From NCBI RefSeq assembly GCF_000166135.1, contig NC_014666.1, positions 1,054,001-1,118,000 on the forward strand: 64,000 nucleotides of DNA. The letters run 5' to 3'. The stretch is from Pseudofrankia inefficax (GTDB taxonomy: Bacteria > Actinomycetota > Actinomycetes > Frankiales > Frankiaceae). A program made the position numbers and the translations under genes. Position 1 is the stretch's first letter. Every line of letters starts with the position of its first letter. This document shows, one piece after another, positions 1-64,000 of this stretch. The notes below the pieces were generated by a model that did not search any database, had not been told where the DNA came from, and worked only from the letters and a program-made list of their open reading frames with translations.

Positions 1-1
1 C

Positions 2-337
2 CTGCTCGCCGAGCTGGCCCGGGCGCCGGGTGTGGTGTTCCGGCGGGAGCAGCTGATCAGCGAGGTGTGGGGCTCGTCGGTCCAGTCGGCCTCGCGCACC
101 CTGGAGGTGCACGTCGCGTCGCTGCGGGCGAAGCTCGGCGATCCGTTCGTCGTCCAGACGGTGCGCGGGGTCGGGTATCGGCTCTCGGCGGCGGGGGCTC
201 CCGCGCCGCCGCCGCTCGGCGGCGACGGTGCCGCGGTGGGCGACGCGGCCGCGGTGCATGACGGCGCGGACGACGACGGCGTGGACGCGAGCGTGACCGA
301 GCTCGCCACCGCGGCGAAACGACGACGGCGAGCCTGA
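2..337 (+). CDS. Two-component response regulator, C-terminal winged-helix domain (5' truncated by window edge)
   Basis: Only the DNA-binding end is present. The frame is open from base 2 and shows a Trans_reg_C (OmpR/PhoB-type) winged helix: the recognition part reads SRTLEVHVASLRAKLG and ends with the family's hairpin signature VRGVGYRL. A roughly 40-residue Ala/Gly/Asp-rich tail follows the domain. The histidine kinase gene starts 7 bp downstream, so the two form a co-transcribed sensor/regulator pair. The receiver domain lies outside the window, so the signal and target genes cannot be inferred. Confidence 0.9.
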   Translation: MLAELARAPGVVFRREQLISEVWGSSVQSASRTLEVHVASLRAKLGDPFVVQTVRGVGYRLSAAGAPAPPPLGGDGAAVGDAAAVHDGADDDGVDASVTELATAAKRRRRA

Positions 338-344
338 GCGAGCG

Positions 345-1763
345 GTGCGTGCCCGGCTGCTCGTGATCCTCCTGGCGCTGATGGCGACGGCGTTGGTCGT
401 GCTCGGCGTGCCACTCGCGCGCAGCATGGCCGAGGGCCTGCAGCAGGACATGTTCTTCGACCGGCTCGGTGACACGAGCCGGTTCGCCGGTCTGGCCGGC
501 CAGAACCCCGGTCCGGACGGCAACCGGACGCTGACCGACGAGCTGGTGCGCTACGACCAGGTGTACGGCATCACGGCCGTCGTCTACGGCCGCGACTCCT
601 CCGTCCGGGCCGCGTCCCGCCAGACCGTCCCGGCCACCGACCCGCGGGTGCGCCAGCAGCTGAACGCGGCGCTGCGCGGGCGCGGCGGCGAGGATCCCGC
701 GCAGATCTGGCCCTGGCAGGACCGGCCGCTGGTGATCGCCGAGCCGGTGCTGTCCGGCGGCGACGTGATCGGTGCCGCGCTGACCGTCTCACCGACCGGC
801 CGGCTGCGCGGCGAGGAGCTGCGCCGCTGGCTGCTGCTCGGGCTGGGGGAGCTGGCGGCGCTGCTGCTGTGCGTCGCGGTCGCGCTGCGGCTGACCCGCT
901 GGGTGCTGGCCCCGATCAACAGCCTGGACGCGGTGACGCACGCCATCGCCACGGGCCAGCTGTCGACCCGCGTCTCCGAGCGGGTCGGACCGCCGGAGCT
1001 GCGCCGGCTGGCGACGGCGTTCAACGAGATGGCCGACCACGTCCAGGAGGTCATCTCCCAGCAGCGGGCGTTCGTCGCGGACGCGTCCCACCAGCTGCGC
1101 AACCCGCTGTCCGCGCTGCTGCTGCGGATCGAGAACATCGGCCTGGGCCTGCCGGCCGAATGGCTCGACGAGCTGGAGGAGACCCGGACGGAGGGACGGC
1201 GGCTGACCGAGGTGCTGGACGAGCTGCTCGCGCTGGCCCAGGCCGAGCACGCGGCGGCCCGCCCGGCGGCGTTCGACGTGGTCGCGATGACCAGGGAGCG
1301 GCTCGCCGCCTGGCGGCTGGTCGCGGCGACCCGGCAGATCGCGCTCGCCCAGGCCGGGCTGTCCGAGGCGATGGGCTACGCCGACCGGACGGCGCTCGGC
1401 AGCGCGCTGGACGCCGTCGTCGACAACGCGATCAAGTTCTCGCCGACGGCGTCGACCGTCGAGGTGATCGTCACCCGGGCCGCCGACGCGATCCGGATCG
1501 TCCTCCGCGACCAGGGTCCCGGCGTCGCGGAGGACGAGCTGCCCGTCGTCGGTCGCCGGTTCTGGCGAAGTCCCCGCAACGTGAACGTCGGCGGCTCCGG
1601 CCTGGGTCTCAGCATCGCCAGCACGCTGCTGGGCGCCTCCGGTGGCGCCCTCTCGGTGGCCCTCGCCGAGCCCACCGGCCTCGCGGTGACACTGAGCGTG
1701 CCGCGGCGCCCGGCCGCTGACCTCGCCACGCCGCCCCAGCCGGCCAAGGTGCCGGCCTCCTGA
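345..1763 (+). CDS. Sensor histidine kinase (HAMP, HisKA, HATPase_c)
   Basis: A membrane-bound kinase of 472 residues that autophosphorylates and passes phosphate to the regulator just upstream. Transmembrane segments lie near residues 5-24 and 162-182, flanking an extracytoplasmic sensor of about 135 residues. A HAMP linker follows, starting with RWVLAPI. The phosphoacceptor is His249 in the H-box DASHQLRNPLSAL. The N-box is DNAIKFSP, the G1 box DQGPGV and the G2 box GSGLGLSIA, so the ATPase looks intact. The GTG at 345 is 7 bp after the regulator stop and gives a proper membrane signal. The C-terminal 20 residues are a Pro/Ala tail. Confidence 0.93.
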   Translation: MRARLLVILLALMATALVVLGVPLARSMAEGLQQDMFFDRLGDTSRFAGLAGQNPGPDGNRTLTDELVRYDQVYGITAVVYGRDSSVRAASRQTVPATDPRVRQQLNAALRGRGGEDPAQIWPWQDRPLVIAEPVLSGGDVIGAALTVSPTGRLRGEELRRWLLLGLGELAALLLCVAVALRLTRWVLAPINSLDAVTHAIATGQLSTRVSERVGPPELRRLATAFNEMADHVQEVISQQRAFVADASHQLRNPLSALLLRIENIGLGLPAEWLDELEETRTEGRRLTEVLDELLALAQAEHAAARPAAFDVVAMTRERLAAWRLVAATRQIALAQAGLSEAMGYADRTALGSALDAVVDNAIKFSPTASTVEVIVTRAADAIRIVLRDQGPGVAEDELPVVGRRFWRSPRNVNVGGSGLGLSIASTLLGASGGALSVALAEPTGLAVTLSVPRRPAADLATPPQPAKVPAS

Positions 1764-1949
1764 GCCGGCCGCCTCAGCCCGCGCCCTGAGCCGGCCACCT
1801 GAGCCGGCCTCCGGGCGGTCGCCGCGGGGAGACTCGTGGGGCCGGGTTCACTGCCGCTCCATGTCCGCGACCGGAGACCGCCATCGGCGCGATGAAGGCT
1901 GCCCTACGGCGTGCCGCCCGGCACGCGTCGGGGACATTTGGGGGTCCTT

Positions 1950-3587
1950 GTGAACCGCCTTCGCATCATCTCGGCCGCGGCCGGGGCGATCGCCCTCACG
2001 CTGCTGGGCGCGGGAACCGCCCAGGCCGGCGGGCGTGGCCCAGCTCTGTCGGCCCGTGGCGACAGCTACGGCGTCCAGAGCGGCGGCACGCTCACCGTCC
2101 ACGGCGGCGCCGGCGTGCTCCGCAACGACAGCGGCAGCCCACTGACGATCGTCGCGAACACCCGGCCGGCGAACGGCACGGTCTCGCTGCGCCGCGACGG
2201 CACGTTCGACTACAAGCCGAACGCCGGCTTCACCGGCACGGACACCTTCACCTACACGATCAGCGACGCCGTCCAGGAATGGGACACGACGCTGAAGCCG
2301 CTGGCGACGATCGGCGGAGTGACGATCACGGGTGGCGCCTACGGCTCGTCGCTCTACCCCGCGCCAGGCCAGAAGAACGAGTTCTACGGCCTCACCGACC
2401 GCGGCCCCAACGTCGACGGGCCGAACGGCACCAAGGTCGAGCCGATCACGACGTTCGACCCGGCGATCGGCCTGTTCAGGTTCGCGGCCGACGGCACGGC
2501 GCAGCTGCTGCGCTCCATCCCGCTCAGGGCCGGCGACGGGACCCCGTACAACGGTCAGGTCAACTGCGAGGCCAACACCGGTGAGACCGTCACCGACCTC
2601 AACGGCACCGCGCTGCCGTGCAGCGCGACCGGGTACGACTCCGAGGGCCTGGTCGCGCTGCCTGACGGGACGTTCTGGGTCTCCGACGAGTACGGCCCGT
2701 ACATCACGCATTTCGACCGTAACGGCAAGCAGATCGGCCGGATCTCGCCGTTCGACGGCTCGCTGCCGAGTGAGCTGAAGTTCCGGGTCCCGAACAAGGG
2801 CATGGAGGGCCTGACGATCACCCCCGACGGCTCGACGCTCGTGGGCGTCATGCAGTCGGCCCTGCAGACCCCCGACCTGACCGCCAAGCCGGCGAACGTG
2901 CCGACCCTGCGCATCGTGACCTACAACCTGCGGACCAGGGCCACCCACGAGTACCTCTACCTGCTCGACGACCCGGCGACCACGGGCAGCGCCGTCAGCG
3001 AGATCACCGCGTTGTCGAACAGCACGTTCCTCGTCGACGAGCGAGACGGGAAGGTCGAGCCCGGCGCCTTCAAGAAGCTCTTCAAGATCGACCTGGCCGG
3101 CGCCACCGACGTCGGCCCGCACTCGACCGTCGCGGGCGCGACCTATGACGCGGCCAAGGGCGGCCTGCTCGTCGGCACGGCCCAGCGCAGCATCGACGCC
3201 ACGGTCGGCAAGGCCACCACCGCCGAGGCGGTCACGACGCTCGCCGGCGTCGGCGTCACCCCGGTGGCCAAGGCGCTTGACGTCGACCTCGGCGGCCTGG
3301 TCAGCACCCTCGACCCGACCGGCGGCTTCTTCGGCCACGACAAGGTCGAGGGCGTCGCGACCACCGACCACGGCAGAACCGTCGTCGTCAGCAACGACAG
3401 CGACTTCGGCATCTCGGGCCTGACGCAGACCGCGACCACGCCGTTCACCCTGCAGGCCAAGATCCTCCCGAACGGCCAGCAGGACGACGGCGGCTTCCTC
3501 GCGATCGACACCACCAGGCTGACCGGCACCTACACCAGCACCGCGACGGTCACCATCAAGGTCACGAGCGGCAAGCCGACCAGGTAG
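1950..3587 (+). CDS. Secreted esterase-like activity of phytase family protein with N-terminal cadherin/Ig-like module
   Basis: About 545 residues, exported: the GTG at 1950 follows a GGGGG run and gives a signal peptide ending GTAQA. Residues about 35-110 form a tandem cadherin/VCBS-like module (GVLRND, NGTVSLRRDGTFDYKPN, GTDTFTYT). The rest matches the esterase-like activity of phytase family (PF13449), with the typical GLTDRGPN and DSEGLVALPDGTFWVSDEYGPY blocks read in separate stretches. This family contains beta-propeller phosphoesterases, but substrates are poorly defined, so phytase activity should not be assumed. A perfect 13-bp hairpin lies directly after the stop. Confidence 0.85.
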   Translation: MNRLRIISAAAGAIALTLLGAGTAQAGGRGPALSARGDSYGVQSGGTLTVHGGAGVLRNDSGSPLTIVANTRPANGTVSLRRDGTFDYKPNAGFTGTDTFTYTISDAVQEWDTTLKPLATIGGVTITGGAYGSSLYPAPGQKNEFYGLTDRGPNVDGPNGTKVEPITTFDPAIGLFRFAADGTAQLLRSIPLRAGDGTPYNGQVNCEANTGETVTDLNGTALPCSATGYDSEGLVALPDGTFWVSDEYGPYITHFDRNGKQIGRISPFDGSLPSELKFRVPNKGMEGLTITPDGSTLVGVMQSALQTPDLTAKPANVPTLRIVTYNLRTRATHEYLYLLDDPATTGSAVSEITALSNSTFLVDERDGKVEPGAFKKLFKIDLAGATDVGPHSTVAGATYDAAKGGLLVGTAQRSIDATVGKATTAEAVTTLAGVGVTPVAKALDVDLGGLVSTLDPTGGFFGHDKVEGVATTDHGRTVVVSNDSDFGISGLTQTATTPFTLQAKILPNGQQDDGGFLAIDTTRLTGTYTSTATVTIKVTSGKPTR

Positions 3588-3595
3588 GACCCCGC

Positions 3596-3626
3596 CGGCC
3601 CGGGCGAGCTTCCCTCGCCCGGGCCG
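3596..3626 (+). terminator. Strong GC-rich hairpin after the phytase/esterase-like gene
   Basis: Perfect 13-bp stem (CGGCCCGGGCGAG with its complement) around a 5-base loop, 8 bp after the stop codon at 3587. There is no U-tract, as is usual for actinobacterial terminators. Confidence 0.75.
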
Positions 3627-3693
3627 CGCGGCCGCCGGGCGAGACGGGATCGCGCACCCGGCAAACCTGGACAGCGGGTATGGTCGGGCGGTC

Positions 3694-4716
3694 ATGCGGC
3701 GGTTGCGACGCCCGAGCCCGGGCGGCTGGTGGTCGCGCCGCCGTCTGCTCGTCGGCCTGTCGGCGGCCCTCGTGGTGATCGTGGCCATCACCCTCGGGTC
3801 CGTGGCCGTGACCCGCAACGGCCAGCAGCGCCAGTACCGTCACGGCACGATCGTCATCCTGACCGGCGCGACCAAGGGCATCTACTACTCCTACGGCGTC
3901 GCGCTCGCTGCCGCGATCAACCACCGGCTCGCCGGTGTCGACGCCGAGGCGATGGCGACCACCGCGTCCGTCGACAATGTCCGGCAGGTCGCGTTGTCGC
4001 CCAACGTGTTCGCCTTTACGGCGGCCGACGCGGCCTCCGCCGCGGTCGCCGGGCGCGCCCCGTTCGACCGGCCCGAGCCGATCCGGGCGCTGGCCCGGAT
4101 CTACGACGACTACATGCACCTGGTCGTCCGCGCCGACGGCCCGATCCACACCCTGGCCGACCTGCGGGGCCGGCGCGTCTCGATCGGCTCCGACGGCTCC
4201 GGCACCGAGCTCATCTCCGAGCGGATGCTCTCCGTCGCGGGCATCCCGGAGAAGTCGATGACCGTCAGCCGGCTCGGTATCAACGAATCGGTGGCCGCGC
4301 TGGAGAACGGTGACCTCGACGCGTTCTTCTGGTCGGGCGGCCTGCCGACCGGCGGGATCACCGACCTGGCCGACGCCACCTCGATCCGCCTGGTCCCGCT
4401 CGGCTCGCTGGCCGCGCAGCTGCATGCCCGGTCCGACCCCGCGTACCGCCCCGGCACCATCCTCGCCGACACCTACCGGCTGGCCGGCCCGCCGACCGAC
4501 ACGACCACCGTCGCCGTCCCCGACCTGCTGGTCACCCGGGCCGACACCGACCCTGGCCTCGTCGAGGAGGTCACCCGCGTCCTGTTCGACGCCCGGGCCG
4601 AGATCGCCGCGCAGATCCCGGTCGCCAACGCGCTGGACCGTCGCAGCGCCATCGCGACCTTCCCGATCCCGCTGGCCGAGGGCGCCCTGCGGTACTACCG
4701 CTCCACCAAGACCTGA
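3694..4716 (+). CDS. TAXI family TRAP transporter solute-binding protein
   Basis: 340 residues with an N-terminal membrane anchor or signal (about residues 18-40 after an Arg-rich start). The mature part opens with the TAXI-family block LTGATKGIYYSYGVALA and has further family features: TTASVDNVRQ, DLRGRRVSIGSDGSGTE, SVAALENGDLDAFFW. TAXI proteins bind small carboxylic acids or amino acids for TRAP uptake. No TRAP membrane subunits are adjacent, since the next gene converges, so it may act with a distant permease or as a sensor. The start at 3694 is chosen for the Arg-rich N-region; the site lacks a strong ribosome-binding sequence. Confidence 0.85.
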   Translation: MRRLRRPSPGGWWSRRRLLVGLSAALVVIVAITLGSVAVTRNGQQRQYRHGTIVILTGATKGIYYSYGVALAAAINHRLAGVDAEAMATTASVDNVRQVALSPNVFAFTAADAASAAVAGRAPFDRPEPIRALARIYDDYMHLVVRADGPIHTLADLRGRRVSIGSDGSGTELISERMLSVAGIPEKSMTVSRLGINESVAALENGDLDAFFWSGGLPTGGITDLADATSIRLVPLGSLAAQLHARSDPAYRPGTILADTYRLAGPPTDTTTVAVPDLLVTRADTDPGLVEEVTRVLFDARAEIAAQIPVANALDRRSAIATFPIPLAEGALRYYRSTKT

Positions 4717-4740
4717 GCCACGCCGGCCCGCGCCCGCGCC

Positions 4741-5991
4741 TCACGAGGCCGAGCGGCCGAGCCCGCCCGCGGGCAGGACCGGCGGCGCGGGGTCGGCCTC
4801 CACGGCCTCCTGGGCCGGGACCCGGGCGACGGCGTGGCGGACCAGCAGCGCGGCCGACGCGGTCGCGGCCATCGTCGCGGCCATCGTCAGCGTGGTCACC
4901 CCGCCCAGGGAGACCAGCGGGCCGATCAGGCCGCCGAGGCCGAACTGGGACAGGCCCAGCAGGCCGGACACCGCGCCGGCCCGAGTGCCGTGCTTCTCCA
5001 TCGCCAGCGCGGTCGTGTTCGGCATGATCATCGAAACCGAGGCGACGGTGATCCCCAGCAGTGCCAGCAGCACGGCCAGGGGCAGCCGCAGCGAGGCGGC
5101 GAGCGTCATCGCCCAGGTGCTGGCCACCGCGATCGCGAGCCCGATCGAGAGCATCCGGGCCGGCCCGAGCCGCCCGACCAGCAGCATGTTCAGCCGGCTC
5201 GCGGCCGCGAGCCCGAGCGCATTGGCCGCGAAGACGAACGAGAACCCCTGCGGCGACAGCCCGTGCCCGTTCTGCATCACGAACGGGCCCATGGAGATGT
5301 AGGTGAACAGCATGCCGCCGCCGAGGCCGAGCACGGCGGCGTAGCCGACGGCCCGCCGGTCGCGCAGCACGGTTACCAGCTGGCCGGCGGTGGCCCGGGC
5401 CCCGCTGTGCACCCGGCGCGCGGGCGGCAGCGTCTCGGAGATCCCCAACGCCGCGGCCGCGAGCAGGGCGCAGCCGATGAGCGTCAACGCGAGAAAGAGC
5501 CCTCGCCACGACGTCACGTGCATCAGCTGCCCCCCGAGCAGCGGCGCCACCACCGGCGCCATCGCCATGACCAGCAGCAGCAGCGAGAACACCCGGGCCG
5601 CGGCCGCGGTGTCGAACAGGTCCCGTACGACGGCCCGGGCCACCACGACACCCGCGCCCCCGGCCAGCCCCTGCACCAGCCGCAGCCCGGCCAGCGTCCC
5701 GACATCCGGCGCGAACGCGCACGCGACCGACATCACAGCCCAGCAGGCGACACCGGCCAGCAGCGGCCGGCGCCGCCCGAACGCGTCGCTGACGGGCCCG
5801 GCGACCAGCTGCCCGACGGCGAGCCCGACCATGCAGGACGTCATCGTCAACTGCCCGAGCGACGCGCTGACGCCCAGGTCCCGGGTCAGGGCGGGCAGGG
5901 CCGGCAGGTAGAGGTCCATCGACAGCGGCCCGAACGCGGTCAGCGCGCCGAGGATGACCAGGGTGCGCAGCGGGACGGTACGGTCGGCCAT
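4741..5991 (-). CDS. Bcr/CflA-type MFS multidrug exporter
   Basis: 416 residues and about 12 transmembrane helices. The start at 5991 (preceded by GAAGGG) gives the family N-terminus FGPLSMDLYLPALP. The Bcr/CflA motif A is visible as GPVSDAFGRRRPLLAG, and motif C-like glycines occur in helix 5 (VVAPLLGGQL). These are proton-coupled drug exporters (bicyclomycin, chloramphenicol and others); the actual substrate is unknown. It converges with the TAXI gene, with only 24 bp between the stops. Confidence 0.9.
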   Translation of the reverse strand: MADRTVPLRTLVILGALTAFGPLSMDLYLPALPALTRDLGVSASLGQLTMTSCMVGLAVGQLVAGPVSDAFGRRRPLLAGVACWAVMSVACAFAPDVGTLAGLRLVQGLAGGAGVVVARAVVRDLFDTAAAARVFSLLLLVMAMAPVVAPLLGGQLMHVTSWRGLFLALTLIGCALLAAAALGISETLPPARRVHSGARATAGQLVTVLRDRRAVGYAAVLGLGGGMLFTYISMGPFVMQNGHGLSPQGFSFVFAANALGLAAASRLNMLLVGRLGPARMLSIGLAIAVASTWAMTLAASLRLPLAVLLALLGITVASVSMIMPNTTALAMEKHGTRAGAVSGLLGLSQFGLGGLIGPLVSLGGVTTLTMAATMAATASAALLVRHAVARVPAQEAVEADPAPPVLPAGGLGRSAS

Positions 5992-6200
5992 TCTGGGCAC
6001 CCTTCGGCGCGGGCTGGAATGGTTGGGCGTCTCAGCCTCACCCGCCCCGCGCGTCCCCGCGACCCGTTCCCGCCCGCACCGCGTTCGCCCCAATCGCGCC
6101 CGCCGCCGGCACCACGCCCACGCCGACGCCCAGGCAGCCGGCGACGCCGGCACCGCGGCGGCCGCCAAGTCGGCACCGCGGCGGCCAAGCCGACGGTCCG

Positions 6201-6275
6201 TGATCGCCGTCTTGGCCCTCGACTGGTCGCAATCAGCCGCTCGTAACGACCAGTTCAGGGCGAAAACGACGATCA
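6201..6275. repeat. 75-bp imperfect palindrome, copy A
   Basis: Left arm 6201-6230 begins TGATCGCCGTCTTGGCCCT; right arm 6246-6275 is its near complement (about 26 of 30 pairs) around a 15-base loop. Three other copies of the same length lie at 16247, 23631 and 27162. This copy sits downstream of nurA, at the end of the herA-nurA operon, so it may also work as a terminator. Confidence 0.8.
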
Positions 6276-6277
6276 TG

Positions 6278-6338
6278 AGCCGTCAGCCGTCAGCCGTCAG
6301 CCGTCAGCCGTCAGCCACCAGCCGCCAGCCGCGTCAGC
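6278..6338. repeat. Short tandem repeat of a 7-bp unit (CAGCCGT)
   Basis: At least five near-perfect AGCCGTC units, then degenerate units (CAGCCAC, CAGCCGC), run from just after palindrome copy A to the nurA stop codon. The last GTCAGCC unit supplies the nurA TGA (minus strand, 6334-6336). Confidence 0.75.
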
Positions 6339-7554
6339 CGGTCGGCGCGCCCAGGGCGGCGCGGCGCAGCGAGCGGTAGAGGAGCTGGTGGTCGCCCAGG
6401 CGGCGGCGCAGGGATCGTTCGAGGCCGGCGATCGGGTAGAGGTTCTGCGGGGCTCGGCCGTCCTTGAACTCGTGCGAGGCGAAGCGCGGCAGCACCACCT
6501 GGCTGAGGTCGGCCAGCCCGATCGCGTCGGCCGCGGGCAGGCTCGCCGGGCACTCGACCCGGGCGACCCCGGCCCAGGGCGCCCCGGGCCGGCTCGGTAG
6601 GCGCAGGTACCAGGTGAAGCGGTCCCAGTTGGTGCCCATCATGAAGACCGGTGTGCGTTCGCCCGGTTCGAGCCGGCCGACCACCTCATGCTGGGGTGCT
6701 TCCAGGTACCGCGAGTGGTGCGTCTTGATGAACCCGAGCGTGCGTGGCATGTGCGTCCTGCCCCGCAACGGCCCGTCGACGACAAGCAGGGCGCTCCGAT
6801 CCTGGGCCGCGTCGCCGGGCTGGTCCGTCGGGTGCTCGGCGAGCCGCTGCCGGGGCCACGGCCCGGTCGGCCCGGCCGCGAACGGGTCGCCCGGTCTCTC
6901 GGTGTCGGAAGGCCACGTCGGCACGTCGGCGAAGGAGCCATCCGGTGCCGGCCCGGCGCCGCCGTCCGGGCCGGGCCACGCTTGTCCGCCCGCGCCCGCG
7001 CCCGTGGCGTGGCCATGGCGCGCGCCGGCGGCGGTGGCGATCTCCAAGGTCGTCATGGCCTGTTGGATGGCGAGGTTCAGGCCGTTGGGGCCGTCGTCGG
7101 TGACCGGCCTGAACCGGTAGGTGCCACCCTGCGTGGCGATGTCACCGGCGTGGCGCGCCGGGGTGAACAGGCCACGTTCCACCCGCGCGGTCAGCAGATG
7201 GGCCCCGAGCGCGCAGCTGCAGACGACGCCGCTGGCGAACGACGCGCAGACCGCCGGGACGGCCGAGGTCGCCCGGGTGTCGGCCGGCGCCAGGTCATCG
7301 ATCCAGCCGCGGGCGTCCTCCCGGCGGACCCCGTCGACGAACAACACCGCCTCGGGCGCCGCGACGAGCCGGCCCCGAGCGGCCGGGAGTGGCACCGGCC
7401 GCCACGCGGACGGAGCCTCCTCGACCCCGGCCTCGATCTTCGCCGTCGACTCCTTGAAGCCGTCGTCGGCGACAGAGGTGCCGTAGCTCGGGTCCCAGGG
7501 GTCGATGCTGAACCGCATCCCACCCGTGGCCGCGACCGCCGCGGGGGTGCTCAT
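6334..7554 (-). CDS. nurA: NurA-family 5'-3' nuclease of DNA end resection
   Basis: 406 residues resembling actinobacterial NurA-domain nucleases. Visible motifs are LFVDGVRR (first metal-binding Asp-Gly block), LLVVDGPLRGR (second Asp block), GFIKTHHSRY, and the C-terminal blocks LADLSQVVLPRF and APQNLYPIAGLE. NurA degrades DNA ends together with the HerA translocase and the Mre11-Rad50 complex. Its ATG overlaps the sbcC stop (ATGA at 7551-7554), showing translational coupling in the herA-sbcD-sbcC-nurA operon. The stretch around residues 180-260 is low-complexity Gly/Pro/Asp-rich and probably a disordered insert. Confidence 0.85.
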   Translation of the reverse strand: MSTPAAVAATGGMRFSIDPWDPSYGTSVADDGFKESTAKIEAGVEEAPSAWRPVPLPAARGRLVAAPEAVLFVDGVRREDARGWIDDLAPADTRATSAVPAVCASFASGVVCSCALGAHLLTARVERGLFTPARHAGDIATQGGTYRFRPVTDDGPNGLNLAIQQAMTTLEIATAAGARHGHATGAGAGGQAWPGPDGGAGPAPDGSFADVPTWPSDTERPGDPFAAGPTGPWPRQRLAEHPTDQPGDAAQDRSALLVVDGPLRGRTHMPRTLGFIKTHHSRYLEAPQHEVVGRLEPGERTPVFMMGTNWDRFTWYLRLPSRPGAPWAGVARVECPASLPAADAIGLADLSQVVLPRFASHEFKDGRAPQNLYPIAGLERSLRRRLGDHQLLYRSLRRAALGAPTG

Positions 7555-10500
7555 GCCGTCTCCCGGACGACGGTGGACGTGCGTTCGTCGCGGCTCACGG
7601 CGAACCGGACGGGGACCCGTTCGGCCAGTGCCTGGACGTGGGTCACGATCCCGACCATCCGGCCACCGCCGACACCGCCTCCGCCCGCGAGGTTCTCCAG
7701 CGTGCTCGCGACGGTGTCGAGGGTCGCGTCGTCGAGGGTGCCGAAGCCCTCGTCCAGGAAGATCGAGTCGAGCCGGGCGGCGCCGGTCGCGGCCATCGTC
7801 GTGAGCTGGGCGGACAGCGCCAGCGCGAGCGCGAGGCTCGCCTGGAAGGTCTCGCCGCCGGAAAGCGTGCGCACCGGGCGCTGGGAGTCGGCGTCGGCGT
7901 GGTCGATGACGATGAAGTCCCCGTCGTCGTGGGTGAGCTCGAACTGGCCGTTGGACAGCTCCAGGAGCGTCCGCGACGCGTCCTCGACGAGCAGGTCGAG
8001 CGCGGCGGCCACCAGCCAGCGCTGGAAGCGGTCCGAACGCAGCAGCACGCCGAGCTGGTGGGCGACCTGCTCGGCCTCGCGGGTCTTCACGAGCTCGGCG
8101 CGCACCCCGGCGGCCTCGGCGCGCCGCTCGGCGACCCGGTCCCGCTGCGCGCGGGCCCGTTCGAGCGCCGCCGACGCGGCCCGCGCCGCCGTCTCGCTGA
8201 CGAGGCCGTCCGTCGGGATGCCGTGCGCGGTGAGCAGCTCGACCAGGGCCTGGGCCGTCTCGTCCCTGGCCTGCCCGGCGTGGGTGACGGCGTCACCGAG
8301 GGCGGGCAGCCGCCCGTCCCGGGCGGTCGCCTCGGTGGCCGCCCAGCGGGTGAGCGCCGTCCAGTCGGCCAACAGGTCCTGGCCGCCGAGCGCCGGTGCG
8401 CCGAGCGCGACGACGGTGTCCCGGGTGCTGGCGAACGCCGACTGGGCGGCGCGCAGCGCGTCCTGGGCGGCGTGCAGCGCGGCGTCGGCGGCGTCAGCCT
8501 CGGCCCGGGCGGCGCGCAGGCCCTCGTCGGCGGCCTTGGCGTTCTCGGCGAGCCGGTCCAGCTCGGTGAGCGTGGCCGTCACGTCCGCGGCCGAGGGCAG
8601 CCCGGTGAGGACCGCGCGCAGCTGGGTGACCCGGGTGTTGAGCGATTCCAGCCGGTTCGCGGCGGTGCGCTCGTCGTGCAGGGCCGCCACCTGGTCGCGT
8701 TCCGCCCGCTCCGCGGTGCTCGCGGCCTGGGCGTGGGCGGCGGTCGCGGCGCTCAGCGCGTCGCGGGCGGCGGCGTCGCGGGCCGCGGCCGCGCCCAGCT
8801 CGGCGGATCGCCGCCCGGCGAGCTCGCCGGCCCAGCCGACGAGCCGGGCCCAGCTCGCGGCCAGGTCGACGCCGAGGCCGTCCCCGCCCTCGGCCGGTTC
8901 GCCGTCGACCAGGCCGGGCGCGCCCAGGCCGACCAGCGGGTCCCGGGCTTCGACCAGCTGGGCGCGAGCCCGGGAGCCGGCCGTCACCAGGGCGGCCGCG
9001 GCGCGGCCGGCGGCGTCCGCGTCGACCCGGGTGGCCGCCAGCTCGCGCGCCGCCCTGGCCGCGACCTGCTCGCACCGGGTGAGCTCGGCGAGCCGCGCGG
9101 CCACACCGGCGGCGTCCTGGCCCGCGAGCGAGCGGTGCAGCTCGTCGGCCCGGTCCACCAGGTTCCGCTGGCGCAGGCGGGTCTCGTACTCGGCGCGGCC
9201 CGCGTCCGCGGCCCGCCGCTCCCGCGCTTCGAGGTCCTTGGCGGCGCGGTCCAGCGCGGATCGCGCGGCGGCGAGCGCCACCGGCTGGCCCACGGCCGCG
9301 GGCAGCGTGGCGACCGCCTGCTCACATACCGGGCAGGGCTCGCCCGCGACGAGGTGGGGACGCAGCGCGGCCGCCAGGTCGGCGGTCTGTGCCCGCTCCA
9401 GCGCGGCCGCCGCCGCGTCGCGGGCGTGGCGGGCCGCCTCGACGCCGGCCACCGCCGCGTCCAGCCCGCGCCGGGCGTCGGCGTGCGCGGTGTCGGCCGC
9501 GACCCGGGCCGGCGCGAGGCGGGCGAGCTCGTCGTGACCGTCGCGGGCGCGTTCCAGGGCCGCCCGGTTCGGTGCCGCGTCGAGGGCGGCTCTGGCGTCG
9601 ATGTCGGCCTGCTCCGCGGCTCGCCGCAGCGCGCCGGACTCGGCGGCGGCGCGCTGGGCGGCGCGCAGCCGCGAGGCCAGCTCGACGACGCCCTGTGGGG
9701 TGCGGACCGCGGCCAGCCGGTCGCGCTCGGCGCGCAGCCGCGCGACCTCGTCGGCGACGGCCTGCGCCGCGCGGGCCGCCTCGTCGCGAGCGGCGACGCC
9801 CGCGTCCCGGGCCGCCCGGGTATCGGTGACGGCCGCGGTGAGCCGGTCGAGGGTGGTCCGCGCGGCGGCATGGGTCGCCTGTGCCCCCGGCTGGGCCGCC
9901 TCCAGCTTGCCCAGCTCGGCGTGGTCGCGGCGGGCCTGCTCCAGCGGGGCGCGGTCGGGGGCCGCCGCCAGGGCCGAGCGGGCCGCGCTGTCGACCCGCT
10001 CGGCGGCCAGGCGGGCCGCGGCCACCGTGGCGGCGGCCGCGGCGGTGGCGGCCAGCCTGGCCGTCAGCGTGACCACATCAGCCGGCATCCGGACCGTCGC
10101 GAGCAGGTCCCGCTCGCGCTGGACACGGGACAGCTCTGTCGTCGCACGCTCGGCGGCCGCGGCCTTGGTGGTGATCTCGCCGAGCGCGGCGTCGACGCGG
10201 GTCACCACCTCGGCCAACGTCTCCACCCGGGCGGCGGCGGTCCGCGCGGCCTCCTCGGTGGCGTCCTCGTAACCGGCGAGCTGCTTGTCCAGCGCCTCGA
10301 CGCCGTGCTGGCTCGTCTTGGCCTGCTCGTTCGCCGCGGCCCGGATCTCGTCGTAGACGCCGAGGCCGAGCAGCCTGGTGAGGATCTTCTGCCGGTCGGC
10401 CGGCTTGGCGTGCAGGAACTCGGCGAACTCGCCCTGCGGGAGCACGACGCAGGCGCAGAAGTGCTCGAAGCTGAGCCCCAGCAGGGTCTCGACCGCCCGG

Positions 10501-10898
10501 CTCACCTCGGAGTCCGCCGCCACGACCTCGGTCGGCGCTCCGGGCGCGGCCAGGCCGGCGGGGTCGGCCAGCCGCTCCAGCCGGGCGTTGCGGACCGTCA
10601 CGCTGCCGTTGCCGAGCCGGCGTAGCTCCCGGGCGACGACATACCGGTTGCCGGCCGCGTCGAAGACCAGCCGGACGGTGCCCCGGGCGACCGTCGGGGC
10701 CAGCGCCAGCGAGACCAGGCCGCGATGGTTCCACCGCGGCACGGACCCGAACAGCGCGAACGTCATCGCGTCGAAGACCGTCGACTTCCCCGACCCGGTC
10801 GGCCCGACGAGCGCGAAGTAGTCGGCGTCCGCGAAGTCCACCGTCGCCGCGTCCCGGAACGAGCCGAACCCGGCCATCTCCAGCAGCACCGGCCGCAT
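7551..10898 (-). CDS. sbcC: SbcC/Rad50-like SMC ATPase
   Basis: 1115 residues. The N-terminal ATPase half has the Walker A GPTGSGKST (residues about 32-40). Long Ala/Arg/Glu-rich coiled coils flank a central zinc hook, EPCPVCEQ, near residue 520, about the midpoint as expected. The C-terminal half has the ABC signature TLSGGETFQASLALALAL and Walker B SIFLDEGFGTLDD. It partners the Mre11-type nuclease encoded just upstream to tether and process DNA ends. It starts 107 bp after the sbcD stop and is coupled to nurA. The extreme Ala content makes several long spurious frames on the other strand. Confidence 0.95.
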   Translation of the reverse strand: MRPVLLEMAGFGSFRDAATVDFADADYFALVGPTGSGKSTVFDAMTFALFGSVPRWNHRGLVSLALAPTVARGTVRLVFDAAGNRYVVARELRRLGNGSVTVRNARLERLADPAGLAAPGAPTEVVAADSEVSRAVETLLGLSFEHFCACVVLPQGEFAEFLHAKPADRQKILTRLLGLGVYDEIRAAANEQAKTSQHGVEALDKQLAGYEDATEEAARTAAARVETLAEVVTRVDAALGEITTKAAAAERATTELSRVQRERDLLATVRMPADVVTLTARLAATAAAAATVAAARLAAERVDSAARSALAAAPDRAPLEQARRDHAELGKLEAAQPGAQATHAAARTTLDRLTAAVTDTRAARDAGVAARDEAARAAQAVADEVARLRAERDRLAAVRTPQGVVELASRLRAAQRAAAESGALRRAAEQADIDARAALDAAPNRAALERARDGHDELARLAPARVAADTAHADARRGLDAAVAGVEAARHARDAAAAALERAQTADLAAALRPHLVAGEPCPVCEQAVATLPAAVGQPVALAAARSALDRAAKDLEARERRAADAGRAEYETRLRQRNLVDRADELHRSLAGQDAAGVAARLAELTRCEQVAARAARELAATRVDADAAGRAAAALVTAGSRARAQLVEARDPLVGLGAPGLVDGEPAEGGDGLGVDLAASWARLVGWAGELAGRRSAELGAAAARDAAARDALSAATAAHAQAASTAERAERDQVAALHDERTAANRLESLNTRVTQLRAVLTGLPSAADVTATLTELDRLAENAKAADEGLRAARAEADAADAALHAAQDALRAAQSAFASTRDTVVALGAPALGGQDLLADWTALTRWAATEATARDGRLPALGDAVTHAGQARDETAQALVELLTAHGIPTDGLVSETAARAASAALERARAQRDRVAERRAEAAGVRAELVKTREAEQVAHQLGVLLRSDRFQRWLVAAALDLLVEDASRTLLELSNGQFELTHDDGDFIVIDHADADSQRPVRTLSGGETFQASLALALALSAQLTTMAATGAARLDSIFLDEGFGTLDDATLDTVASTLENLAGGGGVGGGRMVGIVTHVQALAERVPVRFAVSRDERTSTVVRETA

Positions 10899-11005
10899 CA
10901 GCCCACCACCCCGTGAAGAACAGAACCTCCCGGCCAGGAACCACCCAGCGAGCCCCGTTCGCGGCGGAGGGCCGCGCCCGGACGCCGCGAACCAATCAAC
11001 ACGGC

Positions 11006-12190
11006 CTAACCATCCCGCTCGGCTCCGACAATTTCGTCGTGCAGCCGGGCGAACAGCCGCTCGACCCGGTCGTCGGCCACGTTCTGGCTGCCCAGGTACT
11101 CGTGGAACAGCTCGCCCGGGCCGCGCTGGCCGGTGGACGGGCGGCTCGGCCGGTCGCCGGCGGCGGCGGCCGCCGCGGCGGCGGCGAACTCGGGGTCGAT
11201 CCGGACCTCGAGGGCGTTCGGAAGGACCTCCTGGACCTGTTCGCGCAGCCCGGCCCGAGCCGGCTCACGCACCCAGACCCGCAGGTAGGCGTCGCCGTAC
11301 TCGGCGGCCCCGTCGGCCAGCTCGGCCACCGTCCCGCGCACGGTCCGCAGCCGCCGGCCGGTCGTCACCGGAATGTCGACGCCGCTCGCGGGCGTGCCCG
11401 GCGAGGCGGTGACGACGCGGACGACGGGGGTGTTGTCCTGCTCGCCGAAGTCGACCGCGAGCGGTGAGCCGCAGTACTCGACCGGGCAGGGCGCCGGCAG
11501 CGTCTGGCGGCGGTGCAGGTGGCCGAGCGCGACGTAGTGCGCGTCGGCGGGGAACGCGGTCGCCGGCACGTAGTAGTCGAAGATCGACTGCGCCAGCCGT
11601 TCGCCGCCGCCGAGCTGCCCGCCGGTGACGGTCAGATGCGCGAGGACCAGGTTCACGGCCTCGTCCGAGAACCCGGACCGCAGTGCGGTGAGCAGGTCGC
11701 GGACCACCTGGTCGTAGCGGGCCGCGTTCTGGGCCGGGGTCTGGGTGACGAGCTCGGCGGCCCGGATCGCGAAGCGCTGCGAGAGGAACGGCAGCACCGC
11801 CACCCGGACCGGTTCGCCGGTGCCGCGGGCGTTGAACGCGATCACGCCGCCCTTGTCCGCCCGCCGGGGCGTGCCGACCATCGTGATCCCGGCCGCCCCC
11901 ATCAGCGGCCGGTAGGCCTCGAACGAGCGTGGATGGTCGTGGTTCCCGGCGATCACGATGACCTCGGCGCCGGTGCGCTGGAAACCGAGCAGCGTCTGGA
12001 CGGCGAGCCGCTGGGCCTCGGCCGACGGCGCGGCCGAGTCGTACACGTCGCCCGCGACCAGCACCGCGTCGACCTCGTTGTCCCGGGCGATGCCGACGAC
12101 CTCCCGCAGCACCGCCTCCTGGTCGTCGAGCCGGCTGCGGCCCTTGAGCGACTTCCCGATATGCCAGTCGGACGTGTGCAGGAACTTCAT
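11006..12190 (-). CDS. sbcD: SbcD/Mre11-type exonuclease
   Basis: 394-residue calcineurin-like phosphoesterase. All core metal ligands of the family are visible: Asp8 and His10 in TSDWHIG, Asp49 in VAGDVYD, and Asn/His in IAGNHDHPRSFEAY, with VLAHLTVTGG and ALGHLHRRQ further on. With SbcC it forms the nuclease/ATPase complex that opens hairpins and resects DNA ends. The gene lies between herA and sbcC on the same strand, with the 15-bp tandem repeats separating it from herA. It starts MKFLHTSDWHIG, the standard N-terminus. Confidence 0.95.
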   Translation of the reverse strand: MKFLHTSDWHIGKSLKGRSRLDDQEAVLREVVGIARDNEVDAVLVAGDVYDSAAPSAEAQRLAVQTLLGFQRTGAEVIVIAGNHDHPRSFEAYRPLMGAAGITMVGTPRRADKGGVIAFNARGTGEPVRVAVLPFLSQRFAIRAAELVTQTPAQNAARYDQVVRDLLTALRSGFSDEAVNLVLAHLTVTGGQLGGGERLAQSIFDYYVPATAFPADAHYVALGHLHRRQTLPAPCPVEYCGSPLAVDFGEQDNTPVVRVVTASPGTPASGVDIPVTTGRRLRTVRGTVAELADGAAEYGDAYLRVWVREPARAGLREQVQEVLPNALEVRIDPEFAAAAAAAAAGDRPSRPSTGQRGPGELFHEYLGSQNVADDRVERLFARLHDEIVGAERDG

Positions 12191-12215
12191 GGCGACCGGT
12201 CCTTCGTGGCGCGGC

Positions 12216-12275
12216 TCAGAACGGTGCTAGTCAGAACGGTGCTAGTCAGAACGGTGCTAGTCGGATCGGTGCTGG
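12216..12275. repeat. 15-bp tandem repeats between herA and sbcD
   Basis: Three identical TCAGAACGGTGCTAG units (12216-12260) are followed by a diverged fourth (TCGGATCGGTGCTGG). A fifth half-unit, TCAGAACGG, overlaps the end of herA and supplies its TGA stop. The array fills most of the 85-bp herA-sbcD spacer. Confidence 0.9.
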
Positions 12276-14105
12276 TCAGAACGGCGGCGGGTCGTCGTCG
12301 GGGTCGGGCAGCAGGGTGAACGGGTCGGGCCGGGGCGGTGTCGCCGGGCTCGCCGATCCGGTCACCGCCGGGGCGGCGCCACCGTCCGCGCTCTCCGAGG
12401 GCCGGGTCGCCCACGCGGGGAAGGGGAAGGTGACCGCCAGCGGTACCGGGATCTCCGGCTGCGTGACGAACATCGTCCCAGGTTTCGCCAGTGTCGCCCT
12501 GGCCCGCTGCCCGGGCGGCAGGAAGCCGTACTCCGGCCGGGACGCCTCCGCCGGGTCCAGTCGGCCGACCACCCTGATCGCGCTGTTGGCGATGATCCGG
12601 CGCTCCACCTCGCTCGCCGTCTGCTGCGCGCCGACCAGGATGATGCCGAGCGACCGGCCGCGTTCCGCGATGTCGAGCAGCACCTCCTTGATGGGGCTCG
12701 TCCCGTCGCGGGGCGCGTACTTGTTCAGCTCGTCCAGCATCGTGAACAGCAGGCCGCCCGGCCCGGCCTCCTCCTTGCGCCGGGTCTCCGCGGCCAGCAC
12801 GACGCCGACGACGAACCGCTGGGCCCGTTCGGGCAGGTTGTGCAGGTCGACGACCGTCACCTGGTGGTCGGCGGTGCTCACCCGCCGGCCCGGCGCGTCC
12901 GGGATGTCGGCCCGGATCAGCGGCCGCAGCGCCCGCAGCGACGAGCGCAGCCGGCGCACGAACGCGTTCACCGTTCCGGCGCCGGTCGCCGGACCGGCCC
13001 AGCGGGAGCGGGCGTCCTCGTCGTTGACGCGCTCGATGATGAAGTCGACGAGGTTCTCGTACGTCTTGAGGACCTCGCCCTCCAGCTTGACCGCCCCGTC
13101 GACGCCGTACGGGACGACGTCCTGGCGCAGCCGGTTCGTCACCTGGTGCACGACCATCGTGTACTGCTGGCGGTCGTCCTCCGCGTCGGCGAAGACGTAG
13201 GGGAGCAGCTCGCCCTGGCAGAACTCCAGCGGGGTCCACCAGAAGGCGCTCACCCCCGAGGTGCGGCTCGCGACGTTGGGCCGGCCGGTCGTGTCCCCGG
13301 GCAGCGGCGGGGCGAAGAAGCCGGCGGACGCGAACGGCTCGGCCGGCAGCCCGAGCCGGTCGTAGACGTTGCGGATCTCGTCGGTCAGCCGGTTGTTCGC
13401 GTGGTCGAGGAAGAGCAGGTCCTCGCCCTTGACCGAGAAGACCAGCGCCTTCGCGTTCACGGCGGCCCGGCCGAGCACCCCGCACCGGAAGATCGAGTAG
13501 AGCAGGAACAGCGCGAAGCTCGTCTTCGTCGCGACGCCGGAGATCCCGCTGATCGAGACGTGCGCGCCGCGGGTGCCGTCGAGGAACTCCAGGTTGACGT
13601 AGATCGGCGTGCCGTCCCGGCCGAGGCCGACGGGGACGCGCCGGTCCATCTGGTCGAAGTACAGCGCGGTCGCCCGTTCGTCACCGGTCGCGCGGCGCAC
13701 CAGCGCGCCGGGCCGCGGCGGGACGTAGATCTCCGGCTCGACCCGGGTCGTCGTCACCTCGGCGATCTCCTGCACCTGCGCGGGCAGCACGCCGTCGGCG
13801 ATCAGGAAGACGTCCGAGTCGAAGCTCGCGCCCTCGTGCCGCGCCTCCACCTGGGTCACGACGCCGGCCGTCATCACCGGACCGATGCCGGGGACCTGGC
13901 GGACCGTGACGACGACGTCGTCGAGCTGCAGGTAGCTGTCCTCGTCGAGCGCGACGTGGAACAGCAGCGGGGTGGCCTCCTCGGTGCCCATCACCCGCCC
14001 GACCGGCGGGCTCGTCAGCGTGCCCGGGCTGGCCGGCGCGGCGGCGCCAGGCGCGGTCCCGTTCGGCGTGACGCCGCCCCGACCGCCGGTCTCTGTCACC
14101 GTCAC
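12276..14105 (-). CDS. herA: HerA-like DNA translocase/helicase (DUF87 ATPase)
   Basis: 609 residues. An N-terminal beta-barrel-like region (residues about 40-140) precedes a FtsK/HerA RecA-fold ATPase. Walker A is GISGVATKTS and Walker B is FTMLDELNKY; IILVGAQQTASEVERR and RPEYGFLPPGQRA follow, as in HerA-type enzymes. HerA rings pump DNA and activate NurA. The GTG at 14105 has GGAGG about 10 bp upstream; a later start near MGTEEATP (residue 39) is possible. It leads the sbcD-sbcC-nurA operon. Walker A has Ala where Gly is usual before the TKT. Confidence 0.85.
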   Translation of the reverse strand: MTVTETGGRGGVTPNGTAPGAAAPASPGTLTSPPVGRVMGTEEATPLLFHVALDEDSYLQLDDVVVTVRQVPGIGPVMTAGVVTQVEARHEGASFDSDVFLIADGVLPAQVQEIAEVTTTRVEPEIYVPPRPGALVRRATGDERATALYFDQMDRRVPVGLGRDGTPIYVNLEFLDGTRGAHVSISGISGVATKTSFALFLLYSIFRCGVLGRAAVNAKALVFSVKGEDLLFLDHANNRLTDEIRNVYDRLGLPAEPFASAGFFAPPLPGDTTGRPNVASRTSGVSAFWWTPLEFCQGELLPYVFADAEDDRQQYTMVVHQVTNRLRQDVVPYGVDGAVKLEGEVLKTYENLVDFIIERVNDEDARSRWAGPATGAGTVNAFVRRLRSSLRALRPLIRADIPDAPGRRVSTADHQVTVVDLHNLPERAQRFVVGVVLAAETRRKEEAGPGGLLFTMLDELNKYAPRDGTSPIKEVLLDIAERGRSLGIILVGAQQTASEVERRIIANSAIRVVGRLDPAEASRPEYGFLPPGQRARATLAKPGTMFVTQPEIPVPLAVTFPFPAWATRPSESADGGAAPAVTGSASPATPPRPDPFTLLPDPDDDPPPF

Positions 14106-14402
14106 CGGGACCGCACCTCCACCCTGCTAGCTGGCGACGCCCTGCTCGGGCCGCACCGGCCGAATTATCCGGCTCGCGGGAAGGCGCGCCCGATCTGCCT
14201 CGCTTCGGCGTGTCTCGGGCGCCCGGCGCGGGGTCGGCACACCCTATGTCGCGTTCGCTCCCTGCTGTCTGGCGTGACGGGTCGGGCCGCGGCCGCCGAA
14301 TGACTTCCGTTTGCCCTGTGACGCGGGTCATACTGCGGATAATGTATAAATCCGCGCCGTGACGCCGCTGCGTCGCCGACCGGGCCGAATGAGGGATGCC
14401 GG
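14106..14402. promoter_or_regulatory. Divergent promoter region between herA and the amidohydrolase, with an AT-rich inverted repeat
   Basis: About 300 bp between divergently read genes. The only AT-rich island carries an inverted repeat GCGGAT-9-ATCCGC (14335-14355) around AATGTATAA, about 50 bp before the amidohydrolase ATG. It could be a promoter core with an operator; no clear -35/-10 pair with standard spacing was found. Confidence 0.4.
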
Positions 14403-16184
<1,782 letters not shown>

Positions 16185-16246
16185 CCGCGCGTCGCCCGAC
16201 GACGACCTAGCCACCTCCGCCAGGGCTCGCCCGGTTCGGCCTCCCA

Positions 16247-16321
16247 TGATCGCCGTTTCGACCCTCCGGTGGTCGTATCTGGCGCTGTTCCGTAGCCACC
16301 CGAGGGCGAAAACGGCGATCA
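16247..16321. repeat. 75-bp imperfect palindrome, copy B
   Basis: Begins TGATCGCCGTTTCGACCCT and ends AAAACGGCGATCA; the arms are about 30 bp around a 15-base loop. It lies between the convergent amidohydrolase and polysaccharide deacetylase genes, a natural place for a bidirectional terminator. Confidence 0.8.
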
Positions 16322-16352
16322 AGGCGGCGGGCAGACGTCGACGGTCACGGCG

Positions 16353-17360
16353 CTACGCCAGCAGGCTGGCGAGGGTGACGAAGCCGTAGCCGCGGTCGCG
16401 CAGGGCCTTGATGATCTCAGGAAGCGCGTCCGCGTCGAGCGTCGAGTGGTCCCGCGGGTGCGAGCCCAGGTGCATCAGGACGATCTCGCCCGGTGTCAGC
16501 GCGGCCACCACCCGACTGGTGACCGACTCCGCGCTACCCCCGCCCGAGGTGCCCTGCCACCCGAGGGTGTCGACCGTCCAACGGACTGTGACGTAGCCGA
16601 GCGTGTTCACGGCTGCGATGGTCCGCTGGTCGCGGTCGCCGAACGGGAACCGGAACAGCGGCCGCGGGTCGCCGCCGGTCGCCACCCGGATGTCGTGCTC
16701 GGCGCCGAGGACCTGGTCGCGGATCGCCGAGTCGGTCAGCGTCGTGAAGGACGGGTGGGTGGCCGAGTAGTTGCCCAGCCGGAAACCGCCGACCGCGATG
16801 TTCCGTGCCTGCGCCGGATAGTCGTCGGCGAAGTCCCCGGTGAGAAAGAACGTCGCCGGCACGTGTTCGCGCGTCAGCGTCGCGAGGATCTGCCCGACGC
16901 CGTCGGCGTTCGCCCCGGCGTCGAAGGTAAGCGCGACGACCTTGCGGTCCGTGGGAATCCGGTCCCAGTCCCGCCCGAACAGCCGTCCCGGTATACCGGC
17001 GCCGGGCGTCGGCGGTGGGCCGATCGGTGGCACCGGAACCGGCGGCAGCGAGACCGTCGGCAAGGAAACCGTCGGCAAGGAAACGGTCGGCAGGGAGACC
17101 GCCGCCATCGCCGCGGGCAGCGCCGTCGCGGTCGGGGTCGGGACCTGGGACGGCGGTTCGGTGGCCGGGGCCTGCGGGGTCGGGGCGACCGGCGAGGCCT
17201 CGGCGACGACCGGGCCGGGGGAGAGCACCCGGTCGGTGGACCGGGTGGGCGAGGTTCCGGCGGCCCACGGCCGGCCGGACCCGTTCTCGCAGGCGGCGAC
17301 GGTGACCACCGCCAGGCCCACGAGCACGCCGAGGGTGGCGGCGCGACGTCTGCGTCTCAC
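16353..17360 (-). CDS. Lipoprotein with polysaccharide deacetylase (NodB-like) domain
   Basis: 335 residues with a lipobox TVAAC (Cys24) after an Arg-rich start, so it is anchored outside the membrane. A Pro/Val/Ser/Thr-rich linker includes four tandem VSLPT/VSLPP units. The NodB fold follows: VVALTFDAGANADG, RFPFGDRDQ and VRWTVDTLGW. The canonical TFDDG is TFDAG and the HxxxH motif reads NYSATHPSF, so one of the usual metal-binding Asp and His positions is changed (Ala and Tyr). Deacetylase activity on peptidoglycan or chitin-like glycans is therefore uncertain. The start is the GTG at 17360. Confidence 0.85.
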   Translation of the reverse strand: MRRRRRAATLGVLVGLAVVTVAACENGSGRPWAAGTSPTRSTDRVLSPGPVVAEASPVAPTPQAPATEPPSQVPTPTATALPAAMAAVSLPTVSLPTVSLPTVSLPPVPVPPIGPPPTPGAGIPGRLFGRDWDRIPTDRKVVALTFDAGANADGVGQILATLTREHVPATFFLTGDFADDYPAQARNIAVGGFRLGNYSATHPSFTTLTDSAIRDQVLGAEHDIRVATGGDPRPLFRFPFGDRDQRTIAAVNTLGYVTVRWTVDTLGWQGTSGGGSAESVTSRVVAALTPGEIVLMHLGSHPRDHSTLDADALPEIIKALRDRGYGFVTLASLLA

Positions 17361-17485
17361 GGTGGATCTGACGTCGCCCCGCTGGGGCGGGTTGCCCGGC
17401 CTCCGGCGCGTCGCCTCCCGCGTGTCGAGCCCGCCCGGCCCGCCATCCGCGAGGCGAGCGCCCCCCTGCTCGCCCGGGTCGGGCG

Positions 17486-17529
17486 TTGACGGCCGCGCCG
17501 ACGTCTTCTACGTTTCACGTAGTACGTGA
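17486..17529 (+). promoter_or_regulatory. Promoter and palindromic operator of the PadR gene
   Basis: TTGACG (17486-17491), 17-bp spacer, TACGTT (17509-17514). A perfect 7-1-7 palindrome, TCACGTAGTACGTGA (17515-17529), abuts the -10 and covers the expected transcription start. A ribosome site (GGAGGG) and ATG follow within 13 bp. The layout fits autorepression by the PadR product. Confidence 0.65.
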
Positions 17530-17541
17530 GACGGAGGGCAT

Positions 17542-17859
17542 ATGAGGCGCAGGGATGACGTGGGCTGGGCGGATCCGGCGGTGCTGATCCTGACCAGCCT
17601 GGCCGACGGGCCGAAACACGGGTACGCCATGACGGCGGACATCGCCGAGCAGGCCGGGGTGACGCTCGGGCCCGGCACCCTGTACGGGGCGCTTTCTCGG
17701 CTGGAGGAACGCGGGTTCATCCAGGCGATGCCGGGCGAGCAGCGGCGCCGGCCCTATCGGATCACCGCGGCGGGCGCGACGGTGCTGCGCGAGCGGCTGA
17801 CGGCGATGCGGTCGCTGGCCAGGACGGGCCTGTCCCGGCTCGACGCGGTAACGGCGTGA
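17542..17859 (+). CDS. PadR family transcriptional regulator
   Basis: 105 residues, a one-domain PadR winged helix: WADPAVLILTSLADGPKHGYAM, seen as two blocks, then LGPGTLYGALSRLEERGFI and RRPYRITAAG. It is preceded by GGAGGG and a perfect palindromic operator candidate, so it probably represses itself and the membrane gene that follows. Its stop overlaps the next start (GTGA at 17856-17859). PadR proteins of this subfamily usually control an adjacent transporter or membrane protein and respond to small lipophilic ligands; the ligand is unknown. Confidence 0.92.
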   Translation: MRRRDDVGWADPAVLILTSLADGPKHGYAMTADIAEQAGVTLGPGTLYGALSRLEERGFIQAMPGEQRRRPYRITAAGATVLRERLTAMRSLARTGLSRLDAVTA

Positions 17860-18758
17860 ACGCGCCCCGGCGGGTCGCCCTGCTGGTGCTCTCCTGCTAT
17901 CCGCCGTCGTTTCGCGAACGGTACGGAGCGGAGGTCCGCGGTCTGCTGGAGGACACCGAGGTCCGCACCCGGACCGTTCTCGACCTGATCGTGAATGGCG
18001 CTCGCGCGTGGAGTCGTGCCGTCGTCGCGACCGACGGCACGGAGCGGGTTCGCCGGCGGCTGCAGGCGACAATCGCCACCACCTGGGTCTGTTGGTGCGC
18101 GGGATTCCTGGTGACGCCGGCCGTCAACCGGGCGTTGCTGGATCCGGAACCCGCGCACGTGCCGTCGGGTGTCATCCCGTTGTTGAACACTTCCCTGGTC
18201 GCCATCGCGGTGAGCGCCGCGCTGATCCTGATCGCCTCGATTCCCCTGCTGCGGGTCTTCCTGCTGGCCGCCCGCCGGGGTGAATGGCCGATCGTCCGGC
18301 CGTTGCTGATCGCGGCAGTCGCGGTCGTCGTGGATCTGCTGGGTCTTGCCGGGCTCGTCGCCTGGCGGCGGACGTATCCGCCGATCGCGCAGAACCCGCA
18401 CTTCTCAGGCCTGTTCGTCGGTGCGCTGGTTGTCTGGACGCTTGGCTTCGTCTGCGCGCTGGTCGCGGCCGGCGTGGGCCCGGCGCTCGCCACCACCCGA
18501 GCCGCGCCGCCAGCCAGTGCGCTGCGCCTGCCCGGACTACTGGCCGTTCCGGTCGCCGCCCTGCTGATCGTCGCGACCGCGGCGTCCACGGCAGCGGTGG
18601 TCCTGATGCTGCGGACCGCCCATGGCGAGGGCGTCGGCGTCGTCGGGCTCGCCTTCGTCGGCCTGGCGCTGGTGACTGCCATCGGTGCCTCGGCCGGGGC
18701 TCTTACCACCGCGTGCCGGGGTTTGCGTCCCGCGCTTCGGGCGTACGGCGCGTCCTGA
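17856..18758 (+). CDS. Multi-spanning membrane protein co-transcribed with PadR regulator
   Basis: 300 residues with about six hydrophobic helices (first near residue 70, then about 110, 150, 190, 230 and 260). The cytoplasmic N-terminal 60 residues contain YPPSFRERYGAEVRGLLEDT, a short block also seen at the start of PadR-linked permease-like proteins in actinomycetes. The GTG start overlaps the padR stop, so translation is coupled. No enzymatic motif is visible. It is probably the target of the PadR regulator; the exact function is unknown. Confidence 0.8.
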   Translation: MNAPRRVALLVLSCYPPSFRERYGAEVRGLLEDTEVRTRTVLDLIVNGARAWSRAVVATDGTERVRRRLQATIATTWVCWCAGFLVTPAVNRALLDPEPAHVPSGVIPLLNTSLVAIAVSAALILIASIPLLRVFLLAARRGEWPIVRPLLIAAVAVVVDLLGLAGLVAWRRTYPPIAQNPHFSGLFVGALVVWTLGFVCALVAAGVGPALATTRAAPPASALRLPGLLAVPVAALLIVATAASTAAVVLMLRTAHGEGVGVVGLAFVGLALVTAIGASAGALTTACRGLRPALRAYGAS

Positions 18759-18853
18759 GGCCGCCAGCCGCTCCATCGTGATCACTTGATGGACCTGGCT
18801 GTGCGGTTCCGGTACGTCGGCGCCGTGTGCCGGAACCTGGCCCGCGACCGCCC

Positions 18854-18895
18854 GGCCGGCCAACCCAGTGCCCCCAGCCACTGGGTTGGCCGGCC
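18854..18895. terminator. Bidirectional terminator hairpin
   Basis: Perfect 17-bp stem (GGCCGGCCAACCCAGTG and complement) with an 8-base loop, between the convergent membrane-protein and flavin-oxidoreductase genes. Outer GGCCCGCG/CGCGGGCC segments (18839-18846, 18902-18909) can extend the structure. Confidence 0.85.
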
Positions 18896-18910
18896 ACGCG
18901 GCGCGGGCCG

Positions 18911-20098
18911 TTACGGAACCGGCTCGGCCGATCCCGGCACGAGCGTGGTCCAGCCGCGGCCGAACCATCGCTGGATCCGGCTGGACCCGAATTCCGCCTT
19001 GTCAGCCGCATACAGCGCCGACGGGTCGTCGAAGCTCCCACGAGGCTTTTCCCCCGCACGGAAGGTGACATCGACACGCGCCACCCGATGGCCGCCGAAC
19101 TCGATGTAGCAGACCCCTCGTCCGTCATAGGCCGACGGATCCCCGTGACCGCGGTACCGCGCGATGATCTCCTCGGCCACGACGGCGGCCTGGCCCTCGG
19201 CGAAGACCCCTGCCTTGGGCGTGCCGACGCTCGTGACGTCGCCGACCGCGTACACGTTCGCGAACCGCGTCTCGAGGGTGCGCGGGTCGACCGGGACCCA
19301 GCCGTCGACGCACATCCCCGAGTCCCGCACGACCGCCGGTGCCCGGTGCACCGGTACGCCGAGGAAGAGGTCGAAGGGCAGCTCGTCACCGTCCGAGAGC
19401 AACGCGACCTTCCGTCCTGGGTCGAGCGCGCGCACCAGCCGTTCCGGATGCCAGGCGATCCCGCGTTCCGCGAACGCCGCCAACAGCGCCTTCGACGCCG
19501 CCGGCGACGGCGGGATGGGAACGCCCAACGGCATCACCAGCGCGACCTCGCTCGACTCACGCAGGCCACGGCTGACCAGGAGGTCGTGGACGAGCAACGC
19601 GGTCTCGCTGGGAGCCGGCGGGCACTTGAACGGTGTCGAGGTGACGGCGACGACCACCCGACCACCGTCGAAGCTGTCGAGCACCCTTCGCGTGGCGAAC
19701 GCGCCGGCCACGGTGTAGAACTCGTGGCCGGCCTCGACGAGGCCCGGCGTCGCCGACGGCTGCAGGTCGGCGCCGAGCGCCACCACCAGGATGTCGCCCT
19801 CGAACGGGCCGGCGTCCGTCTCGACCCGCCGAGCCTCGGGGTCGATCGCGCGGACCGTGGTCCGCACGAAACGCACGCCGGGCCTGACCAGGTCGCGATA
19901 CGGATGCGTCACCGCCTCCTCGGTGGTGCGCCCGAACATCACGTCGAGCTTGGAGAAGCCGAACACGAAGCCGTCCGCCTGGTCGATCAGGACGATCTCG
20001 ATCTCGTCGCCCAGCTCCTCGGACAGCCGTGCCGTGAGTTCCAGGCCACCGAACCCGGCTCCCAGCACCAGCACGCGCGTTCTTCCGCTGACGGTCAT
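18911..20098 (-). CDS. FAD-dependent pyridine-nucleotide-disulphide-type oxidoreductase (sulfide:quinone reductase-like)
   Basis: 395 residues with two Rossmann signatures: VLVLGAGFGGLELTARL at the N-terminus (FAD) and a second nucleotide fold near residue 145. The FAD-closing block NVYAVGDVTSVGTPKAG is near residue 280. FKCPPAPSE holds a Cys in the position typical of sulfide:quinone reductase-like and type II NADH dehydrogenase-like proteins. A membrane-anchoring C-terminus is not obvious. It shares its strand with the peroxiredoxin but is the distal gene, 49 bp downstream. A redox role is clear, the substrate is not. Confidence 0.85.
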   Translation of the reverse strand: MTVSGRTRVLVLGAGFGGLELTARLSEELGDEIEIVLIDQADGFVFGFSKLDVMFGRTTEEAVTHPYRDLVRPGVRFVRTTVRAIDPEARRVETDAGPFEGDILVVALGADLQPSATPGLVEAGHEFYTVAGAFATRRVLDSFDGGRVVVAVTSTPFKCPPAPSETALLVHDLLVSRGLRESSEVALVMPLGVPIPPSPAASKALLAAFAERGIAWHPERLVRALDPGRKVALLSDGDELPFDLFLGVPVHRAPAVVRDSGMCVDGWVPVDPRTLETRFANVYAVGDVTSVGTPKAGVFAEGQAAVVAEEIIARYRGHGDPSAYDGRGVCYIEFGGHRVARVDVTFRAGEKPRGSFDDPSALYAADKAEFGSSRIQRWFGRGWTTLVPGSAEPVP

Positions 20099-20147
20099 GA
20101 TCGCTGTTCCGCGTTCACTGAGCTCCGGCCGTGACCGTGCCGGCCGG

Positions 20148-20807
20148 TCAGGCGCTGGGCTGGGGGACGATGCGCAGGTAGGGCTTCGGTGCCTGCCAGG
20201 TGCCGAAGAGTTCCTTGGCCTGCTCGTTGTTGACCGAGCCGGCGATGACGACGTCTTCGCCCTGCTTCCAGTTCACCGGGGTGGCGACCTTGTGCTTGGC
20301 GGTGAGCTGCAGGGAGTCGATGACCCGCAGGACCTCGTCGAAGTTGCGGCCGGTCGTCATCGGGTAGACGAGGATCAGTTTGATCTTCTTGTCGGGGCCG
20401 ATCACGAACACGTTGCGCACGGTCTGGTTGTCGGCCGCGGTGCGGTCCGACGGGTCACCGGAGACGTCGGCGCCGAGCATGCCGTAGGCCTTGGAGATCG
20501 TGAAGTCGGAGTCGCCGATCAGGGGGTAGTTCGGCGCGGTGCCCTGGGTCTCGGCGATGTCCTTGGCCCAGTCCTCGTGCAGCTCGACCGGGTCCACGGA
20601 CAGGCCGATGATCTTCACGCCGCGGCGGTCGAACTCGGGCTTGATCGAGGCGACGTAGCCGAGCTCGGTGGTGCAGATCGGCGTGAAGTTCTTGGGGTGC
20701 GAGAAGAGCACCGCCCACGAGTCACCAATCCACTCATGGAAGCTGATCGCCCCCTCGGTGGTCGCGGCCACGAAGTCAGGCGCGGTGTCGCCAATCGTCA
20801 GAGTCAT
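20148..20807 (-). CDS. 1-Cys peroxiredoxin (Prx6-type)
   Basis: 219 residues. The peroxidatic site is HPKNFTPICTTELG with Cys45; no second Cys occurs, fitting the 1-Cys class. The Prx6-type C-terminal domain is present (YPMTTGRNFDEVLRVIDSLQ and the VATPVNWKQGEDVVI region). It reduces hydrogen peroxide and organic peroxides in the cytosol. The start at 20807 has GGAG 6 bp upstream. The oxidoreductase gene lies 49 bp downstream, so the two probably share a transcript in oxidative stress defence. Confidence 0.93.
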   Translation of the reverse strand: MTLTIGDTAPDFVAATTEGAISFHEWIGDSWAVLFSHPKNFTPICTTELGYVASIKPEFDRRGVKIIGLSVDPVELHEDWAKDIAETQGTAPNYPLIGDSDFTISKAYGMLGADVSGDPSDRTAADNQTVRNVFVIGPDKKIKLILVYPMTTGRNFDEVLRVIDSLQLTAKHKVATPVNWKQGEDVVIAGSVNNEQAKELFGTWQAPKPYLRIVPQPSA

Positions 20808-20898
20808 CGGTATCTCCGTCATCTCACGGCCCGGCGCCAGCCGCCGGTTCCTGGGGACACGGACGACACTACGAACGGGCCGTTCCCTGGGCGTTCCC

Positions 20899-22884
20899 TC
20901 ACGCCAGGCCGGCCGCCAGCCGCCGCGACCGGGCCGCCCAGAACGGCTGCTCGGCCTTCTCGTACAGCGCCGCCGCGGCCTCGAAGCGGGCTTGTGCCAG
21001 CGTCTGGTCGCCGTCGGCGGTCGCGGCGCTGCCGTCGGCGGACGCTGCCATCGCGCGGAAGGCGGTGCTTTCGAAGGACGCCGCGGTCCTCGCCGCGGCG
21101 GCGGCGAAGGCGGCCGCGCCCGCGCTGTCACCGATCCGCGCGAACGTCTCGGCGCCGATCGGGTTCAGCAACGCGCCGCAGGTCGCGCACTCGCCGTACC
21201 GTTCCGCGGTGCGCTGCGCGGCGCGCACCGCCCGCAGCGCGCCGTCCGGATCACCCCGCTCCAGTGCCGCGAGCGCCGCGGTCGCGTGCAGCCGGGCCCA
21301 GGCGTGCCGCGAGAGCGGGGTCACCGCGGCGATGGCGGCGGCCCGCTTGAGCCGCGGCGCGACCTGGTCGAGCTCGCCGGTACACACGGCGAGCTCAGCG
21401 AGGCGAAGCCACGGCAGCGCGACCGACCGGCTGCCCATGGGCGCGTACAGCTCACAGCTGCGTTCCAGGCAGGCGGCGGCCTCGTCCCAATGGCCTCGCA
21501 GCAGGAGCGACTCGCCGAGCAGGCACCAGGCGAAAGCCTGCGCGCCGACCGCGTCGGCGCGTTCCGCGAGCACCAGCGTCTGGCGCGCGTAGTCGTCGAC
21601 GTCGCCCGCGAACTTGTCGCTGTAGAGCTGGTTCTGCCCGATGCAGTGGTTGATCTCGTAGAACCGGCTGACGCGGTCGCCCAGATCGTCGGAGGCGATC
21701 CGGTGGATCTGGTCCTGCAGCCCCGAGCGCCAGGTGCCCTCGATGTGCGAGATGATCGCGAGCGCCTCCAGCGCATCGGTGACGTCGTCCCGCTCGCCGT
21801 GCGTGACCGCGAGCTCGTGCGCCCGCGTGGCCAGCCGCCGTGCCGTCTCGAGGTCGCCCCGCTCCCAGCTGATGTTCGCGCGCAGGCAGACCAGCCGGCC
21901 CTGTTCGGCCGCGTCCGGGCCGAGCCTGTCTGCGGCGTCGAGATGCGGCTCGGCCGAGTCGGGCAGGTGCAGCATCAGCAACGCGGTGGCGATCTTGCGG
22001 TGCAGCCGCCCGGCCGTCGCCGTGTCCGCCGACGCCATCAGCGCCTGCTCGTAGGCCTTGGCGGTCGCGTCGGCGTCTCCCGACTGAGCGCGCAGGTCGC
22101 CGACCCGCTCCCACAGGGCGACGGGCAGCTCGGGCGCGGAGACCTGGTCCATCCGGATTTCCTCGTACAGACGCTGCGTGCGCGCGCTCGGCTCGGTGCC
22201 CAGCTCGGCGGCGAGCGACTCGCGCAGCCGGTCGTACTGGCGCCGCGCGTCCTCGCGTCGCCCGGCCAGCGCGTACAGCCGCATCAGCCACGCCTGGTTG
22301 TCCTCGTGCGATGGGTCGGCGGCGACCAGCCGAGCCACCGCGTGCGCGGCCTTCGCGAGCTCGCCGCGAGCCTCCATGAGCCCGGCGAGCTCCGCGGCGA
22401 GCGCGGTCCAGTCGGCGAGCAGCTCGTCCCGGGGGCCGTCGGCCCATTCCTCGTAGACGTCCTCGGGCAGCAGACCGTCGCGATGGAGCTCCATGGCCTG
22501 GACGTAGGCGTCCGCGTCCTGCGCCCGGCGCGCCGCGGCGGCGGCCGTCCAGTAGTCGTCCACGTCGACGCGCAGGTGATCCGCCGGGAGCGCGAGGAGG
22601 TCGCCGATCGAGACGATGAGATCCGCTCCGTCCGCGCCCTCCCCGGCGAGCGCCCGCCGCGCCTCGAGCAACGCCTTGCGCAGGTTCGCGGCCGCGGCCG
22701 CGGCGTCGAGGTCGGGCCAGAGCTGGTCCATCACCTTTTCGCGCCGCAGACGATGTCCCGGTGCCAGCGCCAGGAGCTTGACCAGCGCGGCCGGCTTACG
22801 GCGAGACCACGAGCTGTCCGGGACGACCCGGTCGCCCACCGCGACCCGGAACCGTCCGAACAGCTCAATCCCAAGCTCCTGCAC
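20899..22884 (-). CDS. SARP/AfsR-type transcriptional activator with BTAD and TPR domains
   Basis: 661 residues. An OmpR-like DNA-binding domain (about 5-95; RRKPAALVKLLALAPGHRL, REKVMDQLWPDLD) is followed by the bacterial transcriptional activation domain (about 100-245; VDVDDYWTAA, LYALAGRREDARRQYDRL, LGTEPSARTQRLYEEI). The remainder is Ala/Leu-rich TPR-like helices without a P-loop, so it is a SARP fused to a TPR array and not a full AfsR. The peroxiredoxin gene follows after 91 bp on the same strand and could be a target. Confidence 0.88.
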   Translation of the reverse strand: MQELGIELFGRFRVAVGDRVVPDSSWSRRKPAALVKLLALAPGHRLRREKVMDQLWPDLDAAAAAANLRKALLEARRALAGEGADGADLIVSIGDLLALPADHLRVDVDDYWTAAAAARRAQDADAYVQAMELHRDGLLPEDVYEEWADGPRDELLADWTALAAELAGLMEARGELAKAAHAVARLVAADPSHEDNQAWLMRLYALAGRREDARRQYDRLRESLAAELGTEPSARTQRLYEEIRMDQVSAPELPVALWERVGDLRAQSGDADATAKAYEQALMASADTATAGRLHRKIATALLMLHLPDSAEPHLDAADRLGPDAAEQGRLVCLRANISWERGDLETARRLATRAHELAVTHGERDDVTDALEALAIISHIEGTWRSGLQDQIHRIASDDLGDRVSRFYEINHCIGQNQLYSDKFAGDVDDYARQTLVLAERADAVGAQAFAWCLLGESLLLRGHWDEAAACLERSCELYAPMGSRSVALPWLRLAELAVCTGELDQVAPRLKRAAAIAAVTPLSRHAWARLHATAALAALERGDPDGALRAVRAAQRTAERYGECATCGALLNPIGAETFARIGDSAGAAAFAAAAARTAASFESTAFRAMAASADGSAATADGDQTLAQARFEAAAALYEKAEQPFWAARSRRLAAGLA

Positions 22885-23013
22885 CCCACACCCCCACCTG
22901 GCTCACCCGTCATCGTGCCAGGAGTCGCCGCGCGCGCCGATGGCTGGCGCAGGGGGTGGGCCGGCCCGGTCCGGCCTGGGAGTCAAGATCAGTGGTCGGG
23001 CTCCGAGTCGTCG

Positions 23014-23571
23014 CTACGGCGTAGCGTCCTGTGCGGCTATCTCGGCCTTTATCCGCACGAAGTGCTGCTCGAACCCGTCGCGCCGCCCGTACGAGGCGAC
23101 ATAGAGCAGGACGAGCGCGGCCACGTACATTGCGCCCGAGGCGCCGACCATGCTCCAGCCATACCAGGGCTGTCCGCGCTCGTTCGCCGAGGCGAGCGGA
23201 ACCACGAGCGCGGCGACGCCCAACGCCAGGTAGATATTGGCCAGCATTGCGTTGAGATTGCTGAACCTGCCCTGAGGGAACTCGCCGCGGATGCTCTCCC
23301 AGTCTCCTCGATCGTCCTCCAGGAAAACCTTGATGTATGCCCCGATCCGGGAGCTCTTCTCGGCGCCGTAGTAGGTGTAGATGATCGACGCGGCGAGCAG
23401 GACCAGAATTGTGGACGTCAGGGCGGTCCACAGGAAGTTTTTCGCCAGAGACGTGACCAGGCCCAGGATCGTCGCTTCGGCGGTGGCTATCTGCATGGCG
23501 ACCGTGGTCCGGTTGGACTGCCAGGCAATGATCTCCGCCCGAAGCGCTTCGTACTGAACCTGTCTCTCCAC
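23014..23571 (-). CDS. Small membrane protein of unknown function (four helices)
   Basis: 185 residues starting at a GTG. The N-terminal 30 residues are amphipathic. Hydrophobic helices lie near 45-65 (ALTSTILVLLAASIIYTYYG), 112-127 and 140-160, with possibly another before residue 45, and a charged loop (FLEDDRGDWESIRGEF) between. No enzymatic motif was seen. SLATT-like or DUF-type small membrane proteins look similar, but I cannot assign it. It stands alone between the SARP gene and palindrome copy C. Confidence 0.65.
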   Translation of the reverse strand: MERQVQYEALRAEIIAWQSNRTTVAMQIATAEATILGLVTSLAKNFLWTALTSTILVLLAASIIYTYYGAEKSSRIGAYIKVFLEDDRGDWESIRGEFPQGRFSNLNAMLANIYLALGVAALVVPLASANERGQPWYGWSMVGASGAMYVAALVLLYVASYGRRDGFEQHFVRIKAEIAAQDATP

Positions 23572-23630
23572 AGTTCCCCTCGGCCGGTCGGGGCGGACCC
23601 GGAGGCCGCGCCAGGGTCAGTTCCTCACCA

Positions 23631-23704
23631 TGATCGCTGTTTCACGCTCTGGTGGCTACGAAACGGCCCTGGCTACGAGGATTCGAGGGCTGAACCGGCG
23701 ATCG
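23631..23704. repeat. 75-bp imperfect palindrome, copy C (most diverged)
   Basis: Left arm TGATCGCTGTTTCACGCTCT; right arm ends GAACCGGCGATCG. It keeps the length and layout of copies A, B and D but lacks the run AAAACGGCGATCA. It lies just downstream of the minus-strand gene ending at 23753. Confidence 0.65.
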
Positions 23705-23752
23705 TTCGGCCGCGGGGAGGGGTTGCGGCACGGGCCGACCGCGACGGGCCGG

Positions 23753-24340
23753 CTAGGTGGCAGGCTGCGGAGTGGGCTTGTGGCCGAAGGTGAGTTCCTC
23801 GGCCGGGCCGGTGCGCCGTAGGTGTAGCAGACCGAGGCTGGTCAGCAGCAGCATCACGCCACCGAGCACGAAGCTGGCGATCGCGGCGATGAGCGCGATC
23901 TGGCCGAGCTTCCAGAACCCGTAGGCCTCCAGCAGCAGGCCCCGCAGTGTCTCGCCCCGGAACAGCGTCTCCACCTGGCCGGCGAGCTTGGCGTTGTTCG
24001 GGTCTGCCTGGGCCTTCTGGCTGACCTGCGCATAGGTCTGTCCGCCGGCGGCCTCGCTCAGGTGCACCTTGATGAAGTGGTCCGCATAGGCTTCGGCCTG
24101 CGGGCCGGTGACCAACTGCTGGCCGGCGTATTTGTTCAGGTACGGCCCGATGCGCGGGTCGGCCAGCGCCTTACTGCCCTTGGCTGGGAAATAGATCTGC
24201 TCGGCGGCCAGTTGGTTGCGCACGTTGTCGTTCGCGAAACTGTGACCCCACAGCAGCAGCCCGCCCGCGATGAACAGCACCACCGCGACGACGAGCCCGC
24301 CCGTCGACAGCAGAAAATCGAATGTCCTGCGACGCATCAT
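23753..24340 (-). CDS. Bitopic membrane protein with conserved extracellular domain, function unknown
   Basis: 195 residues: helix 1 at about 12-31 (GGLVVAVVLFIAGGLLLWGH), an extracytoplasmic domain of about 100 residues (VRNQLAAEQIYFP, GPYLNKYAGQQLVTGPQAEAY) and helix 2 at about 148-170. Proteins of this layout are common in actinomycetes as conserved hypotheticals. A 6-5-6 palindrome lies about 40 bp before the start, suggesting a dedicated repressor. Two adjacent ATG codons could serve as start; the first is given. Confidence 0.7.
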   Translation of the reverse strand: MMRRRTFDFLLSTGGLVVAVVLFIAGGLLLWGHSFANDNVRNQLAAEQIYFPAKGSKALADPRIGPYLNKYAGQQLVTGPQAEAYADHFIKVHLSEAAGGQTYAQVSQKAQADPNNAKLAGQVETLFRGETLRGLLLEAYGFWKLGQIALIAAIASFVLGGVMLLLTSLGLLHLRRTGPAEELTFGHKPTPQPAT

Positions 24341-24378
24341 GCCCTGCCTTCTGGGTCCGCCGGCGGCGCCGGCCGCTA

Positions 24379-24395
24379 CTGAGACAGATTCTCAG
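24379..24395 (-). promoter_or_regulatory. Palindromic operator-like site upstream of the membrane-protein gene
   Basis: CTGAGA-CAGAT-TCTCAG, a perfect 6-5-6 inverted repeat about 40 bp upstream of the ATG at 24340, in an otherwise featureless 261-bp spacer. The form fits a TetR-type site; no regulator gene is adjacent. Confidence 0.45.
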
Positions 24396-24601
24396 CACGA
24401 CGGGCATCCCGATCAGGAGCGACCGGCCCTGATCCGACGTATCCGTTGGCCTACGACGGCCGGTAACACCCGGCCGCTCGCGCTGGTGCGTTCGGCCCGC
24501 GGACCGGGGGACCGATCGGCCCGCGGCGACAGGCCTCGTTATTCGCCAGTGATCCGATCCAGGTCCTGATTGGGGACGGAATTCGACCCGGACGGTGTCC
24601 G

Positions 24602-25054
24602 TCAGGAGCGCTCAGCCTGGCGGGGATGACGCGAGATGGTGACGAGCTCGCTGGCCGGCTCGCCGGCGAGGCGTCGGCACAGCGAGCCCGCGATGCGGGT
24701 GGCCTGTAGCTTGGCCCGTTCGGCGCGTTCGCCCTGGTACAGGTCGTCGATCGTGCCGGCCCACAGCTCGAGCCAGCGGGCGAAATGTTGCGGGCCCAGC
24801 GGGGCTTTTGCGTGAATCGCGGCGTGGACGTGCAGCGCGTTCCGGTGGTAGGCGCCGGCCTGAAAGAGGACGGTTTCCCAGAAGTCGCACATGATTGGCA
24901 GGTGTGCGGCCAGGTCGAGACGCGCGACGTCGATAAAGATCGGGCCGAGCAGCGGGTCGGCGAACGCCCTGCCGTAGAACGCGGTGATCAGCGCGGCGAT
25001 GTCGTCTCGGCCCGTGATGTCCCGGACCGGCCCTTGCTCCGTGCTGGCGGTCAT
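24602..25054 (-). CDS. Group III truncated haemoglobin
   Basis: 150 residues of the 2-on-2 globin fold: ITAFYGRAFADPLLGPIFID (helix B-E part), HLPIMCDFWETVLF, then the group III pattern HAAIHAKAPLGPQHFARWLELW, where the proximal haem-binding His lies in the HVHAAIH stretch. Such globins bind O2 or NO and often protect against nitrosative stress. Its ATG shares one base with the stop of the membrane gene upstream (TGATG), and that gene overlaps the SufR-like regulator, making a three-gene operon. Confidence 0.92.
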   Translation of the reverse strand: MTASTEQGPVRDITGRDDIAALITAFYGRAFADPLLGPIFIDVARLDLAAHLPIMCDFWETVLFQAGAYHRNALHVHAAIHAKAPLGPQHFARWLELWAGTIDDLYQGERAERAKLQATRIAGSLCRRLAGEPASELVTISRHPRQAERS

Positions 25055-25488
25055 CAGAGAAGAACTTGGGCGAGCAGGACCCCGAGAATCGGCAGCAGGA
25101 TCACTTTGACGGCCTCCAGGACGATGTAGGCGACGTGCCGGTGGGAAGGTGGCGGCGGGTTTCCCGCGATGATCTGCTCGGCCCGCCGGTCGAGCGCGGG
25201 GCGCAGGACCGCGAGCTGGACGGCGAGAACGCCGAGGACCGCGGCGGTCACCCCCCACGCCGGGGCAGTCGGTGTGTGAAGGGCCAGGGCGACGAGAAGG
25301 ACGGCGGCCAGGACGACCTCCAGCCGGTTGACCGCGCGGAACACCAACCGGCCGATGCCCAGGCCCAACGGGATCGTGATGCCCGGCGCGCGGAACTTCA
25401 GCGGCGCCTCGAGAAACGAGATCCCGGCTACGAGCCCGAACCAGACGAACGGGATGGCCACCTGAAGGACCACGGCGGTGTCACGCAC
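25054..25488 (-). CDS. Four-helix membrane protein in the globin operon
   Basis: 144 residues, almost entirely hydrophobic helices (about 8-28, 50-70, 78-95, 120-142). The first helix region VWFGLVAGISFLEAPLKFRAPG resembles DUF4149-like integral membrane proteins. It overlaps the regulator gene by 8 bp upstream and the globin start downstream, so expression is coupled to both. A role in respiration or NO handling is an inference from context only. Confidence 0.8.
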   Translation of the reverse strand: MRDTAVVLQVAIPFVWFGLVAGISFLEAPLKFRAPGITIPLGLGIGRLVFRAVNRLEVVLAAVLLVALALHTPTAPAWGVTAAVLGVLAVQLAVLRPALDRRAEQIIAGNPPPPSHRHVAYIVLEAVKVILLPILGVLLAQVLL

Positions 25489-26281
25489 GGGATCTCCCGC
25501 GAGCAGGTCCGGACGGCGTCGTCAGGTGCGCCACGCACAGGCCGGGCTCGGCGAAGGGCACGAGGCGGGTGTCGAGGGGCGGCGCCCCGAGGTGTTCCAG
25601 CGTTCCGCGCAGGAGTCCGAGGTGCAGGGTGCAGACCACGTCGGGATGAGCCTTGGCGACGCCAAGAAACGGGCAGGCGTGCAGCAAAAGGCGCTGGCCG
25701 CCGGGTTCGCCGTCGAGTTCCGGGTCGAAGCCCACCTCGGTGAACAACGCCATGACCTCCTGCAGGACGTCGCCAAGCGCTCGAAGCTCGCGGCCCGGCG
25801 GCCCGTCGACGTCGCGGGACCGCGCTGAGTAGCGTTCGTCGGCCCAGGCTCGGCCGGCTCGCTCCGCCCGCGCGGCCTTGTCCGCGGCGCTGTCGGCCAG
25901 GTTCGCCGCGAGCGCGCCGGCGAGCTGCTCGTAGGCGCCTCGGTCGTCGCCTGGGCTGGTGGACGTGTAGGTGACCCGCGGGCGACCGGGCGTCGAACGC
26001 GGCCGTGGCTCGGAGACGACGAGGCCGGCGGCGGCCAGCCGGTCCAGATGGAAGCGGACCGTCGACACGGCCAGGCCACTCTCCTGGGCGAGCTGGTGGG
26101 CGTCGAGCGGTCCCGGGGCCGCTCGCAGGAGACGGAGCAGGTCAAGGCGGCTGGCCACGGCCAGCGCGCCGTGGCGGCGGCTACGGTCGGCCACCGGATC
26201 GCTTTCCGGGCCGACGCGCGGGCCGCCACCATTCGGCGCAGGGCGCCCGCCGGAGTCGGCCGGGCCCGGGCGGCTGGTCAT
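25481..26281 (-). CDS. SufR-like winged-helix regulator with conserved cysteines
   Basis: 266 residues. The HTH (residues about 37-90) reads ARSRHGAL-like helix, AHQLAQESGLAVSTVRFHLDRL and AAGLV. The C-terminal half carries HACPFLGVAKAHPDVVC and, further on, GLCVAHL: Cys203, Cys217 and Cys249 are placed as in Fe-S-binding SufR-type repressors. It probably senses NO, oxygen or iron-sulphur status and controls itself, the membrane protein and the truncated haemoglobin that follow. The ATG at 26281 is preferred, although an upstream start in the same frame is possible. Confidence 0.8.
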   Translation of the reverse strand: MTSRPGPADSGGRPAPNGGGPRVGPESDPVADRSRRHGALAVASRLDLLRLLRAAPGPLDAHQLAQESGLAVSTVRFHLDRLAAAGLVVSEPRPRSTPGRPRVTYTSTSPGDDRGAYEQLAGALAANLADSAADKAARAERAGRAWADERYSARSRDVDGPPGRELRALGDVLQEVMALFTEVGFDPELDGEPGGQRLLLHACPFLGVAKAHPDVVCTLHLGLLRGTLEHLGAPPLDTRLVPFAEPGLCVAHLTTPSGPARGRSRA

Positions 26282-27439
26282 GCGCGCGCAGGGTGGCCGG
26301 CGACCAGCGGGGTGGCGGCGCCGCCCCCGCGCTCGTCGACACACGCCCGATCCAGGACGTCGACGCACGGCTCGACGATCACACGTGTCACGGCGCACTC
26401 CTCGATCGGCGGCCATCTCCCGACCGAGTTTACACGGCAAGCATCGTTTTTATTAGCGACTGCCCTCTGAGACCCACCCGCCGACGTGCGGTGTTGCCGA
26501 CCCTGAACGGTGAAGGTGTCGTCTTGCCAGGTCTCCATGGGTGAAGGATCAAGATGGCGATGGATCCAGCCGATCGCCCTGCTCTGGCTGCACCGGTCCT
26601 ACCTGGTCCGCTTCGCGCTCCATTTCGCGACCGAGTGCCCGCGGGGCGAGACGATCGTGATCGGGCCGCTCGGCGTCGCGCCCGAACTTTCGGCGGCGGC
26701 GTTCGCGGTGGGTCGTGGTCTTGGTGGGCGTCGTCAGCCGGGAGGGCCGCCGCTGGTCACATGCCCGGTCCGTCCGCCCATGAGGCGAACTCGACCGGCT
26801 GTCCAACACGAGGTCACGGCTGACGTGAACGACCGGACCCTCGAAGTGATCGTGTGGGGGCTGGTTGTTCCAGCAGCGGCTCGGCCGGCGGTGGCGACTG
26901 CCCGCTCCGAAGCGACGCAGGCTGCTGCGTGATAGCCACGCGCCTGGCAGGCCCAGCGGCGCCGAGACGCCAAATGAAACTGCGACAGTGACATTTCGAA
27001 TTGCATTTCCGGGCGATCATGAGCCGTGGTTGCGCCATGCGGCCTGGGCTAGGCCGTTCCTCGTAGATCTTCAGGTCCGGCGCCGCGTCCGGCCGAGGCG
27101 CCCGGGCCGGATGTCTGCCGATCTTGGCCGCGCCGGTCGTTCGCCGGCACGTTCGTGCCCATGATCGCCGTTTCGGCCCTGTGGTGGTCGTGGAGACGCC
27201 CAGGTCACGACCATGCCAGGGCCAAAACGGCGATCAACCGCCGGCGGCCGAGGCCGCGGAGGGCGACGATCTCGGACGAGATCGGCTCAGGACGAGGCCG
27301 ACACCTGACCGACCTGCGTCCTCGCCACTCGAAGATCCCCGGACACGCCAGACGCCGTCGCCGGCTGGGCTGTGCTCCGCAGGATGTCTGGTGACCGCGC
27401 CGCTCGAACCGATGGGCTGACCGCAAAGGTGGCTAGACG
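26282..27439. other. 1.16-kb region without a convincing gene
   Basis: An AT-rich patch at 26424-26456 probably contains the promoter of the SufR-like operon. The frames across 26,500-27,100 have poor codon structure and no recognisable domain. Palindrome copy D occupies 27162-27236. Nothing else was recognised. It separates the chromosome-like genes from the accessory region. Confidence 0.5.
27162..27236. repeat. 75-bp imperfect palindrome, copy D
   Basis: Begins TGATCGCCGTTTCGGCCCTG, ends GCCAAAACGGCGATCA; the arms pair almost perfectly, including GGTGGTCGTG against its near complement around the loop. It is the best-preserved copy and lies at the boundary of the accessory region. Confidence 0.8.
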
Positions 27440-27652
27440 GTGATCAAGATCGCGACCGCCAACGAGGCCGCCGCTGGAATCGCGCCTACGACCTGGGCTT
27501 TCGTGGGTGCCCCCGGGGAGGCTCGGACAGCATCATCGCATATTCAGGCGAGGGCCGCCCTGGTCGTGTCGGCCCGTGTACCGGTGCCTATTACGCCGGG
27601 TAACGCGTCGGATCTGGTGGGTGCGCGGGCGGTCGGCGGGGGTGGCGTCTGA
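27440..27652 (+). CDS. Possible small protein coupled to the DUF2637-type gene
   Basis: 70 codons from a GTG at 27440; the TGA overlaps the next ATG (TGATG at 27650-27654), which suggests coupled translation. No domain, signal or membrane segment is recognised. Small ORFs commonly precede DUF2637 genes on actinobacterial integrative elements, but this one could be chance in GC-rich DNA; the true start could be further in. Confidence 0.35.
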   Translation: MIKIATANEAAAGIAPTTWAFVGAPGEARTASSHIQARAALVVSARVPVPITPGNASDLVGARAVGGGGV

Positions 27653-28593
27653 TGGCCCGCGATGGTGCGACCGCGACGGGACAGCGGCCGGTCGGCGGTG
27701 ATGTGACGGTCACCCTCGTCACGGTGATCATGGTTGTGGTTGTGGGCCTCACTTTCGCTTTTGGGTTCGGCAACGTGTTCCAGCTGGGGTTGCGGTTGGG
27801 GGTGCCGGTGTGGGTGGCGCCGCTGGTGGCTCCGGCGGTGGACCTGTCGGTGGTGGGCCTTTTGTTGGGGACGCGGCAGCTGGCGGTGCAGGGTGCGCCG
27901 GTGGAGTTGCTGCGTCCGGCGCGCAGGTTGCTGGTGTTTTCGAGCCTGGTGACGTTGGCGTTGAACGTCGCCGAGCCGGTGATCGCGGGGGAGTACGGGA
28001 AGGCGGCGTTCGACGCGGTCGGTCCGGCTTTGCTGTTCGGGTGGAGCGAGGTCGGCCCGGGGTTGTTGCGCGCGATGCGCCACCCTGGGCCGCTTCCCGC
28101 CGCCATGGCCGAGTCCGATCGGCGGCCGGTGGAGGTTGGCACACCGGCGCAGGCCGCTGTCGTGCCGGCGGTCCCGCCGGTTCGGGTGGTCCGGGAGGCG
28201 GCGCCGGTGGCGGCTGTGCCGGCGCAGCGCGCGCCGGACGGGTCCGGTCCGCTGGTGGATGGTGGGCTGTTGGAGCGGGCGCGGCGCGAGGATGCCCGTT
28301 ACTGGGAGGAACACCGCCGGCCGATCTCCTCGGACGAGCTACGCCGACGGCTGAAGGTCGGCTCGAAACGCGCGCGGGCGCTGGTCAAGGAGCTACGCGC
28401 CGACGCCCACCGGGTCTTCGGCGAACACGCTGCGAGCGACCCGCCCTCGATCGCCACGGCTTCGTTCCCGCCACCTGCGCACAGCCAGCCCGCGGACGGG
28501 GACGCGGCGGAGATCGTCTCAGACGATCTCGACCTGGTGGACCTCGGTCCGGTCGAGCGGGCCACGTCCGGCCTGCTCGCCACGGTCGGGTAA
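27652..28593 (+). CDS. DUF2637-type membrane protein of integrative/conjugative elements
   Basis: 313 residues. Residues about 18-130 hold four membrane helices with the family pattern GVPVWVAPLVAPAVDLSVVG, LLRPARRLLVF, LALNVAEPV and FDAVGPALLFGWSEVGPGLL. A Pro/Ala linker follows. The C-terminal HTH-like segment is ISSDELRRRLKVGSKRARAL. Such proteins sit beside replication-relaxation or Rep genes on actinobacterial mobile elements and are linked to plasmid spread or maintenance; their molecular role is not settled. Codon GC at third positions falls here compared with the genes before 26 kb. Confidence 0.8.
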   Translation: MARDGATATGQRPVGGDVTVTLVTVIMVVVVGLTFAFGFGNVFQLGLRLGVPVWVAPLVAPAVDLSVVGLLLGTRQLAVQGAPVELLRPARRLLVFSSLVTLALNVAEPVIAGEYGKAAFDAVGPALLFGWSEVGPGLLRAMRHPGPLPAAMAESDRRPVEVGTPAQAAVVPAVPPVRVVREAAPVAAVPAQRAPDGSGPLVDGGLLERARREDARYWEEHRRPISSDELRRRLKVGSKRARALVKELRADAHRVFGEHAASDPPSIATASFPPPAHSQPADGDAAEIVSDDLDLVDLGPVERATSGLLATVG

Positions 28594-28775
28594 CGGGCCC
28601 CGCCGGAGGGGACAGGTACGCATCCCGCGTGCCAGCGGGCGGCGCATCCGGACACGGACCCGCGCCGGTCCGCTCACCCCGACCGGCCCCAGCTTCCCGT
28701 TCTTCCCCGCCTGTCTGTGCGATCCGCCCCACCCACCCTCACCTGCCTGACCAACCCATAAGGAGACCCCCACTC

Positions 28776-29816
28776 ATGATCACGAATCCGCCGCAGCAGA
28801 CCTACCTCGGCCGCCGTACCTACAACCGTCCCGCCGCCCGCGTCGTGTCCTCCGGTGAGCACCAACTGTGGCTGGCCCGCCACCTCACACCACGGGACCG
28901 CTGGATCGTCCGGATGATCCACGAACACCGGGTGTTGACGACCCACCAGATCGTCGAACTCGGCTGGGAGACCCGCCGCTCGGCGAACATCCGCCTCCTG
29001 GAGCTCTACCGCTGGCGGGTCCTCGACCGCTTCCAACCTTTGGCGGTCAGCGGCCTGTCGCCCATGCACTACGTCCTGGACGTCGCCGGCGCCGCGGTGC
29101 TGGCGCATGAGGACGGCCTGGACCCGAAGAAGATCGGCTACCAGCACGACCGGGCCATCGGTATCGCCCACTCCCTGCACCTGGCCCACCGGGTCGCGGT
29201 CAACGGGATGTTCACCCGGCTGATCCACCACGCCCGCCAGCCCCAGGCCCCCGGCCGGCTCACCGCCTGGTGGTCGGAGGAACGGTGCGCCCGGTCGTTC
29301 GGGGACATCGTGCGCCCGGATGCCTATGGCCGCTGGAAGCAGGGCCGCGGCGAGGTCGAGTGGTTCCTCGAGCTGGACTTCGGCACCGAGACGCTCCGCC
29401 GCCTCACCTTCAAGATCAACGCCTACGATCGGCTCGCGGAGGCTACCAACATCCACACGCCGATCCTGATCTGGACCACCACCGTGCGCCGCGAAGCGCG
29501 TCTGCGCGAGGTGCTCACTGAGGCGCTGCGCGGCCTCGACCATCCGGCGCGGGTGCCGATCGCGACGACCGCCGCGGACCTCGCCGAACCCGACGAGCAC
29601 CTGGACGCCACCCTCACCCGCTGGCTGCCCCTCGCCCGACCCGGGACCGGGCGCCTCAGCCTGGTCCAGCTCGCCAGCCTCTGGCCTCCCACAGCCAGGC
29701 CCCTCACGAGACCGGACAGGACCGAAACCGATCTCGACGTCGAGCCGCCGAAACGGCTGCATCCACCCCAGCCCATGCCACCCACCGGGCTCGACGGCGA
29801 GCAGGTCGCGGCCTGA
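28776..29816 (+). CDS. Replication-relaxation family protein
   Basis: 346 residues matching the replication-relaxation family (PF13814). It has an N-terminal winged helix (DRWIVRMIHEHRVLTTHQI, WETRRSANIRLLELYRWRVLDRF), the linker PMHYVLDVAGAAVLA, then a nuclease-like beta-rich part (VEWFLELDFGTETLRRL, TPILIWTTT). AAGGAG lies 10 bp before the ATG at 28776. Family members occur on conjugative plasmids and integrative elements and are thought to help initiate replication or transfer. It follows the DUF2637 gene after 182 bp, and a long hairpin terminator follows it. Confidence 0.85.
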   Translation: MITNPPQQTYLGRRTYNRPAARVVSSGEHQLWLARHLTPRDRWIVRMIHEHRVLTTHQIVELGWETRRSANIRLLELYRWRVLDRFQPLAVSGLSPMHYVLDVAGAAVLAHEDGLDPKKIGYQHDRAIGIAHSLHLAHRVAVNGMFTRLIHHARQPQAPGRLTAWWSEERCARSFGDIVRPDAYGRWKQGRGEVEWFLELDFGTETLRRLTFKINAYDRLAEATNIHTPILIWTTTVRREARLREVLTEALRGLDHPARVPIATTAADLAEPDEHLDATLTRWLPLARPGTGRLSLVQLASLWPPTARPLTRPDRTETDLDVEPPKRLHPPQPMPPTGLDGEQVAA

Positions 29817-29831
29817 GGCCGTTCTCGCATC

Positions 29832-29880
29832 GCCGCTGATCGGTGAGCAGGGCGTATCGCCCGGCTCACCGATCAGCGGC
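29832..29880 (+). terminator. Long hairpin terminator after the replication-relaxation gene
   Basis: 17-bp perfect stem (GCCGCTGATCGGTGAGC and complement) whose 15-base loop itself folds as GGGCG-TAT-CGCCC, so about 22 paired bases. It starts 15 bp after the stop. Confidence 0.8.
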
Positions 29881-30471
29881 ACCCGTCTTCGGGGAGTGGC
29901 AGGTACCAGGGCCTGTCTCGCTCGCCGAAGGTCGCGCCGCAGGCGCGCACCACCGTGATCGGGCGGTTCCGCGCCGGGGGCCAGCGTTTCGGGCCTCGCC
30001 GGTCGCCGCATGGCGCCGTCGCGCGCTGCTATCGGTCGTCTTTGCACATGAAGTCGTCGCCGCCGCCCAAGACGGTGTTCCACATCGCCTGCAGGACTTC
30101 GTTGTTCGCCAGCTCGGCCGCCTCCGGAGACGAGTTCCAGGCCCTGGCTCGGTCGGCGTCGCTGTGCGCTTGGCGACGTCGCCGTTCCTCCCTCCGGCAG
30201 ACCCGCCCACCGCCGGGCTTTGGCCCTGGCGTTCTCACTCTGCGACTGCCGGCGGCGCCGCTCTGTTGATCGTGATCCGGGCCCGGTCGCAGCCGAGTGG
30301 CTGGAGTACCGGCGACTCCGACCTGTCTCCGCTGGATCGTGGCGCCGCCCTAAGGCTGGCGGGAGCCTCGGCGCTGCAACGCCAGGTCGGTGTTCCCCGC
30401 CCCCAACCCCAGTTGATCACCGGGGCGCCCGGCCGGACCAAAGGATCACGCCGCGTCGATATCGTGGCGAC
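29881..30471. other. Spacer with a possible small minus-strand ORF
   Basis: No clear gene. A short minus-strand frame (30029-30238, 69 codons) ends in a plausible peptide (AAELANNEVLQAMWNTVLGG) but has no recognised relatives and a GTG start without a good ribosome site. Near 29,895-29,930 the sequence resembles 35,320-35,360 (both contain the stretch CAGGTACCAG and a shared downstream pattern), hinting at decayed copies of the same gene end. Confidence 0.35.
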
Positions 30472-31812
30472 GTGGGTAACACGGGCGGTCTGGTGCCGCT
30501 ATGCATCGGCTTGCGCGATCCGAAGACGGCCGTACCGGTCAGGTCGACGATCTCGCTGGGGAGTCCACCGCCGCCCCCGGCCCAGCCCGCGTCTCCCCTG
30601 TCTGACCGAAACTTCGATTGGCGGGCCCGCCATGTCGACCCAAGGTGGCTGGGCTGGGAGACGAGCGACTGCGCCGCCGCGCTCGCGCCGGGTATCCACA
30701 GCACGGCCGAGCTGAACCGCTTCTTCGAGGGCGCGAAGCGACGCGACGAGCCCGCGCTGGTCGTCGCGATGCTCGGACGCGGCGACGTCGACACCGTCCG
30801 CAACGGCCCACCCACTGACATGCTCCCGACCGTCAATCTCACTGATGTCGTCTCGGTCCGTGGCCGGCTCCTTGGCAACGGTGCACAGCCGCGCCTGGCG
30901 CCGGGCCTGGGACACGCAGATCATGATCTCGGGACGCGGCTGAAGGACGACCGTCGTGGCGCGAGGTGGTGGTCCCTCGCGCTCGGCTCCGGGCCCGCCC
31001 AGTGGGCACGCAGAGGGACCAGCCCGGCGCCACCCCCTCAAGGGGATCTTGTTCCGCTGCTCCTCGGTCCTCTGGACGAGACGGTTGTCGGTGTCTGGGT
31101 CGCCCCTGACGGGAGCCAGCGGTGGTACATCGTCCCGTACGGCACGGACTGGAACATGCTGCTTGACTGGCTCATCGGCCACGCGTTGCCTGAGTTCGTG
31201 ATCGGCGCGCTGCACCGCGCGCGTTCGCCGCTGCACGTCCACCCCGCCCTGCAGACACCGGCGGAGCTGGCGGCACAGAAGGCGCTGGATCAGATGTCTG
31301 CCAGGCACGCCGCGGAGAAGACCAGCCGACAGGCGGCGCTCACGCAGGCGCGAACCGCGGCCGAAGGGATCCGCGGTGGACTGCTGGACGGGACGGGCGC
31401 GGAACTAGAGGCCGCCGTCGGCAAGGTACTCGCAGACGCCGGTTTCACCGTCGTCGACCTTGACCGCTACCTCGGCGGCACGCTGTCGGCCGACCTGCTG
31501 GTCACCCGCGGTCCGGAGCGCCGCCTCGTCGAGGTCAAGTCTACGAGCGGAGCCGCGCCACAATCGCTCGCGGGCAAGCTCACCACGCACCTCCAGAAGT
31601 GGCCAGCCCTGCGACCGAACGAGCCAGTCGGCGGCGGCGTCCTGATCGTCAATCACGAACACGGGAAGCTGCCGGCCCAGAGATCTCCCAAGGTTTACAC
31701 CGATCAAGCGTTCGTAGGCACGCTGCGATTTCCCGTCCTCGCCGCCCGAGACCTGTTCGACTGGTGGCGCGCAGGGAACTGGACAGCGATCCAGCAGGCC
31801 GTGCTCGCCTAA
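30472..31812 (+). CDS. PD-(D/E)xK restriction-endonuclease-like protein
   Basis: About 446 residues from the GTG at 30472, which is chosen because the frame becomes protein-like there; no ribosome site is seen and a leaderless message is possible. Residues about 190-245 form an unrecognised compact segment (WYIVPYGTDWNMLLDWLIGH). A helical stretch (residues 263-305) leads to a nuclease fold: GAELEAAVGKVLADAGF, then LSADLLVTRGPERRLVEVKST, where the Asp and the ExK of the PD-(D/E)xK motif are plain. Neighbours are other conflict-type genes, so a defence role is plausible. No methyltransferase partner lies alongside. Confidence 0.7.
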   Translation: MGNTGGLVPLCIGLRDPKTAVPVRSTISLGSPPPPPAQPASPLSDRNFDWRARHVDPRWLGWETSDCAAALAPGIHSTAELNRFFEGAKRRDEPALVVAMLGRGDVDTVRNGPPTDMLPTVNLTDVVSVRGRLLGNGAQPRLAPGLGHADHDLGTRLKDDRRGARWWSLALGSGPAQWARRGTSPAPPPQGDLVPLLLGPLDETVVGVWVAPDGSQRWYIVPYGTDWNMLLDWLIGHALPEFVIGALHRARSPLHVHPALQTPAELAAQKALDQMSARHAAEKTSRQAALTQARTAAEGIRGGLLDGTGAELEAAVGKVLADAGFTVVDLDRYLGGTLSADLLVTRGPERRLVEVKSTSGAAPQSLAGKLTTHLQKWPALRPNEPVGGGVLIVNHEHGKLPAQRSPKVYTDQAFVGTLRFPVLAARDLFDWWRAGNWTAIQQAVLA

Positions 31813-32421
31813 CGCCGCGGCCAGCGATCCGGCCCACAGAAGCCAAGAAAGTCCTCCCGATACGACGCCCCTCGTGCCTTCGACCGGCGAGGACGGCTGG
31901 AGCGAGATCAGCCCGGCTGCGCTGGGAGCCGGTGGATGCGCGGGAGGGCTCGCCCCTGGCCCGTGGTGACAGTGCTGCGGCGACCCGGGGGCCCGCCTGG
32001 GCCGCCCCGAGGTCGCTGGGGAGGTTCGGTCGATGAACGCCGTGGGGACCGCGCGAACGTCGGAGGCCGAGGTCGGGTCGCGCCGGCCGCATGCTGCACC
32101 GGCTGTCGCGCAGCGATCGACGCACGGGACTCAGCCGGGACCGGCCTCCGAGCAACCGGTACCCGCACCGGCAGGCGAGGGTAAGTCATCGCGCGGCACC
32201 TTGCGGGAGGCTCCGGCCTGCCCGCTACCTCCATCGGCCGAGGAAGGTCGTCATCTCGTAGTGAAGATCATGGCCGCCCTCCCGGTTGCCGTCTGCCCGT
32301 CCGGGCGGAACGGGCCCCACCGGTCCTGGCGAGCGCGCGATTCCGGAGACACGGTCGTGCGAGTGGCGCAATACTTTTCTGGTACGGGTGGCGAGCCGGT
32401 TTGGCCCGGGAGACGAGGCGA
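31813..32421. other. 609-bp spacer, no gene recognised
   Basis: Several short overlapping frames run through this stretch on both strands, none with a recognisable domain or ribosome site. AT-richer sequence at 32,360-32,400 (ATACTTTTCTGGTA) probably holds the promoter of the HNH gene. Confidence 0.4.
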
Positions 32422-33120
32422 ATGGCAGGCAAACGATCCTATCCGCCGGGTGTCGTTGCAGCTCTCACCTCACTGTGTCGCGGATCCTGTTACTGGCCTG
32501 ATTGCGCCGAGCCAGTAGTCATATTCATCAAAGGGATGCCGGTCACCAATCTTCAGACCGCACACATCGCGGCATTGAGCCCTGGCGGACCGCGCTATGA
32601 CGCTCGCATGAGCATCGAGGAACGAAACGCGTTCGGGAACCTGATTCTCCTGTGCACGCCGCATCACAAGGTCGTCGACAAGACCAGCCCGGATGAGTAT
32701 CCGGTCCAACTGCTCAGGAGCTGGAAGGCGCAGCGAGAAGCGGCGGGCCAGACCGCCCTGGCCGGTCTGCGCCAGGTGACCGAGGCGCGCCTGGAGGAGA
32801 TGATCCTCGACGTGCTCCATCAGCGGGACCGGGAGCTGAACGCGGCCATTGCCCGCTTCGAGGAGGTCGACTCCCAAGCGGCGGCGGTGCTTCGGGACCT
32901 GCTGCGGCAACTTGAAGAGGCAAACCTGGCGAGTTCCGCCTTGAACCAGGACTCCGTCACGACCCTCGACCGAGCGGCGAGGAAGTTGCAGTCTTCCGTC
33001 AACCTGGACGTGGTCACCATGCTTGACCGGGCGGCGAGAAAGCTTGAAAAGCTTCCCTCGGTCGTCGACCAACTGACCTCGGCGGCCTGGGACCTACAGA
33101 ACAAACTGCCCGACAGGTAG
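32422..33120 (+). CDS. HNH endonuclease-like protein with C-terminal helical repeats
   Basis: 232 residues. An N-terminal metal/nuclease module (residues about 1-105) contains CRGSCYWPDC, TAHIAALSPGGPRYD, then NAFGNLILLCTPHHKVVD: an HNH fold with paired Cys and the C-terminal HH. The rest is predicted coiled coil and contains two near-repeats, TTLDRAARKLQSSV and TMLDRAARKLEKLP. It could be an effector nuclease with an oligomerising or target-binding tail. It converges with the TIR-WD40 gene. The ATG at 32422 is preferred to an upstream TTG in frame. Confidence 0.8.
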   Translation: MAGKRSYPPGVVAALTSLCRGSCYWPDCAEPVVIFIKGMPVTNLQTAHIAALSPGGPRYDARMSIEERNAFGNLILLCTPHHKVVDKTSPDEYPVQLLRSWKAQREAAGQTALAGLRQVTEARLEEMILDVLHQRDRELNAAIARFEEVDSQAAAVLRDLLRQLEEANLASSALNQDSVTTLDRAARKLQSSVNLDVVTMLDRAARKLEKLPSVVDQLTSAAWDLQNKLPDR

Positions 33121-33502
33121 ACGGCCAGCCGTCTCGCGCCTGGGAGGGTTTCCTACGGTGCGAGGGCCCCAGTCCACGACCGCTGCATGTCATGCCGGAG
33201 CAGGATCGCCAGCCGATGCCTCCGACCGGACCCGACGACCAGCAACGCGCAGCCTGACCTCGTCCCCTTCCGCTGGTGAACGTGCCGGCTCGGCACGTCG
33301 CCCAGCCGGCACGGCGGCCGGCGTGGTTCAGGGAGCGGGCTCGCGGAGGCATGGTGGTAGGGGCCGATGCCGGCCATCGCGGCTGGTCCGCTGGGCCTCG
33401 GCGCGACGGTGGCGACGCGCATTTCGGCAGACCTGACGCATTTGTGGAGGTTTGGTTGAGGTGACCTGAGCTGACCGGCAACCTCCGTGAAGCAATGGCT
33501 GA
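33121..33502. other. 382-bp spacer between convergent HNH and TIR-WD40 genes
   Basis: No gene, hairpin or repeat is recognised. Short frames on both strands overlap each other and have no domain signal. Confidence 0.4.
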
Positions 33503-35098
33503 TCAGAGTCTCCATAGTCGGACCGTGCTGTCGGTGCTGGCGCTGGCCAGGATTCGTCCGTCCGGGGCGAAAGCCACGGACTGCACCCCGTCGGTGTGGC
33601 CGGTGAGAGGCTCACCGAGTGCCTGTGAGCGGGCCGGGTCGGTCACGTCCCATAGTCGGAGCGTGTTGTCGATACTGGCGCTGGCCAGGGTTCGTCCGTC
33701 CGGGGCGAAGGCCACGGACCGCACGTCATCGGTGTGGCCGGTGAGCGGCTGACCGAGTGCCTGTGGGCGGGCCGGGTCGGTCACGTCCCATAGCCACACC
33801 GCCCTGTCGCCGCCGGCAGTCGCCAAGGCGCGCCCGTCTGGGGAGAAGGCTACGGACGACACCCAGGCCTTCTCCTCGGTGAGACGCGCGCCGAGCCGCC
33901 GTCGGCGGGTCGGTTCGGTCACGAGAAGCGTGCCGAGCCGTTGAGGGCGGGCCGGGTCGCTCAGGTCCCACAGCTGGGTCTTGTTGTCGTCGCCGGTGGC
34001 CAGGGTCTTGCCGTCCGGGGAGAACGCCACAGCCAACATGGGGGCCTTGTCGCTGGTGAGGGGTTTGCCGAGCCGCCGTCGCCCGGCGACGTCCCACAGT
34101 CGAACCGTCTTGTCGTCGCTGGCGGTCGCCAGGATCTGTCCGTCGGGCGAGAACGCCACCGACCAGACCCAATCGGAATGCCCGGTGAGGGGCTGGCCGA
34201 GCGGTCCGGGGTCGGCTGGGTCGGTGAGGTCCCACAGTTGCACCGTCGTGTCGTCGCTGGTGGTGGCCAAGGTCTGACCGTCTGGGGAGAACGCCACTGA
34301 CAACAGCCGAGCGTTTCCGTCGAGGGGTTGGCCGAGCGGCTCGGGGTCGGCTGGGTCGGTGACGTTCCACAGCCGGACCGTTGTGTCGGCGCTGGCGGTG
34401 GCCAGGAGCTGCCCGTCTGGGGAAAAAGCCAAGGACTGCACTCCGGCGGTGTGGCCGGTGAGCGGATCGCCAAGTGGCCGTGGGCCGGCAGGATCTGCGG
34501 GAGCCGGCCGCCGGGTGGCGCGTCTGCCCTTGCTGCTGGACCAGGTCGCGTTGAGGGCGCGGGTCACGGCCGGGCTTTGCGTGGTCGGGAAGTCCGGTCG
34601 CCTGGCCGGCGGAGCCTCGCGCGGGGGCGTCGGGAAGCTCGGCGCCACAGGGGGCTTGATACGGCCATCGATCGCGCCACGGACGTGCTCAAGAAGCCGT
34701 CGGCGGGCGTCCTCCGGCGTCAGGCCGAACAGGTCAATGGACACGATCGTGCGAAGCAGACCGGGGCGCGGGCAGTCCTCAATGCGGATCGGTAGCAACT
34801 TTCGAGCGAACCCTCCCGGGTCGGCTACCTGCGCCGAGCGCCACTCCTGGGCGCCGTAGACCGAACCGAGGTAGGCGTCCGACAACACGGCGATTGTCCG
34901 CCGGGCCAACCGGATGCCCTGGTCCATCCGCGCCGCCCAGTCGGAACCCGCGACGAAGTCCCACGCCTGGATCAGAACGCTGTGTCCGGCGTCCTCCAGT
35001 TGCCAGGCCAGCCATTCGGCCCATGCTCGGTCCTTGCCCGTGTACGAGACGAAGAAGTCCCACCCTTCCGGATCAACGGGACCCCCCGTGAGCGTCAC
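33503..35098 (-). CDS. TIR domain fused to a seven-bladed WD40 propeller
   Basis: 531 residues from a GTG. Residues about 12-140 are a TIR domain: WDFFVSYTGKDRAWAEWLAW, HSVLIQAWDF, RTIAVLSDAYLGS and YGAQEWRSA, where the Glu is in the place of the catalytic Glu of TIR NADases. A Pro/Arg-rich linker (about 160-215) has no P-loop. Seven WD40 repeats follow, each with VAFSPDG-type cores and VRLWDV-type ends; the second-last residues are VRLWRL. TIR NADases act in bacterial abortive defence; a full propeller would be the sensor or scaffold. A STAND ATPase, usual between such domains, is missing. Confidence 0.88.
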   Translation of the reverse strand: MTLTGGPVDPEGWDFFVSYTGKDRAWAEWLAWQLEDAGHSVLIQAWDFVAGSDWAARMDQGIRLARRTIAVLSDAYLGSVYGAQEWRSAQVADPGGFARKLLPIRIEDCPRPGLLRTIVSIDLFGLTPEDARRRLLEHVRGAIDGRIKPPVAPSFPTPPREAPPARRPDFPTTQSPAVTRALNATWSSSKGRRATRRPAPADPAGPRPLGDPLTGHTAGVQSLAFSPDGQLLATASADTTVRLWNVTDPADPEPLGQPLDGNARLLSVAFSPDGQTLATTSDDTTVQLWDLTDPADPGPLGQPLTGHSDWVWSVAFSPDGQILATASDDKTVRLWDVAGRRRLGKPLTSDKAPMLAVAFSPDGKTLATGDDNKTQLWDLSDPARPQRLGTLLVTEPTRRRRLGARLTEEKAWVSSVAFSPDGRALATAGGDRAVWLWDVTDPARPQALGQPLTGHTDDVRSVAFAPDGRTLASASIDNTLRLWDVTDPARSQALGEPLTGHTDGVQSVAFAPDGRILASASTDSTVRLWRL

Positions 35099-35176
35099 AC
35101 CTCAATCTTCGCACTTCCCACTGTTCGCCCGGGATCGTCCTGTCCGGCGGTGGTGGACGATTCGGCAGCCACGCTG

Positions 35177-35345
35177 GCCGTATCTGAGTGAGGGCGAAGG
35201 GGCCGGAACCACGTCAAGCGAGCAGCGCCCCCACGTTTCGGCGGCGGTCCCGGACGCTCAGCGCACCGCATCAAAAGCGGCGGGCCGACATCGACCCTGG
35301 TGGCGCTCCGGCCGGGCCGCCGACGGGAGCGCCAGGTACCAGAGC
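35177..35345. repeat. Diverged intergenic repeat, copy 1
   Basis: Begins GCCGTATCTGAGTGAGGGC and later contains ACCGCATCAAAAGCGGCGGG and CCGACATCGACCCTGG. The same landmarks, in the same order and spacing, recur at about 46184-46350. Each copy lies upstream of an accessory gene (Trypco2 here). It may be a decayed gene end or a shared upstream element. Confidence 0.55.
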
Positions 35346-35517
35346 CCGTCTCGTTCGTCGCGCCGTGGGCGTGCTTCGGCCTCCGCGAGATCCGCCCTGC
35401 GATCGTGTGCCGGCAGCGGATGCGTGGGGTGGTGCGGTCGTATTCTCTGGGCCAACGGGGCCGGGTCTTGCCTGCGCTGTGTGAGATGCCCCGCCGTGCG
35501 ACGTGGGGAGGCCACGG

Positions 35518-35853
35518 GTGGGTGAGCGGAACGCCGGGTCGGTGGACGGCTTGGGGTTGGCGGACGCGATCGGGGTGCTCCGTGACGAGCTGTTGAAGGC
35601 TCGCGCGGCGGGTGCCGGCGCGGATATTCAGCTGCCGGTGGAGTCGATGACGGTGGAGTTGACGGTTACGGCGACGAGGTCCGCGGACGGTAAGGCGGGT
35701 TTCAAGGTCCCGGTGGTCGACCTTGAGTTGGGTGGGGGTGCCAGCCGGGAGCGCGGGACGCAACAGACGGTGACGGTGGTGTTCGGGGCGCCGGTGGATC
35801 GTGCGGGTAACTCGGTGAAGGTCGCCGCGGCCGATGACGTGTTGAAGGGGTAG
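35518..35853 (+). CDS. Trypco2 (trypsin-co-occurring domain 2) protein
   Basis: 111 residues. The core matches the Trypco2 pattern: GLADAIGVLRDELLKARAAG, then ADIQLPVESMTVELTVTAT and FKVPVVDLELGG, finishing in a beta strand (QQTVTVVFGAP). The GTG at 35518 has GGGGAGG 6 bp upstream and is preferred to the GTG at 35503. The stop is 3 bp before the ATG of the trypsin/STAND gene, whose ribosome site overlaps this gene's end. Trypco domains are known as partners of trypsin-effector NTPase conflict systems (Aravind group's classification); the biochemical role is unproven. Confidence 0.85.
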   Translation: MGERNAGSVDGLGLADAIGVLRDELLKARAAGAGADIQLPVESMTVELTVTATRSADGKAGFKVPVVDLELGGGASRERGTQQTVTVVFGAPVDRAGNSVKVAAADDVLKG

Positions 35854-35856
35854 CCG

Positions 35857-38800
35857 ATGGCGATCGTGCCGCTGGCTGTCCGGGTGGTGGAGGTGATCGC
35901 CGATCGTGGTGCGGAGATGAGTCCTCGGTACCGGTACGGGTCGGGCTGCGTGGTGGCGGGCGGGTGGGTGCTGACGGCGGCGCACGTCGTGGCGGCGGCG
36001 CTCGGTGTCGTCGTGCGCACTTCTGACAAGGTGGTGCGTGCGGCGGCGCTGGATCCGAGGTTTATCGGGGATGTGGACGGGCCGGGCCCGGACCTCGCGC
36101 TGGTGAGTGTCGTGGGGCTGGACCTGCCGCCGATGGGCCTGGCCAAGGTGGACCGGGACAGTCCGACGGGTGATCCGGTGGAGCGGTGTCACGCGATCGG
36201 GTATCCGGCGTTTATGGAGCGGGCCGGGCCGGACGGTGTCCCGGTCCGGGACACCGTCGACGCGTTCGGCCACATTCCCGCGCTGTCGCTGCTGGCGGGC
36301 GGTCTGTTGTCGTTGCAGGTGTCCAGCACTCCCCGGCCGTTGCCGCCGGAGCGGGTCGCGGTGGGCGAATCGGAGTGGTCGGGGATGTCCGGCGGCCCGG
36401 TCGTCGCCGAGGGCTTTCTGGTCGGAGTGGTCACCGAGCATGCGCCGCGGGCGGGTTCCTCGGCCCTCACCCTGACCCCCCTGACCGCGTTGCAGGCCGA
36501 TTCTGACCATCCGGGGTGGAGTCGCGGGGTCACCGAACCGGCCGGGTGGTGGGCGCGGCTGGGAGTGTCCGGTCCAGGCGCGCTGCGCTGGTTGCCAATC
36601 GGGCCGGTCGGGTCGGCGCGGCCGGCGTATCAGGCGACCGTGCGAGAGATCCACCGGCGGACGTCGCCGCTGGTCGGCCGGCAACGGGAGCTGGCCGACA
36701 TCGCCTCCTTCGCGGTCGGATCCGAGGGCTACCGGTGTCTGGTCGGTGGGGCGTGGGCGGGCAAGACGTCGCTGCTCGCCGAGGCGGTGGTCGCGGCGCT
36801 GCCCCCGCAGGTCGACGTGGTCAGCTACTTCCTGTCCCGGCGGGAAGCCGACGCGGACAGCGCCCGGTTCCTGGCCGCCGTGGTCCCTCAGCTGGCGTAC
36901 CTGGTGGGTGACCAGGAGCCGCCCACGGCGGATCTGCACCAGTTGCGGGCGCTGTGGCAGCGGGCGGTGGACCGTGCTGCCGCGCAGGACCGTCACCTGC
37001 TGCTCGTCGTCGACGGCCTCGACGAGGACCTGCGACCGCCTGGGCTGCCCAGCGTCGCCGCGGTGCTGCCGGCTGGGGTGGGCGGACGTGCCCACGTGCT
37101 GGTCGCGAGTCGGCCTTATCCTGCTCTCCCGGGCGACGTGCCGGTCGGCCATCCGCTGCCTGCCGTACAGCCGGTGGAGGTGGAGCCGTTTGCCGGCGCG
37201 CAGGAACTGGCCGCGCTGGCACGCCAGGAGATCGACGAGCTGACTCGCGACGATGAGACTGGACTGGCGGCCGACGTGTTGGGGCTGCTCGCGGCGGCGG
37301 CCGGGCCGTTGGCCATCGAAGACCTGACCGCCCTGGCTGAGGTGGCGCCGCGCTCGGCCGCCCTGACCCGCAAGGTGCGAAGGCTGCTGTCCGACCGGGC
37401 GGCCCGCAGCGTGCAGCCGGTCGGGCCAACCGGCGCCCGGCGCTGGCAGTTCGCCCACGAATCCCTGCTCGCCCACGCCCGCACCCACGACGATCTGGCC
37501 GACCCCGACTTCCGCCGCCGCATTGACCGGTGGGCCGATGGCTGGCGGGACGCCGGCTGGCCTGCCCCGACCGATGGCGGGGACGGGACACCGCGCTACC
37601 TGCTGGACTCCTACGCGTGCACGTTAGCCCGGCAGCCGCAGCGGTTGTCGGGACTGGCCGGCGATGCCGGCTGGGTCGTGGCGGCCATCGAGACGGCGGG
37701 CGCGGACTGGGTCCTGGCCGACCTGCGCCGGGCCGCCGCGGCAGACCCGACCCATCCGGCGGTCGCGGCGACCCTGGCGACCGTCACCGGCCAGGCCCAC
37801 CAGCTGCGGCTCTCCCCACTACTGCACCAGCCTGGCTATGTGGCACGGCAGCTGTGCCTGCAAGCCGCGGAACTCGCCGAGGACCGCCTCGCCGCCGACC
37901 TGCGCACCCGGCTACGCGCCCAACCCGGCCCCGGCCTGGTACCGCTCTGGACTACACGCCGAGCCAGCCCCGCTCTGGCCGCCGAACTCGGCCGCCACGA
38001 CGGCCCGGTGCGGACGATGACGGCGTTGCCCGACGGGCGGGTCGCCACCGCAGTCACGGGTGGGCGGCTGCTGGCCTGGGACCCGGCAGCGCCGGACGCC
38101 GACCCGACCGAACTGGGCCGCAACGGCCGCAGCGCGTTTCCGGCAGCAGTGCGGGCGATGGCAGTGCTGCCCGACGGCCGGCTCGCCACCGCGGGCACGG
38201 GTGGGCGGCTGCTGGCCTGGGACCCGGCAGCGCCGGGCACCCCCCCGACCGAGCTAGGCCGCCACGACCATGTGTCGGCGATGGCAGTGCTGCCCGACGG
38301 CCGGCTCGCCACCAACGAGTACTACGGACGCCTGCTGCTATGGGACCCGACCCAGCCCGACGCCGCCCCTACCCAGCTAGGCCGCCACGGCAACGCGGTA
38401 GCCGCGCTGCCCGACGGCCGGCTCGTCACAAGCGGCAGCCTCGTCGACGGGCAGTTGCTGGTGTGGGACCCGGCCACGCCGGGAACTGGCCCGATCGAAC
38501 TGGGCTACGGCACGCTGCAGGCGCCAGTCGTGCTGCTCGACGGCAGGGTGGCGGCGCCAGGCTTCGATGGACGGCCGCTGCTCTGGGACCCCGCGGCGCC
38601 TGGTGCCGACCCTACTGAATTGGGCGGGGTCAACAACGCGATCAAGGTAGCCGCGGCGCTGCCCGACGGCCGGCTCGCCACCGGCAGCCACGACGGACGG
38701 GTGCTGGTGTGGGACCCGACCCTGCCCGGCACCGACCCGACGGAACTTGGCCGCCACGACGACGAGGTGCTGGCGATGGCCGTGCTGCCCGACGGCCGGC

Positions 38801-39690
38801 TCGCTACCGGCGGCGGCGACGGGCGGGTGCTGCTGTGGGACCCGACCCTGCCCGACATCGGCCCCACCGAATTGGGCCGCCACGACCAATGGGTGTTGGC
38901 GGTGACCACACTGCTAGACGGTCGGCTCGCCAGCGGCGGAGCCGACGGCCGCATACTGAGGTGGGACCCGGCCAGGCCCAGCGCGGGCCCGACTGAACTG
39001 GGTCACGGCGTGGTGCAGGCGGCGGCCGTGCTGCCCGACGGCAGGCTCGCCACCGGCAATCTCAACGGGCCTATGCTGCTATGGGAACCGGCGGCGCCGG
39101 GCGCCGGCCCGACCGAACTGGGTCGCGACGACACCAGTGTGCTGGCCATGGCAGTGCTACCCGACGGCCGGCTCGCCACCGGCGGCGGCGACCCGCGGGT
39201 GCTGCTGTGGGACCCGGCGACACCGGGTATCGACCCGACCGAACTGGGCCGCCACGACGGCCCGGTGCCGGCGATGTACACATTGGCAACGGGTAACGGC
39301 CCCCCGATCGAAGTGGGCCGCGGCAATATCTCGGTTGAGGCGGTGGCCGTCCTGCCCGACGGCAGGATTGTCACAGGCGGCACCGATGGGCAGGTGCTGC
39401 TCTGGGACCTGACCCAGCCCGAAGCGGGACCGATCGAACTGGGCCGCCACGACGGCCCGGTGAGGGCGGTGGCCGTGCTGCCCGACGGCAGGATCGTCAC
39501 AGGCGGCACCGACCGGCGAGTGCTGCTCTGGGACCCGACGGCACCGGGCACCGAGATGGCCCAGCTGAGTTGCTCGGTGACCACACTGGCGACGGGGCCG
39601 CTAGGCCAAGACCGGTCCAGTCTGCTTGTCGTCGCGCACCAGGGCAGCGGCATCTCGTTCTGGTCTGTCATCGGCGACCAGGAGATATGA
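35857..39690 (+). CDS. Trypsin-like protease / STAND ATPase / beta-propeller conflict protein
   Basis: 1277 residues. Residues 1-215 are a trypsin fold with a complete triad: His near residue 40 (VLTAAHVV), Asp79 (PDLALVSV) and Ser178 (SGMSGGPVV). A P-loop ATPase follows: SPLVGRQRELADI, Walker A GGAWAGKTS (Lys303), Walker B LLLVVDGLDED, sensor VASRPYPAL, and a helical arm (about 470-700). From about residue 710 to the end lie at least twelve propeller repeats, each with AVLPDGRLAT-type strands and VLLWDPxxPGxxPTELGRHD-type ends. No signal peptide is present, so it is cytosolic. It is probably a sensor that activates its protease on recognition. The repeats are nearly identical at DNA level. 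Confidence 0.9.
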   Translation: MAIVPLAVRVVEVIADRGAEMSPRYRYGSGCVVAGGWVLTAAHVVAAALGVVVRTSDKVVRAAALDPRFIGDVDGPGPDLALVSVVGLDLPPMGLAKVDRDSPTGDPVERCHAIGYPAFMERAGPDGVPVRDTVDAFGHIPALSLLAGGLLSLQVSSTPRPLPPERVAVGESEWSGMSGGPVVAEGFLVGVVTEHAPRAGSSALTLTPLTALQADSDHPGWSRGVTEPAGWWARLGVSGPGALRWLPIGPVGSARPAYQATVREIHRRTSPLVGRQRELADIASFAVGSEGYRCLVGGAWAGKTSLLAEAVVAALPPQVDVVSYFLSRREADADSARFLAAVVPQLAYLVGDQEPPTADLHQLRALWQRAVDRAAAQDRHLLLVVDGLDEDLRPPGLPSVAAVLPAGVGGRAHVLVASRPYPALPGDVPVGHPLPAVQPVEVEPFAGAQELAALARQEIDELTRDDETGLAADVLGLLAAAAGPLAIEDLTALAEVAPRSAALTRKVRRLLSDRAARSVQPVGPTGARRWQFAHESLLAHARTHDDLADPDFRRRIDRWADGWRDAGWPAPTDGGDGTPRYLLDSYACTLARQPQRLSGLAGDAGWVVAAIETAGADWVLADLRRAAAADPTHPAVAATLATVTGQAHQLRLSPLLHQPGYVARQLCLQAAELAEDRLAADLRTRLRAQPGPGLVPLWTTRRASPALAAELGRHDGPVRTMTALPDGRVATAVTGGRLLAWDPAAPDADPTELGRNGRSAFPAAVRAMAVLPDGRLATAGTGGRLLAWDPAAPGTPPTELGRHDHVSAMAVLPDGRLATNEYYGRLLLWDPTQPDAAPTQLGRHGNAVAALPDGRLVTSGSLVDGQLLVWDPATPGTGPIELGYGTLQAPVVLLDGRVAAPGFDGRPLLWDPAAPGADPTELGGVNNAIKVAAALPDGRLATGSHDGRVLVWDPTLPGTDPTELGRHDDEVLAMAVLPDGRLATGGGDGRVLLWDPTLPDIGPTELGRHDQWVLAVTTLLDGRLASGGADGRILRWDPARPSAGPTELGHGVVQAAAVLPDGRLATGNLNGPMLLWEPAAPGAGPTELGRDDTSVLAMAVLPDGRLATGGGDPRVLLWDPATPGIDPTELGRHDGPVPAMYTLATGNGPPIEVGRGNISVEAVAVLPDGRIVTGGTDGQVLLWDLTQPEAGPIELGRHDGPVRAVAVLPDGRIVTGGTDRRVLLWDPTAPGTEMAQLSCSVTTLATGPLGQDRSSLLVVAHQGSGISFWSVIGDQEI

Positions 39691-39845
39691 GCCTTGATTT
39701 CGCGCCGGCGCTGGCATCGCGACCTGACGGCGTGCGACTGTTCGGCGCTCCGGAGTCGACCGAGGCTAGCCGACAGCTGATGGGGTGCGTCGCGGTGCGC
39801 GAGGTCTACGCCGAGGGCGTCTTCCGCGCGCCGCGTGACCGATGA
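39687..39845 (+). CDS. Candidate 52-residue protein linking the STAND protein and the MFS gene
   Basis: The ATG overlaps the stop of the trypsin/STAND gene (ATGA at 39687-39690) and its TGA overlaps the MFS start (ATGA at 39842-39845). The double four-base overlap argues for coupled translation. The peptide (MSLDFAPALASRPDGVRLFG at its start) has no recognised domain. It may be only a relay that couples translation of the transporter. Confidence 0.45.
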   Translation: MSLDFAPALASRPDGVRLFGAPESTEASRQLMGCVAVREVYAEGVFRAPRDR

Positions 39846-41038
39846 CCGGGTCAGCGGCGGCGCCCGCGGCGCCGGCCGGGCAGATGTGGCCGCTGTACGC
39901 GGCCGGGTTCACCACCGCGTTCGGCGCGCATGGCATCGCCGCGAGCCTCGGCGCGGCCTCCGGGCACGCTGTCACCTCGCTTCTGGTGCTCGGTGGGCTG
40001 CTGGCCCTGTATGACGGGGCTGAGGTGCTGCTCAAACCGGTGTTCGGTGGTCTCGCTGACCGCGTCGGTGCCCGGCCGGTGCTGCTCGGTGGGCTGACGG
40101 CCTTTGCTCTGGCGTCTGCGCTGTATGCGGTGGCGGACAGTCCGGGCTGGCTGTGGGCCGCGCGTCTTGGCCAGGGCGCCGCGGCGTCGGCTTTCTCCCC
40201 GTCGGCCTCAGCGCTGGTCGCCCGGCTGAATCCGGCGGCGAAACACGGGCGGGCGTTCGGCTCCTACGGGTTCTACAAGTCGATCGGTTACACCCTGGGC
40301 CCGCTGCTGGGCGGGGTGCTGGTCTGGGCCGGGGGTATGCGACTGCTGTTCACGGTGCTGGCCTTGCTTGGCGTCACGGTCGCGCTGTGGGCGGCGCTGG
40401 CCGTGCCGGTCGTGGCGCCGCTACCCAGGTCCCGCCAGACCGTGGCGGATCTGGCCCGGCGGTTGGCTGACACGGACTTCCTCGCCCCGACCGCCGCGCT
40501 GGCCGGCGCGACAGCGGCTCTTTCCGTCGGGGTCGGTTTCCTGCCGGTCTCAGGCCGGGTGGCCGGGCTGGGCGCGCCGGCGACCGGGGCGGCCGTCTCT
40601 GTCCTCGCCGCGTGCGCGGCCGTCGTTCAGCCATGGGCAGGACGTGCCCTCGATCAGCGGCGCCTGACGACTCGTTCTGGTCTGGCCGCGGGCCTGGCGG
40701 TCACCGCCGCGGGTCTGGCCGGCGCGATGCTGCCCAGCCTCGCCGGCGTGCTTATCGGCGCCGCGGTGATCGGCGTGGGGGTAGGTCTGATCACCCCGCT
40801 GGGCTTCGCGGCGCTCGCCGCGAGCACCCCTACCGAACGCCTGGGCCAGACCATGGGCGCCGCCGAGCTCGGCCGCGAACTCGGCGACGCGGGCGGCCCG
40901 CTGCTCGTCGCCACCGTCGCCTCGATCACCACACTTACCTACGGCTTCGCGGCGCTCGCGGCCCTCCTCGCCGCCGGTGCGGCTCTCGCGTTCGTGCGCC
41001 GCGCCAGTGCGCCGGGCGAGTCCGGCTGGGGTGACTGA
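39842..41038 (+). CDS. MFS transporter
   Basis: 398 residues and about 12 helices. Motif A appears as GGLADRVGARPVLLGG, and a second copy is weaker in the middle loop. GSYGFYKSIGYTLGPLLGG is a clear helix 5 motif C-like segment. It resembles drug-efflux MFS proteins. Translation is coupled, through the 52-residue ORF, to the trypsin/STAND gene, which would be unusual for a normal efflux pump. No dedicated regulator lies nearby; the substrate is unknown. Confidence 0.88.
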   Translation: MTGSAAAPAAPAGQMWPLYAAGFTTAFGAHGIAASLGAASGHAVTSLLVLGGLLALYDGAEVLLKPVFGGLADRVGARPVLLGGLTAFALASALYAVADSPGWLWAARLGQGAAASAFSPSASALVARLNPAAKHGRAFGSYGFYKSIGYTLGPLLGGVLVWAGGMRLLFTVLALLGVTVALWAALAVPVVAPLPRSRQTVADLARRLADTDFLAPTAALAGATAALSVGVGFLPVSGRVAGLGAPATGAAVSVLAACAAVVQPWAGRALDQRRLTTRSGLAAGLAVTAAGLAGAMLPSLAGVLIGAAVIGVGVGLITPLGFAALAASTPTERLGQTMGAAELGRELGDAGGPLLVATVASITTLTYGFAALAALLAAGAALAFVRRASAPGESGWGD

Positions 41039-41133
41039 CCGCTCCCACCTGGCCCCTTGTAGCCGTCGTACGTGCCCTGCCGGTGTCCGTTCTGCGCGGT
41101 CGAGCTCCAGAAGCTCCGGGGGTGGCGTGGGCG

Positions 41134-41862
41134 CTATCGGGGCAGGGTCTGGGTGATGCGCCATAGCCGCCGGGGTAGGGCGCCTTCCTCGAAGGCGTGC
41201 ACCTCGTTCAGCGTCCAGCCGGTGGCGAGGTCGTCGATCAGCTCGCGCGCGAAAAAGTGGACGGCGAAACCGCCGTGCTCCCAGATGTCGTCGCCGTGGC
41301 TGGTCCCGGCCCGGTAGTGGGCGTCGCCGGTATGGCGCACGGTGTAGACGAAGACGCCGCCCGGTCGCAGCACCCGGCGCACCTGCGCGACCACCGCGTG
41401 GATCTCCGCGGTGGCCAGGGCCATGCTCAGCAGCATGTGTGCGAACACCGCGTCCACGGATCCGTCCCTCAGTGGCAATGGCTCGCGGACGTCATGGGCG
41501 GCCGTGACGATCCGCTCCGCCGTGCCCTGATTACCAGCAGCCGAGCGCAACTGCTCCAGGCCCACCACACTGAAATCGGTAGCCACCACGGTGAAGCCCG
41601 CGCGGGCGAAATACAGCGCGTCGCGGCCGTGGCCGGCGCCCAGCTCCAGCACCCTACGGCCGTCGGCCGCGCGGAACGCTTTGGCCGCGTGGACGGCCGG
41701 CTGCGATGGTTCCTGACCGTACATGGCGGGGTTCTCGCCGTAGGTCCGCTGCCAGTGCTCGCGCTGGGCCTCGGCCAACTCCCGCTCCGCCACCGCGGAC
41801 GCCCTTCTCACCACCCAGCCAACGCTGGGCACCTTGGAGGCCAGCTTAGAGAGTCCCGCCAT
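41134..41862 (-). CDS. Class I SAM-dependent methyltransferase
   Basis: 242 residues. The SAM-binding motif I is VLELGAGHGRDALYFA, motif II VVATDFS, and motif IV-like DAVFAHMLLSMAL; RRVLRPGGVFVYTVRH is the post-motif strand. The fold is that of small-molecule or tellurite-resistance-type methyltransferases. The substrate cannot be told. The N-terminal 40 residues are helical and variable. It converges with the MFS gene and stands apart from the SRPBCC/ArsR operon by 51 bp. Confidence 0.88.
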   Translation of the reverse strand: MAGLSKLASKVPSVGWVVRRASAVAERELAEAQREHWQRTYGENPAMYGQEPSQPAVHAAKAFRAADGRRVLELGAGHGRDALYFARAGFTVVATDFSVVGLEQLRSAAGNQGTAERIVTAAHDVREPLPLRDGSVDAVFAHMLLSMALATAEIHAVVAQVRRVLRPGGVFVYTVRHTGDAHYRAGTSHGDDIWEHGGFAVHFFARELIDDLATGWTLNEVHAFEEGALPRRLWRITQTLPR

Positions 41863-41913
41863 GTGCCGTCGTCGCGCCGTTCCTTACGCGGTCCGGGGCG
41901 GGCGGGCCGTCTG

Positions 41914-42339
41914 TTACTGCCAGGGGTCGGGGCCTGGGTCGTGGCCGGTGGCGGCGTGTTGGAGGCGGTCCAGGAAGTGGTTCCAGCCGGTGGCGTGGGC
42001 GGAGGTCTGGGTGTCGGGCAGGTTGCGGTGTTCGAGGCGCAGGCGGGTGCCGGTGGGGGTGGCGTTGAGCGTGAACTCGACCTCGGTGGTGCCGGGTGGT
42101 AGGTCGGTGCTGCCGGCGACGCCCCAGGTCACGACGATGCGGTGGGGCGGTTCGACGATCCGGTAGTGCCCGCGGACGGCGACGCCGTTGATGTCGAGGT
42201 GGAAGGTGCCGCCGGGGGTGGGGTCGAGGGTGGCGTGCTGGCCCATCCAGCGGATCATGTGGGCGGGGTCGGTGAGGTGGCGGAACACATCCTCGACGGG
42301 GGCGTCGATATCGATCTCGGTCGCGTAGAGGTCAGCCAT
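41914..42339 (-). CDS. SRPBCC (AHSA1-type) domain protein
   Basis: 141 residues, the whole being an AHSA1-like START/SRPBCC fold: EIDIDAPVEDVFRHLTDPAHM, RWMGQHATLDPTPGGTFHLD, HRIVVTWG, TEVEFTLNATPTGTRLRLEH and the C-terminal helix GWNHFLDRLQ. These proteins hold a hydrophobic cavity for ligands. Its ATG overlaps the ArsR gene by 8 bp; ArsR-SRPBCC pairs are very common and the regulator usually controls the pair. Confidence 0.93.
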   Translation of the reverse strand: MADLYATEIDIDAPVEDVFRHLTDPAHMIRWMGQHATLDPTPGGTFHLDINGVAVRGHYRIVEPPHRIVVTWGVAGSTDLPPGTTEVEFTLNATPTGTRLRLEHRNLPDTQTSAHATGWNHFLDRLQHAATGHDPGPDPWQ

Positions 42340-42694
42340 CGCGGCGCCCCCCTGGCTCGGAAGCGTCCGGCGCGGGCTCGGTTGGCTGCTGCTCGGCGGG
42401 GCGTTCGAGGGCGGTTTTGAGTTGGCCGAGGTGGTGGGTCCAGAAGTCGTCGAGGAAGTTCTGGACGGCGGCGAAGCCGTCGGGGCGGACGAGGAAGAGG
42501 TGACGTGTGCCCTCGCGGCGCTCGTCGACCAGGCCGGCTTCGTGCAGCACCTTCAGGTGTCGGGAGACGGCCTGGGAGGTGATGGCGAGGTGACCGGCGA
42601 TCTCGCCGACGGACCGGGGTGTGGTCGAGACCAGCCGCAGGATGTCGCGCCGGTTCGGTTCGGCGAGCGCTTTGAGGGCCACGTCGGGGTTCAC
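42332..42694 (-). CDS. ArsR family transcriptional regulator
   Basis: 120 residues: ALAEPNRRDILRLVSTTPRS, IAGHLAITSQAVSRHLKVLHEAGLV and ERREGTRHLFLV make a standard ArsR winged helix. No metal-binding Cys motif is seen, so it is of the metal-independent kind usually paired with SRPBCC proteins. The GTG start overlaps the stop of the MDMPI-like gene (GTGA), and its own end overlaps the SRPBCC start. The first gene's promoter therefore drives all three. Confidence 0.93.
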   Translation of the reverse strand: MNPDVALKALAEPNRRDILRLVSTTPRSVGEIAGHLAITSQAVSRHLKVLHEAGLVDERREGTRHLFLVRPDGFAAVQNFLDDFWTHHLGQLKTALERPAEQQPTEPAPDASEPGGRRDG

Positions 42695-43263
42695 GGCTGG
42701 CGGCCGAGGAATCCCACGAGCCGGTCGGTGACCGGGGCGGTCGCGGCCACCGGGAGCGCCGGCCCGATCGCGGTGCCGCGGAAGTCGTCGGTGATGGCCT
42801 GGCCGGCGAACGCGAGAACGTGGCTGGCCAGATCCTCGTCGAGGACTGTCGGCTGGCCGGTGGCGGTGGCGAGGTCCCAGCCATGCACGAGGATGTCGAG
42901 CGTGGTCAGCCCGGCGAGCGCCGGGCCGGGCATGTCTCCCAGCGGCGTCGTGTGCAGGCGGGTGAGCGTGTCACCGACGCGGGCCGCGGCCAGCAGCGCG
43001 GCGGACGCGGTCGCATACGCCGTCGCCGGGTCGTCGCCGACCAGGTCGGTGCCGGGCAGGCCACCGGGCGGCATCGGGTGGCGCGGCGCACTGTCGGTGA
43101 ACAGGGCCTCGCCGAGCCACAGCGTGCCGACAAGGTGGTTGAGCAGCGTCCGGACGTCCCACTGGGTGCACGGCGTGGTCGCATCCAGCTGGTCGGGGCG
43201 CACGGTCTTGATGATGCCAGCGGTCGAGGTGACCGCACCGTCGAGCGCGTCGAAGATCTCCAT
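42691..43263 (-). CDS. TIGR03086-type mycothiol-dependent (DinB/MDMPI-like) protein
   Basis: 190 residues of the mycothiol-dependent maleylpyruvate isomerase-like fold: TPCTQWDVRTLLNHLVGT with the metal-binding His, and LTTLDILVHGWDLATATGQP with the second His-containing motif. Family members bind a divalent metal and use mycothiol, the actinobacterial thiol; the reaction here is unknown. The start at 43263 has GGGAG 7 bp upstream. It leads a three-gene coupled operon with ArsR and SRPBCC. Confidence 0.87.
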   Translation of the reverse strand: MEIFDALDGAVTSTAGIIKTVRPDQLDATTPCTQWDVRTLLNHLVGTLWLGEALFTDSAPRHPMPPGGLPGTDLVGDDPATAYATASAALLAAARVGDTLTRLHTTPLGDMPGPALAGLTTLDILVHGWDLATATGQPTVLDEDLASHVLAFAGQAITDDFRGTAIGPALPVAATAPVTDRLVGFLGRQP

Positions 43264-43285
43264 ACCGCGACTCCCATCTGCAATC

Positions 43286-43315
43286 ATATTGTTGTGCAAC
43301 CATACGTTAGCGCAA
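43286..43315 (-). promoter_or_regulatory. Candidate promoter of the MDMPI-ArsR-SRPBCC operon
   Basis: On the minus strand, TTGCGC (43315-43310), a 17-18-bp spacer and ACAATA or CAATAT (about 43292-43286), about 24 bp before the ATG. TTGC recurs three times in this AT-richer stretch, which may mark ArsR binding. Confidence 0.4.
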
Positions 43316-43401
43316 CGGGTAGGTTGTGGATATCGCGGGTGGGGACGTCGCCGGCTGCCGGCCGGTCGGCCAGTCCAGGCCATGCAAGGAAGGGGACGAT
43401 C

Positions 43402-43590
43402 ATGGCGTACGACGAGGGGCTCGCCGTCCGCGTGCGCGACCTGCTGAGCGACATCGGTCCCATGGTCACGGAGAAGCAGATGTTCGGCGGTGGCGATCTT
43501 GGACGCTGCCTTCGTGGGTCAACCCGCGTTGAGTGGCTGGCCGGTTTCGAGCAGGGTTTTGAGGCCGGACAGGCGTGGACGCGGCGTTGA
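43402..43590 (+). pseudogene. Truncated TfoX N-terminal-domain gene
   Basis: Starts as a standard TfoX_N protein (MAYDEGLAVRVRDLLSDIGP then VTEKQMFGG), with a good ribosome site (GGAAGGGG) before the ATG. After about 31 residues the family match stops where LAFLV and the rest are expected, and an unrelated 30-codon tail follows. The break is near base 43,492 and coincides with the start of the decayed minus-strand sequence beyond. About two thirds of the normal domain is lost. Confidence 0.6.
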
Positions 43591-43599
43591 GCAACGAGA

Positions 43600-43934
43600 C
43601 CGCGTGGGCGAGCCGGTAGGCCGAATCGGTGGCGGCGAGAGCCTGGCAGATCGCGGCGGCCCGCCACCGAGGCGGGCACCCGCGACCCGGTGACGCCCGT
43701 CAGCAGGGCCCCGACCTCGGTCTCGGTCAGGCCCACCAACCGCAGCCGCGTCACCGACGACTCCCGGGCCAGCGCCGGCCGCCACCGCGACACCCCTGAC
43801 GGCCCACGGTCCAGATGCAGCCCCGCCAAGCCCTCATCCACGTCGGCGGACGCGACCAAAACCCAGCCGAGTGGCGCGGCGACGGACCTCGGGCCGAAAG
43901 ATCCACTACACCTTCGGCGTTCGGTTCGGCGCAT
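43600..43934 (-). pseudogene. Remnant of a large ATP-dependent (LuxR/MalT-like) regulator
   Basis: The frame contains VTRLRLVGLTETEVGALLTG followed by VTGSRVPASVA, which resembles the STAND-ATPase part of LuxR-type regulators (the usual LxGLxxxEVAALL...G). It has no start, no P-loop and no HTH. A different frame (AAAICQALAATDSAYRLAHA) becomes protein-like past about 43,660, indicating frameshifts. Identification is tentative. Confidence 0.35.
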
Positions 43935-44044
43935 TCCAAAATTTCAGCGCCCGGCTCACGGCCCCGCCCGACGACGCGACACTCAGTGGGCATCAAAAGG
44001 GCAAATTCCAGCGATCAGTGCACCACCTGTTCGCCGACCGGCGC

Positions 44045-44473
44045 TCAGCGCGGCGGAGGCTTCAGCGCACCGAGCTGCAACAGCATCGCCAAGTCGTCGC
44101 GTACAGCCCAGCGTTCGGAGATCCGCCCGTCGACCAGCCGGTAGGCGAAGGCGACGTCTCTCCGGTAGGTCCCGCTCGGCACGTCGAAGCCTCGGAACGT
44201 TCCTCCGGGCCACTCGTGCTCCCGCACGCCGAACTGGACGACCAGGTCGCCCTCCGCGACGATGTGCGACTCCACCCAGCGAGCCGGATGCTGATCACGG
44301 CGGGCCCGCAGCAAGAACTGCCGCGTGCCCTCGATCCCCGTCGGCATGTTGGGTGCCAATGCATGGTTGACCATGTCGGGCGTGCACAACGCATCTAGCC
44401 GACCAAGATCGCCACTGCCGTTGCTCAGCTCGTCCAACTCGCGAACGACCGCCTTGTTGCGCTCTGTATCCAC
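44045..44473 (-). CDS. SnoaL-like (NTF2-fold) protein
   Basis: 142 residues from a GTG. The pattern is that of SnoaL-like polyketide-cyclase relatives: LDALCTPDMVNHALAPNMPTG, QFLLRARRDQHPARW, HIVAEGDLVVQFGVREHE and RRDVAFAYRLVDGRISERWAVRDDLAM (read as two blocks). The fold is a small alpha+beta cone; many members are uncharacterised. It lies alone inside the decay zone but looks intact. Confidence 0.82.
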   Translation of the reverse strand: MDTERNKAVVRELDELSNGSGDLGRLDALCTPDMVNHALAPNMPTGIEGTRQFLLRARRDQHPARWVESHIVAEGDLVVQFGVREHEWPGGTFRGFDVPSGTYRRDVAFAYRLVDGRISERWAVRDDLAMLLQLGALKPPPR

Positions 44474-44820
44474 TCTGCCGAGTGTTCAGTAGTCCCCCGC
44501 CGAGCACAACGCGACCGCCCAGATGTCGCGGGCCGCGAGAGCGGGCCGAGAAGGGGCATCATCGGACGCTGGCGACGGTGGTCGGCACGGTGACGGTGCC
44601 CCCCGCTGCGCGATCCGAACGCGTGGCTTCGCCACGGCTGTTGCAGGAGTGGGAGAACGTCCCCCGCTGTTGAGTGCCGCGGCACTGCGCGCCCGGCTCG
44701 CTCGCGGCCGACGGTCCTCGTCTCCCTAGAACCGGCGCTAAGGCTCCGAACGAGACCGGCACGTCGGCGGCAATGATCAGACGCGCGAGCCCCGGCCCGA
44801 CCGCGGTCGGATCCCAATAG

Positions 44821-45080
44821 CAGCCGGCGCGCTGGTGGGTCCGACGGCTGTTGCACGAGGCAGTCCTTCACCGGGTCGACGCCGCGATCGCGGTGGGTGT
44901 CGACCATCCGATCGAGCCGGCACTCGCCGCCGACGGGATCTCGGAGTGGCTCGACCTGCTGGTCGCGCTGCCCGGCGCCGCGATGCTGCGAGACGGGTCG
45001 ACGATGCACCTGCACGCCACGGACGAGGGTCTCGGTGCCGATGGGGAGTGGATATCCGCGGCCCGCGGTCGCCGTATCCG
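44821..45080 (+). pseudogene. Fragment of a mycothiol-dependent maleylpyruvate isomerase-like gene
   Basis: An open stretch starts straight after an in-frame TAG (44818-44820) and encodes the middle-to-C-terminal part of an MDMPI protein: RRLLHEAVLHRVDAAIAVG, EPALAADGISEWLDLLVALP, TMHLHATDEG and DGEWIS. The N-terminal half with the metal site is missing and the C-terminus frameshifts around 45,070. It resembles the gene at 42691-43263 only at family level. Confidence 0.6.
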
Positions 45081-45170
45081 GGGTGACAGCACAGAAGGCG
45101 ACACCGCATCGCCCCCGCGACGCGTTTCGCCGGCTAAATGGCCTGGCATTACGGCCACGCGGCGGGTTGC

Positions 45171-45735
45171 TTACGGCACGGTTGGGTCGGGTGGTGCGTC
45201 GTCCGGGTTGGCTGCGGTCGTGGCCAGCTGGGCGACGAGGGCGGTGGTCGGAGCGAAGATGTGGGTGTGCGCGGCGTCGTAGCTGGCCCAGTCGATGGCG
45301 AGCACGAACCGGTCGTGGGCCCCAGCGCGGGCGAGGTCGGTGTCGCTGGAGGCGTAGGGCTCGTCGAGCAGGAGGAGCATCCTCTCCCGGACGTCGTAGA
45401 CGTCGATCTCCCATCGGCGCGCGATCTGGGCGAGAGAGGTCTCGAGGCAGGTCAGGCGCTGGTCGCCCTCGGCGGGTCGCGAGTTGGAAGACCCCGATGT
45501 CGCGGGCCAGGTGCTCCAGTCGGGTGAGCATGACCGCGCGTTCGGCTTTCTCCCGAATCAGCTCCTCGGACAGCGCCGCCGGGAGTTCGCCGCCGTTCAG
45601 CGCGTCGAGGGCTTCTTGCTCGGCGTCGAGGGCTTGTTGTTCGGCGACGTAGGCGAGAGTGTCGTGCTCGGGTCGGGGGCCGTGGCTGGCGGCGCTGTTC
45701 CTCGATAGGTACGGCCGGGTCAGGGTCCACGCACG
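45171..45735 (-). pseudogene. Frameshifted hypothetical gene
   Basis: From about 45735 downward one frame gives a good protein (SEELIREKAERAVMLTRLEH, LARDIGVFQLAT) but has no usual start codon before its upstream stop. Near 45,475 the coding signal jumps to another frame (CLETSLAQIARRWEIDVYDV, RFVLAIDWASYDAAHTHIFA) and runs to the TAA at 45171. The joined product would be about 185 residues; no domain was recognised. The missing start and the shift mark it as decayed. Confidence 0.45.
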
Positions 45736-46373
45736 TCACGCTAGACCTTGTGTGAAGCCGTCGCCCCCTGGTTTGTCCCTGGATTTGTGAATCGGCTGGT
45801 GGGGCTTCGCCGAAGGCGAGCAACGAGCATCGCGCCGGGCGGCGCGCAGCCTCGATAGCGACGCGGCCCAACCTCTTGGCGACCAGAGCTGCCAGTCCGC
45901 GTCCGGGTGCTGTCCCTGGCCGGTTCGCCAGCGTTCGGCGGGCGTCGATCACTGATCGGCGCCATGAGACCGTCCGGATCCTCGTCGTCACTGATGAGGA
46001 TCTCGCCGTTGGGGGCGCAGGCCCATCAGCGTGGGCTGCGGAGCCGCCCCCTGTTGGACCTGCTGTGGCGGCGGACGGTTGGGCGGTCCTGCGCCCGTAT
46101 CAGGGGCGAGGGCGAAAACATCTTCTGGCCCCACACGTGGGCGGGCCGCCGGCGGGGGATGGCGGACGGTTCGGCGTCACGGTCGCCGTATCTGAGGTGA
46201 GGGCGCACAGGCCGCCACCGTGCCCCGAGTGGGCAGCGACGCCAGGTTTCCGGGCCGGTCGCGGACGGTCGGGTCGGCCGGTGTGCCGCATCGAAAGTGA
46301 CGGGTCGACATCGGCCTGGCGGCGGTCCGCCCCGGACCGCCGACCGGCAGGGACAGAAGGGAAGGGCCGGGTT
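45736..46373. other. 638-bp spacer containing copy 2 of the diverged intergenic repeat
   Basis: No gene is recognised. The stretch 46184-46350 shares ordered landmarks with 35177-35345: GCCGTATCTGAG with a following GTGAGGGC, CCGCATCGAAAGTGACGGG and CGACATCGGCCTGG. It ends just before the ribosome site of the gene at 46374. Confidence 0.5.
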
Positions 46374-46883
46374 ATGAACAGCGAGACCGCGGAGCTGGTC
46401 GAGGACATCACTGGCCGGGTGCAGCGTGCCGTGTGCGCGGGTGACTATCCGGCGATCGTGGGTTTGCAGGGTGAGCGGACGCTGGTCGTCAGCGACTACG
46501 ACTACCTGTTCAACTGGGCGACGGCCCTGGAGTTCGAGATCCGGACTGCCGCACGGGCGCAGGCCAACGCCACCTATCGGTGGGTGTTCGCGGTCGCGCA
46601 GGTCTGGTTCAACGACGGGGAGACGATCCTGGCTCGGCCGCTGCATACCGCGCCGTTGCAGCCGGAGGAGACCGAGGTGATCAGCTGGATGAGCTACGAC
46701 GCCGACGACGGCGTCGACTACGGCCGGGTCCTGTTCGCCCGCCGCCCCAACGGCCAGCCCGTCTTCGATGACGCCGAATACTTCGACACCCCGATGCACC
46801 CCCTCCACCGGCTTCCGGGCTCCGCGATGCACCGGCTGCTCATGGCCGGTATTCCCGACCTCGCCGCCGCCCTGCCACGCTAA
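46374..46883 (+). CDS. Hypothetical protein
   Basis: 169 residues. It looks like a real gene: the ATG follows GAAGGG, and the sequence is well mixed in composition (LVVSDYDYLFNWATALEFEI, RWVFAVAQVWFNDGETILAR, DDAEYFDTPMHPLHRLPG). No signal peptide, membrane helix or known motif was seen. It converges with the helix-hairpin-helix gene 65 bp away. Confidence 0.65.
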   Translation: MNSETAELVEDITGRVQRAVCAGDYPAIVGLQGERTLVVSDYDYLFNWATALEFEIRTAARAQANATYRWVFAVAQVWFNDGETILARPLHTAPLQPEETEVISWMSYDADDGVDYGRVLFARRPNGQPVFDDAEYFDTPMHPLHRLPGSAMHRLLMAGIPDLAAALPR

Positions 46884-46947
46884 CCCCGGCCCGACGACGA
46901 ACCGACGGTTTCGGCCCTGCGGTGATCCAACGGCGGTTGTTCCTGCG

Positions 46948-47796
46948 CTATCTAACCTGTCGGGCTAGCCGCGCGGCGGTCGAAGGGAGCGCGGGAAGGA
47001 ACGGCTCCGAGGTCGCCAGGGCGGCCTGGTCGTGGGTCTCGTCGTAGGCGTCGAGAAGCTCGTCGGCGCCCGCGTAGAGGAGGATGTCCCTCACTACCGG
47101 GTCCGCTGCCGGGACCGGTTCGCCGTCGAGTGAGCCGAGGATCTTCTCGATCCGCTCGGCTGGGAGCCCGACCGCGGCCAGCCCACGCAGGAAGTCCCGG
47201 TAACGCGCCTGATGCTCGGGCCGCAGCCGGGACGCGAGGTCCTCGGGGAGGTCCTCGCTGGATGCGTCGGACTCGGGCGAGGCCAGATCGATCCGGAAGT
47301 TTGCCAGTGCCGGATCGGCCAGGGCGGCGCGGATCTCCGCGAGCACGCGCGGGCCCAGGCCGCGGAACTCCCGAAGCACCTCGTCCGGGAGCGCGGCCAC
47401 CTCCTGGGCGAACAGGAACGGCGCCCGCTTCAGGATGTTCGCCGTCCGGACCGACAGCAGCGCGTACAACGCCGAAACCGGCGCCCGCTCGGCCGGCAAC
47501 TCATGCAGCCCCCAGCCAGGTACCTGACCAGCCCGCAGGACCTCGCGGACCTGGTCCGCGAACTGGCTCTGACCGAGCACGAGGACTTCACGCGCCCGCA
47601 CCAGGCCATACAACGTCACCTCGTCGCCGGCCCGGTCCGCGTACTGCTCCCGAATCACCGACAAGCACGACCGGCTGTGCAGGAACTGCGGCGCGACGAC
47701 CATCAACGCCTCCCGCGCCGACCGGCCCGCCCACCCGGCCGCGGAATCCGTCATGTGAAACAGCCGACGATCAGACCCAACGGTTCCCGGGCTCAT
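46948..47796 (-). CDS. Helix-hairpin-helix protein resembling the RNA polymerase alpha C-terminal domain
   Basis: 282 residues. The middle (about 105-155) reads LLSVRTANILKRAPFLFAQE then LPDEVLREFRGLGPRVLAEI, the layout of the alpha-CTD/HhH2 fold (SVRTxNxLK, LxxxRGLGxKxLxEI). The first 100 residues (LMVVAPQFLHSRSCLSVIRE) and the Asp/Glu-rich C-terminal half are unrecognised. It may bind DNA or a polymerase-associated factor. The ATG at 47796 has GGAGG 9 bp upstream. It is the downstream neighbour of the Nudix gene. Confidence 0.65.
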   Translation of the reverse strand: MSPGTVGSDRRLFHMTDSAAGWAGRSAREALMVVAPQFLHSRSCLSVIREQYADRAGDEVTLYGLVRAREVLVLGQSQFADQVREVLRAGQVPGWGLHELPAERAPVSALYALLSVRTANILKRAPFLFAQEVAALPDEVLREFRGLGPRVLAEIRAALADPALANFRIDLASPESDASSEDLPEDLASRLRPEHQARYRDFLRGLAAVGLPAERIEKILGSLDGEPVPAADPVVRDILLYAGADELLDAYDETHDQAALATSEPFLPALPSTAARLARQVR

Positions 47797-47877
47797 ACAG
47801 GAACACCTCCAGATCTTCAGGACGCACGCCAGATTCGGGACATAGACCCGGGGCTCTGGGGCACTTGATGGCTGAGG

Positions 47878-48405
47878 TCAGACGTGGCCGTCCTGAAGGT
47901 ATGAGGCCACGCCACGTTCGAGTGCGGTGAGGGCGGCTTGGGCGCGGCGCCATACGTAGGGGCGCAGTAGCCGCGCGGCTTCGTTCGGTGCGCAGAAGCG
48001 GACGGCGGCGAGTTCTGGGTCGCAGGGATGGAGCGCGTGGGCTCGGTCGGCGGGCAGAGTGCCGCCGTCGAAGACGAAGGCCAACAGGTCGTCCCAGGGG
48101 CCGTGTGGGGAGACCCAGTCCACGCACAGCAGTTCGCCCACGGGTAGGTCGAGGTCCAGTTCTTCTTTCAGTTCGCGGCGCAGCGCGTCACGGGGTGGTT
48201 CGTTGGCTTCGGCCATGCCGCCGGGGAGGTCCCAGTCGGGTTTGTAGGTCGGGTCGACTAGCAGGATGCGTCCGTTTTCGTCGCGGACGAGGGCGTCTGC
48301 GGAGACTCGTTTGCGGGCTTGTCGGGCGTTGCCGTCGGCGAGGCGGGCGAACTCAGCGGCGTCCCGGCCCCGTTGGCTGCCCTCCCACTCCTGCGCGGTG
48401 CTCAT
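47878..48405 (-). CDS. Nudix hydrolase
   Basis: 175 residues. The Nudix box is GMAEANE-7-RELKEELDLD, with all acidic metal ligands kept and Asp replacing the usual final Gly. The family hydrolyses nucleoside diphosphates linked to another group; the substrate is not evident. The ATG overlaps the XRE regulator's stop (ATGA at 48402-48405). XRE/TPR-Nudix pairs are frequent in actinomycete accessory regions. Confidence 0.92.
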   Translation of the reverse strand: MSTAQEWEGSQRGRDAAEFARLADGNARQARKRVSADALVRDENGRILLVDPTYKPDWDLPGGMAEANEPPRDALRRELKEELDLDLPVGELLCVDWVSPHGPWDDLLAFVFDGGTLPADRAHALHPCDPELAAVRFCAPNEAARLLRPYVWRRAQAALTALERGVASYLQDGHV

Positions 48406-49757
48406 GCCAGCTGGCCGGCTGGCAGCGCCGTGGCGACGCGGCCGAGGAGATCGTCGACGACCGGTAGGCCGAGGTGCGGTTCGAGTCGGCGGCCCAGCGT
48501 CCGCAGGTGGTCGACGACGCGGTCGGAGTCCAGACGCGTCGCGGCGTCGAGCACGCGGTTACCGGCCTCGCAGGTCGCGTCGAGGTCGCCGCGCCCGAGG
48601 TGGACGGTCGCGAGGGTGAGGTTGGTGAAAGCGCGGCTTCGGACTCGGTCTGGTGTGCGCAACTCCAGGACGCGCAGGGCCTCGCGTTCGGCCGCCGTCC
48701 AGTCGTTGAGATCGCGCAGGCAGATCGCGGCTTCGGCGGCGAGCGCCGCTTCGTCGAATGGGCTCAGCCATTCGTCGCCGGTGGGGATCGCGCGAGCCAG
48801 TTCTTGTTCGGCGTCCCGCAACGCGGCAAGGCTGGCGGCCGATGAGCCCGCCAGGGCGTTTCCTCGGGCCGTCATCACGTGCAACCGGCTTCGCAGCGCC
48901 CCGCACTGCGGATCATCCGGCGTCAGCGCGAGTCCCGCCATGGCGAGGCGGACGGCGTCGTCCGGGCGGTCATTTTCCAAGGCTAGCTGGCTCTGGCTGA
49001 CGAGGGTTTGTGCGCTGAGTGCCTGGTCGCCGGCCGCGGTAGCGAGGCCGAACGCCTGGACGAAGTGCTGGGCGGCGAGGTCGCCGCGGTTGTCGTCGTA
49101 GGCTAGCCATCCCGCCATGTCCGTCAGCGACGCCGCGGCTGAGAAGATCGCCGATGGTGGGTATTGGTCGCCGACCAGGTGCGGAGCGACCTCCGTCTGG
49201 AGGAACCTGACGACCACGGGGTACAGCCGGCCGCTACCGAGTTGGCGATCGGCGGCCCGGAAGGCGAGCGCAGCGGACCGGATCATATCGAGTGTTCCTC
49301 CGGCCACGGGGACCGGCCGCGACGGCTCGGCGCTGGCCACCATGACCGCCGCCGGCGTCGATCTCGGTTGCCCGGGGAGGTCGAACCACAGCAGGCGTGG
49401 CGGTATGCGCAGCGTGCGTGCCCAGTGCGCCAGCCGGTCGAGATCGCGGACAGGTGGCCCGGTCTCGATCCTGCTGACCTGAGCCTGCGTCATGCTGAGC
49501 CACCGGGCCAGCCGCTCCTGGCTGATGATCCGGGGATGGTGGGGGTTCAGGCGATAAGCCACGGAGACCCGCCCGATGTGTTGGGCAGTGAACGCATCCC
49601 GCAGGTGGTCGGTGTGCCAGAACTGCTCCGGCACTGCGGGCGCGGTGTCAGGCGCTAGCCGGCTTTGACGGTCGCATCGGGCGCACACGGGGTTGGTGTT
49701 GTCGCGTGCCAGCCGATTCCCGCACGAGCGGCAGTAGCGGCTCGACGCGGTGTCCAT
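48402..49757 (-). CDS. Zinc-ribbon/XRE-HTH/TPR regulator
   Basis: 451 residues. A small zinc ribbon opens the protein (YCRSCG then VCARC). An XRE helix-turn-helix (ISQERLARWLSMTQAQVSRIETG) is followed by a 300-residue TPR-like helical region (QHFVQAFGLATAAGDQALSA). Such regulators often sense peptides or metabolites and control nearby secondary-metabolism genes. The start at 49757 was chosen because the zinc-ribbon Cys pairs begin there, and GAGGAG lies upstream. It is coupled to the Nudix gene and is 2.2-7 kb from the FxLD genes. Confidence 0.85.
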   Translation of the reverse strand: MDTASSRYCRSCGNRLARDNTNPVCARCDRQSRLAPDTAPAVPEQFWHTDHLRDAFTAQHIGRVSVAYRLNPHHPRIISQERLARWLSMTQAQVSRIETGPPVRDLDRLAHWARTLRIPPRLLWFDLPGQPRSTPAAVMVASAEPSRPVPVAGGTLDMIRSAALAFRAADRQLGSGRLYPVVVRFLQTEVAPHLVGDQYPPSAIFSAAASLTDMAGWLAYDDNRGDLAAQHFVQAFGLATAAGDQALSAQTLVSQSQLALENDRPDDAVRLAMAGLALTPDDPQCGALRSRLHVMTARGNALAGSSAASLAALRDAEQELARAIPTGDEWLSPFDEAALAAEAAICLRDLNDWTAAEREALRVLELRTPDRVRSRAFTNLTLATVHLGRGDLDATCEAGNRVLDAATRLDSDRVVDHLRTLGRRLEPHLGLPVVDDLLGRVATALPAGQLA

Positions 49758-49990
49758 GATGGTGCCCTGCTCCTCGTTGCGACCGTCCGGGTGCGATTCG
49801 CCTGCAGTGTAAATCCATGGCGCCCTGACGGGTGTGGGTTTAGTCGCGCCGCGTATGAGGGTCATACATGAACCGGCATAGCCCGTCTCGTCTGGTCTGC
49901 GCACGCTTACGGCACGCTCTCGGGGCCGAGCCGAGGACGACTCCTCGGCCTCGGGCGCTAGCCAGCGGCCGAACCCGGACGGAGGTAGCT

Positions 49991-50407
49991 GTGGACACCG
50001 GGCCGATCCCGAACCATCCGACGAGCGAACCAGTACGAACGGTGTACGGCTACATCAGCGTCGAACACACCGACGAAGCCGTCATCGAACGTCTGCGCAC
50101 CCGGCTCACCGAGCACGCCCGCGCGGTAGGCATGAGCCTCACCGAGATTTTCATCGATCGCTGCGTACCCCCGGGGCGTGTCGTGCGACCTGGCCTCAAC
50201 GTTCTGCTCGACACCATCCTGCGATCGGGTGGTGATGTCCTCGTGATCGAGGTCGATCACCTTTCCTCGCTGCCTGCGGTGCGCCGAGCGATCGAGGTCG
50301 AGATCGAGGTGCTCGGAGCGCGCCTCCATACCGCCACCGCCCCCAAGGCTGGCGAACATCAGGTTGGGCCGCAGACGCGGCCCGTTGCGCGTCGGACGAT
50401 CGCATGA
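49991..50407 (+). CDS. Resolvase-like protein lacking the catalytic serine
   Basis: 138 residues. The fold is that of the serine-recombinase catalytic domain: VYGYISVEHTDEAVIERLRT, IFIDRCVPPGR, LDTILRSGGDVLVIEVDHLS. The motif YxRVS is changed to YISVE, so the Arg and the nucleophilic Ser of real resolvases are Ser and Glu. There is no DNA-binding HTH. It probably cannot recombine DNA and may be a protein-binding or regulatory domain. The GTG has GGAGG 5 bp upstream; the stop overlaps the ATPase gene's ATG (ATGA). Confidence 0.75.
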   Translation: MDTGPIPNHPTSEPVRTVYGYISVEHTDEAVIERLRTRLTEHARAVGMSLTEIFIDRCVPPGRVVRPGLNVLLDTILRSGGDVLVIEVDHLSSLPAVRRAIEVEIEVLGARLHTATAPKAGEHQVGPQTRPVARRTIA

Positions 50408-51084
50408 GCCTCCCGCGAACGGCGCCTCCACGGTCCGTGCCCCGTAAGCCGGTGACGAGTACGGGCTTCCATGCGCCTGCCGGGCGGCCCGCGACCGAGC
50501 TTGTCGCGGTGGCTCGATTGTCGCCGTGCGACGCGGCGGTACCCGTGGTCCGTGCGCAGGCCGTCGCGACGCTGACGGCCTGGTCGGTCGACAGCCAGGC
50601 GGTCGAGGTCGCCGAGTTGGTCGTGTCCGAGCTGGTGACCAATTCCGTGCGCGCTAGCCGTCCCCGGGACGAGTTCGTCGCGGTCCGGCTGTCCACCACC
50701 AGCGGTTGCGTGCTGGTCGAGGTGTGGAGTCGACCCGACACCACCTTGCCCACGGCGCAGCACCCAGACGGGGACAGCGAATCGGGCCGAGGCCTGTGCC
50801 TCGTCGAGGCGCTCACCGACCGGTGGGGCTCCTACCGTGCGACCTCGGGCGGGATTGTCGTCTGGGCACAGTTCCCCGGCGCTGTGGTGCCTGTGCAGCG
50901 CCTCCACGACGAGCAACCGCTGCCCGCGCGTACCGCGCGACCAGTACCGGAACCGAGGGTCGCTCCGGCGCGCGCACCCGGCCTGCCAGACATCACCTTC
51001 AGTACCGATCCCGCGGTCCTGGCACGGACTGCCGAGCGCCTGCGTGCGCTCGATGCCTGGCACCACCACCCAGTCCCGTGTTGA
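50404..51084 (+). CDS. GHKL ATP-binding protein (anti-sigma-factor kinase-like)
   Basis: 226 residues. The GHKL domain (about 35-160) shows the N-box ELVVSELVTNSVRAS and the G-box GRGLCLVEALTDRWG. It is the RsbW/SpoIIAB-like kind common in actinomycetes as regulators that bind or phosphorylate anti-sigma antagonists. A Pro/Arg-rich C-terminal 60-residue tail has no recognised domain. It is translationally coupled to the resolvase-like gene. It might control a sigma factor for the lanthipeptide genes next door, but that is inference. Confidence 0.85.
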   Translation: MSLPRTAPPRSVPRKPVTSTGFHAPAGRPATELVAVARLSPCDAAVPVVRAQAVATLTAWSVDSQAVEVAELVVSELVTNSVRASRPRDEFVAVRLSTTSGCVLVEVWSRPDTTLPTAQHPDGDSESGRGLCLVEALTDRWGSYRATSGGIVVWAQFPGAVVPVQRLHDEQPLPARTARPVPEPRVAPARAPGLPDITFSTDPAVLARTAERLRALDAWHHHPVPC

Positions 51085-51256
51085 CCGGCCCGTGGCGAAT
51101 GCCGGCCGTAGCCTTCCTTGCCGAGCATGACGACAGTCTGGAGGCCGGCTGGGCCGCGCTCTATCTGCCTGCCACACCTCACTTGGGAGCTCGCGGTGAT
51201 GGGGGCAAGCGTGACACGAGAGAAACGGTCAGTGACCGACGAACTACGCTGAGAGG

Positions 51257-52504
51257 GTGATCCTAGAGGTGGGAACTGCCGACGCAGACAGACTGAGAAA
51301 CGCGATGGTCGACGGCCTGCGGCCGTGGGGCGCGGCGCTGAGCGGCCCGGTAGACGCGGCGATGCGGACCGTGCCACGGCACGTGTTCGTGCCCGGCGTC
51401 TCGCTGGAACGCGCCTATGGGCCGGACCCGGTGGTGACCCATCGCGACGGCGAGGGAGTGCCGGTCAGCTCGGCCTCCGCCCCGGGCACGGTCGCCGGGA
51501 TGCTTGAAAAGCTCGACGTGCGTCCTGGCCAGCGGGTTCTGGAAATCGGTGCTGGGACTGGGTACAACGCGGCGCTGCTCGCCCAGCTGGTTGGCCCGAC
51601 GGGTTCTGTGACCACGATCGAGTACGACGAGGCCGTGGCGTCCGCTGCGCGTGCCGCGTTGAGCGGCCTGGGCGTGGCTGTGACGGTGGTGCACGGGGAC
51701 GGCATGCTCGGCGCGCCTGGACAGCCGACGTTCGACCGGATCGTGGTCACCGCGGGTGCCTGGGATATCCCGCGTGCCTGGTGGCAGCAGTTGGCCGAGG
51801 ACGGGCGTCTGGTGGTGCCGCTGCGGATACTCGGACTGACCCGGACGGTGGTCTTCGAGCGGGCCGGGGCGGTGCTGCGTAGCCGATCGGTCATGGAGGA
51901 CGGGTTCATGCCGATGCGCGGCGTCGGTGCGGTTCGTGAGCAGAACATCTCGGTCGGTCCCGGCCCGGACCTGGTGGTCCGGCTCGATGACGAGCGCGCG
52001 GTGGATGCCTCGGCGCTGCAGGACGCGTTGGATCATCCTGCGGCGGTGTGCTGGACCGGTGTCGCGGTTGCGTGGGGTTGGACGGAGCATCTCGATTTCT
52101 GGCTGGCCACGCTGGAGGGCTTCTGTCGACTCTTGGTGTCGCGGGCTGCGGTCGATGACGGCCGGCTGATGACGCCGAAGGGCCCGTGGGGAAGCATGGG
52201 CCTTGTCGAGGGTGGGACGTTGGCGTATCTGACGACGCGTCCGGGTCCGACCGAGGACGCCGCGATGCCGACCTATGAGATCGGTGCCTGCGGCTACGGG
52301 CCGCGGGGCGCCGATCTGGCGGCCCGGCTCGCCGAGCGGGTACGCGACTGGGATCGTGATGGTGGCCAGGGTGTCCAGTTGTGGATCGAGGCGCACCCCG
52401 GGAGCGCCGGACGTCCTGAGGTGTCGGGCGTGCTGCTCGCGGTCGACAAGCGCGACAGCCGGGTTCTTGTCCTCGTAGCGGAACAGGCAGCCGCCGCGGT
52501 CTGA
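51257..52504 (+). CDS. FxLD-system O-methyltransferase (protein-L-isoaspartate methyltransferase-like)
   Basis: 415 residues. The N-terminal 200 residues are PCMT-like: AMRTVPRHVFVPGVSLERAYG, VPVSSASAPGTVAGMLEKLD and VRPGQRVLEIGAGTGYNAAL, with the SAM-binding GAGTG. The C-terminal half is the extension found in the FxLD lanthipeptide methyltransferases. Homologues (OlvSA-type) methylate a core Asp, which then cyclises to a succinimide and opens to isoaspartate. The GTG at 51257 is adjacent to GAGAGG; a GTG at 51269 is an alternative. It converges with lanC, leaving only 20 bp between the stops. Confidence 0.88.
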   Translation: MILEVGTADADRLRNAMVDGLRPWGAALSGPVDAAMRTVPRHVFVPGVSLERAYGPDPVVTHRDGEGVPVSSASAPGTVAGMLEKLDVRPGQRVLEIGAGTGYNAALLAQLVGPTGSVTTIEYDEAVASAARAALSGLGVAVTVVHGDGMLGAPGQPTFDRIVVTAGAWDIPRAWWQQLAEDGRLVVPLRILGLTRTVVFERAGAVLRSRSVMEDGFMPMRGVGAVREQNISVGPGPDLVVRLDDERAVDASALQDALDHPAAVCWTGVAVAWGWTEHLDFWLATLEGFCRLLVSRAAVDDGRLMTPKGPWGSMGLVEGGTLAYLTTRPGPTEDAAMPTYEIGACGYGPRGADLAARLAERVRDWDRDGGQGVQLWIEAHPGSAGRPEVSGVLLAVDKRDSRVLVLVAEQAAAAV

Positions 52505-52524
52505 CCGGCGGTGTCGGGGCCGTG

Positions 52525-53796
52525 TTAGGACAAGAGCAGCAGGGCGTCCCAGGCCGTGTGCAGGTCATGGGAAACGGGGAACGCGGCGTGCTCGGCGAGC
52601 GCGAGCGCCGTTCCGGCAGCGCCGGTGAGGAAACCGGGCCGGTCGGTGGCCGTGCTGCCGGCGACGTGTGCGAAGCAGAAACGGTGCGTCGGGTCGAACG
52701 CGTCGGCAACTGCGGTCGCCGCTTGCCTGGCAAGAACTGGGTGGTGCATGGCATGGGCGGTGCGTAGGACACCGGCGTGCCCATGGCACAGCGTCGGCCC
52801 GTCGACATCCCAGCGGCCCGGCCGGTCCGCGAGCGCGCGCAGCGCGTCGCGCGTGGCGTCCTGCGTCGTGGATTCCTGGCCGGCCTGGCCGGCGAGCGTG
52901 AGCGCGCGGCTGATGCCAGGGATGCCGTAGCACCAGGCGTCGGCGCGTCCGACTGGCGGGTCGGCGCGGCCGGCATCGAGTTCGTCGCCGGTGATATGCG
53001 GCGGCCAGGTCCCTGTTCGTTCGTCGCGCCAGCGCAGCAGCCAGGCGGCGGCCTGGGTGATGGCGTCGCGCTGCCCCGGGACGGTGCATCCGGCCTGGTG
53101 CCCGATGGCGAGTAGCGCGAGCGGTCCCGCGATGCCGTGGGCCATGCCGGTGGTCGCCGCGCCGGAAGGATGCGCGTTGACGGCGGCTGGGTGGCGGTCT
53201 GCGGGCAGCCACCAGCCGGGCCGGCTTCCGGCCGGTTGGTTGATCAGTCGGGCGAGCGTCGTCAGGGCAGCCAGGAGACCGGGTTCGGCGGCAGCGTGTC
53301 CTGACTGGTGGGCGGCGAGCAGGACCCGGCCTGCCCCGGCGAGGCCGGTGATGACGTCGTAGATGTGCCAGGGCGTGCTCACCGACCCGTGGACGAGGGC
53401 CGCGCGGTGGTGCTCGGCGAGGGCGACGGCCTGTGCGGACAGCCAATGAGTGGCTCTGGTGGTGCTCGTGGCGTAGCTGGCCGGGTCTGGGAGATAAGGA
53501 ACGCCGATGATCAGCGACGCGGCAAGGCCAGCGCCAGCGTGGAAGACCCCGAGGTGGTTTGCGTCTCGCGGCGTCTGGCGGGCTGCGTGAGTCCAATGGT
53601 CCGCCGCCGCCGAGGTGAAATCTGGGTGGAGAACTGCCAGCCGGGCGTGTAGCAGCGCAGTTCCAGGCAGGCCGTCGGCAAGACTGCCAGCGGCCCCGGC
53701 CGCGAGAGCCTCCGTCACGGTCTCGGGACGTAGCAGCCGTTCGGCGACGGCGAGGCATTGCCGCTCCGCGTCGCCCCTCAGCGCGTCGTCGGTCAT
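52525..53796 (-). CDS. LanC-like lanthionine synthetase (cyclase)
   Basis: 423 residues with the LanC alpha-barrel repeats. The zinc and catalytic residues are all visible: His220 in TTGMAHGIAGPLAL, Cys289 in DAWCYGIPGISRAL, and Cys337/His338 in TLCHGHAGVLR. It adds core Cys thiols onto dehydrated Ser and Thr to make lanthionine rings. Its ATG overlaps the lanB stop (ATGA at 53793-53796). The order precursor-lanB-lanC is that of class I lanthipeptide operons. Confidence 0.95.
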   Translation of the reverse strand: MTDDALRGDAERQCLAVAERLLRPETVTEALAAGAAGSLADGLPGTALLHARLAVLHPDFTSAAADHWTHAARQTPRDANHLGVFHAGAGLAASLIIGVPYLPDPASYATSTTRATHWLSAQAVALAEHHRAALVHGSVSTPWHIYDVITGLAGAGRVLLAAHQSGHAAAEPGLLAALTTLARLINQPAGSRPGWWLPADRHPAAVNAHPSGAATTGMAHGIAGPLALLAIGHQAGCTVPGQRDAITQAAAWLLRWRDERTGTWPPHITGDELDAGRADPPVGRADAWCYGIPGISRALTLAGQAGQESTTQDATRDALRALADRPGRWDVDGPTLCHGHAGVLRTAHAMHHPVLARQAATAVADAFDPTHRFCFAHVAGSTATDRPGFLTGAAGTALALAEHAAFPVSHDLHTAWDALLLLS

Positions 53797-56693
53797 CGTG
53801 ACGCCGTCTCGCGGGCGAGGAGGCCGGCCGCCAGAGCCCTGGCGATGCGTTCTTGGGCGGTGTCGCCGAGGAGCCGGTTGGCATGCATGTGGATCACAGA
53901 GGAGGCGCAGTCCGCGCGCCGCCCGGCAGCCAGACGGTCGTGATAGGCGCGCAGCGCGTCTGACTGCCTCTCCCACGCGGGGTGAGACAAAGGGAGGGCG
54001 ATTGTGCCGTCGCGGACCGCGTCGGTTACGAGGCGGCGCAGCTCGGCGAGACGGCGGTGGGAGGCCCGGTCGAGGCGAGGGCGGCCGAGCGCGGCGGGAT
54101 CACCGTCGGCGACGGTGCGCGCCACCGTCGCTGCGGTCAGCGCGGCCACGACGAGCCGCTGGTCGGGCTCATCGGTCGCGGCCAACGCCGCGAGCACCAG
54201 GTCGCTGTCGACCGCAAAAACCTCCTCGGCTGCCTCGATCGTCGACGGGCCGCCGTAGCGCTCGATCTCCTGGTCGTAGGGCTCGACGCTGAATCCCCGG
54301 GCGAGGGCGTCCGCCACCAGTCGCGCCCCCCATTCGGAGACCGCGGGCAGCAGCTGGCCGCCGAGTATTGCCGGCGCGCCGTGGAATCGGACCCGCAGAT
54401 GAGGGCCGATGGCCGGGCTGCGGTAGCGCAGCCAGAACCAGCGGTCGAACAGTCCCCGCAGGCCCGGGAGGAGCGCCGCGAGGCCGGTGAGGATCTCGTC
54501 ATGCTGATCTGTCGGTGCGCCGATCGTGAGCGACAGCCAGGGGCCGCCCGGCAGGTGAAGCCCTGCGCCGGCCGGCCGGGGTAGCGCGCTGATCGGACGA
54601 GGTGGGGCTGGCAGCGGTTTCGTGGCGGCGAGCGGGATGACGAGTTCGAGCAGATGGCGGCCGGAGGGGCCGGTGACGACGTCCTGGATGGTGCCGTCGC
54701 CGCCGGGCTGTTCGGTGACGGCACGAAGCCCGCGCCGTACGTAGCGGCGTAGCAGCTCCGCGTCCCGCGGGTCGTCGAGGTCGAGGGGGAGCTGTCGTTC
54801 GCCATCGTCGGTGACGACCACATTGGGCAGGGGTGGGACAGTGGACAGCCGCCAGGAGGTCAGCTGCGCCGCCCACACCGACGGTTCGCTGGCGGCGTCC
54901 GTCAGCAGCCTCGGCAAGCGCCACCGGGCGGGCGCGACAATCGTCGACCGGTACCGCACCCGTGGCTGGAAAGCGGTGTCACGTAGCGACCCCCAGGAAA
55001 ACAGGCACCACGGCCGGGATCCTGATCGGCCCAGCAACGCCAGGAGCCGGGCCTCCGCCGGTAGGTAACGCGGCCCGATCCGGGAGTTCAGTACCGGCAC
55101 GACCTGACACCCGCGTTCCTGTGACCACAGGGTGAGGCGGTCAGTGTCGGCCACGACCAGCAAGTCGTCGAGTCGCAGATCACCGTGTCGGGTAGGGACC
55201 CCGACAGGGATACGAAGCTGGGCCACACCGGTCGGAGGGGCGACCGTCGCAAGCACCGGAATGCGGGGGCGGACTACGACTTCGGCGACGAGCGCGCCCG
55301 CCGGAGGGTCGGGAACCCGCGGCTGGCTGCCCGGCAGCAGTGAGGTGAACCGGCCGGCGCTCGACCCGGCGTCCTGGGTGCCACCGACGTAGAGCGCGAG
55401 GTGTAGCCGGCCGGCCGCCAGGTCCTGTTCCGAGGAGGCGAGCACGCGGGCGTACGCCTCCGCACCCGGCGGCGGTGGCTCGGCGCCGGGCGCCCCGAGC
55501 GCGGCAATGGTCGCCTCGTCCAGGACAACCTCAGCCTGGCCGCGAACGGTTGCGTCGCCGAGGACAGCGGCGAGGACCGCGAGGCGTTCCGGAGATGCCT
55601 GCGCTGACTGGATGCTGGTCTCGATGCCTTCGTCGCCCAGGCCGAGGACCGGGTCGACGACCTCCAGGAACGGGACGAACCGGCCGTGCCCCCAGCGTTC
55701 GACGAAATGGGCGTGGTAAGCGGCGAGCGTCGGCATCGCGCAGCTCATCGTCCACAGCACGCTGACGGCCTCGGCGGCGTCCTGAAGCAGCCTGCGCGGC
55801 ACGGTGATGGCCGCGTCGGCGGCGACGTCCACACACAGCGGGTTGTCCTGGCCGCAGACGTGGGCGGAGGACTCTCGCGCGGAGGTGAGAGCCGCGAGCC
55901 GACGTGCTGACCCCAGCGGGAGTTCGTCAGCGGCGCGCAGCTGGTCCCGCAGACCCGCCAACGGTCCGTCGACGTCGCAGCCGTCGGGCAGCCGGCCGAG
56001 CAGGTGCCGGATTGGATCGTCTCCCAGATCGTCGGGCAGCAGGTCGGTCAGCAGGAACCCTTGGCGAGTCATCTCGACGACCATGCCGCGCATCACGGCT
56101 TCCGGGACGGCCGGCCAGCGGTCAATCACTGCGGCCCTGATGGCGTCGTAGCCGGCCCCCTGCTCGCAGGAACGCAGGACGAGGGTGGTCGCCGCGGTCG
56201 CTCGGATGGACACGAGTTCCGGCGCGCCGGAACCGAGCGCCGGCCGCTCTCGCTCGAACCGCTGGCCGCGGCGGCGGACCAGGTTGTTCGTCGTCAACGT
56301 GAGTCGCTCGACGACGCCGGGAGCGTCCAACAGTTTCTCGGCGAGGACGGTCAGCGAAACCGGGCTCGGGGCGCTGCGAGAGCGATGATCGCCGCCGAGA
56401 CGCAGCGCGCAGCCACGTTCGGCGACGACCACCGTCTGGACGCCCGCGAACACGGCTCGCGGAGTCGGGCGTAGCCGCGCGCGACGGTCGAAGGCGCGGA
56501 CCGTTGCCGCGAGGCGGCCGTCGCCGCATGCGCCGAGGACCGAGGGAACGGCCGTCCGTGAGGTAAGCGTGATCCCCTCGGCCAGGACCGGGTCCAAGAC
56601 CCCGCCTTCCCCATCACCGCCACCCGCCGGAAGCATCGGGATGCGCGCCAACACCGCGGCGCCCGGCAAAGGCGCGAACAGCCGTGAACGCAC
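53793..56693 (-). CDS. LanB-type lanthipeptide dehydratase
   Basis: About 966 residues. The N-terminal glutamylation part starts RLFAPLPGAAVLARIPMLP and includes the family blocks TLTTNNLVRRRGQRFER, GLGDEGIETSIQSA, CLFSWGSLRDTAFQPRVRY and PRYLPAEARLL. The C-terminal elimination (SpaB_C) part contains GGPWLSLTIGAP, GLFDRWFWLRYRSPAIGPHL and EPYDQEIERYGG. It uses glutamyl-tRNA to dehydrate core Ser and Thr. The GTG at 56693 lies 12 bp after the precursor stop and leaves the core intact; GTG 56723 or TTG 56735 would overlap the precursor gene. It ends coupled to lanC. Confidence 0.93.
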   Translation of the reverse strand: MRSRLFAPLPGAAVLARIPMLPAGGGDGEGGVLDPVLAEGITLTSRTAVPSVLGACGDGRLAATVRAFDRRARLRPTPRAVFAGVQTVVVAERGCALRLGGDHRSRSAPSPVSLTVLAEKLLDAPGVVERLTLTTNNLVRRRGQRFERERPALGSGAPELVSIRATAATTLVLRSCEQGAGYDAIRAAVIDRWPAVPEAVMRGMVVEMTRQGFLLTDLLPDDLGDDPIRHLLGRLPDGCDVDGPLAGLRDQLRAADELPLGSARRLAALTSARESSAHVCGQDNPLCVDVAADAAITVPRRLLQDAAEAVSVLWTMSCAMPTLAAYHAHFVERWGHGRFVPFLEVVDPVLGLGDEGIETSIQSAQASPERLAVLAAVLGDATVRGQAEVVLDEATIAALGAPGAEPPPPGAEAYARVLASSEQDLAAGRLHLALYVGGTQDAGSSAGRFTSLLPGSQPRVPDPPAGALVAEVVVRPRIPVLATVAPPTGVAQLRIPVGVPTRHGDLRLDDLLVVADTDRLTLWSQERGCQVVPVLNSRIGPRYLPAEARLLALLGRSGSRPWCLFSWGSLRDTAFQPRVRYRSTIVAPARWRLPRLLTDAASEPSVWAAQLTSWRLSTVPPLPNVVVTDDGERQLPLDLDDPRDAELLRRYVRRGLRAVTEQPGGDGTIQDVVTGPSGRHLLELVIPLAATKPLPAPPRPISALPRPAGAGLHLPGGPWLSLTIGAPTDQHDEILTGLAALLPGLRGLFDRWFWLRYRSPAIGPHLRVRFHGAPAILGGQLLPAVSEWGARLVADALARGFSVEPYDQEIERYGGPSTIEAAEEVFAVDSDLVLAALAATDEPDQRLVVAALTAATVARTVADGDPAALGRPRLDRASHRRLAELRRLVTDAVRDGTIALPLSHPAWERQSDALRAYHDRLAAGRRADCASSVIHMHANRLLGDTAQERIARALAAGLLARETASR

Positions 56694-56704
56694 TGGTGGT
56701 CCCG

Positions 56705-56884
56705 CTAGTCGCAGTTCCTGCACGTGGCCGAGCAACCCACACTCGGGCAGGTGGCGGAGCAGCCGTCGTCCGTGCAGTCCGTTGTCGTGTTCGAGTCGAC
56801 GATGTCGGGTACCGGCGCCACCCGAGTACCGAGGTCGAACAAGTCCGCGGTGAGGCGGTCAAGAACTGCCGTGTCCTCTGACAT
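56705..56884 (-). CDS. FxLD-type lanthipeptide precursor
   Basis: 59 residues. The leader (about 1-26) carries LFDLGTRV, matching the F-x-L-(D) box that binds LanB, though Gly replaces the usual Asp. The core is rich in Cys, Ser and Thr: six Cys (37, 42, 46, 51, 55, 58), two GCSATC units (41-46, 50-55) and an Asp40-Gly41 step suited to isoaspartate formation. GAGGGGAG lies 5 bp before the ATG. It is the first gene of the lanB-lanC operon. Nine Ser and Thr are available from residue 33 for up to six rings. Confidence 0.9.
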   Translation of the reverse strand: MSEDTAVLDRLTADLFDLGTRVAPVPDIVDSNTTTDCTDDGCSATCPSVGCSATCRNCD

Positions 56885-57360
56885 GGGAACTCCCCTCATT
56901 TGGGCCGTCGCCGCCGGCGGCCAGGACGAAGTCAACTGGGCCGGCCCCCGGACCCCGTGGCGAGGGAGCGACAGCACCCAGTCAACTGTGACAGCCAGAA
57001 GGCACACCGATCCGCCAATCCGGCGTTTGCAGCTACTGAGCCCGGCCTGCGGTCAGGAAACCGCCCAAGACGGCCGGTCTAGTTCTGAAACACCCTGAGC
57101 GTCGGCTCTTCGGGAGAAAGATCGCCATACCAGAGATCGCATAGCAGGCATACATAACACGCATAGACAGCTCCGCGAGGAGTCCTAGTCTGCCCCGATA
57201 GCGGCGCGCGTGAACCAGGATGCGAGGGGGTGGAGGTGGTGAGGTCCGGGTTCGGCGGCGGCCTTCGACGGCATCAACGCCGGGACGGAGAAACCCCAGG
57301 ACGCCACTGTCTCTTCGCTGCACGAACAACATCTGATACGGGCGGGGGACATCGGCAGCC
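56885..57360. promoter_or_regulatory. Divergent control region between the precursor and the Methyltransf_19 genes
   Basis: 476 bp with no gene. An AT-rich patch (57121-57180) includes two direct CGCATAG repeats at 57138-57144 and 57160-57166, 22 bp apart (two helical turns). That spacing suits a dimeric regulator serving one or both directions. No textbook -35/-10 pair was placed with confidence. Confidence 0.5.
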
Positions 57361-58212
57361 ATGACCTTGGACTATCCCGAGCGCCAGCTTGGTGGTATCG
57401 ATCTGCGCACGGATGTGCCGCACTCCGCGCGCATGTACGACTACTATCTGGATGGGAAGAACAACTTTCCGCCAGATCGGAAAGCTGCTGAGCTTGTGTT
57501 GGCGGAGTTTCCGCAGGCGAGGACCGTCGCACGCCAGAACAGGGATTTCCTGCGCCGCGCTACCCGGTTCCTCGCCGCCCACGTGGGTATTCGACAGTTC
57601 CTCGACGTCGGTACCGGGATTCCGACATCGCCTAATCTCCACGAGGTCGCCCAGGCGGTTAGCCCGGCTGCGCGGGTCGTCTACGCGGACAATGATCCGA
57701 TCGTGTTAGCCCATGCCCGCGCACTGCTGACGAGTCATCCGGAAGGCGCGACCGCCTACCTGGACGCGAACCTTCTCGACCCCGCGCGGATCCTCGGCTC
57801 CGACGAGGTTCGGGACACGTTGGACCTGACCCACCCGGTCGGCCTGTCGCTGATCGCGGTCCTGCATTTCCTGCCCGACGATGTCGACCCGCACGGCATC
57901 GTCGTGGCGCTGCTGGACGGCCTACCCGCGGGCAGCTATCTGACGCTCACCCACGCCACCGGCGACTTCGCCCGCGCCCAGGCCGACCAGGCCGCCGCCG
58001 TCTACCGGGCCCGCGGCATCCCCGCCCAGACGCGCAGCCGCGCCGAGGTCGAATGTTTCTTCGACGGCCTGGAACCGGTGGCCCCAGGTGTCACAGTGGC
58101 GCACCGCTGGCGCCCCGACGCCGCAGGTGCCGCTAAAGCGCCGGGCCGAGACGGCGGCACGTTGACGGACGCCGAGGTTTCCTGCTACGCGGGCGTCGGG
58201 CGTAAACCGTGA
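57361..58212 (+). CDS. SAM-dependent methyltransferase, Methyltransf_19 (DUF574) family
   Basis: 283 residues. The family N-terminus is clear (DVPHSARMYDYYLDGKNNFP), followed by QNRDFLRRATRFLA, the SAM motif FLDVGTGIPTSPNLHEVAQA, and YADNDPIVLAHARALL. This family is abundant in streptomycetes and frankiae and its targets are unknown. It begins a four-gene plus-strand unit diverging from the precursor, with its paralogue 54 bp downstream. Confidence 0.92.
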   Translation: MTLDYPERQLGGIDLRTDVPHSARMYDYYLDGKNNFPPDRKAAELVLAEFPQARTVARQNRDFLRRATRFLAAHVGIRQFLDVGTGIPTSPNLHEVAQAVSPAARVVYADNDPIVLAHARALLTSHPEGATAYLDANLLDPARILGSDEVRDTLDLTHPVGLSLIAVLHFLPDDVDPHGIVVALLDGLPAGSYLTLTHATGDFARAQADQAAAVYRARGIPAQTRSRAEVECFFDGLEPVAPGVTVAHRWRPDAAGAAKAPGRDGGTLTDAEVSCYAGVGRKP

Positions 58213-58266
58213 TCCGCCCGCGCGGCTTAGTCCATTTCCTTTTCTTTCTGCTAGGGAGCGCACGTC

Positions 58267-59133
58267 ATGCCCTCGGTCGACCCCGACGATCGGCTGCCGT
58301 GGCAGGCTTCCGAATTCATGTTCGGGCTGGGTGGGTTGGATGTGGGTCGGGCGCAGTCCGCCCGGATCTTCAACTATCTGCTGGGTGGGAAGGACAACTT
58401 CCCGGTCGACCGGGAAGTCGGTGACAGCGCGCTGTCGGTGTTTCCGAGCCTGGGCGTGCTGGCGTGGGAGAGCCAGGCGTTCATGCGCCGCGCGGTTGCC
58501 TATCTGGCCCGTGCGGGGTTTCGGCAGTTCCTGGAGATAGGCGTCGGCCTTCCCGTCCGCCGCAATCTGCATGACGTGGCTCAGCGGATCAACCCGGCCG
58601 CAACGGTCGTCTACGTCGATCACGACCCGATGGTGGTCCTGCATGCCCGCGCGTTGCTGACGTGTCGGCCGCCGGGCTGGACCGGCGTCGCGCAGGGCGA
58701 CCTGCGTGACCCGTCGGGCATCCTCGCCCAGCCGGCGCTGGCGTGTTTCGCCCCTGACGAGCCGGTTGTCCTGAGCCTGATCGGGGTCCTGCCGTTCCTC
58801 GCCGACGCCCACGACCCGTACGGCGTGGTCGCGACGCTTCTCGCGGGGCTGCCGGCGGGCAGCGCGGTGATGCTGACGCATCTGACCGGCGACCAGGCGC
58901 CCGAACCCGTCGGCCAGTTGGTGGGCGTCTACGAGGCGGCGGGCATTCCTGTCCAGGCGCGTAGCCGTGCCGAGGTCGCCGGTTTCCTCGGCGGTCTGGA
59001 GTTGCTCGGCCCGGGTCTGGTCTCCTGCCAGCGCTGGCACCCGGCCCCGGCCGACCTCGCCGAGCTCACCGACCTCGTCGCTTCGCCGACCGACGGGGAG
59101 GTCAGCTGCTATGGCGTCGTCGCCCGCGCCTAG
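58267..59133 (+). CDS. SAM-dependent methyltransferase, second Methyltransf_19 paralogue
   Basis: 288 residues, the same layout as the gene before: SARIFNYLLGGKDNFPVDRE, SQAFMRRAVAYLARAGFRQF, LEIGVGLPVRRNLHDVAQRI and VDHDPMVVLHARALL. The SAM motif is EIGVG, not DVGTG. GGGAG precedes the ATG by 8 bp. It is clearly a diverged duplicate of its neighbour. Whether either acts on the lanthipeptide is unknown. Confidence 0.92.
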   Translation: MPSVDPDDRLPWQASEFMFGLGGLDVGRAQSARIFNYLLGGKDNFPVDREVGDSALSVFPSLGVLAWESQAFMRRAVAYLARAGFRQFLEIGVGLPVRRNLHDVAQRINPAATVVYVDHDPMVVLHARALLTCRPPGWTGVAQGDLRDPSGILAQPALACFAPDEPVVLSLIGVLPFLADAHDPYGVVATLLAGLPAGSAVMLTHLTGDQAPEPVGQLVGVYEAAGIPVQARSRAEVAGFLGGLELLGPGLVSCQRWHPAPADLAELTDLVASPTDGEVSCYGVVARA

Positions 59134-59224
59134 ACGCCCGGCCTCCCGCGACGGAGGTACACGGACGGCCAGTCGACCTCCATCGACCGCGCGGCTGCGC
59201 GGCGACGATGGCGGGGCTGGCGGT

Positions 59225-59677
59225 GTGGCGCGGGTGCCCTGGCTGCGGCTGCCCGTGGGAACGGGCAGGTTACTGATCCGCCGCTGGCCCGGCCACACCG
59301 GCGATGACGGGCAGGACCCGGTCGCGGACCTGATCAGCGACGCCGCCGGCGTGACGTTCCGCCCGGTACGACCGGCGGAGGCGGCGCGAGCGGCGATCGC
59401 GCTCGCCCGCCTCGACCACGTGCGCCACGTGGTGATCTGCCCGGTCAACGGAGCGCCTGGGCAGATGGCGCTGGCGCTCGCGGTCGGTGATCTGCTCACC
59501 CCGCCGTCGCAGCGCGGGCTGCCGGCGACGGTGACCTGCGGGACCCAGCCGCCGCTGGACGGCGGCCTGATCACCGTCGAGCACGACGTGGTCCTGACGG
59601 CCCCGGGTGGGCGTAGCGACCGGGTCGTCTGGCAGATCTTCGTCACCCACCCGGGGTGTTCTGGAGGGGTCCTGTGA
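59225..59677 (+). CDS. Unknown 150-residue protein in the SpaB_C unit
   Basis: The frame opens from the GTG at 59225 and its TGA overlaps the next start (GTGA at 59674-59677). No domain is recognised. Protein-like patches include VRHVVICPVNGAPGQMALAL and GGLITVEHDVVLTAPGG. It has a single early Trp-rich stretch (VPWLRLPVGTGRLLIRRW). Coupling to the elimination-domain gene suggests a partner role, by context only. Confidence 0.55.
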   Translation: MARVPWLRLPVGTGRLLIRRWPGHTGDDGQDPVADLISDAAGVTFRPVRPAEAARAAIALARLDHVRHVVICPVNGAPGQMALALAVGDLLTPPSQRGLPATVTCGTQPPLDGGLITVEHDVVLTAPGGRSDRVVWQIFVTHPGCSGGVL

Positions 59678-60603
59678 TCGAGCGACCTGTGTCGGCGGTG
59701 TCAGTGGGGCGGATGGTCGACGCGGTGCGCGCGGCGCTGGCCGGTGGTGATCTGTGTGAGGTCGCGGCGACGCATGGTCTGACGGCCGACCGCCTTTCTG
59801 CGGCGATCGCGGCGTATCACGAGGCCGGCAGCGTGGCGTTGGCGCGGCCGGGGGACCGTTGGTACGCCAGCCGGCTGATGTTCCCCACCCAGGCCTATCC
59901 CGAGACAGTCATGGCCCAGGTCGTGGGCCCGGTCCTGGACAGCCTGGAGTCCTGGGGCACAACGGTCGACTGGTGGTTCCTGCGGCGGGAGAGCGACTGG
60001 CGGGTCCAGCTGCGCTACCCGGACCCGGCCGTCCTCGGGGAGTTCCTCCACGACCTCGGCAAGAGACGGCCGGTCGCGGCGACGCAGCCGCAGATCCACG
60101 AACCGGACGTGGCGGCGTTCGGCGGAATGACCGGGACCACGATCGCCTACGAGCTGTTCGTCGCGGACAGCCGCGGCATCCTCGACCACGCCCGGCGGAT
60201 CGACCCGCCGCTGGGACGGCGCGACCTGGCGATCGCCCTCGGAGACCTGCTCCTTGCCGGGGCCGGCCTGACCTGGACAGCCCGGGGCGGGGTCTACGCC
60301 GGTCTCGCGGCCGGCTCGCCTCCCGGTGAGGCGGCGGGGCCGGCAGGGGCCGGGCCGGTGGGTGCCCACCTGTACTCGTTTGTGACCGACGCGGCCACCC
60401 GTGCGGCGATCAACGGGCGGTGGGCCGCCGCCGCCATGACCGCCGGGGAGCGCCTGGCCGACGCCGCCCACGACGGCCTGCTGACCCGCCCGATCACCGA
60501 CATCCTCGCCGTCCTGCTCCGCGCTCACTGGGCCCGCCTCGGACTATCCGCCCCCGCCCGCGCGGACCTCATCCGCACCGCGACCGACGCCTACCACCAG
60601 TGA
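59674..60603 (+). CDS. Stand-alone SpaB_C/thiopeptide-type bacteriocin biosynthesis protein
   Basis: 309 residues. After a short helical N-terminus, the protein is the SpaB_C fold of lanthipeptide and thiopeptide dehydratases: GDRWYASRLMFPTQAYPET, VDWWFLRRESDWRVQLRY, FGGMTGTTIAYELFVADSRG. This domain removes glutamate to leave dehydro-residues. The LanB here already has its own copy, so this would be a second eliminase or a helper. The GTG at 59674 follows GGAGGGG by 5 bp; a GTG at 59656 is also in frame. It is the last gene of the plus-strand unit. Confidence 0.88.
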   Translation: MIERPVSAVSVGRMVDAVRAALAGGDLCEVAATHGLTADRLSAAIAAYHEAGSVALARPGDRWYASRLMFPTQAYPETVMAQVVGPVLDSLESWGTTVDWWFLRRESDWRVQLRYPDPAVLGEFLHDLGKRRPVAATQPQIHEPDVAAFGGMTGTTIAYELFVADSRGILDHARRIDPPLGRRDLAIALGDLLLAGAGLTWTARGGVYAGLAAGSPPGEAAGPAGAGPVGAHLYSFVTDAATRAAINGRWAAAAMTAGERLADAAHDGLLTRPITDILAVLLRAHWARLGLSAPARADLIRTATDAYHQ

Positions 60604-61455
60604 CACCACTGCCGCGTCGACCCGACGATCCCTGGCCGTCGAGGTCGGGGGCGCCGCCGGTCCGAGCGGCACCGTGTTGGCGGGCGCGGCGTCAGCGACG
60701 GGCAACCGTGGAGGCGGGCGGCATCGTAATGGTGAGGATCAACCACACGACCGGAGGGGAGAACGAGAACCACGTCCCCTACGAACGCGACCTGACAGCC
60801 TTCAAGGTCACCCGCGCGGACGCCCTCCGGCGGCTGCCCATGACCTGTCCGGCGCGCCCGCGCAACGCTGCCGCCGGCACTCTGCGACCTGCTGCTCAAG
60901 TTGACGGTCGGTCACCAGTCGGCTTGCTCGGCTAACGGCGTGGTCGAGACGGCAGGAACTGCGAACATCGGGTGACTCGCCGTCCTTGGGGCATATCGAC
61001 GGTCACTTAGGTGCCATCTGGGTTTTGCTCGTAAGCGAACGCCTTGACGGTGTGCGGGTGCCCGCGAGGCGCTATCCGGGCTACGGACGGGAACGGTCCG
61101 CTGCGCCGCACCTGAGCAGTGGTCCGAGACCCGTGCCGGCCGCGAGCCACCGTTGCCCGACAGCGGCGCCCATCTCGGCCCGACCGTGACGCCGGATCCG
61201 CTGTCTCGATCCCAGGTAGGCAGCCCGCACCGGACCTCAGCCTGCCGTGCGTGCAGACCAGTGCGGCTCGTGGCGGAGCCGCCCGCTTCCGATCATCCTC
61301 GGTGGTTACTTTTAGTCAAGAGGCGCTACAGTGCGGCGTATTCTAGGGGTGGGCTGCCTGGGTGTCGTCGTGACCTTTGTCGCCTTGTCGGGAAGCATGC
61401 CGGCCGCCGATAACGATGCCGTTCGGTGTGCGCGGTCGGCGATGGGGCGGTCATC
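60604..61455. other. 850-bp spacer with a possible decayed small gene
   Basis: An ATG at 60729 opens 68 codons (to 60935), starting MVRINHTTGGENENHVPYER. Near 60,840 coding character shifts to another frame (PALCDLLLKLTVGHQSACSA, to about 60,970), as if one small gene had a frameshift. No known family fits. Beyond 61,000 nothing is seen until the AT-richer stretch at about 61,300-61,335, probably the promoter of the lipoprotein gene. Confidence 0.35.
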
Positions 61456-62046
61456 ATGGGTCACGCAGCGGCCGGTCGCAGTGGCCCTTACCGGCTGTGT
61501 ATCGCTGTGGTGTGCGCGGTGGCGCTGCTCGCGGGCTGCGGCGGCGGATCGCATGCTGGGCCGCCCGCAGATTCCCCAGCCGCCGTCGGGTCCGCTGTGG
61601 CCGGTGGGCCTTCGGGGACGCCGAGCACGGCAGCCGACCAGCGGGCGGTGGACGAGGCGCTGGCCGCCTACCGTGCGATGTTCGAGGACTGGATCGCGGT
61701 CTCCGCCACGTCGGACTACCAGAATCCGCGGCTGACCGAGCATGTCAGCGGGCGGGCGCTGTCGCTGCTCTACCAGTCGGTGTACCTGGACAAGCAGCAT
61801 GGCCTGGTCGTGAAGGGCCGGCCTGTGCTCGTGCCAAGCGTCACGGCGCTGGGCCCCGAGCCCGACCCGAGCCGGGCGACGATCGTCGACTGCGCCGACG
61901 ACACGAACTGGCTGGACTACCGGCTGGACGGCCAGCTGCAGGACGACACTCCTGGCGGCCGGCACTTCGTCCAGGCACTCGCGCTACGGACAGACAGCAC
62001 CTGGAAGATCGATCAGCTCGTCATCAAGGACCGCGGCACATGCTGA
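61456..62046 (+). CDS. Lipoprotein of unknown function
   Basis: 196 residues from the ATG at 61456 (GGGGCGG upstream). The signal peptide ends in the lipobox LLAGC (Cys28), followed by a Gly/Pro/Ala linker and a mature domain rich in Asp (AVDEALAAYRAMFEDWIAVS, GPEPDPSRATIVDCADDTNW). It resembles small lipoproteins in conjugation or secretion loci of actinomycetes. Its end overlaps the next start by 7 bp, so the two are co-expressed. Confidence 0.8.
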   Translation: MGHAAAGRSGPYRLCIAVVCAVALLAGCGGGSHAGPPADSPAAVGSAVAGGPSGTPSTAADQRAVDEALAAYRAMFEDWIAVSATSDYQNPRLTEHVSGRALSLLYQSVYLDKQHGLVVKGRPVLVPSVTALGPEPDPSRATIVDCADDTNWLDYRLDGQLQDDTPGGRHFVQALALRTDSTWKIDQLVIKDRGTC

Positions 62047-62975
62047 CCGCCCGGCGCGTCGCCGCCCTGGTCGTCGTGCTGGTCGTGACGCTCGGACTCG
62101 GGGCTGGCCAGGCGCGGGCCGGCGGTCACTTCGACGGTTCGGCGAACTGCGACAACCAACTCCACGGCTGCGACCTATGGGCGTCCGTCGCCGGCGCCCC
62201 CCAAATGGCGGCCTCCGTCCCGACGGCCGCGGCGAAGGCCCCGTCAGGCGGGCAGGTCTGCCGCCCGCCGGGTGCGCAGGCGCCGGTGCCGTGCGTGGAC
62301 CCGGAGTTCGGCTGGCTGGGTAGCGATGGCTGCTACTACAAGCCGGCCACGGACTTCACCCCCGCCACCACGATGCTCGCCGCCGTGACACCCGGCGTCG
62401 AAGGCGGCTGGTATGAGTGGAACTGCCTCGGGGTCAGCACAGGAGGCGGCGTCCGCTGGCTGCCGAACACCGCAGCCGACCAGTTCATCCCCGTCACCCC
62501 CCAGATCCTCGCCCAGCGGGCAGAACGCCGCCTCGGACTGCCGGTCCTGCGGATCGTGATGAACCCGGTGGCCGATCAGCTGGTGGGTCTGCCGACCTGG
62601 CTGTGGGTCGACACCGCCGGCTGGGCACCAGTGTCGGCGACGGCGACGGCGGGCGGGGTCGCGGTCACCGCGGTGGCCAGGCCGGTGTCGGTGACCTGGT
62701 CGATGGGGGATGGCGCGATCGTGACGTGTGCCGGCCCGGGGACGCCGTACACGCAAGGCCTGGACCCGAAAAGCGCGTCACCGGACTGCGGCTACACCTA
62801 CCGCCACCGGTCTCTCGACGAGCTCGGTGGGACGTTCACGGTGACCGCGACGATTCGCTGGGATGCCTCCTGGGCCGGCGCCGGCCAAGGCGGGCAGTTC
62901 CCAGGGCTGACGACGGTGTCGGCGCGGCAGACCCGGGTCATTGATATTCCCGCGCTCACCACCGGTGGCGGCTGA
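62040..62975 (+). CDS. Secreted protein of unknown function, Cys-containing
   Basis: 311 residues with a signal peptide (helix about 8-22, cleavage after QARA). The mature region starts with paired Cys (GSANCDNQLHGCDLW) and has further Cys near 80-95. The rest is beta-rich (TWLWVDTAGWAPVSATATAG, VTWSMGDGAIVTCAGPG), suggesting an Ig/PKD-like fold. The start overlaps the lipoprotein stop. A cell-surface role with the lipoprotein is likely; there is no catalytic motif. Confidence 0.75.
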   Translation: MLTARRVAALVVVLVVTLGLGAGQARAGGHFDGSANCDNQLHGCDLWASVAGAPQMAASVPTAAAKAPSGGQVCRPPGAQAPVPCVDPEFGWLGSDGCYYKPATDFTPATTMLAAVTPGVEGGWYEWNCLGVSTGGGVRWLPNTAADQFIPVTPQILAQRAERRLGLPVLRIVMNPVADQLVGLPTWLWVDTAGWAPVSATATAGGVAVTAVARPVSVTWSMGDGAIVTCAGPGTPYTQGLDPKSASPDCGYTYRHRSLDELGGTFTVTATIRWDASWAGAGQGGQFPGLTTVSARQTRVIDIPALTTGGG

Positions 62976-64000
62976 GAAACCACCGCGGATCGCCCTGGCT
63001 GGGCGCGGCCCGTGCTCGGACTACCGGAACCGCCCCGGCGTGCCGACGGAATTTCAGCCGGTGTGGAGTAGTGCGCATCAGGTGCGTCCGGGCATGGCGA
63101 ATTCCCCCCAACGCGTCAGCGGAGTTGGTGACCGCCGTAACCGTGGGAATCGCGGTTCGGCCGTCGTGAGATATTTTCTCCAGCGAACCGAGCGAACCGC
63201 TCGCCGTGTTCACCGCAGCGGGCAGGCCTGCCACGGCGGCGGCTCCTCGCCGCCCGAAGAACCCGCGGACGGGCTCCCGACACCGCGCTGTCGGGCTTGC
63301 ACCCGCAAGCCTGCCATCGGCCGGACCGGCCGGGACAGCTGACCGTAACCCGCGGCGCCTAGCGATCTTGCCAGCGGTGAGTATCGGCTGGTCACGCGCC
63401 CTGCGTGGCTCGTCCTGGGACCGGCCCGTCGCATCGGCTCGGCGCCAACGGCCCCGAGCGGGCCAGCCTCGGCAACCCTCCACCCCATCGCACCCCCTGT
63501 CCGTTAGCCAATACGGTCGCCCGTTTGATGGGCTACCCCACGGGCCGGGGTTCCCGCAGGTCAGCGGCCCGCTGGCACTACCGGAGTACAGCCAGACTGG
63601 GTTAGCGACAGCGTTCCTTTATTAGTCGCGCCGGGGGGCGGGCGCGCTGGAGGCGCGGGTCCCGTGTGGTCGGGTGGCTGTTTCACTGCTCCACTCTCCC
63701 CATTTAAATCTCTTTGTGTATGACTGCCGATGCAGGAATCCGAACTCCATTTCCTTTCCCCTCCCCATTCTTTTCTCTCCCCCCGAAAAGGTCTCTGGCC
63801 TGCGGAAACGCGGCCGGAAGAATCATGGGAAATGCGCGAGAAGGGCGCCGATTGGTATTGAATTCCGCGCGCGCGGGAGGGACTATTAGATATCGGCGCG
63901 TCGCGCTCGGCGTGCGGCGCTAAATCCCTCTCTTGCATGGAGCCTTCCATGTCGCATTCCTTCATTCCGCCTGTCTTCTCTCGGGACATTCCTTCGACTG
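62976..64000. other. 1-kb terminal region without a recognised gene
   Basis: Frames at 62,976-63,620 overlap on both strands and lack domain signals. From about 63,690 composition changes to unusually AT- and pyrimidine-rich (for example CCATTTAAATCTCTTTG), unlike the rest of the window. No tRNA, terminator pair or repeat was recognised; an upstream control region or foreign DNA for a gene beyond the edge is possible. Confidence 0.45.

Follow-up and report, generated by a model that had tools for sequence, protein, structure and literature searches.

A predicted lanthimiditide cluster with an FDLG leader and an Asp-Asp-Gly core in Pseudofrankia inefficax

A four-gene lanthipeptide locus

We analyzed a stretch of 64,000 nt from Pseudofrankia inefficax (NC_014666.1, positions 1,054,001 to 1,118,000; hereafter the window) and found at 51257-56884 an intact set of four genes for a precursor peptide, a LanB, a LanC and a PIMT-type methyltransferase, with the expected catalytic motifs kept. 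The precursor gene, lanB and lanC follow one another on the minus strand, while the methyltransferase gene lies on the plus strand, convergent with lanC. The same four genes had been named in a preliminary description, which does not mention the opposite strand of the methyltransferase gene, and their coordinates proved exact, with matching families and intact motifs. Neither a peptidase nor a transporter was identified among the cluster genes. By its family scores and motifs, which support the earlier reading of a class I lanthipeptide whose cluster includes an aspartyl O-methyltransferase, the locus is classified as a class I lanthipeptide cluster carrying a LanSA/PAMT methyltransferase (a "lanthimiditide" cluster). 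We consider it likely, with good confidence, that it is an intact minimal cluster of the aspartimide-forming kind.

The precursor gene (56705-56884, minus strand, starting at 56884) encodes 59 aa, MSEDTAVLDRLTADLFDLGTRVAPVPDIVDSNTTTDCTDDGCSATCPSVGCSATCRNCD, with an FDLG-box leader and a Ser/Thr/Cys-rich core around SNTTTDCTDDGCSATCPSVGCSATCRNCD. Six cysteines (positions 37, 42, 46, 51, 55, and 58), two GCSATC repeats and a single Asp-Gly step, D40-G41, were all confirmed on this sequence as previously described. The open reading frame is taken to be a real gene because a Shine-Dalgarno-like gaggggag stands 5′ of its ATG and because dN/dS is approximately 0.24 against the Frankia relative L059 and approximately 0.15 against L015. 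The precursor adjoins lanB and is conserved (77% identity to L015, 83% to L059, and 59% to L016), and conservation together with dN/dS rules out a chance small ORF. It belongs to a divergent minimal subgroup of precursor-LanB-LanC-methyltransferase (A-B-C-MT) clusters.

The leader box, F16-D17-L18-G19, has Gly where FxLD ends in Asp, as the preliminary description had pointed out, and is a variant within the family. L059 also has FDLG, as does a distant precursor (L320), which rules out an error or the sign of a dead leader; the remaining precursors of the subgroup have FxLD, or FxLN in L312. Since the FDLD box contacts arginines of MadB and is described as important in complex formation (PMC12241602), a weaker or altered contact between the FDLG leader and LanB is possible.

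The lanB gene (53793-56735, minus strand) overlaps the 3′ end of the precursor gene by about 31 nt and encodes a full-length dehydratase of 980 aa, a length counted from a TTG codon, the exact start being uncertain. Both the glutamylation domain (PF04738, 496 bits) and the elimination domain (PF14028, 140 bits) are present, and the motifs PHLRVRF, QEIERYGG, and SSVIHMHANRLLG align with the elimination-site motifs of NisB. The 423-aa LanC cyclase (52525-53796, minus strand; PF05147) was aligned with NisC and MadC, and its GMAHGIAG, DAWCYG, and LCHGHAG correspond to the zinc and catalytic motifs of NisC, including the zinc ligands and the catalytic His.

The methyltransferase gene (51257-52504, plus strand) starts with GTG and encodes 415 aa. 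The protein scores 425.2 bits against TIGR04364 (cut-off 320), as expected for a LanSA/PAMT enzyme, and comprises a PCMT domain (PF01135, residues 14-219) and, after it, a C-terminal domain some 190 aa long, where a domain of >100 aa related to the C-terminal one of the T. maritima PIMT is a mark of PAMTs; its cognate precursor has the TxDGC core that also marks PAMTs. Motif I and the PIMT-family residues are present. An AlphaFold model (mean pLDDT 86, pTM 0.86) found its best fold match in the Thermotoga maritima PIMT 1DL5, over 376 columns and both domains; the superposition is loose (rmsd 10.6) and the relative placement of the domains uncertain, and we therefore claim only the domain make-up. 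The 1DL5 fold defines RiPP PAMTs (PMC10787088).

In the proposed pathway, LanB would bind the leader, glutamylate core Ser/Thr residues from Glu-tRNA and eliminate glutamate to give dehydro residues, to which LanC would add Cys thiols, forming (methyl)lanthionine rings that include a small Thr38-Cys42 ring. The methyltransferase would then esterify one Asp within this ring, most likely Asp40 of TDDGC, and the ester would collapse with Gly41 to a succinimide that opens mostly to isoaspartate. Both the order of steps and the succinimide/isoaspartate outcome are inferred by analogy with OlvA/OlvSA; OlvSA comes after the B and C enzymes, its substrate Asp lying within a MeLan ring (PMC13001092).

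The candidate aspartates

The codons of T38-D39-D40-G41-C42 (56759-56773, minus strand) carry the TxDGC motif. Lee et al. examined 1305 lanthipeptide clusters that contain a PIMT-type enzyme and described this motif in the core of most of their precursors (PMC10787088). We compared this motif across 180 unique actinomycete precursors gathered from the genomes searched. Thr occupies position 38 in approximately 174 of the 180, and Ser in the others. At position 40, 168 have Asp, nine Asn, and three Gly. About 63% have Gly at position 41 and about 28% have Asn there, and the Cys two residues past position 40 is conserved. LanB sister groups with no methyltransferase nearby (L113; L099 and L100 within 1.5 kb) have no such motif. 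A Dhb38-Cys42 ring enclosing the modified Asp is thus predicted, and Asp40 is the best-supported modification site, as it fits the published motif and is conserved in 168 of the 180 precursors. The preliminary description had singled out Asp40-Gly41 as the best place for aspartimide or isoaspartate formation, a proposal that holds in this respect, but not if read as naming the sole candidate, and it made no mention of the adjacent Asp39. Asp40 as the only candidate is ruled out by relatives with TDNGC (Asp39-Asn40-Gly41), which occur both in the window subgroup (L016, L017, L018, L094, L095, and L096) and outside it (L196 and L311).

Since the close relatives with TDNGC swap Asp40 for Asn and keep Asp39, the site in the window subgroup may instead be Asp39, the pathway being otherwise the same and the methyltransferase acting one residue off the TxDGC site. 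Asp39 is invariant in the window and in L015, L059, and the six TDNGC members of the subgroup listed above, position 40 being Asp or Asn, and it is present in 11 of the 12 precursors that lack Asp40 vs. 81 of the 168 that have it. The association (Fisher p = 0.003 raw, 0.04 by clusters at 65% identity) is weak given that the sequences are related; it suggests that at least one Asp is needed at position 39 or 40. Both Asp and Asn are described as possible n+1 residues in a review that covers OlvSA (PMC13001092). However, L104-L108, which fall in the same LanB subgroup as the window, have Asp40 only (TNDGC or TSDTC), and position 40 is favored by the OlvA-type precedent and by the broad family. 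Asp-Asp also forms a succinimide less readily than Asp-Gly. We therefore regard modification at Asp39 as unlikely.

The site may also shift within the subgroup, between position 40 (TNDGC and TSDTC) and position 39 (TDNGC), either through two registers of the methyltransferase or through deamidation of Asn40-Gly41, a reading that we hold only tentatively. Asn-Gly is a classic fast deamidation site. In the deamidation alternative, Asn40-Gly41 would give the same succinimide spontaneously and the enzyme would act on the resulting isoaspartate. The L265 precursor has TSNGC, in which Asn40-Gly41 is present and Asp is missing from both positions 39 and 40; if the site does shift, this precursor would be the best natural example in favor of the deamidation route. 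Together, TDDGC, TDNGC, TNDGC, TSDTC, and TSNGC, each with orthologous or related enzymes, make up a natural panel bearing on Asp selection by a RiPP PIMT and on whether Asn-Gly can replace Asp-Gly. For the window, Asp40 remains the preferred assignment.

Genomic neighborhood, relatives and decay

A stand-alone elimination-domain protein (59656-60603, plus strand; PF14028, 59 bits) is encoded 2.8 kb from the precursor gene, beyond two Methyltransf_19 (DUF574) genes that are its partners (57361-59133, plus strand). It could belong to the pathway and alter the stereochemistry of dehydration, because extra elimination domains, alongside a full-length LanB, are a known type of class I cluster (PMC7268733) and because a separate elimination protein can set Dhb geometry, as SptBb does in making (E)-Dhb for SapT (PMC9890492). 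Despite this precedent and the short distance, such a role seems quite unlikely: the gene is absent from all orthologous A-B-C-MT loci examined, and its closest relatives sit in a DUF574-elimination-domain module, sometimes with a PCMT-like gene, that in two cases (L199 and L200) lacks a LanB within the stretch read. These relatives, in other Frankia loci, are 53-72% identical, with one at 46% (L200), and each adjoins a DUF574 gene; a PCMT-like gene comes next in three (L196-L198). Such loci occur whether or not a lanthipeptide cluster lies close by. As no orthologous locus has the gene and it travels with DUF574 genes, we ruled out 59656-60603 as a part of the core cluster, and the elimination-domain and DUF574 genes probably form a separate Frankia module outside it. 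The region 57361-60603 and loci L195-L200 constitute a recurring arrangement of this kind, possibly a separate RiPP-like unit.

A LanB scan of genome contigs yielded five loci. Scanning one further family (f17) added nine LanB proteins, 46-50% identical and spread over eight genomes; one of the nine is that of the L017 cluster. The set of precursor, LanB, LanC, and methyltransferase is orthologous in an Actinomycetota MAG (L015), two Pseudonocardiales MAGs (L016 and L018), and Sphaerisporangium corydalis (L017), and was also found in several further genomes. L015 and L016 share the convergent layout of the window. In contrast to the window, all four loci keep an FxLD leader, and L016-L018 have TDNGC where the window has TDDGC. 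The tree places the LanB proteins of the subgroup in a group separate from ordinary FxLD LanB. The methyltransferase of the L017/L110 branch falls with other TIGR04364 proteins than do those of the rest of the subgroup, and enzymes may therefore have been exchanged.

Within the Frankiaceae the cluster is decaying, with the window copy intact. In G156 (L059) the flanking regions retain synteny, at a DNA identity of 83% for window positions 47875-51107 and 77% for 56645-57242, and the interval 51107-56645 is missing, and with it the methyltransferase gene, lanC, and the greater part of lanB; L059 10973-11152 represents this deleted version, in which the precursor and the first 30 lanB codons are left. 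Pieces of LanB and methyltransferase 83-87% identical to those of the window were found in Frankia sp. CiP1, and in G254/CiP1 (L114/L019) lanB, lanC, and the methyltransferase gene are broken into several frames, with no precursor found. Decay in two other Frankiaceae genomes shows that the product is dispensable. The window cluster might likewise be a decaying remnant whose product is no longer made, a reading that draws on the L059 deletion, the frameshifts in L114/L019, and the loss of the leader FxLD Asp from the window precursor. We judge it very unlikely, as all four reading frames are intact in the window with catalytic motifs kept and the precursor is under purifying selection. That only rings are formed, the methyltransferase being a canonical repair PIMT or inactive, is highly improbable: the PCMT domain does match housekeeping PIMTs by sequence and relatives are losing the cluster, but the TIGR04364 score lies well over the cut-off, the protein has its own C-terminal domain and conserves motif I and the PIMT-family residues, and the gene accompanies the precursor gene at all intact orthologous loci that have sequence on both sides. 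We thus retain the reading of an intact, aspartimide-forming cluster.

Beside the cluster, 48402-49757 (minus strand) encodes an NsdA-family TPR regulator with an HTH domain, which is not specific to the cluster because it is syntenic in L059, where the cluster has been deleted. Elsewhere in the window, a TIR domain is fused to WD40 repeats at 33503-35098 (minus strand; PF13676 and PF00400), near a trypsin-like/WD40 protein at 35857-39690 (plus strand); proteins combining TIR and WD40 can act as immune-type effectors. The protein encoded at 46948-47796 (minus strand) has a domain like the C-terminal one of RNA polymerase alpha (PF03118, 27 bits), outside any rpoA context.

The genome of P. inefficax, 8.8 Mb on one contig, holds two further loci of related type. 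At approximately 1.84 Mb (L013 8241-9685), a second TIGR04364 methyltransferase gene adjoins an FxLD precursor, LTDDNCGTTCQSAC, with no LanB nearby; as a search of the genome gave only two LanB proteins, this precursor would need dehydration in trans. A complete ordinary FxLD cluster at approximately 8.49 Mb (L014) has a TNDGC precursor together with a methyltransferase, LanB, LanC, and a stand-alone elimination domain.

Comparison with known systems

The preliminary description had called the locus an FxLD cluster. This agrees with the TIGR04364 score of the methyltransferase, but not with the precursor, which gave no match to the NCBI FxLD model TIGR04363 (cut-off 30), where two ordinary FxLD precursors score about 63 and the L015 precursor 10.9 bits. 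The window shares with the FxLD family (TIGR04363 and TIGR04364) the methyltransferase, a T-x-D-z-C core, and the F-x-L leader box, and differs in its precursor and in its LanB, which is only about 28-35% identical to ordinary Frankia FxLD LanB. Nor did the precursor match NF038155, the FDLD family of class I lanthipeptides (cut-off 20), for which the subgroup members L106 and L312 score 17.2 and 18.8, just below the cut-off.

The core sequence had no match in the literature searched, and the precursor had none among the plasmids searched, a result whose limited scope makes it no proof of novelty. The earlier suggestion of a new product sequence stands for one more product and not for its chemistry or cluster type, both already known from OlvA/OlvSA (PMC13001092). 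Lanthimiditide-type peptides are very common in actinomycetes, and the window adds one more predicted member with its own sequence. The OlvA/OlvBCSA lanthimiditide system of Streptomyces olivaceus (Acedo et al. 2019, as presented in PMC13001092) resembles the window in its class I LanB, LanC, and PIMT-type methyltransferase, and in a conserved Asp within a small (Me)Lan ring. Compared by description, the window departs from it in having an FDLG leader, LanB and methyltransferase of a divergent subgroup, and a different core, in which Asp-Asp-Gly takes the place of a single clear Asp.
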